Origin: Acidaminococcales bacterium
GTDB lineage: Bacteria > Bacillota > Negativicutes > Acidaminococcales > JAISLQ01
NCBI GenBank assembly: GCA_031290885.1
Contig: JAISLQ010000004.1
Coordinates: 1 to 34,388 of the forward strand
Length of the DNA stretch: 34,388 nucleotides
Reading direction: 5' to 3'
Shown in pieces: positions 1 through 34,388 of the stretch. Position 1 is the first letter of the stretch, and each line of letters starts with the position of its first letter. The position numbers were made by a program, and so were the translations under genes. The notes under the pieces were generated by a model that saw only the letters and a program-made list of their open reading frames with translations, ran no database searches and was not told where the DNA came from.

Positions 1-115
1 GTTGTATGCTCTTTTTGAGCCATAGGGTTTCGCCCCCTTCGTTGTTGTTCTTGTCAAACTCAATGATGACGCTTTTCCCTATGGTTTTTAATTTTCTTTT
101 TCTGTTGCATTTCAT
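1..115 (-). CDS. Possible gene start cut by the window edge
   Basis: Read on the minus strand from the ATG at 113-115, an open frame of 38 codons runs off the window. It is rich in Lys and Asn, and I do not recognise it. The site before this ATG has no convincing ribosome-binding sequence. A second candidate is the ATG at 21-23 in another frame, beginning M-A-Q-K-E-H; a GGGGG-containing purine run lies about 10 bases upstream of it, which makes it the better-supplied start. The frame sits outside the end of repeat A. Too little is visible to assign a function. Confidence 0.25.
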   Translation of the reverse strand, partial: MKCNRKRKLKTIGKSVIIEFDKNNNEGGETLWLKKSIQ

Positions 116-137
116 TTTACAATGAACCACAAATTTT

Positions 138-300
138 TAGAGCCTGTTGACACTATCCGAAATGTTCGGATTTTGATTGAATTTTCCGTCAGGCGAAGCG
201 CAAGGCGCGGACGGACGGAAGGGCAGATGGGAGAGCGCAACGAAGCGGCGCGGCGAACCAACCGCGAAGAGGCCGTATTTTTCGCCGGCAAAAAGCATTA
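138..300 (+). repeat. Dispersed repeat A, MITE-like left end
   Basis: TA at 138-139 is followed by GAGCCTGTTGAC and about 60 bases that match the reverse complement of the right end of repeat C (3980-4032). Its other half (about 230-300) instead matches the end of repeat B (860-924), sharing the core CCGCGAAGAGGCCG. The length from 140 to 300 is 161 bases, almost the same as repeat C (160), but no second terminal inverted repeat is visible. The right end overlaps the stop codon of the neighbouring regulator gene. With repeats B and C it forms a mosaic family of GC-rich elements. No coding capacity is seen in 116-297. Confidence 0.65.
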
Positions 301-687
301 CGACTTTCCTGCCAAAAAAACGCGCATCTTGCTAACGGTTTCGTTGCTCATGGCGTGCTCGATCATGCAAGCCTCGTTTTCCGCCGTGGACTCGGCCACT
401 TTCAGGATATTGATCAAAAATTCCTTTATGGTTTCATGCCGGTTCATCACTTCGCGCGCTTTTTCGCGGCCGGTCTTGGTTAAATAAATAAGCGAATATT
501 TTTCTTGTTTGGCCAGCCCGGCGTTTATCAAGTTGTGCAGCGCTTTATTTACGCTGGGCTTGGACACCGACAGATGCGTGGCTACGTCGATGGAACGGAC
601 GCCTTTTTGATCCGCGTCCAGCATGTGTATGGCTTCCAAATAATCTTCAATGGAAGGCGACAGCGTATGTTTTTTGTTTGCAGCCAT
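298..687 (-). CDS. DtxR/MntR-family metal-dependent transcriptional regulator
   Basis: A 129-residue cytoplasmic repressor of the DtxR/MntR/IdeR family, which binds DNA when loaded with Mn or Fe. The ATG at 685-687 is chosen because AAGGAGG lies 4 bases upstream; a TTG five codons earlier precedes that site and is rejected. The winged helix-turn-helix covers about residues 10-75, with the recognition helix near 41-53. The dimerisation and metal half covers about 78-125. Predicted ligands are Asp15, Glu18, His84, Cys107, Glu110 and His111. Asp15 is the MntR-type residue, whereas Cys107 is the DtxR/IdeR-type residue, so the metal cannot be called. There is no C-terminal SH3-like domain, which fits the short clostridial type. 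It is followed at once by repeat A and is transcribed away from trpB. No metal transporter gene is adjacent to show the target. Confidence 0.85.
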   Translation of the reverse strand: MAANKKHTLSPSIEDYLEAIHMLDADQKGVRSIDVATHLSVSKPSVNKALHNLINAGLAKQEKYSLIYLTKTGREKAREVMNRHETIKEFLINILKVAESTAENEACMIEHAMSNETVSKMRVFLAGKS

Positions 688-777
688 TGATCCTCCTTGC
701 AATCAGGAATTTGCCGCCGGGTTTCTTGTCTTTGGGGGCGCGCCGTTAGTTTGCGTTTATACTGCTTCCCAATTAAA

Positions 778-924
778 ACGCGGACAGGCTTTGCGCGCTT
801 TGGCTGCCTTCCGGAGGCGCAAAACGCAGGCCGGACAAAATGTTTGGCGAAGGTTTGGCTGAGCAAAGCGGCGTGGCGGAGCGGCCGCGAAGAGGCCGCG
901 ATTTTAGCCGGAGGGCAACATTAA
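778..924 (+). repeat. Dispersed repeat B
   Basis: This GC-rich element lies in the 369-bp gap between the regulator and trpB. Its middle (GGCGCAAAACGCAGGC near 817) also occurs in repeat C, read on the opposite strand. Its end (CCGCGAAGAGGCCG followed by an AT run, then CATTA) matches the end of repeat A. It contains a strong hairpin, GCGGCC-GCGAAGA-GGCCGC, near 881-899. No clear terminal inverted repeats are visible, so the left boundary is approximate. Apart from this element and the trpB promoter I see nothing in 688-1056. Confidence 0.55.
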
Positions 925-980
925 ACTTTTTATTTAATTGTCAGGCTTATCCTGCTGCCTGTCAAGCAATTTACAGAAAT

Positions 981-1010
981 TTGACTTTATCGGCCGGCAA
1001 GGATTAATAT
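981..1010 (+). promoter_or_regulatory. Putative sigma-A type promoter of trpB
   Basis: TTGACT (981-986) and TAATAT (1005-1010) are separated by 18 bases and lie about 45 bases upstream of the trpB start. The first 11 bases, TTGACTTTATC, are identical to the start of the pyr operon promoter at 3723. No T-box, tryptophan leader peptide or attenuator is visible in the short leader. Confidence 0.6.
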
Positions 1011-1056
1011 ATAGTTTGTAAGATAGTTACTAATTTTAAAAGGAGCGTTGTTAGCA

Positions 1057-2235
1057 ATGAACAAAGCCGGGTTTTTTGGCCAATACGGAGGCCAGTATGT
1101 ACCGGAGGGCATGCTGCCCATTCTTGATCACATTGCCGCAGAGTATGATGCGATAAAAGGAACTGGGGATTTTAAGGAAGAACTTGCCGAACTTTTTAAA
1201 AATTACGTCGGCAGGCCGTCTATCCTGTACGAAGCGAAGAATTTTACAAAAAAACTTGGCGGGCCTAAAATATACCTGAAACGCGAAGACCTCAACCACA
1301 CAGGCGCGCACAAGATCAATAACTGCCTGGGCCAGGCGCTCCTGGCGCGGCATATGGGCAAAAGGCACGTTATAGCCGAAACCGGCGCCGGGCAGCACGG
1401 CGTGGCGACCGCTACGGCGGCCGCGCTTTTCGGTATGAAATGCACTATTTTCATGGGCCGCGAAGACGTTGAGCGCCAGGCGCTTAATGTTTACCGGATG
1501 AATATGCTGGGGGCGGACGTGGTGTCCGTGACCGATGGTACCGGCACGCTCAAGGAAGCGGTGGACGCGGCGATAAATTATTGGGTGGCCAACAAGGACG
1601 ACATATTCTACATCATAGGCTCGGCGGTCGGCCCGCATCCGTATCCGTCCATGGTGCGCGATTTTCACAGCGTCATCGGCCAAGAGGCGCGCGAACAGAT
1701 ACTGGCCAAAGAAGGCCGCCTGCCCAATGCCCTGTTTGCCTGCGTAGGCGGCGGCAGCAATGCCATAGGGCTTTATACGGCTTTCCTCGCGGACAAAGAA
1801 GTCAAAATGTTCGGGGCGGAAGCGGCCGGCAAAGGCCTCGACACTCCCGACCACGCGGCGACGCTTACCTTAGGCAAGGTAGGCGTTCTGCACGGGTCGA
1901 AAAGCTATGTCTTGCAAGAGGAAAGCGGCGAGGTGAAACCTGTTTACTCCATCTCGGCCGGCCTGGATTACCCGGGGATAGGGCCGGAACACGCTTGGCT
2001 CAAGGATACGGGCCGGGTGGACTATAGGGCCATTACCGACCGGGAGGCTGTCGAGGCGTTGGAAACGCTAAGTTTGTGCGAGGGCATCATTCCCGCGTTA
2101 GAGAGCGCCCATGCGCTTGCCTTGCTGAAAAAACTGGCAGGCGAGTTCGGCAAAGGCGACATAGCCATAGTCAACCTGTCAGGCCGCGGCGACAAAGACG
2201 TGCAACAGTTGGCCAAACACAAGGGGGCGTTTTGA
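1057..2235 (+). CDS. trpB: Tryptophan synthase beta chain
   Basis: This PLP enzyme condenses indole with L-serine to give tryptophan, normally in an alpha2-beta2 complex with TrpA. The 392-residue length is normal. Visible motifs are HTGAHKIN with the Schiff-base lysine Lys86, the catalytic Glu108 in ETGAGQHG, the phosphate-binding GGGSN loop at 231-235, and NLSGRGDKD at 373-381 with Ser375 facing the PLP ring. It resembles the TrpB1 type. The ATG at 1057 is used, with GGAG at 1042-1045 upstream; a TTG at 1048 is too close to that site. No trpA or other trp gene follows. The next gene starts on the base after the stop, so the two are probably cotranscribed. A role in indole salvage, or pairing with a TrpA encoded elsewhere, are both possible. 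Confidence 0.96.
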
Positions 2236-2958
2236 ATGAGCGGGCGTTTTGGCTTTTGCCTGGCGCTAGTATGCTGCGCGTTGCTGTTTGCCTTGCCGGC
2301 GGCGGCGGCGCCCGCCGCAGAAAGCGGCGACACGATAAGCGTCCGGGGGAGCGCCGCGCGCGAGGTTGCCCCTGACGTTGCCTACATAACGCTCGGCGTA
2401 TCCGCCCGGGACGAAAAGACTGAAAAGGCCGGCGCGGAAACTGCGGCCAGGGTGGACGGCATCGTTAAAAGCCTTGCGGCTTTGGGCATTGGGAAAAAAG
2501 AAATAAAAACAGAAAATTTTTCCGTGCGGCCTGTCTACCAGCCGGAAGAAAACCGTCGGGAAAGGGCAGCCGCTTACGAAGTGGAGAACATTTTGACCAT
2601 ACACATTCGCAATTTAGACGCGATCGGGGCGGTCATTGACGCCGCGTTGGCCGCAGGTGCAAACAAATTCAGCGGCGTGCGGTTTGCCGCCTCCGGCGCG
2701 GCGGCTCTGCAAAAAGAATTGTTAAGCGAAGCGGTGCGCGACGGGAGGGAAAAAGCTGACATAGTGGCGCAAAGCGCCGGCCGCCGCGTCGGCGCTTTGC
2801 TCAGAGCCGAAGTCGACGGCGCAGGCGCGCAGGCGCGCGCTTTAAAGTCCCTTGACGCGGCGGAGTTTGCCGGCAACCAGATTTTCGCCGGCGCCATAAC
2901 GCTGACGGCAAGCGTCAACCTAACTTTCGCACTGGAACAAACGGGCGGCCGCCAATAA
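2236..2958 (+). CDS. Exported SIMPL-domain (DUF541) protein
   Basis: A 240-residue protein with a signal peptide (hydrophobic core about residues 5-20, Ala-rich cleavage region near 22-26), so it is predicted to lie outside the cytoplasmic membrane. The mature part, about 33-235, has the features of the SIMPL/DUF541 family: an opening ISVRGSA strand, a V-A-Y-I-T-L-G-V strand, an alternating helix with a following K-x-E-I-K-T-E-N-F-S-V-R-P-V-Y strand, and a late helix with R-E-K-A. The family's biochemical role is not established; members have been linked to stress tolerance or form oligomeric rings. The ATG directly follows the trpB stop, with AAGGGGG about 9 bases upstream inside trpB, suggesting translational coupling. 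The functional link to trpB is unclear. Confidence 0.85.
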   Translation: MSGRFGFCLALVCCALLFALPAAAAPAAESGDTISVRGSAAREVAPDVAYITLGVSARDEKTEKAGAETAARVDGIVKSLAALGIGKKEIKTENFSVRPVYQPEENRRERAAAYEVENILTIHIRNLDAIGAVIDAALAAGANKFSGVRFAASGAAALQKELLSEAVRDGREKADIVAQSAGRRVGALLRAEVDGAGAQARALKSLDAAEFAGNQIFAGAITLTASVNLTFALEQTGGRQ

Positions 2959-3076
2959 GGACACGCCCCCCGAAAACCGCTTTTGCGTCCGGGCGGACCC
3001 TCTGCGCTATGCATATGCCCGTCAGAGCCGAAAGGATTAGGGCTGGCCGTTCGGCGTTGAAACGGCGGATCGGCGG

Positions 3077-3391
3077 TCAATGGCCGGGGTTGGCGGATTT
3101 TTCCCAACGGGCCAGGTTGCCGATCAGATCCGGGCCGCCGATTTTTTGCCGGAAAGCGTAAAACGCGCCGGCATTTTGAAATTCCGTTTTCCAGGCAAAA
3201 GTGTCGTCAGGCGAATAACAGGCGACGATGATTCTGTCCCCGGGCGCAGGCGAATCCCCGGCTTCGTTGGTGGCGATGAGGTAGAAGCCGCCTTCCTCCG
3301 GTTCATAACAATAACCGGCGCCGCTTCCTTCTTCCTCCAACTCAAAAAAATCCATACGCGCAAACAGCGCGGCCGGATCCTCGCTATCCAT
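3077..3391 (-). CDS. Small acidic protein of unknown function
   Basis: A 104-residue, acidic, soluble protein that I do not recognise. The ATG at 3389-3391 is preferred because an AAGGGGAG site lies about 9 bases upstream; a TTG eight codons earlier overlaps that site. There is no signal peptide or membrane segment. The N-terminal third is Glu/Asp-rich with an F-F-E-L-E-E-E stretch, and the rest alternates hydrophobic and charged residues with several aromatics, as in a small beta-rich domain. It converges on the SIMPL gene across 118 bases (2959-3076) and diverges from the zinc-ribbon gene. The good ribosome-binding site and codon use like the neighbours support a real gene. Confidence 0.65.
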   Translation of the reverse strand: MDSEDPAALFARMDFFELEEEGSGAGYCYEPEEGGFYLIATNEAGDSPAPGDRIIVACYSPDDTFAWKTEFQNAGAFYAFRQKIGGPDLIGNLARWEKSANPGH

Positions 3392-3531
3392 AACGCCATC
3401 TCCCCTTCTTTGCAATATGCCGCATGTTTGAAGCCGCCTTTAACTCTCTAAAGCGTAACTTATTTTTTGACAGTTGTCCATTGTTTTTGCGTTGAATATT
3501 TATGAAAATATTGGCCGGGGAGGGCGCGCGG

Positions 3532-3726
3532 ATGGGAAAATATTTAATGCAATTCATCTGCCCGAAATGTGGGCGGCACGTTGCTTGGGCACTGCCGCGG
3601 GCAAAGGTGTCCTGCGGCTTTTGCGGCGCGAAAATTGAACAAAAAAATATAAAGACGCCGAATCCGGCGCGGTTGCCGCTTGACAGCGATCAATTAGTGA
3701 TGTTTTCCGACTTTTTGAACGGTTGA
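3532..3726 (+). CDS. Small zinc-ribbon protein
   Basis: A 64-residue protein with one Cys4 zinc ribbon: Cys10 and Cys13 (CPKC) and Cys28 and Cys31 (CGFC), the first knuckle followed by Gly-Arg and the second by Gly-Ala-Lys. The rest is a short, mostly polar tail. The ATG at 3532 is chosen because GGGGAGGG lies 7 bases upstream; an in-frame ATG at 3502 has no such site. The stop codon overlaps the -35 hexamer of the pyr promoter. TTGACA at 3467-3472 could belong to its own promoter, but no good -10 is correctly spaced. The function is unknown; such proteins bind nucleic acid or act as small metal-binding adaptors. Confidence 0.7.
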   Translation: MGKYLMQFICPKCGRHVAWALPRAKVSCGFCGAKIEQKNIKTPNPARLPLDSDQLVMFSDFLNG

Positions 3727-3751
3727 CTTTATCTTTAATTAATGATAATAT
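3723..3751 (+). promoter_or_regulatory. Promoter of the pyr operon
   Basis: TTGACT (3723-3728), a 17-base spacer and TAATAT (3746-3751) make a near-consensus housekeeping promoter. Transcription would begin near 3758, giving a leader of roughly 300 bases before pyrB that contains the attenuator and repeat C. These elements fill the 333-bp gap 3727-4059. Confidence 0.75.
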
Positions 3752-3774
3752 TTAGTTGTACTTAAATAAATATA

Positions 3775-3804
3775 CCTTTAAGCCAGTACGGGAGACTGGC
3801 AAGG
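3775..3804 (+). promoter_or_regulatory. PyrR-binding-loop-like RNA hairpin (anti-antiterminator)
   Basis: The lower stem CCTT (3775-3778) pairs with AAGG (3801-3804). A 5'-side TAA bulge follows, then an upper stem GCCAGT (3782-3787) with ACTGGC (3795-3800) and the loop ACGGGAG. This is the architecture of PyrR binding loops in Firmicutes pyr leaders, with the conserved GAG in the loop. The loop is about one base shorter than the Bacillus consensus as I recall it. When bound by UMP-loaded PyrR it would prevent antiterminator formation. No pyrR gene is in the window, so the regulator is assumed. Confidence 0.7.
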
Positions 3805-3838
3805 GAGCATGGTCGGGATTTTATGCGCCTTCTTGCCA
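3797..3838 (+). promoter_or_regulatory. Antiterminator pairing of the pyr leader
   Basis: TGGCAAG (3797-3803), in the 3' arm of the PyrR loop, is perfectly complementary to CTTGCCA (3832-3838), in the 5' side of the terminator. Two G-U pairs can extend it. Forming this helix destroys both the binding loop and the terminator, which is the defining logic of a pyr attenuator. Confidence 0.65.
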
Positions 3839-3860
3839 CTGTCGCGGTGAGAAGGCTTTT
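3827..3860 (+). terminator. Attenuator terminator of the pyr leader
   Basis: GCCTTCT (3827-3833) pairs with AGAAGGC (3850-3856), and inside it CACTG pairs with CGGTG around a TCG loop with one 3-base bulge. TTTTATAT follows directly. This is a strong intrinsic terminator lying 200 bases before the first operon gene, so it is regulatory rather than an end-of-operon signal. Confidence 0.85.
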
Positions 3861-3868
3861 ATATGATG

Positions 3869-4032
3869 TAGAGCCTGTTGACGTTGCCGTTCAATACCCA
3901 TCTTTGGGCGAATTTTCCGCCGCGCTTTGCCCTGAAGCCTCGCTGAACATAGGGGTTCGCCTGCGTTTTGCGCCGCGCCTGACAAAAATTAGCTCAAAAT
4001 CTGAACATTTCCGATAGTGTTAACAGGCTCTA
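3869..4032 (-). mobile_element. Repeat C: 160-bp MITE-like element in the pyr leader
   Basis: The element 3871-4030 has terminal inverted repeats GAGCCTGTTGAC and GTTAACAGGCTC (one mismatch) and is flanked by TA at 3869-3870 and 4031-4032, consistent with a TA target duplication. It encodes no transposase, so it would depend on one elsewhere; TA-duplicating IS5- or IS630-type enzymes are candidates by inference. Its right end, inverted, matches the left end of repeat A. It lies between the attenuator and the pyrB ribosome-binding site, so every full-length pyr transcript carries it and the termini could pair in the RNA. Confidence 0.7.
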
Positions 4033-4059
4033 AGTCAAATATGGGTGGAGGGTAGTGGC

Positions 4060-5016
4060 ATGACCAAAGCGGCGGTATCGTTAAGCGGGCGAAGCATATT
4101 GGATATGGCGTCCCTGTCTGTGCCCGAGTATGAATTGATCATGGACACGGCTCTGGAAATGAAAAAAATCATTCACCGCGATATCAAGAAAGTGCCATCC
4201 TTGCGAGGCAAATCCATAGTTACGCTTTTTTATGAAGCAAGCACCCGCACCAGGACTTCTTTTGAACTGGCCGGCAAATATTTGGGCGCCGACGTGGTTA
4301 ACGTAGCGGTGGCGGCATCCAGCGTAACCAAAGGCGAGAGCCTGCGCGATACCCTCTATACCTTTGAAGCCATGCAGTTTGATGCCATCGTTATGCGGCA
4401 TCCGGTGGAAGGGGCGGCCGAATACGCGGCCAAAGCCGTGGACGCCGTTGTCTTGAACGCCGGCGACGGGGCGCACGCGCACCCAACGCAGGCGCTGCTT
4501 GACATGTTTACGATAAGGGAGCGCAAGAAAGAATTCAACGGCCTCAAAATGGCCATAATCGGCGATATAACGCACAGCCGGGTAGCAAGGTCCAATATCG
4601 CCGGGCTTGGCAAACTGGGAGTAAAGATACATGTGGCGGGGCCGCGGCCGCTATTGCCGGCCGAGGTGGAAAAACTTGGGGTTACGGCGCACGACCGTAT
4701 AGAAGACGCCATCAGGGACGCCGATATAATAAACGTGCTGCGAATACAATTGGAAAGGCAGAAGGTTGGGTTTTTCCCTACCACCCGCGAATACGCGCGC
4801 ATATTCGGATTGAACGCCGAACGCCTGAAACTGGCGCGCCCGGACGCGCTTATCATGCATCCGGGGCCGGTAAACCGCGGGCTGGAAATTTCCCCCGAGG
4901 TAGCTTACGGCGATAAATCGCTTATACGCGAGCAGGTGGAAAACGGCGTGGCGATACGCATGGCGCTGTTGTTCCTTACGCTGACGGGAGGCAGGCAAAT
5001 TGAAGCTGTTAATTAA
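4060..5016 (+). CDS. pyrB: Aspartate carbamoyltransferase catalytic chain
   Basis: This enzyme transfers the carbamoyl group of carbamoyl phosphate to L-aspartate, the committed step of pyrimidine synthesis. The 318 residues match the usual catalytic chain. The carbamoyl-phosphate site STRTRTSFE is at 61-69, HPTQALLD at 141-148, the second-domain G-D-I-T-H-S-R-V-A-R-S segment at 168-178, and HPGPVNRG at 267-274. No pyrI regulatory gene is present, as is usual for Firmicutes. The ATG at 4060 has GGAGG 8 bases upstream; a GTG at 4045 lies in front of that site and is rejected. First gene of the operon, it is preceded by the attenuator and repeat C. Its last 17 bases overlap pyrC. Confidence 0.97.
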   Translation: MTKAAVSLSGRSILDMASLSVPEYELIMDTALEMKKIIHRDIKKVPSLRGKSIVTLFYEASTRTRTSFELAGKYLGADVVNVAVAASSVTKGESLRDTLYTFEAMQFDAIVMRHPVEGAAEYAAKAVDAVVLNAGDGAHAHPTQALLDMFTIRERKKEFNGLKMAIIGDITHSRVARSNIAGLGKLGVKIHVAGPRPLLPAEVEKLGVTAHDRIEDAIRDADIINVLRIQLERQKVGFFPTTREYARIFGLNAERLKLARPDALIMHPGPVNRGLEISPEVAYGDKSLIREQVENGVAIRMALLFLTLTGGRQIEAVN

Positions 5017-6289
5017 AAACGGACGCATAGTGGACCCTTCGCGGAAAATTGACGCGGTTTTGGATGTATTGCTGGCGGACGGGCGGGTTAAAAGCATAGC
5101 AAACGCGATAGAGGACGAGGACGCGGAAATTTACGACGCTACCGGCCTTGTCGTTGCGCCCGGGGTGGTGGACGTGCATGTGCATCTGCGCGAACCGGGG
5201 CAGGAAGCGAAAGAAGACATTATATCAGGCACGCGGGCGGCGGCGGCGGGCGGCGTTACGACGGTGGCCTGCATGGCCAACACTCTGCCGGCGATTGACT
5301 CTTCCATACTAGTGTCAGGGCTCAAAGAGCGTATAAAACGCGAGGCGTTGGTTAACGTGGAAGTAGTGGGCGCCGTAACTAAGGGCCTTTCCGGCAAGGA
5401 ACTGGCGGAAATGGGCGACATGGCTTTGGCCGGCGCTATGGCTTTTTCCGACGATGGCCGCCACGTGGCAAATTCGCGCATATTTCGTTCCGCGCTTGAA
5501 TACGCGGCTATTTTCGACAAAATAGTCATAGTTCACGCCGAGGACGAGGCTTTTACCGCCAATGGGTTCATGCACGAAGGCGCGCGGTCAACCAAGCTTG
5601 GCGTGCCAGGGATACCGGCGGTGGCGGAAGACATAGCCGTGGCGCGCGACATCATGCTGGCGGAGTTTACGGGCGCCCGGCTGCATATAGCGCATGTATC
5701 GAGCAAAGGGGCGGTAGAAATCATACGCAGCGCGAAGCGCCGCGGCGTGCGCGTAACCGGCGAGGCGGCGGTGCACCATTTGACCTTGACCGATGAGCTG
5801 GTCGAAGGATACAACACCGCCGCGAAGGTAGCGCCGCCGCTAAGGACAAAAGAACACGTGGATGCGGTCAGGCGGGGGCTTAAAGACGGAACGCTGGACG
5901 CGATCGTTACCGACCACGCGCCGCACGCCTATGAAGAAAAAGACGTGGAGTTTCGTTACGCGCCTAACGGGTTTGCCGGACTGGAGACTTCCGTGGCGGT
6001 GATTTTGACCGACCTTTATCATGCGGGGCTTTTTACGCTCAACGAAATAATCGACCGGATGAGCGTCGCGCCGGCGCGGATATTTTCGCTCGGCGCCGGC
6101 AGCCTTAGCCCGGGGGCGAGGGCTGACCTTACAATAATTGACCTTGACCGGGAATGGACGGTGGACAGCGGCAAATTTTATACCCGCGGGCGGGTCACGC
6201 CATTTGACGGGAAAAAATGCCGGGGCAAAGCGGTTGCCGCCATAGTCTCAGGAAAGTTCGTAATGAAAGACGGTGTGGTAATTGACTGA
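5000..6289 (+). CDS. pyrC: Dihydroorotase (class I)
   Basis: A zinc amidohydrolase that cyclises carbamoyl aspartate to dihydroorotate. The 429 residues fit class I dihydroorotases of Gram-positive type, not the short class II form. Metal ligands visible are His60 and His62 in DVHVHLREPG, Asp151 or Asp152 in FSDDG, His179, His232 and the catalytic Asp305 in TDHAPH; the first zinc motif is followed by Arg64, which binds substrate. The start is a TTG at 5000 with GGGAGG about 9 bases upstream inside the end of pyrB. It overlaps pyrB by 17 bases and carA by 8, implying coupled translation. Confidence 0.96.
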   Translation: MKLLIKNGRIVDPSRKIDAVLDVLLADGRVKSIANAIEDEDAEIYDATGLVVAPGVVDVHVHLREPGQEAKEDIISGTRAAAAGGVTTVACMANTLPAIDSSILVSGLKERIKREALVNVEVVGAVTKGLSGKELAEMGDMALAGAMAFSDDGRHVANSRIFRSALEYAAIFDKIVIVHAEDEAFTANGFMHEGARSTKLGVPGIPAVAEDIAVARDIMLAEFTGARLHIAHVSSKGAVEIIRSAKRRGVRVTGEAAVHHLTLTDELVEGYNTAAKVAPPLRTKEHVDAVRRGLKDGTLDAIVTDHAPHAYEEKDVEFRYAPNGFAGLETSVAVILTDLYHAGLFTLNEIIDRMSVAPARIFSLGAGSLSPGARADLTIIDLDREWTVDSGKFYTRGRVTPFDGKKCRGKAVAAIVSGKFVMKDGVVID

Positions 6290-7355
6290 AAAGGGCGGCA
6301 AACTTGTCCTGAAAGACGGCAGCGTTTATAAAGGGCGATTTTTCGGCGGCGCCCCGGGGGTGGGCGAAGTGGTGTTCAATACCGCTATGACAGGTTATCA
6401 GGAAACGCTTACGGATCCTTCCTACTGCGGGCAGATAGTGGTTATGACTTATCCCTTGATCGGCAACTATGGCGTGAATGATCTTTACAAACAAGCGCCC
6501 AAATCTTATTTTCGCGGATATATCGTAAGCGAGCTTTGCGAGCGGCCGAGCAATTGGCGTTCGCGGGGATCGATAAAGGATTTCCTGCGGGAAGAAAAAA
6601 TACCCTGCCTTTATGGGGTGGATACGCGGGCGCTCACGCGGCGCATACGCACCGAAGGGACGTTGTGGGGCGCGATTGCCCCCGAGGATACGGATGAAGC
6701 TGAGATTAGCCGGCTGCTCGCCCTGCCGGAGGAGAAGTTTTTGGTCAGGGAGGTAACTATCAAGCAGCCGGAAAAAGTAGGCCGGGGCGGCAAGCGGGTG
6801 GCCTTTTTGGACTTTGGCGCCAAACGCGCCATGATTGACGATCTTTGCGCGTACGGCTACGATATGACCCTTTACCCGGCCTATACCGAAGCGGAAAAGA
6901 TACTGGCGGACAAGCCGGACGGCATATTTTTGTCCAACGGGCCGGGCGACCCTAAATCCTTGCCGGAAATAATCGGCAATATAAAGGCGCTTGTGGAAAG
7001 CGGCAAGCCGATATTCGGCATTTGTCTCGGCTACCAGCTGATTTGCCTTGCCTTGGGCGGCGATACTTACAAAATGAAATTTGGGCACCGGGGAGTAAAC
7101 CATCCGGTGAAAGACCTGCAATTGAACAAAATCGTCATAACTTCCCAAAATCACGGCTACGCGGTGAACGAGGGTTCGCTGTGCGGCACGGGGCTGAAAG
7201 TTACCCACCGCAACGTCAATGACGGGACGTTGGAAGGAGTCGCCCACGAGCACAAGCCCATCTTCGCCGTGCAGTATCATCCCGAGGCGTCTCCCGGCCC
7301 CGATGGGCACGAATATTTGTTCGAGCGCTTCGACAACCTGATCGGGGGACGGTAA
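6282..7355 (+). CDS. carA: Carbamoyl-phosphate synthase small (glutaminase) subunit
   Basis: It hydrolyses glutamine and passes ammonia through a tunnel to CarB. The N-terminal CPSase-small domain covers about 6-150 and contains [10 protein letters not shown]. The class I glutamine amidotransferase domain covers about 172-355, with the nucleophile Cys248 in GICLGYQ and the catalytic His333 and Glu335 in [10 protein letters not shown]. The 357-residue length is normal. The TTG at 6282 is used, overlapping the end of pyrC; its ribosome-binding site is weak, so it probably relies on coupling. One base separates its stop from carB. As a single carAB set inside the pyr operon, it would also have to serve arginine synthesis unless a second set exists elsewhere. 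Confidence 0.96.
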
Positions 7356-7356
7356 A

Positions 7357-10300
7357 ATGCCGAAAAAACAACATATCAAAAAAGTGCTTGTCATTGGCTC
7401 CGGCCCTATCGTCATCGGGCAGGCGGCGGAATTTGACTACGCGGGCACACAGGCCTGCCGCGCCCTGAAGGAGGAAGGGCTGGAGGTCGTTTTGGTCAAC
7501 AGCAATCCGGCGACGATCATGACGGACGCGAATATCGCCGATCGGGTATATATAGAGCCGCTGACTGTGGAGTTTTTAGAAGCCATAATCAAAAAAGAAC
7601 AGCCGGACGGACTTTTGGCTACCCTTGGCGGGCAGACCGGGCTGAATTTGGCGGTGGAACTTGGCCGGCGCGGCGCGCTGGCCGAATACGGCATCGAACT
7701 TTTGGGCACGTCGGTCGAGAGCATCAAAAAGGCGGAAGACCGCGAACTTTTCAAGGAAACCATGGAAAAGATCGGCGAGCCCGTGCCGGAAAGCACTATC
7801 GTCGAAACGGTTTACGCCGCCCGGCAATTCGCCCGCGAAGTGGGCTTTCCCCTCATCGTGCGCCCCGCTTATACGCTGGGCGGCACTGGCGGCGGGATAG
7901 CCGCCAACGAAGATGAATTGAGCGAAATTACCAACGTAGGTTTAAAATACAGCCTGATCGGCCAGGCGCTTATCGAACGCAGCGTCGCCGGCTGGAAGGA
8001 ATTGGAGTATGAAGTCATAAGGGACGCCGCCGACAATTGCGTAACCATTTGCAGCATGGAGAACCTTGATCCGGTCGGCGTGCATACCGGCGACAGCGTG
8101 GTGGTCGCGCCCGCGCAGACCCTGTCGGACCGCGAGCTGATGATGCTCAGGGGCGCCTCCGTCAGGATTATCCGCGCGCTTGGCGTCGAAGGCGGCTGCA
8201 ACGTGCAGTACGCGCTGGACCCTTGCTCGGAAAAATATTACGTTATCGAGGTCAATCCCCGCGTCAGCCGTTCCAGTGCCTTGGCGTCCAAAGCCACGGG
8301 CTATCCGATCGCCAAAGTCGCCAGTAAGATTGCCGTAGGGTACCTTCTCGAAGAAATTGAGAACGCCGTAACCCAAAAAACCAAAGCCTGTTTTGAGCCT
8401 TCCATAGACTATGCCGTCATAAAATTCCCGCGCTGGCCTTTTGACAAATTCGCCAACGCCGACCGGGAGTTGGGTACCCAGATGAAGGCGACCGGCGAGG
8501 TTATGGCGATCGACCGTTCTTTGGAAGGGGCTATTTTAAAGGCGGTAAGATCTTTGGAAATAGGCGCCGATCATCTTTGGCTGCCGGAAATAGCCGCGCT
8601 TTCCGATGCGGAATTGTTTGGCCGGATAAAAAATACTACCGACGAGCGGTTTTTTGTCATAGCCGAGGCCATGCGGCGGGGGAAGCCCTTAGGGGAAATA
8701 CATGAAATAACGGCCATCGACCGCTTTTTCCTGCAAAAAATCTTAAATATCGTAACTATGGAAAAACTGCTTGCGGAAAAGGGCCTTGATGAAGGGATGC
8801 TGCTTGCGGCCAAAAAATGCGGCTTTTCCGACCCGGCCATCGCCCGCCTTTGCGGGAAGGCGGCGTCCGACGTGCGCGCGGCGAGAAAACAATGCGCCAT
8901 ATTGCCGGCGTATAAAATGGTCGATACCTGCGCCGCCGAGTTTGAGGCGGTAACGCCGTATTATTATTCGGTCTACGGCGCGGAAGACGAAGTGGAAAGG
9001 ACGGCAAAACCCAAAGTCGTAGTATTGGGTTCCGGGCCGATTCGCATCGGGCAGGGCATAGAATTTGACTACTGTTCGGTACATTCTGTCTGGGCACTCA
9101 AGGAACTTGGCTATGAAACGGTGATTATAAACAACAACCCGGAAACGGTGAGCACGGATTTCGACACTGCGGATCGCCTCTATTTTGAGCCGCTGACGCT
9201 GGAGGACGTGCTTGGTGTCATAGACAAAGAGCGCCCGGAAGGGGTGATCGTCCAGTTCGGCGGGCAAACGGCGATTAATCTGGCCGGACCGCTTGCCGCC
9301 TGCGGCGTCCGGATCATCGGCTCCACGGTCGAAAGCATTGACATGGCCGAAGATCGTGAAAAGTTCGATGCACTGCTGACCAAACTCAACATCCCGCGAC
9401 CCCGCGGCTTTACGGTTTTCGACATAGAGGGCGCCCTGAAAGCGGCCGCGGCGGTCAGCTATCCCGTGATGGTGCGCCCGTCTTACGTCTTGGGCGGGCG
9501 CGCCATGGAAATAGTCTATAACGAGGGCGAACTGCGCCAATATATGACCGGCGCCGTTAAAGCCTCACAAGAGCACCCTGTTTTGGTGGACCATTACCTT
9601 TCCGGCACGGAAGTGGAAGTCGACGCGATTTGCGACGGCAAAGACACGCTTATTCCCGGGATAATGGAACATATTGAGCGGGCGGGCGTCCATTCCGGCG
9701 ACAGCATAGCCGTATATCCGCCGCGCAGCCTGTCGGAGCGGGTTATTCGCAGCGTCATTGATTTTACCAACCGCATAGCGCGCGGCCTGGAAGTCAAAGG
9801 TATGCTGAACATTCAATACATCGTGAAAAACGACGAGGTATTTGTCATAGAAGTCAACCCGCGTTCCAGCCGCACCGTGCCTTTTTTGAGCAAAGTAACC
9901 GGCATTCCCATGGTAAACGTCGCCACCAAAGCCGCGCTCGGGCAAAAAATAAAGCAAATCGGGTACAAGCCCGGCCTGCGCCTGTTCCCCGATTACTACG
10001 CGATAAAAGCGCCGGTATTTTCCTTTGCGAAAATGCACAACGTCGATATAACGTTGGGGCCGGAAATGAAATCCACCGGCGAGGTCATGGGTGTTGACAA
10101 CAAATTCTCGCGCGCCCTTTACAAAGCCTGCGTTGCTTCCGGCATCAATGTCCCGGACGAGGGGGCGATACTTTTTACCATCGCCGATAAAGATAAAGAC
10201 GAAGCGTTAGCCATCGCCAAAGGCTTTTATGACCTTGGTTATATGATCGCGGCGACGAAGGGCACGGCGGAATTTTTTATAAAAAACGGCATTGACGCGC

Positions 10301-10578
10301 AACTGGCCGCAAAAGTCAGCGAGGGTTCGCCTAACCTTCTGGATGAGATCAAAAAAGGCAAAATAAACATGGTGATAAATACCATAAGCAAAGGCTCGGC
10401 CTATGAACGGGACGGTTTCAATATAAGGCGCGCCACGGTGGAACACGCCATACCGTGCCTTACCTCCGTGGACACGGCGAAAGCCATCCTTGGCGTTATG
10501 TCGGCCATGAGGCGCCGCCGCTTGGTCAGCGTCGTTGCTTTGCAGGATCTTTTATGGGCAGGTGATGATTTTGAGTAA
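7357..10578 (+). CDS. carB: Carbamoyl-phosphate synthase large subunit
   Basis: It makes carbamoyl phosphate from bicarbonate, CarA-supplied ammonia and two ATP. At 1073 residues it is full length. Two homologous halves are visible, each opening with G-S-G-P-I-x-I-G-Q (near residues 14 and 558) followed by an ATP-grasp domain: the first forms carboxyphosphate, the second phosphorylates carbamate. An oligomerisation segment lies between (about 400-550). The C-terminal MGS-like allosteric domain (about 935-1073) carries A-T-K-G-T-A and N-T-I-S-K-G, the region that binds UMP or ornithine effectors in relatives. The ATG follows the carA stop by one base, with a G-rich site upstream. Its end overlaps pyrK by 14 bases. 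Confidence 0.97.
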
Positions 10579-11344
10579 AAAATTTGTCGAATTGGCTGCC
10601 GTGCTGGGCAATGTCCGTTTGGGAAGCGATGTGTACAGCCTTTTGCTTGACGCTCCGCAAATCTGCCGGGAAGCTAAGCCGGGGCAGTTCGTGGGGGTAA
10701 AGACCGGCTGGGGGCAAGCGCCTTTCCTGCGCCGCCCGCTGTCGGTGGCGGACGCCGCAGACGGCCGGATAACCATAATCTACAGGGCGGCAGGCGTTGG
10801 CACAAGCTGGCTGGCCGCCCGCCGGGAAGGGGAAAAAGTTGATATCATGGGCCCTTTGGGGCATGGGTTTTCGCTTGAGGCCAAAAGGCCCCTTTTAGTG
10901 GGCGGCGGCATTGGCATCGCTCCCCTAATCAGCGTAGCGCGAAGCTTTGCCGGCCGTTTTGGCAGCGGCATTGTGCTGGCCGGGCGCAATAAAGACGAAA
11001 TAACTTACTGGCAGGCCATGTTTAAAGATCTTTGCCATTGCGTGTACATTGCCACCGACGACGGCAGCATGGGCATTCGCGGCAACGCCTTGGCCGTTTT
11101 GCCGCAAGCGGCGGAAGAAGGCGGATACGACTGCATATACGCCTGTGGGCCGCCGCCCATGCTGAAGGCGATCGCCGCTTTTGTCAGACAGAAAAACATT
11201 CCCTGCCAACTTTCCTTGGAAAGCCGCATGGGTTGCGGCTTGGGGGCGTGCCAGGCCTGCTCCTGCCAAGGCGCGGACGGAAAGCGCAAGCGCATTTGCC
11301 TTAACGGCCCCGTATTTGCCGCCGGGGAGGTGGAAGGATTATGA
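10565..11344 (+). CDS. pyrK: Dihydroorotate dehydrogenase electron-transfer subunit
   Basis: This FAD and [2Fe-2S] subunit lets the PyrD partner use NAD+ as electron acceptor. The FAD-binding barrel covers about 1-105, with RRPLSVAD at 57-64. The NAD-binding domain covers about 108-215, with GGGIGIAPL at 113-121 and a CGPPPML segment at 194-200. The C-terminal cluster ligands are Cys224, Cys229, Cys232 and Cys245. The 259-residue length is standard. I chose the ATG at 10565, inside the end of carB; a TTG two codons later is also possible, and the upstream frame beginning at 10535 has no ribosome-binding site. It overlaps pyrD by four bases (ATGA). Confidence 0.95.
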
Positions 11345-12270
11345 GCGCTGCGGACGGGAACAAACTGGCGGTGGAAATCGCCGGCATCAAGATGAAAACC
11401 CCTGTTATGACGGCTTCCGGCACATGCGGGTATGGGCTGGAACTGCTGGACTTTGTCGATTTGAACAGCCTTGGTGCGCTTGTCGTCAAAGGCGCCACCC
11501 TTGAACCTTGCCCCGGCAACGCCGGACAGAGGATAGCGGAGACGCCCGCCGGGGCGCTTAACGCAATCGGGCTGGAAAATCCCGGCGTAGGGGTGTTTAT
11601 TGACAACATACTGCCGGCGCTCCGCCGCTATGACGTGCCGGTGATCGCCAATATCGCCGGACGGACGGTGGACGAATACGCGGAATTGGCGCGGCGGCTC
11701 GACGCTACCGCCGTAGCCGGCATAGAGATCAACATTTCCTGCCCCAACATTAAAGCGGGCGGCCTTGCTTTCGGCACGCGGCCGGGCAGCGCCGCCGAAG
11801 TAGTGGGCGCGGTGAGAAGGGCCAGCGGCAAGCCGATTATCACCAAACTTTCGCCGAACGTAACCGACATAGCGGAAATCGCGCGGGCGGCGGAAGCCGC
11901 GGGCAGCGACGCGCTCTCCCTGATCAATACCTTGGTTGGCATGAAAATAGACATAAAAAGGAAACAACCGGCGCTGGGCAACATTTTCGGCGGACTTTCC
12001 GGCCCGGCCGTCCGCCCGGTGGCGGTGCGCATGGTCTGGCAGGCCGCGCGGGCGGTAAAGATACCGGTGATCGGCATGGGCGGCATTGCGGCGGCCGAGG
12101 ACGCTTTGGAATTTATCATGGCGGGAGCGAGCGCCGTGGCGGTAGGGTCGGCGACCTTCGCCGACCCGCAGTCAATTGAGCTTATAACTCAGGGTTTGCG
12201 CGCCTATATGCGGGAAGAGGCCGCCGCCAATATTGGCGAACTTGTCGGCGCGGCTTGGCCGCCCGCGTGA
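11341..12270 (+). CDS. pyrD: Dihydroorotate dehydrogenase, class 1B catalytic subunit
   Basis: An FMN enzyme oxidising dihydroorotate to orotate. The 309 residues form one TIM barrel. Lys50 sits in VVKGATL, the class 1 catalytic base Cys134 lies in NISCPNIK, and the FMN phosphate site is GMGGI at 245-249. Cys in place of the Ser of class 2 enzymes, and the adjacent pyrK, both assign it to the NAD-dependent heterotetrameric class 1B. The start overlaps the pyrK stop, with a GGGGAGG site upstream. Confidence 0.97.
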   Translation: MSAADGNKLAVEIAGIKMKTPVMTASGTCGYGLELLDFVDLNSLGALVVKGATLEPCPGNAGQRIAETPAGALNAIGLENPGVGVFIDNILPALRRYDVPVIANIAGRTVDEYAELARRLDATAVAGIEINISCPNIKAGGLAFGTRPGSAAEVVGAVRRASGKPIITKLSPNVTDIAEIARAAEAAGSDALSLINTLVGMKIDIKRKQPALGNIFGGLSGPAVRPVAVRMVWQAARAVKIPVIGMGGIAAAEDALEFIMAGASAVAVGSATFADPQSIELITQGLRAYMREEAAANIGELVGAAWPPA

Positions 12271-12282
12271 GGAGCGAAGAAG

Positions 12283-13005
12283 ATGATTTTTGAAGACAGA
12301 CTTATCGTTGCCCTGGACGTGCCCAACATGGACAAAGCCAGCAGGCTGATCGTCGCGTTGGACAGTACGGTAAATTATTACAAAGTGGGCATGGAACTTT
12401 TCTACGGCGCGCAAAAAGACGTGATTGACTATCTGAAAGCGCGCCGCAAAAAGATATTCCTTGACTTGAAATTGCACGACATACCGAATACGGTTGCGCG
12501 AAGCATTGAGGTTTTGAGCGCCCTGGAAGTGGACATGATCACCCTGCACGCCTTCGGCGGGCGGGAGATGATGCAAGAGGCTGCGGCGGCGGCAAAGCGG
12601 ATCCAGGAAAAGACTGGCAGGAAAGCGCCGCTTTTGCTTGCCGTTACTGTGCTTACCAGCCTTGGCGAAAAGCAATGGCGCGAACTTAACAGCGCCCTTT
12701 CCATAAAGGAGCAAGTGCTGGAGATGGCCAAACTCGCCAAAGATTCCGGCATGAGCGGGGCAGTAGCGTCGCCTTGGGAAGCGGCGGGCATCCGTGAAGC
12801 CTGTGGCCGGGATTTTTACATCGTAACGCCTGGCGTTAGGCAAAGTGCCGACAGCTGCAACGACCAGGCCCGTTTCGCCACGCCCCAAATGGCGCTGGAA
12901 GCGGGCGCGAGCCATATAGTGGTCGGGCGCCCGATAACCCGGGCGATTGACCCTAAAGGGGCGGCGCGGGCGATCATCGAAGAGATGCGGGAGGCCTGCC
13001 TGTGA
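12283..13005 (+). CDS. pyrF: Orotidine 5'-phosphate decarboxylase
   Basis: It decarboxylates OMP to UMP, the last step of the pathway. The 240-residue barrel matches the Bacillus-type family. Visible catalytic residues are Asp11, Lys34 and the D-x-K-x-x-D set Asp61, Lys63, Asp66 in DLKLHDIPNTV. Phosphate-binding elements are TPGVR at 182-186 and VGRPIT at 214-219. GAGGAG lies about 9 bases before the ATG, 12 bases after the pyrD stop. The stop overlaps the pyrE start. Confidence 0.97.
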   Translation: MIFEDRLIVALDVPNMDKASRLIVALDSTVNYYKVGMELFYGAQKDVIDYLKARRKKIFLDLKLHDIPNTVARSIEVLSALEVDMITLHAFGGREMMQEAAAAAKRIQEKTGRKAPLLLAVTVLTSLGEKQWRELNSALSIKEQVLEMAKLAKDSGMSGAVASPWEAAGIREACGRDFYIVTPGVRQSADSCNDQARFATPQMALEAGASHIVVGRPITRAIDPKGAARAIIEEMREACL

Positions 13006-13574
13006 AAAAAGAAACGCTCATGAAACTTTTGGAAGACACGGGCGCCGTCCTCCACGGGCATTTTCTCCTTACCTCCGGCCTGCACAGCCCTATGTATTTG
13101 GAAAAATTCCAACTGCTGCAATATCCCGAATATACGGAGCTTTTATGCAAGGAATTGGCGAAAAATTTCGCCGCCGATCGGGTGGAGCTGGTCGTTGGCC
13201 CGGTTACCGGCGGGATACTGCTGGCGCATGAAACCGGCAAGGCGCTGAAAACAAAAGCCATCTTCACCGAACGCGAAGATGGCAAGATGACGTTGAAACG
13301 CGGATTTGAAATACCGGCCGGCGCGAGGGTGCTGGTCGTGGAAGATATTGTTACCACGGGCGGTTCGGTGCGGGAAGTGCTGGAAGTCGTCCAGGAAAAA
13401 GGCGGGTTGCCCGTCGGCGTTGGCGTTTTGGTGGACCGCAGCGGCGGGTGCGTAGATTTTGGCGTCAAGACGGCCGCGCTTCTCAAACTGGACGTTCCGG
13501 TTTTCAAGCCAAAGGAGTGCCCTTTGTGCAAAGAAGGGCTCGCTTTCACCAAACGGGGGCGGACAGGCAAGTGA
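13002..13574 (+). CDS. pyrE: Orotate phosphoribosyltransferase
   Basis: It joins orotate to PRPP, giving OMP for PyrF. The 190-residue type I PRTase has the PRPP motif V-L-V-V-E-D-I-V-T-T-G-G-S at 110-122 and the flexible-loop region K-T-K-A-I-F-T-E-R-E near 83-92. A C-terminal CPLC pair (Cys173, Cys176) follows the barrel; I recall similar pairs in clostridial PyrE but cannot confirm metal binding. The start is a GTG whose last two bases begin the pyrF stop, with GGGAGG upstream. It is the last gene of the operon. No convincing intrinsic terminator with a T tract is seen in the 65 bases before the convergent gene. Confidence 0.95.
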   Translation: MKKETLMKLLEDTGAVLHGHFLLTSGLHSPMYLEKFQLLQYPEYTELLCKELAKNFAADRVELVVGPVTGGILLAHETGKALKTKAIFTEREDGKMTLKRGFEIPAGARVLVVEDIVTTGGSVREVLEVVQEKGGLPVGVGVLVDRSGGCVDFGVKTAALLKLDVPVFKPKECPLCKEGLAFTKRGRTGK

Positions 13575-13639
13575 ACGTCCGGGCGGCGGCGGTTCTCCGG
13601 CCGTTCGCGCGCGAGAAAACGGCAACTGTTGAAGCCCCG

Positions 13640-15496
13640 CTATTTCTTATGCGCCAGGCGCCGGCAGTTGAGCAAAAGCACAATTCCGAACAGGCCGTCG
13701 AGTAAAATAGCCTGCCAGATATAAAAGACATTGAAAATTACCGTTGCGAAAAGAATGAATTTTACGCCAAGGAACAGCCGCCGGTAAATTTTTGTAAATT
13801 TTTGGCAAGCTTTGCCCATGGCGAAAACAGCCGGAAGACAGGCAAGATGATCGCCCAACATTATTATATCGGCGCTGTCTAAAGCGGCTCCAAGGTCTTT
13901 CGCGGCGTTTACGGCGATGCTGATGTCCGCGCTGGCGAAGGAATCGGCATCTGTTTCGGCGTTGCCGACGATTAAGACGCTGCCGTAGTTATGGTGCAGT
14001 TTTTTTACCGCCGCAGCTTTGGCGGCGCTATGCAGATTGCTTACCGCATCGGTAAAACCGAGCGGTTTGCTGGCGGAAGCGGCCGCTTTTTCCTGCTCCT
14101 TGGTCAGCATGATGATATTTTTCACGTCGAGAGCGCGTATTTTCTGGATTGTCGTGAAAATTCCCGGATGAATGTCGTCGATAAAGGACAAAAGCCCCGC
14201 AGCCTCTCCGTCTACGGCCATAAACAGCACGGTTGAGCCGTGATTTAAATATTCGGCGTACTTGCGCAAAAGGACGTAAGTTTTAATCCCTTTTTCCAGC
14301 AAAAATCTGTTGCTGCCTAAAATAACGGCGCGGTTTTCTATTACGCCGGCGATATTGAATTGATCCATTTCCTCGATTTGCGCCTTTAGTTCCCCCTCGG
14401 CCGCCCGGCCGTCCCCCTGGCTTGCTATGGTGTCGGCCAGCGGGTGGGCGGCGGCCTTGGTAAGGGCGCCGGCCAGCCGCATAAGTTCTGGCCGCGAGAA
14501 GGGGTAAGGCGCGTGTAGGTTGGACAGGATGAGTTTGCCGTTGGCTAAGGTGGTTGCCTTTTCAAAAGCTACGGCTTTTACTTCGCTTATCTTTTCAAAA
14601 GCGACTGGATTTTTCACTATGACGCCTGATTTGTCCGCCTTGTCCATGACAAAAGACAAGAAAAGGGCGGATGCTTTGACAAGCGGGTTGTAAGGGGCGA
14701 AAATCAGCAGTATCGCCAAAGTATAGTAAAGCCAGTTGAGCATGGAAATGGCGAAAAAGTAATAAGGGACGGCCATAAAGAAAATAAAAGTGAGCAGGCG
14801 GCGCGAATAATGTTGATGGTAATATTTAAGGGTGCGCAATTCCTTTTCGACGGCCGCCTGTTTGAGCGTGTTCAAAATACTGCTGAACAGGGAAGTTTCC
14901 TGCGCGCTGACGGCCTCCGCCGTCAAGCGGCCTTCGGCGGCCGATAAACCGGCGAAAACGAAAGAACCTTCCCCCGCGCAATGAGTTGAGGCGGGCGGGG
15001 CGATTGTTGGCGGCAATATTTTGGCTTTGCCGGAACGGACTATGGCATCGACCGGCAGCACTTGTTTTTCTTCCAGCAAAATGACGTCGCCGCATTTGAT
15101 TTCAGAAGAAAGCGCGGCGGAAAACCCTTCCCCGTCAAATATTTTTACCGGCGCCGGAGGATTTTGCCAGGAATCGTACAGTTGCCTTAATTGCCTGGCG
15201 GCGGTATAATTTTGTATAAGTTCCAAGGTGGCGATTAAGCACACATATTTGGCCGCCTCGGGCAGTTTGTTTATTGAAATCAAGCCGACCGCCGCGAGAA
15301 ATATGAACAAGCCGGCGCTGACGCGCAGCGACAACAAAGACAGGCAGGCGGCGCGGAGCATGTGCCAGCCGCAAAGGACGATGCTGCCGGCGAACAAGTA
15401 CGAATCTATCCCGTATAAATTGGCGGCGGGGACAAACAGGCCGATAAAAAGCAAAAATAGCCCCGTAAGGGAACGGAACGGATAACTGAGCGGCAT
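13640..15496 (-). CDS. Catalytically degenerate P1B-type ATPase-like membrane protein
   Basis: An intact 618-residue protein with the layout of a heavy-metal P-type ATPase but without its chemistry. About eight membrane segments are predicted (near 8-28, 33-55, 60-76, 82-97, 233-252, 254-282, 572-593, 594-611), with an actuator-like loop (about 100-230) and a P/N-like loop (about 285-570). The motif replacements are: TGES becomes AGEGS (174-178), the membrane CPC becomes APY (267-269), DKTGT becomes EKATT (312-316) so the phosphorylated Asp is Glu, TGDN becomes TKEQ (465-468), and GDGxND becomes GNAETD (511-516). The P1B nucleotide-site HP is kept (His351, Pro352). No N-terminal metal-binding domain is present. 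The start has CGGAGG about 8 bases upstream. It is probably a pseudo-pump with a sensory, scaffolding or regulatory role, not an active transporter. It diverges from pgaC. Confidence 0.85.
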   Translation of the reverse strand: MPLSYPFRSLTGLFLLFIGLFVPAANLYGIDSYLFAGSIVLCGWHMLRAACLSLLSLRVSAGLFIFLAAVGLISINKLPEAAKYVCLIATLELIQNYTAARQLRQLYDSWQNPPAPVKIFDGEGFSAALSSEIKCGDVILLEEKQVLPVDAIVRSGKAKILPPTIAPPASTHCAGEGSFVFAGLSAAEGRLTAEAVSAQETSLFSSILNTLKQAAVEKELRTLKYYHQHYSRRLLTFIFFMAVPYYFFAISMLNWLYYTLAILLIFAPYNPLVKASALFLSFVMDKADKSGVIVKNPVAFEKISEVKAVAFEKATTLANGKLILSNLHAPYPFSRPELMRLAGALTKAAAHPLADTIASQGDGRAAEGELKAQIEEMDQFNIAGVIENRAVILGSNRFLLEKGIKTYVLLRKYAEYLNHGSTVLFMAVDGEAAGLLSFIDDIHPGIFTTIQKIRALDVKNIIMLTKEQEKAAASASKPLGFTDAVSNLHSAAKAAAVKKLHHNYGSVLIVGNAETDADSFASADISIAVNAAKDLGAALDSADIIMLGDHLACLPAVFAMGKACQKFTKIYRRLFLGVKFILFATVIFNVFYIWQAILLDGLFGIVLLLNCRRLAHKK

Positions 15497-15545
15497 TTGC
15501 GACCTCCGTATAAAATCTGAAGCGCCTTGTTTTATATACGCGCCA

Positions 15546-15574
15546 AATTTGTTATTATTTCATTATAACAAATT
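15546..15574. promoter_or_regulatory. Perfect 10-bp inverted repeat, probable operator
   Basis: AATTTGTTAT (15546-15555) and ATAACAAATT (15565-15574) form a perfect inverted repeat around a 9-base spacer. It covers the minus-strand -10 element of the pseudo-ATPase gene, and TTGTTA inside the left arm could serve as a -35 for pgaC. The size and symmetry suit a dimeric repressor. I cannot name the regulator. Confidence 0.6.
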
Positions 15575-15590
15575 AAATATTGCCGGTAAA
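15562..15590 (-). promoter_or_regulatory. Promoter of the pseudo-ATPase gene
   Basis: On the minus strand a perfect TATAAT lies at 15562-15567, with TTTACC (15585-15590) as a weak -35 at a 17-base spacing. The leader would be about 60 bases. The -10 is embedded in the inverted repeat described above. Confidence 0.6.
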
Positions 15591-15671
15591 ACATATTGAT
15601 AAATTTAACGTAGGCACACATCATGGCCGGGCTTGCCGGGAAAAATCTGGAAAAACGGCGGTTGCGCACAG

Positions 15672-16907
15672 ATGGCATGGTTTTTCTCCCTGCTGGGGAG
15701 CTATGTTTTTTATTATCCTTTGGTTATGAGCCTTGTATGGATAATCGGCGGTTTGTTTTTTTATTTCCGAAAGGAAAGAAATACCGGCAGGTTTCCGATA
15801 TTGAGGTTTGTGCCGAAAATTTCCGTCCTGATACCCGCCCGCAACGAGGCGGACAATATCAGGGAAACCGTGCAGGCGGTTTTGGCGTCGCAGTATCCTG
15901 CCATGGAAGTTATCGTGATCGACGATGACAGTTCCGACGGCACGGACCGGATTATAACCAAACTGGGGGAGGAACACGAAAACGTCCGGGGTTTGTTCCT
16001 GCGCCGGCACATGGGCAAAGCGAGCGGCCTGAACATGGCTTTTCTCATGAGCCGGGGCGACATAATCGTAACGATTGACGCCGACTGCCTGCTCGACAAA
16101 CAGGCTTTGTATTGGATTGCCTGGCATTTCGCGAATTTCCCCCGCGTCGGCGCGGTAACCGGCAATCCTCATGTCAGGAACCGGACGACCCTTCTGGCGC
16201 AAATACAGACGGCGGAATATACCAGCGTCATCGGACTGGTAAAAAGAACGCAGAGAGTGCTTGGCAAGCTGCTCACCGTGTCGGGCGTCATAGCCGCTTT
16301 CCGGCGGGAGGCGCTGGCGGACGTGGGGCTGTGGAGCCATGACATGATAACGGAAGACATCGACATAACTTGGAAATTGGAAAAGCGTTTTTGGGATGTG
16401 CGCTATGAAACGAACGCCGTAGGCTGGATACTGGTGCCGGAAACGCTTAAAGGATTGTGGATGCAGCGCCTGCGCTGGGCCCAGGGCGGCGTGGAAACAA
16501 TAAGGCGACATCGCGGCGTTTGGCTGGATTGGCGCCAGCGCCGGATATGGCCTGTTTATATAGATTATGTATTAGTGATCATCTGGAGCTATTCTTTCTT
16601 TTTAACTGTTCTGTATTGGGGCGCCTGCCGGCTGCTGGGGGCGGAAACGGGCGTTTTTTGGGGCTGGAACGGCAGCGTGGCGGCTTTTGTCTGTGTTTTT
16701 CAGTTTTTGGTCAGCCTGTCCATCAACTTGCGTTATGACAAGACGCTTATTTCAGCCTATTTTTGGATCATCTGGTATCCGGCTTTTTACTGGCTTTTCA
16801 ACGCTTGCGCCACGGTAGTTGGCTTTTACAAAGGGATGACGAAAAAATTCGGCCGCGCGTCGCTTTGGCAAAGTCCGGATCGGGGCGTATCAAGGAGCGC
16901 GCGATAA
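15672..16907 (+). CDS. pgaC: Poly-beta-1,6-N-acetylglucosamine synthase (GT2 family)
   Basis: A membrane glycosyltransferase that polymerises UDP-GlcNAc into the biofilm polysaccharide PNAG (PgaC/IcaA type). The 411 residues comprise an N-terminal membrane segment (about 5-31), a cytoplasmic GT2 domain with DDDSSDGT at 84-91, DAD at 136-138, the catalytic base in TEDID at 227-231 and QRLRW at 265-269 followed by AQGG, then C-terminal membrane segments (about 297-320, 333-352, 360-385). The stretch around ITEDIDITWKLE and PETLKGLW closely resembles PgaC as I know it. The ATG at 15672 is preferred; an in-frame TTG at 15633 would add a short non-hydrophobic tail. The ribosome-binding site is weak. 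pgaD follows one base after the stop. No pgaA or pgaB is within the visible sequence. Confidence 0.88.
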   Translation: MAWFFSLLGSYVFYYPLVMSLVWIIGGLFFYFRKERNTGRFPILRFVPKISVLIPARNEADNIRETVQAVLASQYPAMEVIVIDDDSSDGTDRIITKLGEEHENVRGLFLRRHMGKASGLNMAFLMSRGDIIVTIDADCLLDKQALYWIAWHFANFPRVGAVTGNPHVRNRTTLLAQIQTAEYTSVIGLVKRTQRVLGKLLTVSGVIAAFRREALADVGLWSHDMITEDIDITWKLEKRFWDVRYETNAVGWILVPETLKGLWMQRLRWAQGGVETIRRHRGVWLDWRQRRIWPVYIDYVLVIIWSYSFFLTVLYWGACRLLGAETGVFWGWNGSVAAFVCVFQFLVSLSINLRYDKTLISAYFWIIWYPAFYWLFNACATVVGFYKGMTKKFGRASLWQSPDRGVSRSAR

Positions 16908-16908
16908 C

Positions 16909-17194
16909 ATGGTAAGGCGCAACAAGATTATCTATTGTCCCAACAAAATATCTAAATACCGGCACGGGCTGGAATTTGCCATAAAGCTGTTTTTGAGCGC
17001 GGCGGTCTTTTTTCTGACCTTGTCCTTGTGGGGTTATTTCGGCAGTTATTTTTATCGCGGCCTGTTTTCCGAAAGTTATTTCGCAAATACGGTGGAAATA
17101 TTGGGCAAACTGCTTGTGGCCGCGCTTTTTGTTTTTTTTGCCATGTTTTTTTGGCAGCAATATAATATACTGGCGTTCGGCGGCCGCACCCGCC
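16909..17194 (+). CDS. pgaD: PgaD-like biofilm subunit, truncated at the palindrome axis
   Basis: The first 95 codons encode a small membrane protein with two hydrophobic segments (about 21-46 and 62-83), then Q-Q-Y-N-I-L-A-F-G-G-R-T-R-R. This matches the PgaD/IcaD pattern of two membrane helices followed by a W/Q-x-Y-N motif and a basic cytoplasmic tail. PgaD activates PgaC, in relatives in response to cyclic di-GMP. Position directly after pgaC, with AAGGAG 11 bases before the ATG, supports the call. The frame stays open to 17313, but everything after 17194 is its own antisense and not natural protein. The true C-terminus is missing from the window. Confidence 0.75.
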
Positions 17195-17211
17195 GGCGGG
17201 TGCGGCCGCCG
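17178..17211. repeat. Axis of the palindrome
   Basis: The axis falls inside the self-complementary ten-mer CCGCCGGCGG (17190-17199). The left arm just before it also contains GGCGG (17179-17183) and CCGCC (17190-17194), able to form a small hairpin by themselves. The encoded T-R-R-R run fits a natural PgaD tail, so the ten-mer itself may be genuine sequence at which the copy turned back. Confidence 0.8.
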
Positions 17212-17480
17212 AACGCCAGTATATTATATTGCTGCCAAAAAAACATGGCAAAAAAAACAAAAAGCGCGGCCACAAGCAGTTTGCCCAATATTTCCACCGT
17301 ATTTGCGAAATAACTTTCGGAAAACAGGCCGCGATAAAAATAACTGCCGAAATAACCCCACAAGGACAAGGTCAGAAAAAAGACCGCCGCGCTCAAAAAC
17401 AGCTTTATGGCAAATTCCAGCCCGTGCCGGTATTTAGATATTTTGTTGGGACAATAGATAATCTTGTTGCGCCTTACCAT
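17195..17480 (-). CDS. pgaD: PgaD-like subunit, mirror copy, truncated
   Basis: Exact mirror of 16909-17194. The gene starts at 17480 and runs into the axis after about 95 codons; the open frame continues to 17076 only as chimeric sequence. Confidence 0.7.
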
Positions 17481-17481
17481 G

Positions 17482-18717
17482 TTATCGCGCGCTCCTTGAT
17501 ACGCCCCGATCCGGACTTTGCCAAAGCGACGCGCGGCCGAATTTTTTCGTCATCCCTTTGTAAAAGCCAACTACCGTGGCGCAAGCGTTGAAAAGCCAGT
17601 AAAAAGCCGGATACCAGATGATCCAAAAATAGGCTGAAATAAGCGTCTTGTCATAACGCAAGTTGATGGACAGGCTGACCAAAAACTGAAAAACACAGAC
17701 AAAAGCCGCCACGCTGCCGTTCCAGCCCCAAAAAACGCCCGTTTCCGCCCCCAGCAGCCGGCAGGCGCCCCAATACAGAACAGTTAAAAAGAAAGAATAG
17801 CTCCAGATGATCACTAATACATAATCTATATAAACAGGCCATATCCGGCGCTGGCGCCAATCCAGCCAAACGCCGCGATGTCGCCTTATTGTTTCCACGC
17901 CGCCCTGGGCCCAGCGCAGGCGCTGCATCCACAATCCTTTAAGCGTTTCCGGCACCAGTATCCAGCCTACGGCGTTCGTTTCATAGCGCACATCCCAAAA
18001 ACGCTTTTCCAATTTCCAAGTTATGTCGATGTCTTCCGTTATCATGTCATGGCTCCACAGCCCCACGTCCGCCAGCGCCTCCCGCCGGAAAGCGGCTATG
18101 ACGCCCGACACGGTGAGCAGCTTGCCAAGCACTCTCTGCGTTCTTTTTACCAGTCCGATGACGCTGGTATATTCCGCCGTCTGTATTTGCGCCAGAAGGG
18201 TCGTCCGGTTCCTGACATGAGGATTGCCGGTTACCGCGCCGACGCGGGGGAAATTCGCGAAATGCCAGGCAATCCAATACAAAGCCTGTTTGTCGAGCAG
18301 GCAGTCGGCGTCAATCGTTACGATTATGTCGCCCCGGCTCATGAGAAAAGCCATGTTCAGGCCGCTCGCTTTGCCCATGTGCCGGCGCAGGAACAAACCC
18401 CGGACGTTTTCGTGTTCCTCCCCCAGTTTGGTTATAATCCGGTCCGTGCCGTCGGAACTGTCATCGTCGATCACGATAACTTCCATGGCAGGATACTGCG
18501 ACGCCAAAACCGCCTGCACGGTTTCCCTGATATTGTCCGCCTCGTTGCGGGCGGGTATCAGGACGGAAATTTTCGGCACAAACCTCAATATCGGAAACCT
18601 GCCGGTATTTCTTTCCTTTCGGAAATAAAAAAACAAACCGCCGATTATCCATACAAGGCTCATAACCAAAGGATAATAAAAAACATAGCTCCCCAGCAGG
18701 GAGAAAAACCATGCCAT
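17482..18717 (-). CDS. pgaC: PNAG synthase, mirror copy
   Basis: Identical to 15672-16907 in reverse complement, including the DAD, TEDID and QRLRW motifs and the one-base gap to pgaD. No substitution distinguishes it, so it should not be counted as a paralogue. Confidence 0.85.
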   Translation of the reverse strand: MAWFFSLLGSYVFYYPLVMSLVWIIGGLFFYFRKERNTGRFPILRFVPKISVLIPARNEADNIRETVQAVLASQYPAMEVIVIDDDSSDGTDRIITKLGEEHENVRGLFLRRHMGKASGLNMAFLMSRGDIIVTIDADCLLDKQALYWIAWHFANFPRVGAVTGNPHVRNRTTLLAQIQTAEYTSVIGLVKRTQRVLGKLLTVSGVIAAFRREALADVGLWSHDMITEDIDITWKLEKRFWDVRYETNAVGWILVPETLKGLWMQRLRWAQGGVETIRRHRGVWLDWRQRRIWPVYIDYVLVIIWSYSFFLTVLYWGACRLLGAETGVFWGWNGSVAAFVCVFQFLVSLSINLRYDKTLISAYFWIIWYPAFYWLFNACATVVGFYKGMTKKFGRASLWQSPDRGVSRSAR

Positions 18718-18798
18718 CTGTGCGCAACCGCCGTTTTTCCAGATTTTTCCCGGCAAGCCCGGCCATGATGTGTGCCTACGTTAAATTTATCAATATGT

Positions 18799-18827
18799 TT
18801 TACCGGCAATATTTAATTTGTTATAAT
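18799..18827 (+). promoter_or_regulatory. Promoter of the pseudo-ATPase gene, mirror copy
   Basis: TTTACC at 18799-18804 and TATAAT at 18822-18827. This is the easier strand on which to read the promoter, since the gene runs left to right here. Confidence 0.6.
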
Positions 18828-18843
18828 GAAATAATAACAAATT
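18815..18843. promoter_or_regulatory. 10-bp inverted repeat operator, mirror copy
   Basis: Mirror of 15546-15574; both arms AATTTGTTAT and ATAACAAATT are intact. Confidence 0.6.
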
Positions 18844-18892
18844 TGGCGCGTATATAAAACAAGGCGCTTCAGATTTTATACGGAGGTCGCAA

Positions 18893-20749
18893 ATGCCGCT
18901 CAGTTATCCGTTCCGTTCCCTTACGGGGCTATTTTTGCTTTTTATCGGCCTGTTTGTCCCCGCCGCCAATTTATACGGGATAGATTCGTACTTGTTCGCC
19001 GGCAGCATCGTCCTTTGCGGCTGGCACATGCTCCGCGCCGCCTGCCTGTCTTTGTTGTCGCTGCGCGTCAGCGCCGGCTTGTTCATATTTCTCGCGGCGG
19101 TCGGCTTGATTTCAATAAACAAACTGCCCGAGGCGGCCAAATATGTGTGCTTAATCGCCACCTTGGAACTTATACAAAATTATACCGCCGCCAGGCAATT
19201 AAGGCAACTGTACGATTCCTGGCAAAATCCTCCGGCGCCGGTAAAAATATTTGACGGGGAAGGGTTTTCCGCCGCGCTTTCTTCTGAAATCAAATGCGGC
19301 GACGTCATTTTGCTGGAAGAAAAACAAGTGCTGCCGGTCGATGCCATAGTCCGTTCCGGCAAAGCCAAAATATTGCCGCCAACAATCGCCCCGCCCGCCT
19401 CAACTCATTGCGCGGGGGAAGGTTCTTTCGTTTTCGCCGGTTTATCGGCCGCCGAAGGCCGCTTGACGGCGGAGGCCGTCAGCGCGCAGGAAACTTCCCT
19501 GTTCAGCAGTATTTTGAACACGCTCAAACAGGCGGCCGTCGAAAAGGAATTGCGCACCCTTAAATATTACCATCAACATTATTCGCGCCGCCTGCTCACT
19601 TTTATTTTCTTTATGGCCGTCCCTTATTACTTTTTCGCCATTTCCATGCTCAACTGGCTTTACTATACTTTGGCGATACTGCTGATTTTCGCCCCTTACA
19701 ACCCGCTTGTCAAAGCATCCGCCCTTTTCTTGTCTTTTGTCATGGACAAGGCGGACAAATCAGGCGTCATAGTGAAAAATCCAGTCGCTTTTGAAAAGAT
19801 AAGCGAAGTAAAAGCCGTAGCTTTTGAAAAGGCAACCACCTTAGCCAACGGCAAACTCATCCTGTCCAACCTACACGCGCCTTACCCCTTCTCGCGGCCA
19901 GAACTTATGCGGCTGGCCGGCGCCCTTACCAAGGCCGCCGCCCACCCGCTGGCCGACACCATAGCAAGCCAGGGGGACGGCCGGGCGGCCGAGGGGGAAC
20001 TAAAGGCGCAAATCGAGGAAATGGATCAATTCAATATCGCCGGCGTAATAGAAAACCGCGCCGTTATTTTAGGCAGCAACAGATTTTTGCTGGAAAAAGG
20101 GATTAAAACTTACGTCCTTTTGCGCAAGTACGCCGAATATTTAAATCACGGCTCAACCGTGCTGTTTATGGCCGTAGACGGAGAGGCTGCGGGGCTTTTG
20201 TCCTTTATCGACGACATTCATCCGGGAATTTTCACGACAATCCAGAAAATACGCGCTCTCGACGTGAAAAATATCATCATGCTGACCAAGGAGCAGGAAA
20301 AAGCGGCCGCTTCCGCCAGCAAACCGCTCGGTTTTACCGATGCGGTAAGCAATCTGCATAGCGCCGCCAAAGCTGCGGCGGTAAAAAAACTGCACCATAA
20401 CTACGGCAGCGTCTTAATCGTCGGCAACGCCGAAACAGATGCCGATTCCTTCGCCAGCGCGGACATCAGCATCGCCGTAAACGCCGCGAAAGACCTTGGA
20501 GCCGCTTTAGACAGCGCCGATATAATAATGTTGGGCGATCATCTTGCCTGTCTTCCGGCTGTTTTCGCCATGGGCAAAGCTTGCCAAAAATTTACAAAAA
20601 TTTACCGGCGGCTGTTCCTTGGCGTAAAATTCATTCTTTTCGCAACGGTAATTTTCAATGTCTTTTATATCTGGCAGGCTATTTTACTCGACGGCCTGTT
20701 CGGAATTGTGCTTTTGCTCAACTGCCGGCGCCTGGCGCATAAGAAATAG
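18893..20749 (+). CDS. Degenerate P1B-type ATPase-like protein, mirror copy
   Basis: Identical 618-codon frame to 13640-15496. Reading on the plus strand makes the CGGAGG site before the ATG at 18893 obvious. The same motif losses are present (EKATT for DKTGT, APY for CPC, GNAETD for GDGxND), so they cannot be a one-off base-call error in one half unless the halves derive from the same reads. Confidence 0.82.
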   Translation: MPLSYPFRSLTGLFLLFIGLFVPAANLYGIDSYLFAGSIVLCGWHMLRAACLSLLSLRVSAGLFIFLAAVGLISINKLPEAAKYVCLIATLELIQNYTAARQLRQLYDSWQNPPAPVKIFDGEGFSAALSSEIKCGDVILLEEKQVLPVDAIVRSGKAKILPPTIAPPASTHCAGEGSFVFAGLSAAEGRLTAEAVSAQETSLFSSILNTLKQAAVEKELRTLKYYHQHYSRRLLTFIFFMAVPYYFFAISMLNWLYYTLAILLIFAPYNPLVKASALFLSFVMDKADKSGVIVKNPVAFEKISEVKAVAFEKATTLANGKLILSNLHAPYPFSRPELMRLAGALTKAAAHPLADTIASQGDGRAAEGELKAQIEEMDQFNIAGVIENRAVILGSNRFLLEKGIKTYVLLRKYAEYLNHGSTVLFMAVDGEAAGLLSFIDDIHPGIFTTIQKIRALDVKNIIMLTKEQEKAAASASKPLGFTDAVSNLHSAAKAAAVKKLHHNYGSVLIVGNAETDADSFASADISIAVNAAKDLGAALDSADIIMLGDHLACLPAVFAMGKACQKFTKIYRRLFLGVKFILFATVIFNVFYIWQAILLDGLFGIVLLLNCRRLAHKK

Positions 20750-20814
20750 CGGGGCTTCAACAGTTGCCGTTTTCTCGCGCGCGAACGGCCGGAGAACCGC
20801 CGCCGCCCGGACGT

Positions 20815-21387
20815 TCACTTGCCTGTCCGCCCCCGTTTGGTGAAAGCGAGCCCTTCTTTGCACAAAGGGCACTCCTTTGGCTTGAAAACCGGAACGTCCA
20901 GTTTGAGAAGCGCGGCCGTCTTGACGCCAAAATCTACGCACCCGCCGCTGCGGTCCACCAAAACGCCAACGCCGACGGGCAACCCGCCTTTTTCCTGGAC
21001 GACTTCCAGCACTTCCCGCACCGAACCGCCCGTGGTAACAATATCTTCCACGACCAGCACCCTCGCGCCGGCCGGTATTTCAAATCCGCGTTTCAACGTC
21101 ATCTTGCCATCTTCGCGTTCGGTGAAGATGGCTTTTGTTTTCAGCGCCTTGCCGGTTTCATGCGCCAGCAGTATCCCGCCGGTAACCGGGCCAACGACCA
21201 GCTCCACCCGATCGGCGGCGAAATTTTTCGCCAATTCCTTGCATAAAAGCTCCGTATATTCGGGATATTGCAGCAGTTGGAATTTTTCCAAATACATAGG
21301 GCTGTGCAGGCCGGAGGTAAGGAGAAAATGCCCGTGGAGGACGGCGCCCGTGTCTTCCAAAAGTTTCATGAGCGTTTCTTTTTTCAC
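20815..21387 (-). CDS. pyrE: Orotate phosphoribosyltransferase, mirror copy
   Basis: Exact copy of 13002-13574, with the PRPP motif and the CPLC pair retained; it starts at a GTG overlapping the pyrF stop. Confidence 0.93.
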   Translation of the reverse strand: MKKETLMKLLEDTGAVLHGHFLLTSGLHSPMYLEKFQLLQYPEYTELLCKELAKNFAADRVELVVGPVTGGILLAHETGKALKTKAIFTEREDGKMTLKRGFEIPAGARVLVVEDIVTTGGSVREVLEVVQEKGGLPVGVGVLVDRSGGCVDFGVKTAALLKLDVPVFKPKECPLCKEGLAFTKRGRTGK

Positions 21388-22106
21388 AGGCAGGCCTCCC
21401 GCATCTCTTCGATGATCGCCCGCGCCGCCCCTTTAGGGTCAATCGCCCGGGTTATCGGGCGCCCGACCACTATATGGCTCGCGCCCGCTTCCAGCGCCAT
21501 TTGGGGCGTGGCGAAACGGGCCTGGTCGTTGCAGCTGTCGGCACTTTGCCTAACGCCAGGCGTTACGATGTAAAAATCCCGGCCACAGGCTTCACGGATG
21601 CCCGCCGCTTCCCAAGGCGACGCTACTGCCCCGCTCATGCCGGAATCTTTGGCGAGTTTGGCCATCTCCAGCACTTGCTCCTTTATGGAAAGGGCGCTGT
21701 TAAGTTCGCGCCATTGCTTTTCGCCAAGGCTGGTAAGCACAGTAACGGCAAGCAAAAGCGGCGCTTTCCTGCCAGTCTTTTCCTGGATCCGCTTTGCCGC
21801 CGCCGCAGCCTCTTGCATCATCTCCCGCCCGCCGAAGGCGTGCAGGGTGATCATGTCCACTTCCAGGGCGCTCAAAACCTCAATGCTTCGCGCAACCGTA
21901 TTCGGTATGTCGTGCAATTTCAAGTCAAGGAATATCTTTTTGCGGCGCGCTTTCAGATAGTCAATCACGTCTTTTTGCGCGCCGTAGAAAAGTTCCATGC
22001 CCACTTTGTAATAATTTACCGTACTGTCCAACGCGACGATCAGCCTGCTGGCTTTGTCCATGTTGGGCACGTCCAGGGCAACGATAAGTCTGTCTTCAAA
22101 AATCAT
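21384..22106 (-). CDS. pyrF: OMP decarboxylase, mirror copy
   Basis: Exact copy of 12283-13005, with the Asp61/Lys63/Asp66 active-site set intact. Confidence 0.95.
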   Translation of the reverse strand: MIFEDRLIVALDVPNMDKASRLIVALDSTVNYYKVGMELFYGAQKDVIDYLKARRKKIFLDLKLHDIPNTVARSIEVLSALEVDMITLHAFGGREMMQEAAAAAKRIQEKTGRKAPLLLAVTVLTSLGEKQWRELNSALSIKEQVLEMAKLAKDSGMSGAVASPWEAAGIREACGRDFYIVTPGVRQSADSCNDQARFATPQMALEAGASHIVVGRPITRAIDPKGAARAIIEEMREACL

Positions 22107-22118
22107 CTTCTTCGCTCC

Positions 22119-23048
22119 TCACGCGGGCGGCCAAGCCGCGCCGACAAGTTCGCCAATATTGGCGGCGGCCTCTTCCCGCATATAGGCGCGCAAACCCTGA
22201 GTTATAAGCTCAATTGACTGCGGGTCGGCGAAGGTCGCCGACCCTACCGCCACGGCGCTCGCTCCCGCCATGATAAATTCCAAAGCGTCCTCGGCCGCCG
22301 CAATGCCGCCCATGCCGATCACCGGTATCTTTACCGCCCGCGCGGCCTGCCAGACCATGCGCACCGCCACCGGGCGGACGGCCGGGCCGGAAAGTCCGCC
22401 GAAAATGTTGCCCAGCGCCGGTTGTTTCCTTTTTATGTCTATTTTCATGCCAACCAAGGTATTGATCAGGGAGAGCGCGTCGCTGCCCGCGGCTTCCGCC
22501 GCCCGCGCGATTTCCGCTATGTCGGTTACGTTCGGCGAAAGTTTGGTGATAATCGGCTTGCCGCTGGCCCTTCTCACCGCGCCCACTACTTCGGCGGCGC
22601 TGCCCGGCCGCGTGCCGAAAGCAAGGCCGCCCGCTTTAATGTTGGGGCAGGAAATGTTGATCTCTATGCCGGCTACGGCGGTAGCGTCGAGCCGCCGCGC
22701 CAATTCCGCGTATTCGTCCACCGTCCGTCCGGCGATATTGGCGATCACCGGCACGTCATAGCGGCGGAGCGCCGGCAGTATGTTGTCAATAAACACCCCT
22801 ACGCCGGGATTTTCCAGCCCGATTGCGTTAAGCGCCCCGGCGGGCGTCTCCGCTATCCTCTGTCCGGCGTTGCCGGGGCAAGGTTCAAGGGTGGCGCCTT
22901 TGACGACAAGCGCACCAAGGCTGTTCAAATCGACAAAGTCCAGCAGTTCCAGCCCATACCCGCATGTGCCGGAAGCCGTCATAACAGGGGTTTTCATCTT
23001 GATGCCGGCGATTTCCACCGCCAGTTTGTTCCCGTCCGCAGCGCTCAT
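22119..23048 (-). CDS. pyrD: Dihydroorotate dehydrogenase 1B, mirror copy
   Basis: Exact copy of 11341-12270, with catalytic Cys134 and the GMGGI flavin site intact; it overlaps pyrK by four bases. Confidence 0.95.
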   Translation of the reverse strand: MSAADGNKLAVEIAGIKMKTPVMTASGTCGYGLELLDFVDLNSLGALVVKGATLEPCPGNAGQRIAETPAGALNAIGLENPGVGVFIDNILPALRRYDVPVIANIAGRTVDEYAELARRLDATAVAGIEINISCPNIKAGGLAFGTRPGSAAEVVGAVRRASGKPIITKLSPNVTDIAEIARAAEAAGSDALSLINTLVGMKIDIKRKQPALGNIFGGLSGPAVRPVAVRMVWQAARAVKIPVIGMGGIAAAEDALEFIMAGASAVAVGSATFADPQSIELITQGLRAYMREEAAANIGELVGAAWPPA

Positions 23049-23824
23049 AATCCTTCCACCTCCCCGGCGGCAAATACGGGGCCGTTAAGGCAAATGCGCT
23101 TGCGCTTTCCGTCCGCGCCTTGGCAGGAGCAGGCCTGGCACGCCCCCAAGCCGCAACCCATGCGGCTTTCCAAGGAAAGTTGGCAGGGAATGTTTTTCTG
23201 TCTGACAAAAGCGGCGATCGCCTTCAGCATGGGCGGCGGCCCACAGGCGTATATGCAGTCGTATCCGCCTTCTTCCGCCGCTTGCGGCAAAACGGCCAAG
23301 GCGTTGCCGCGAATGCCCATGCTGCCGTCGTCGGTGGCAATGTACACGCAATGGCAAAGATCTTTAAACATGGCCTGCCAGTAAGTTATTTCGTCTTTAT
23401 TGCGCCCGGCCAGCACAATGCCGCTGCCAAAACGGCCGGCAAAGCTTCGCGCTACGCTGATTAGGGGAGCGATGCCAATGCCGCCGCCCACTAAAAGGGG
23501 CCTTTTGGCCTCAAGCGAAAACCCATGCCCCAAAGGGCCCATGATATCAACTTTTTCCCCTTCCCGGCGGGCGGCCAGCCAGCTTGTGCCAACGCCTGCC
23601 GCCCTGTAGATTATGGTTATCCGGCCGTCTGCGGCGTCCGCCACCGACAGCGGGCGGCGCAGGAAAGGCGCTTGCCCCCAGCCGGTCTTTACCCCCACGA
23701 ACTGCCCCGGCTTAGCTTCCCGGCAGATTTGCGGAGCGTCAAGCAAAAGGCTGTACACATCGCTTCCCAAACGGACATTGCCCAGCACGGCAGCCAATTC
23801 GACAAATTTTTTACTCAAAATCAT
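23045..23824 (-). CDS. pyrK: Dihydroorotate dehydrogenase electron-transfer subunit, mirror copy
   Basis: Exact copy of 10565-11344, with all four iron-sulfur cysteines present. The ATG at 23822-23824 lies inside the end of carB. Confidence 0.93.
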
Positions 23825-26800
23825 CACCTGCCCATAAAAGATCCTGCAAAGCAACGACGCTGACCAAGCGGCGGCGCCTCATGGCCGACATAACGCCAAG
23901 GATGGCTTTCGCCGTGTCCACGGAGGTAAGGCACGGTATGGCGTGTTCCACCGTGGCGCGCCTTATATTGAAACCGTCCCGTTCATAGGCCGAGCCTTTG
24001 CTTATGGTATTTATCACCATGTTTATTTTGCCTTTTTTGATCTCATCCAGAAGGTTAGGCGAACCCTCGCTGACTTTTGCGGCCAGTTGCGCGTCAATGC
24101 CGTTTTTTATAAAAAATTCCGCCGTGCCCTTCGTCGCCGCGATCATATAACCAAGGTCATAAAAGCCTTTGGCGATGGCTAACGCTTCGTCTTTATCTTT
24201 ATCGGCGATGGTAAAAAGTATCGCCCCCTCGTCCGGGACATTGATGCCGGAAGCAACGCAGGCTTTGTAAAGGGCGCGCGAGAATTTGTTGTCAACACCC
24301 ATGACCTCGCCGGTGGATTTCATTTCCGGCCCCAACGTTATATCGACGTTGTGCATTTTCGCAAAGGAAAATACCGGCGCTTTTATCGCGTAGTAATCGG
24401 GGAACAGGCGCAGGCCGGGCTTGTACCCGATTTGCTTTATTTTTTGCCCGAGCGCGGCTTTGGTGGCGACGTTTACCATGGGAATGCCGGTTACTTTGCT
24501 CAAAAAAGGCACGGTGCGGCTGGAACGCGGGTTGACTTCTATGACAAATACCTCGTCGTTTTTCACGATGTATTGAATGTTCAGCATACCTTTGACTTCC
24601 AGGCCGCGCGCTATGCGGTTGGTAAAATCAATGACGCTGCGAATAACCCGCTCCGACAGGCTGCGCGGCGGATATACGGCTATGCTGTCGCCGGAATGGA
24701 CGCCCGCCCGCTCAATATGTTCCATTATCCCGGGAATAAGCGTGTCTTTGCCGTCGCAAATCGCGTCGACTTCCACTTCCGTGCCGGAAAGGTAATGGTC
24801 CACCAAAACAGGGTGCTCTTGTGAGGCTTTAACGGCGCCGGTCATATATTGGCGCAGTTCGCCCTCGTTATAGACTATTTCCATGGCGCGCCCGCCCAAG
24901 ACGTAAGACGGGCGCACCATCACGGGATAGCTGACCGCCGCGGCCGCTTTCAGGGCGCCCTCTATGTCGAAAACCGTAAAGCCGCGGGGTCGCGGGATGT
25001 TGAGTTTGGTCAGCAGTGCATCGAACTTTTCACGATCTTCGGCCATGTCAATGCTTTCGACCGTGGAGCCGATGATCCGGACGCCGCAGGCGGCAAGCGG
25101 TCCGGCCAGATTAATCGCCGTTTGCCCGCCGAACTGGACGATCACCCCTTCCGGGCGCTCTTTGTCTATGACACCAAGCACGTCCTCCAGCGTCAGCGGC
25201 TCAAAATAGAGGCGATCCGCAGTGTCGAAATCCGTGCTCACCGTTTCCGGGTTGTTGTTTATAATCACCGTTTCATAGCCAAGTTCCTTGAGTGCCCAGA
25301 CAGAATGTACCGAACAGTAGTCAAATTCTATGCCCTGCCCGATGCGAATCGGCCCGGAACCCAATACTACGACTTTGGGTTTTGCCGTCCTTTCCACTTC
25401 GTCTTCCGCGCCGTAGACCGAATAATAATACGGCGTTACCGCCTCAAACTCGGCGGCGCAGGTATCGACCATTTTATACGCCGGCAATATGGCGCATTGT
25501 TTTCTCGCCGCGCGCACGTCGGACGCCGCCTTCCCGCAAAGGCGGGCGATGGCCGGGTCGGAAAAGCCGCATTTTTTGGCCGCAAGCAGCATCCCTTCAT
25601 CAAGGCCCTTTTCCGCAAGCAGTTTTTCCATAGTTACGATATTTAAGATTTTTTGCAGGAAAAAGCGGTCGATGGCCGTTATTTCATGTATTTCCCCTAA
25701 GGGCTTCCCCCGCCGCATGGCCTCGGCTATGACAAAAAACCGCTCGTCGGTAGTATTTTTTATCCGGCCAAACAATTCCGCATCGGAAAGCGCGGCTATT
25801 TCCGGCAGCCAAAGATGATCGGCGCCTATTTCCAAAGATCTTACCGCCTTTAAAATAGCCCCTTCCAAAGAACGGTCGATCGCCATAACCTCGCCGGTCG
25901 CCTTCATCTGGGTACCCAACTCCCGGTCGGCGTTGGCGAATTTGTCAAAAGGCCAGCGCGGGAATTTTATGACGGCATAGTCTATGGAAGGCTCAAAACA
26001 GGCTTTGGTTTTTTGGGTTACGGCGTTCTCAATTTCTTCGAGAAGGTACCCTACGGCAATCTTACTGGCGACTTTGGCGATCGGATAGCCCGTGGCTTTG
26101 GACGCCAAGGCACTGGAACGGCTGACGCGGGGATTGACCTCGATAACGTAATATTTTTCCGAGCAAGGGTCCAGCGCGTACTGCACGTTGCAGCCGCCTT
26201 CGACGCCAAGCGCGCGGATAATCCTGACGGAGGCGCCCCTGAGCATCATCAGCTCGCGGTCCGACAGGGTCTGCGCGGGCGCGACCACCACGCTGTCGCC
26301 GGTATGCACGCCGACCGGATCAAGGTTCTCCATGCTGCAAATGGTTACGCAATTGTCGGCGGCGTCCCTTATGACTTCATACTCCAATTCCTTCCAGCCG
26401 GCGACGCTGCGTTCGATAAGCGCCTGGCCGATCAGGCTGTATTTTAAACCTACGTTGGTAATTTCGCTCAATTCATCTTCGTTGGCGGCTATCCCGCCGC
26501 CAGTGCCGCCCAGCGTATAAGCGGGGCGCACGATGAGGGGAAAGCCCACTTCGCGGGCGAATTGCCGGGCGGCGTAAACCGTTTCGACGATAGTGCTTTC
26601 CGGCACGGGCTCGCCGATCTTTTCCATGGTTTCCTTGAAAAGTTCGCGGTCTTCCGCCTTTTTGATGCTCTCGACCGACGTGCCCAAAAGTTCGATGCCG
26701 TATTCGGCCAGCGCGCCGCGCCGGCCAAGTTCCACCGCCAAATTCAGCCCGGTCTGCCCGCCAAGGGTAGCCAAAAGTCCGTCCGGCTGTTCTTTTTTGA

Positions 26801-27032
26801 TTATGGCTTCTAAAAACTCCACAGTCAGCGGCTCTATATATACCCGATCGGCGATATTCGCGTCCGTCATGATCGTCGCCGGATTGCTGTTGACCAAAAC
26901 GACCTCCAGCCCTTCCTCCTTCAGGGCGCGGCAGGCCTGTGTGCCCGCGTAGTCAAATTCCGCCGCCTGCCCGATGACGATAGGGCCGGAGCCAATGACA
27001 AGCACTTTTTTGATATGTTGTTTTTTCGGCAT
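23811..27032 (-). CDS. carB: Carbamoyl-phosphate synthase large subunit, mirror copy
   Basis: Exact copy of 7357-10578, with both ATP-grasp halves and the MGS-like allosteric domain complete. Confidence 0.95.
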
Positions 27033-27033
27033 T

Positions 27034-28107
27034 TTACCGTCCCCCGATCAGGTTGTCGAAGCGCTCGAACAAATATTCGTGCCCATCGGGGCCGGGAGAC
27101 GCCTCGGGATGATACTGCACGGCGAAGATGGGCTTGTGCTCGTGGGCGACTCCTTCCAACGTCCCGTCATTGACGTTGCGGTGGGTAACTTTCAGCCCCG
27201 TGCCGCACAGCGAACCCTCGTTCACCGCGTAGCCGTGATTTTGGGAAGTTATGACGATTTTGTTCAATTGCAGGTCTTTCACCGGATGGTTTACTCCCCG
27301 GTGCCCAAATTTCATTTTGTAAGTATCGCCGCCCAAGGCAAGGCAAATCAGCTGGTAGCCGAGACAAATGCCGAATATCGGCTTGCCGCTTTCCACAAGC
27401 GCCTTTATATTGCCGATTATTTCCGGCAAGGATTTAGGGTCGCCCGGCCCGTTGGACAAAAATATGCCGTCCGGCTTGTCCGCCAGTATCTTTTCCGCTT
27501 CGGTATAGGCCGGGTAAAGGGTCATATCGTAGCCGTACGCGCAAAGATCGTCAATCATGGCGCGTTTGGCGCCAAAGTCCAAAAAGGCCACCCGCTTGCC
27601 GCCCCGGCCTACTTTTTCCGGCTGCTTGATAGTTACCTCCCTGACCAAAAACTTCTCCTCCGGCAGGGCGAGCAGCCGGCTAATCTCAGCTTCATCCGTA
27701 TCCTCGGGGGCAATCGCGCCCCACAACGTCCCTTCGGTGCGTATGCGCCGCGTGAGCGCCCGCGTATCCACCCCATAAAGGCAGGGTATTTTTTCTTCCC
27801 GCAGGAAATCCTTTATCGATCCCCGCGAACGCCAATTGCTCGGCCGCTCGCAAAGCTCGCTTACGATATATCCGCGAAAATAAGATTTGGGCGCTTGTTT
27901 GTAAAGATCATTCACGCCATAGTTGCCGATCAAGGGATAAGTCATAACCACTATCTGCCCGCAGTAGGAAGGATCCGTAAGCGTTTCCTGATAACCTGTC
28001 ATAGCGGTATTGAACACCACTTCGCCCACCCCCGGGGCGCCGCCGAAAAATCGCCCTTTATAAACGCTGCCGTCTTTCAGGACAAGTTTGCCGCCCTTTT
28101 CAGTCAA
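27034..28107 (-). CDS. carA: Carbamoyl-phosphate synthase small subunit, mirror copy
   Basis: Exact copy of 6282-7355, with Cys248, His333 and Glu335 present and the same TTG start overlapping pyrC. Confidence 0.94.
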
Positions 28108-29389
28108 TTACCACACCGTCTTTCATTACGAACTTTCCTGAGACTATGGCGGCAACCGCTTTGCCCCGGCATTTTTTCCCGTCAAATGGCGTGACCCGCC
28201 CGCGGGTATAAAATTTGCCGCTGTCCACCGTCCATTCCCGGTCAAGGTCAATTATTGTAAGGTCAGCCCTCGCCCCCGGGCTAAGGCTGCCGGCGCCGAG
28301 CGAAAATATCCGCGCCGGCGCGACGCTCATCCGGTCGATTATTTCGTTGAGCGTAAAAAGCCCCGCATGATAAAGGTCGGTCAAAATCACCGCCACGGAA
28401 GTCTCCAGTCCGGCAAACCCGTTAGGCGCGTAACGAAACTCCACGTCTTTTTCTTCATAGGCGTGCGGCGCGTGGTCGGTAACGATCGCGTCCAGCGTTC
28501 CGTCTTTAAGCCCCCGCCTGACCGCATCCACGTGTTCTTTTGTCCTTAGCGGCGGCGCTACCTTCGCGGCGGTGTTGTATCCTTCGACCAGCTCATCGGT
28601 CAAGGTCAAATGGTGCACCGCCGCCTCGCCGGTTACGCGCACGCCGCGGCGCTTCGCGCTGCGTATGATTTCTACCGCCCCTTTGCTCGATACATGCGCT
28701 ATATGCAGCCGGGCGCCCGTAAACTCCGCCAGCATGATGTCGCGCGCCACGGCTATGTCTTCCGCCACCGCCGGTATCCCTGGCACGCCAAGCTTGGTTG
28801 ACCGCGCGCCTTCGTGCATGAACCCATTGGCGGTAAAAGCCTCGTCCTCGGCGTGAACTATGACTATTTTGTCGAAAATAGCCGCGTATTCAAGCGCGGA
28901 ACGAAATATGCGCGAATTTGCCACGTGGCGGCCATCGTCGGAAAAAGCCATAGCGCCGGCCAAAGCCATGTCGCCCATTTCCGCCAGTTCCTTGCCGGAA
29001 AGGCCCTTAGTTACGGCGCCCACTACTTCCACGTTAACCAACGCCTCGCGTTTTATACGCTCTTTGAGCCCTGACACTAGTATGGAAGAGTCAATCGCCG
29101 GCAGAGTGTTGGCCATGCAGGCCACCGTCGTAACGCCGCCCGCCGCCGCCGCCCGCGTGCCTGATATAATGTCTTCTTTCGCTTCCTGCCCCGGTTCGCG
29201 CAGATGCACATGCACGTCCACCACCCCGGGCGCAACGACAAGGCCGGTAGCGTCGTAAATTTCCGCGTCCTCGTCCTCTATCGCGTTTGCTATGCTTTTA
29301 ACCCGCCCGTCCGCCAGCAATACATCCAAAACCGCGTCAATTTTCCGCGAAGGGTCCACTATGCGTCCGTTTTTAATTAACAGCTTCAA
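28100..29389 (-). CDS. pyrC: Dihydroorotase, mirror copy
   Basis: Exact copy of 5000-6289, with metal ligands intact and the TTG start inside the end of pyrB. Confidence 0.94.
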   Translation of the reverse strand: MKLLIKNGRIVDPSRKIDAVLDVLLADGRVKSIANAIEDEDAEIYDATGLVVAPGVVDVHVHLREPGQEAKEDIISGTRAAAAGGVTTVACMANTLPAIDSSILVSGLKERIKREALVNVEVVGAVTKGLSGKELAEMGDMALAGAMAFSDDGRHVANSRIFRSALEYAAIFDKIVIVHAEDEAFTANGFMHEGARSTKLGVPGIPAVAEDIAVARDIMLAEFTGARLHIAHVSSKGAVEIIRSAKRRGVRVTGEAAVHHLTLTDELVEGYNTAAKVAPPLRTKEHVDAVRRGLKDGTLDAIVTDHAPHAYEEKDVEFRYAPNGFAGLETSVAVILTDLYHAGLFTLNEIIDRMSVAPARIFSLGAGSLSPGARADLTIIDLDREWTVDSGKFYTRGRVTPFDGKKCRGKAVAAIVSGKFVMKDGVVID

Positions 29390-30329
29390 TTTGCCTGCCT
29401 CCCGTCAGCGTAAGGAACAACAGCGCCATGCGTATCGCCACGCCGTTTTCCACCTGCTCGCGTATAAGCGATTTATCGCCGTAAGCTACCTCGGGGGAAA
29501 TTTCCAGCCCGCGGTTTACCGGCCCCGGATGCATGATAAGCGCGTCCGGGCGCGCCAGTTTCAGGCGTTCGGCGTTCAATCCGAATATGCGCGCGTATTC
29601 GCGGGTGGTAGGGAAAAACCCAACCTTCTGCCTTTCCAATTGTATTCGCAGCACGTTTATTATATCGGCGTCCCTGATGGCGTCTTCTATACGGTCGTGC
29701 GCCGTAACCCCAAGTTTTTCCACCTCGGCCGGCAATAGCGGCCGCGGCCCCGCCACATGTATCTTTACTCCCAGTTTGCCAAGCCCGGCGATATTGGACC
29801 TTGCTACCCGGCTGTGCGTTATATCGCCGATTATGGCCATTTTGAGGCCGTTGAATTCTTTCTTGCGCTCCCTTATCGTAAACATGTCAAGCAGCGCCTG
29901 CGTTGGGTGCGCGTGCGCCCCGTCGCCGGCGTTCAAGACAACGGCGTCCACGGCTTTGGCCGCGTATTCGGCCGCCCCTTCCACCGGATGCCGCATAACG
30001 ATGGCATCAAACTGCATGGCTTCAAAGGTATAGAGGGTATCGCGCAGGCTCTCGCCTTTGGTTACGCTGGATGCCGCCACCGCTACGTTAACCACGTCGG
30101 CGCCCAAATATTTGCCGGCCAGTTCAAAAGAAGTCCTGGTGCGGGTGCTTGCTTCATAAAAAAGCGTAACTATGGATTTGCCTCGCAAGGATGGCACTTT
30201 CTTGATATCGCGGTGAATGATTTTTTTCATTTCCAGAGCCGTGTCCATGATCAATTCATACTCGGGCACAGACAGGGACGCCATATCCAATATGCTTCGC
30301 CCGCTTAACGATACCGCCGCTTTGGTCAT
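29373..30329 (-). CDS. pyrB: Aspartate carbamoyltransferase, mirror copy
   Basis: Exact copy of 4060-5016, with STRTRTSFE and HPGPVNRG retained and the ATG at 30327-30329 preceded by GGAGG. Confidence 0.95.
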   Translation of the reverse strand: MTKAAVSLSGRSILDMASLSVPEYELIMDTALEMKKIIHRDIKKVPSLRGKSIVTLFYEASTRTRTSFELAGKYLGADVVNVAVAASSVTKGESLRDTLYTFEAMQFDAIVMRHPVEGAAEYAAKAVDAVVLNAGDGAHAHPTQALLDMFTIRERKKEFNGLKMAIIGDITHSRVARSNIAGLGKLGVKIHVAGPRPLLPAEVEKLGVTAHDRIEDAIRDADIINVLRIQLERQKVGFFPTTREYARIFGLNAERLKLARPDALIMHPGPVNRGLEISPEVAYGDKSLIREQVENGVAIRMALLFLTLTGGRQIEAVN

Positions 30330-30356
30330 GCCACTACCCTCCACCCATATTTGACT

Positions 30357-30520
30357 TAGAGCCTGTTAACACTATCGGAAATGTTCAGATTTTGAGCTAA
30401 TTTTTGTCAGGCGCGGCGCAAAACGCAGGCGAACCCCTATGTTCAGCGAGGCTTCAGGGCAAAGCGCGGCGGAAAATTCGCCCAAAGATGGGTATTGAAC
30501 GGCAACGTCAACAGGCTCTA
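30357..30520 (+). mobile_element. MITE-like repeat C, mirror copy
   Basis: Mirror of 3869-4032. In this orientation it starts TA-GAGCCTGTTAAC and can be compared directly with repeat A at 138. The TA flanks are at 30357-30358 and 30519-30520. Confidence 0.68.
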
Positions 30521-30528
30521 CATCATAT

Positions 30529-30562
30529 AAAAGCCTTCTCACCGCGACAGTGGCAAGAAGGC
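30529..30562 (-). terminator. pyr attenuator terminator, mirror copy
   Basis: Mirror of 3827-3860; the seven-pair outer stem and the T tract are intact on the minus strand. Confidence 0.82.
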
Positions 30563-30584
30563 GCATAAAATCCCGACCATGCTC

Positions 30585-30614
30585 CCTTGCCAGTCTCCCG
30601 TACTGGCTTAAAGG
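30585..30614 (-). promoter_or_regulatory. PyrR-binding-loop-like hairpin, mirror copy
   Basis: Mirror of 3775-3804; the antiterminator partner bases are at 30551-30557 and 30586-30592. Confidence 0.68.
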
Positions 30615-30637
30615 TATATTTATTTAAGTACAACTAA

Positions 30638-30666
30638 ATATTATCATTAATTAAAGATAAAGTCAA
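30638..30666 (-). promoter_or_regulatory. pyr operon promoter, mirror copy
   Basis: Mirror of 3723-3751 (TTGACT, 17-base spacer, TAATAT). With the hairpins and repeat C it accounts for the gene-free stretch 30330-30662. Confidence 0.72.
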
Positions 30667-30857
30667 CCGTTCAAAAAGTCGGAAAACATCACTAATTGAT
30701 CGCTGTCAAGCGGCAACCGCGCCGGATTCGGCGTCTTTATATTTTTTTGTTCAATTTTCGCGCCGCAAAAGCCGCAGGACACCTTTGCCCGCGGCAGTGC
30801 CCAAGCAACGTGCCGCCCACATTTCGGGCAGATGAATTGCATTAAATATTTTCCCAT
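30663..30857 (-). CDS. Small zinc-ribbon protein, mirror copy
   Basis: Mirror of 3532-3726, with the same Cys4 ribbon and the same strong ribosome-binding site. Confidence 0.68.
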   Translation of the reverse strand: MGKYLMQFICPKCGRHVAWALPRAKVSCGFCGAKIEQKNIKTPNPARLPLDSDQLVMFSDFLNG

Positions 30858-30997
30858 CCGCGCGCCCTCCCCGGCCAATATTTTCATAAATATTCAACGC
30901 AAAAACAATGGACAACTGTCAAAAAATAAGTTACGCTTTAGAGAGTTAAAGGCGGCTTCAAACATGCGGCATATTGCAAAGAAGGGGAGATGGCGTT

Positions 30998-31312
30998 ATG
31001 GATAGCGAGGATCCGGCCGCGCTGTTTGCGCGTATGGATTTTTTTGAGTTGGAGGAAGAAGGAAGCGGCGCCGGTTATTGTTATGAACCGGAGGAAGGCG
31101 GCTTCTACCTCATCGCCACCAACGAAGCCGGGGATTCGCCTGCGCCCGGGGACAGAATCATCGTCGCCTGTTATTCGCCTGACGACACTTTTGCCTGGAA
31201 AACGGAATTTCAAAATGCCGGCGCGTTTTACGCTTTCCGGCAAAAAATCGGCGGCCCGGATCTGATCGGCAACCTGGCCCGTTGGGAAAAATCCGCCAAC
31301 CCCGGCCATTGA
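30998..31312 (+). CDS. Small acidic unknown protein, mirror copy
   Basis: Mirror of 3077-3391. Read left to right here: AAGGGGAG, then ATG at 30998; no family recognised. Confidence 0.63.
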   Translation: MDSEDPAALFARMDFFELEEEGSGAGYCYEPEEGGFYLIATNEAGDSPAPGDRIIVACYSPDDTFAWKTEFQNAGAFYAFRQKIGGPDLIGNLARWEKSANPGH

Positions 31313-31430
31313 CCGCCGATCCGCCGTTTCAACGCCGAACGGCCAGCCCTAATCCTTTCGGCTCTGACGGGCATATGCATAGCGCAGAGGGTCCGCCCGG
31401 ACGCAAAAGCGGTTTTCGGGGGGCGTGTCC

Positions 31431-32153
31431 TTATTGGCGGCCGCCCGTTTGTTCCAGTGCGAAAGTTAGGTTGACGCTTGCCGTCAGCGTTATGGCGCCG
31501 GCGAAAATCTGGTTGCCGGCAAACTCCGCCGCGTCAAGGGACTTTAAAGCGCGCGCCTGCGCGCCTGCGCCGTCGACTTCGGCTCTGAGCAAAGCGCCGA
31601 CGCGGCGGCCGGCGCTTTGCGCCACTATGTCAGCTTTTTCCCTCCCGTCGCGCACCGCTTCGCTTAACAATTCTTTTTGCAGAGCCGCCGCGCCGGAGGC
31701 GGCAAACCGCACGCCGCTGAATTTGTTTGCACCTGCGGCCAACGCGGCGTCAATGACCGCCCCGATCGCGTCTAAATTGCGAATGTGTATGGTCAAAATG
31801 TTCTCCACTTCGTAAGCGGCTGCCCTTTCCCGACGGTTTTCTTCCGGCTGGTAGACAGGCCGCACGGAAAAATTTTCTGTTTTTATTTCTTTTTTCCCAA
31901 TGCCCAAAGCCGCAAGGCTTTTAACGATGCCGTCCACCCTGGCCGCAGTTTCCGCGCCGGCCTTTTCAGTCTTTTCGTCCCGGGCGGATACGCCGAGCGT
32001 TATGTAGGCAACGTCAGGGGCAACCTCGCGCGCGGCGCTCCCCCGGACGCTTATCGTGTCGCCGCTTTCTGCGGCGGGCGCCGCCGCCGCCGGCAAGGCA
32101 AACAGCAACGCGCAGCATACTAGCGCCAGGCAAAAGCCAAAACGCCCGCTCAT
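31431..32153 (-). CDS. SIMPL-domain exported protein, mirror copy
   Basis: Mirror of 2236-2958, with the signal peptide and the junction with trpB unchanged. Confidence 0.83.
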   Translation of the reverse strand: MSGRFGFCLALVCCALLFALPAAAAPAAESGDTISVRGSAAREVAPDVAYITLGVSARDEKTEKAGAETAARVDGIVKSLAALGIGKKEIKTENFSVRPVYQPEENRRERAAAYEVENILTIHIRNLDAIGAVIDAALAAGANKFSGVRFAASGAAALQKELLSEAVRDGREKADIVAQSAGRRVGALLRAEVDGAGAQARALKSLDAAEFAGNQIFAGAITLTASVNLTFALEQTGGRQ

Positions 32154-33332
32154 TCAAAACGCCCCCTTGTGTTTGGCCAACTGTTGCACGTCTTTGTCGC
32201 CGCGGCCTGACAGGTTGACTATGGCTATGTCGCCTTTGCCGAACTCGCCTGCCAGTTTTTTCAGCAAGGCAAGCGCATGGGCGCTCTCTAACGCGGGAAT
32301 GATGCCCTCGCACAAACTTAGCGTTTCCAACGCCTCGACAGCCTCCCGGTCGGTAATGGCCCTATAGTCCACCCGGCCCGTATCCTTGAGCCAAGCGTGT
32401 TCCGGCCCTATCCCCGGGTAATCCAGGCCGGCCGAGATGGAGTAAACAGGTTTCACCTCGCCGCTTTCCTCTTGCAAGACATAGCTTTTCGACCCGTGCA
32501 GAACGCCTACCTTGCCTAAGGTAAGCGTCGCCGCGTGGTCGGGAGTGTCGAGGCCTTTGCCGGCCGCTTCCGCCCCGAACATTTTGACTTCTTTGTCCGC
32601 GAGGAAAGCCGTATAAAGCCCTATGGCATTGCTGCCGCCGCCTACGCAGGCAAACAGGGCATTGGGCAGGCGGCCTTCTTTGGCCAGTATCTGTTCGCGC
32701 GCCTCTTGGCCGATGACGCTGTGAAAATCGCGCACCATGGACGGATACGGATGCGGGCCGACCGCCGAGCCTATGATGTAGAATATGTCGTCCTTGTTGG
32801 CCACCCAATAATTTATCGCCGCGTCCACCGCTTCCTTGAGCGTGCCGGTACCATCGGTCACGGACACCACGTCCGCCCCCAGCATATTCATCCGGTAAAC
32901 ATTAAGCGCCTGGCGCTCAACGTCTTCGCGGCCCATGAAAATAGTGCATTTCATACCGAAAAGCGCGGCCGCCGTAGCGGTCGCCACGCCGTGCTGCCCG
33001 GCGCCGGTTTCGGCTATAACGTGCCTTTTGCCCATATGCCGCGCCAGGAGCGCCTGGCCCAGGCAGTTATTGATCTTGTGCGCGCCTGTGTGGTTGAGGT
33101 CTTCGCGTTTCAGGTATATTTTAGGCCCGCCAAGTTTTTTTGTAAAATTCTTCGCTTCGTACAGGATAGACGGCCTGCCGACGTAATTTTTAAAAAGTTC
33201 GGCAAGTTCTTCCTTAAAATCCCCAGTTCCTTTTATCGCATCATACTCTGCGGCAATGTGATCAAGAATGGGCAGCATGCCCTCCGGTACATACTGGCCT
33301 CCGTATTGGCCAAAAAACCCGGCTTTGTTCAT
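32154..33332 (-). CDS. trpB: Tryptophan synthase beta chain, mirror copy
   Basis: Mirror of 1057-2235, with the PLP lysine and GGGSN loop intact. Confidence 0.94.
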
Positions 33333-33378
33333 TGCTAACAACGCTCCTTTTAAAATTAGTAACTATCTTACAAACTAT

Positions 33379-33408
33379 ATATTAATCCTTGCCGGCCGAT
33401 AAAGTCAA
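33379..33408 (-). promoter_or_regulatory. trpB promoter, mirror copy
   Basis: Mirror of 981-1010 (TTGACT, 18-base spacer, TAATAT). Confidence 0.58.
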
Positions 33409-33464
33409 ATTTCTGTAAATTGCTTGACAGGCAGCAGGATAAGCCTGACAATTAAATAAAAAGT

Positions 33465-33611
33465 TTAATGTTGCCCTCCGGCTAAAATCGCGGCCTCTTC
33501 GCGGCCGCTCCGCCACGCCGCTTTGCTCAGCCAAACCTTCGCCAAACATTTTGTCCGGCCTGCGTTTTGCGCCTCCGGAAGGCAGCCAAAGCGCGCAAAG
33601 CCTGTCCGCGT
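33465..33611 (-). repeat. Dispersed repeat B, mirror copy
   Basis: Mirror of 778-924. It and the trpB promoter are all I see in the gene-free stretch 33333-33701. Confidence 0.53.
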
Positions 33612-33701
33612 TTTAATTGGGAAGCAGTATAAACGCAAACTAACGGCGCGCCCCCAAAGACAAGAAACCCGGCGGCAAATTCCTGATTGCAAGGAGGATC
33701 A

Positions 33702-34091
33702 ATGGCTGCAAACAAAAAACATACGCTGTCGCCTTCCATTGAAGATTATTTGGAAGCCATACACATGCTGGACGCGGATCAAAAAGGCGTCCGTTCCATC
33801 GACGTAGCCACGCATCTGTCGGTGTCCAAGCCCAGCGTAAATAAAGCGCTGCACAACTTGATAAACGCCGGGCTGGCCAAACAAGAAAAATATTCGCTTA
33901 TTTATTTAACCAAGACCGGCCGCGAAAAAGCGCGCGAAGTGATGAACCGGCATGAAACCATAAAGGAATTTTTGATCAATATCCTGAAAGTGGCCGAGTC
34001 CACGGCGGAAAACGAGGCTTGCATGATCGAGCACGCCATGAGCAACGAAACCGTTAGCAAGATGCGCGTTTTTTTGGCAGGAAAGTCGTAA
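33702..34091 (+). CDS. DtxR/MntR-family regulator, mirror copy
   Basis: Mirror of 298-687. AAGGAGG at 33691-33697 and the ATG at 33702 are read directly on this strand. Confidence 0.83.
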   Translation: MAANKKHTLSPSIEDYLEAIHMLDADQKGVRSIDVATHLSVSKPSVNKALHNLINAGLAKQEKYSLIYLTKTGREKAREVMNRHETIKEFLINILKVAESTAENEACMIEHAMSNETVSKMRVFLAGKS

Positions 34092-34251
34092 TGCTTTTTG
34101 CCGGCGAAAAATACGGCCTCTTCGCGGTTGGTTCGCCGCGCCGCTTCGTTGCGCTCTCCCATCTGCCCTTCCGTCCGTCCGCGCCTTGCGCTTCGCCTGA
34201 CGGAAAATTCAATCAAAATCCGAACATTTCGGATAGTGTCAACAGGCTCTA
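34089..34251 (-). repeat. Dispersed repeat A, mirror copy
   Basis: Mirror of 138-300. Its TA-flanked terminal repeat lies at 34238-34251, and its other end overlaps the regulator's stop codon. Confidence 0.63.
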
Positions 34252-34273
34252 AAAATTTGTGGTTCATTGTAAA

Positions 34274-34388
34274 ATGAAATGCAACAGAAAAAGAAAATTA
34301 AAAACCATAGGGAAAAGCGTCATCATTGAGTTTGACAAGAACAACAACGAAGGGGGCGAAACCCTATGGCTCAAAAAGAGCATACAAC
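34274..34388 (+). CDS. Possible gene start at the right edge, mirror copy
   Basis: Mirror of 1-115, open to the window end from the ATG at 34274. An alternative start, the ATG at 34366, has a better ribosome-binding site but only seven codons are visible. Confidence 0.25.
   Translation, partial: MKCNRKRKLKTIGKSVIIEFDKNNNEGGETLWLKKSIQ

Follow-up and report, generated by a model that had tools for sequence, protein, structure and literature searches.

Kinases, phosphatases, and proteases have well-known inactive relatives, and P-type ion pumps depend on a cycle that requires a phosphorylated aspartate, a Mg site, the TGE motif, and a nucleotide pocket. To our knowledge, intact full-length P-type ATPases in which every catalytic motif has been lost have rarely been described. 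No bacterial P-type pseudoenzyme was found in the literature searched, the coverage of which is incomplete so that novelty is provisional, and the precedents are eukaryotic only. In the case of TMEM94/ERMA, an animal endoplasmic reticulum protein with ten transmembrane (TM) segments, TGES is lost, DKTGT is changed to DKQGI, and GDGxND is replaced by GSSANL; movement of Mg has been reported for this protein, together with the inactivity of its D427N mutant (PMC13322241), whereas a second group saw no catalytic cycle (PMC12134183). In another case, Plasmodium GCbeta carries a degenerate P4-ATPase domain in which most signature residues are missing, and in this family of alveolate cyclases the ATPase part has been proposed to regulate a cyclase (PMC6592433).

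The gene described here, from an Acidaminococcales bacterium, shares with these proteins a P-type fold or module in which the signature residues are altered. It differs from TMEM94/ERMA, a eukaryotic protein of another subfamily and of disputed function, in that TMEM94/ERMA has kept the aspartate of DKQGI. It differs from GCbeta, also eukaryotic, in that the latter is of P4 type and fused to a guanylate cyclase. Compared to ZntA/CadA, the zinc and cadmium pumps of the P1B-2 group (PDB 4umv/4umw), the gene product has the same domain order, eight TM helices, the HP motif, the membrane Lys and Asp residues, and the invariant glycines, but lacks the phosphorylated Asp, CPC, TGES, TGD, GDGxND, and the N-terminal HMA domain. 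We refer to it below as the pseudo-pump.

The Gene and Its Altered Motifs

The analyzed stretch of 34,388 bases (the window) spans the whole of contig C4 and is an exact palindrome about 17194/17195, with zero mismatches. The exactness and the symmetry over the entire contig point to an assembly fold-back. Each gene thus shows up twice, the real content is bases 1-17194, and the apparent second pump copy at 18893-20749 is the same single gene. The gene and its surroundings are as follows.

13002..13574, plus strand: pyrE, which closes the pyr operon and converges with the pseudo-pump gene
13640..15496, minus strand: pseudo-P1B-ATPase gene, 618 codons, eight predicted TM helices with A, P, and N domains
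15546..15574, both strands: near-perfect 13-nt dyad, AATTTGTTATTAT/ATTATAACAAATT, between the pseudo-pump gene and pgaC
15675..16907, plus strand: pgaC/icaA-type poly-N-acetylglucosamine synthase gene, divergent neighbor (TIGR03937, 486.9 bits, cut-off 422.3)
16909..17194, plus strand: pgaD-like ORF with two TM segments, cut by the fold-back at 17194, no family match

The pgaD-like ORF is listed as 16909-17313, which crosses the palindrome center, and its translation past 17194 is an artefact. Elsewhere in the window, the stretches 137-185, 756-923, and 3899-4033 are dispersed and repeat-like, some of them mutually inverted, with many scattered matches in the sole congener (G001); an Rfam search of the window, these stretches included, gave no family.

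The pseudo-pump frame runs on the minus strand from the ATG at 15496 to a stop that ends at 13640 and encodes 618 amino acids without an internal stop codon or frameshift. A GGAGGT ribosome site lies directly 5′ of the ATG, and a predicted −35/−10 pair (TTTACC-17-TATAAT, 10/12) precedes the gene. The original prediction of a full-length P1B-ATPase-like gene with a good ribosome-binding site and a clear promoter was correct in ORF, strand, and coordinates; the ribosome site is present, and the promoter is a predicted one. The perfect palindrome, with its misassembly at 17194, could raise the suspicion that the gene itself is a chimera, a contaminant, or miscalled sequence. We regard this as extremely improbable, as the gene sits 1.7 kb from the fold point with an unbroken frame, the pyr genes on this contig share 89% identity with those of the congener, and pyrE is 70-72% identical to its relatives in the order.

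Family searches placed the protein among the P-type ATPases. Pfam matches were obtained with E1-E2_ATPase (9e-11) and HAD (1.6e-8), and NCBIfam TIGR01525, which represents heavy-metal P-type ATPases, matched with E=1.5e-64 at 218.9 bits, below its curated cut-off of 346.25. When the protein was aligned with 56 normal relatives, conservation reached at least 90% in 106 columns. The pseudo-pump keeps 45 of these 106; among the normal relatives, the lowest share kept is 71%, and for most of them it is far higher. The alignment gave the following motifs, all on the minus strand.

13694..13771, minus strand: retained membrane residues Lys579 (LGVK) and Asp600 (LLDG), which match the Lys and Asp of the zinc ATPase 4umv in the alignment
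13949..13966, minus strand: GNAETD in place of GDGxND, the P-domain Mg site
14093..14107, minus strand: LTKEQ in place of LTGD(N/x), with G466K and D467E; T465 kept
14438..14452, minus strand: AAHPL, the N-domain HP motif, kept (H351-P352)
14549..14566, minus strand: FEKATT in place of (F/L/M)DKTGT, with the phosphorylated Asp changed (D312E); Lys313 and Thr316 kept
14687..14698, minus strand: APYN in place of CPCA, the metal site of M4, with C267A and C269Y; Pro268 kept
14984..15001, minus strand: APPAST in place of TGESxP, the actuator dephosphorylation loop

Around the position of the phosphorylated Asp, T314, G315, and T318 are also lost. In the actuator loop, T166-G167-E168 has become A-P-P (a change of TGES that may be summarized as PPAS), and in GNAETD the changes are D512N, G513A, and N515T, with Gly511 and the last Asp, Asp516, kept. 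The nucleotide pocket has lost Glu346, S349, G379, and G381 (the GxG of 379-381); G394, D440, and the P-domain Lys, K493, are among the residues kept. Every motif change that had been claimed from the sequence (DKTGT, CPC, GDGxND, TGES, and TGDN) is thus seen in the alignment, and so is the retained HP signature. The losses in the catalytic motifs are real but are not limited to them, as the pseudo-pump has lost 44 of the 80 conserved columns outside the catalytic and ligand set, compared with 17 of the 26 within it (Fisher p=0.37). The divergence is global and not confined to the active site, and a targeted loss of catalytic residues alone is unsupported.

As the Asp, the Mg site, the TGE motif, and the nucleotide pocket are all altered, we infer that the pseudo-pump acts by binding or as a scaffold and does not turn over ATP; judged from these residues, it almost certainly cannot pump. 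A non-canonical active transporter, in which an unusual chemistry or an uncoupled carrier still moves an ion as proposed for TMEM94/ERMA, would agree with the retention of Lys579, Asp600, HP, Lys493, and Asp516 and with the Mg movement reported for ERMA in spite of its altered motifs (PMC13322241). However, ERMA keeps the Asp and is dead as D427N (PMC13322241), while the pseudo-pump has Glu at this position and has also lost the N-domain E, the GxG, and the two metal-site Cys residues; furthermore, a second group saw no catalytic cycle in TMEM94 itself (PMC12134183). Such a transporter is very unlikely here.

The predicted structure agrees with the layout of the family. AlphaFold2 with the family alignment gave a model of eight membrane helices and cytosolic A, P, and N domains (mean pLDDT 82, pTM 0.70), a result that indicates compatibility rather than independent proof, because the input alignment was made of normal pumps and favors the family fold. 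The loop of residues 165-169, which replaces TGES, is the sole internal segment below a pLDDT of 50. By E-value, the best solved match in Foldseek was the zinc ATPase 4umw (2.2e-33), and the best TM-score among the matches listed was that of the copper ATPase 7r0g (0.75). The eight membrane segments and P1B layout expected from the sequence agree with the model and with these zinc and copper P1B matches.

Relatives, Descent, and Constraint on the Frame

No orthologue of the pseudo-pump was found in 63 genomes of the order, in 381 genomes of the class, in 399 genomes sampled across the phylum, or in a scan of GTDB-220 contigs that detects close relatives only. In the present data, it is a singleton from one genome. 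Its best matches are 24-26% identical. DKTGT was present in every P1B match inspected, and CPC or SPC together with GDGxND in nearly all of them, the lower-scoring matches having been inspected in part. The congener (75% complete) has no pump gene; its contig ends at window position 11007, ahead of the locus, and pyrE is absent there too, so that the missing pump is uninformative.

Several candidate sources or relatives were rejected. First, plasmid matches were ordinary CadA-type pumps at 25% identity. Second, the viral relatives returned by the fold search were giant-virus Ca/Mg pumps only. Third, the HMA-less pumps of about 620 residues at six loci of the order and class, considered as a sister group, all have DKTGT, CPC, and GDGxND.

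Two variations among other P-type ATPases were also observed. Four short proteins, three of 624-643 and one of 619 residues, have DKTGT and lack the usual CPC and TGE patterns, and GDGDND is present in three of the four. In many P1B pumps of the order, TGEP stands for TGES, with DKTGT, CPC, and GDGIND kept.

The pseudo-pump probably descends from a Zn/Cd-type (P1B-2) pump. This descent is indicated by the alignment with 4umv and by the retained membrane residues Lys579, in TM helix 7, and Asp600, in TM helix 8; the 4umv/4umw group is also its best match in the PDB by sequence (E 1e-37). In a tree, its terminal branch has a length of 10 changes per site, which is at saturation, and the exact origin is therefore not fixed by the tree. 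Two normal P1B pumps are encoded elsewhere in the genome, one ZntA-like (L003, contig C27) and one CopA-like (L004, contig C1). Both are homologous P1B ATPases, about 23-24% identical to the pseudo-pump over the matched part, but unlike it they have all motifs intact and an HMA-type N-terminus. With these two pumps in place, the third copy would have been free to change its role.

The suggestion that the gene might be a decaying local copy could be judged from close homologues with normal motifs: none was found, and normal-motif homologues exist only at about 26% identity or less. Neutral substitution was also simulated in 400 runs from the genome's own normal pump, with an equilibrium GC of 60% and no indels. 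At 41% of residues changed, the most decay-friendly case (the distance between the query and the least conservative normal pump), a mean of 6.4 stops accumulated and 1 of 400 runs was free of stops; at 58%, there were 9.4 stops and none of the 400 runs was stop-free. Real decay adds frameshifts on top of substitutions. With at most 1 stop-free neutral run in 400, most of the divergence arose under constraint on the coding frame, and for that part we reject the idea that a normal pump decayed recently and locally. Codon preference is likewise specific to the frame (0.096, against −0.075 and −0.166 when the frame is shifted), and the GC pattern by codon position is clear. Collectively, the stop-free frame compared with the simulation, the frame-specific codon preference, and the retained predicted fold support the earlier view that this is not simple decay. 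The pseudo-pump is a real and intact gene that has most likely been maintained for a long time, and we infer that it is expressed.

The codon preference of 0.096 and the GC3 of 0.614 are nevertheless the lowest among the genes compared (others 0.163-0.250 and 0.645-0.726), which fits either weak expression or a relaxed constraint, perhaps of recent date. The gene could thus have been constrained, perhaps already as a non-pumping protein, through most of its divergence and now be drifting to loss with no current function. Consistent with such late relaxation, 97 of 400 simulated runs were still free of stops when the last 10% of residues changed, no orthologues were found in the genomes searched, and the adjoining pga locus lies in a genome without pgaA and pgaB. 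However, the 618 codons are free of stops and frameshifts, the ribosome site and the promoter-like site are intact, and the simulation shows that neutral change cannot account for most of the divergence. We consider present drift unlikely.

The Probable Divergent Promoter and pgaC

With pyrE convergent on one side and pgaC divergent on the other, the pseudo-pump gene is probably monocistronic. The dyad between it and pgaC contains −10-like hexamers for both strands, TATAAT at 15567-15562 on the minus strand and TATTAT at 15553-15558 on the plus strand, and the predicted divergent start sites are about 10 bp apart. Bidirectional promoters have been defined by a start-site spacing of 7-25 bp (PMC10268837). 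The dyad at 15546-15574 is a likely shared divergent promoter, as predicted from these elements. No exact second copy was found in the genome, and matches with two mismatches occurred near the control count. A Zur/Fur-type regulon operator was rejected for the dyad, as there is no other exact copy and the symmetric −10 region explains the symmetry.

PgaC is a true PgaC/IcaA equivalog with intact glycosyltransferase motifs. In the window genome (95% complete), pgaB was not found and pgaA gave a noise-level match only. A relative in the order (G002) has the only other pgaC of the order, 67% identical as protein, within a pgaA-B-C-D set in which pgaA is below the cut-off. That set occupies positions 671-6645 of its contig (C13). 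Of the four genes, the window genome carries just pgaC and the pgaD-like ORF. No pump lies alongside the G002 locus, and no P-type ATPase relative was found near 39 pgaC-like loci from GTDB genomes. The pairing of pump and pgaC is local; the recurring link to pgaC that had been anticipated did not appear at these loci, and a conserved partnership was rejected for this reason.

A narrower form of the binding role would make the pseudo-pump a dedicated regulator of PgaC/PgaD, with one bidirectional promoter controlling both. The intact pgaC divergent from it is in keeping with this idea, as are the two −10-like elements within one dyad and a start-site distance inside the defined range (PMC10268837), and PgaC may be regulated differently in a genome without pgaB and pgaA. 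The G002 locus and the 39 others, all without a pump, argue against such a regulator, and symmetric −10 elements are common by themselves, so that we hold it to be improbable. More speculative still, the protein might be the founding member of a bacterial pseudo-P1B family of membrane sensors or regulators, in this genome switched either in opposition to poly-GlcNAc synthesis or together with it by way of the symmetric divergent promoter; we give this extension little credence.

Proposed Role and Significance

The reading that we favor, with moderate confidence, is that of a retained pseudo-pump of Zn/Cd-type P1B (P1B-2) descent that does not cycle and is kept as a translated membrane protein, most likely as a scaffold or a ligand-responsive partner. 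A Zn/Cd-type P1B ATPase would have lost its pumping cycle and would have been kept as a membrane protein that is still translated and still has its eight helices and its A, P, and N domains. Without ATP turnover, it may serve as a membrane scaffold or a ligand-responsive partner that would work by binding, with the cytosolic headpiece changing its contact with another protein. PgaC would be a candidate for that protein, by way of the shared divergent promoter region.

Expression of the pseudo-pump and its conservation in sister species, if established, would mean that bacteria can put an entire ion-pump scaffold to a non-pumping use. In that case, the protein would also provide a simpler test case for the TMEM94/ERMA dispute, that is, for what the P-type fold does without its chemistry.
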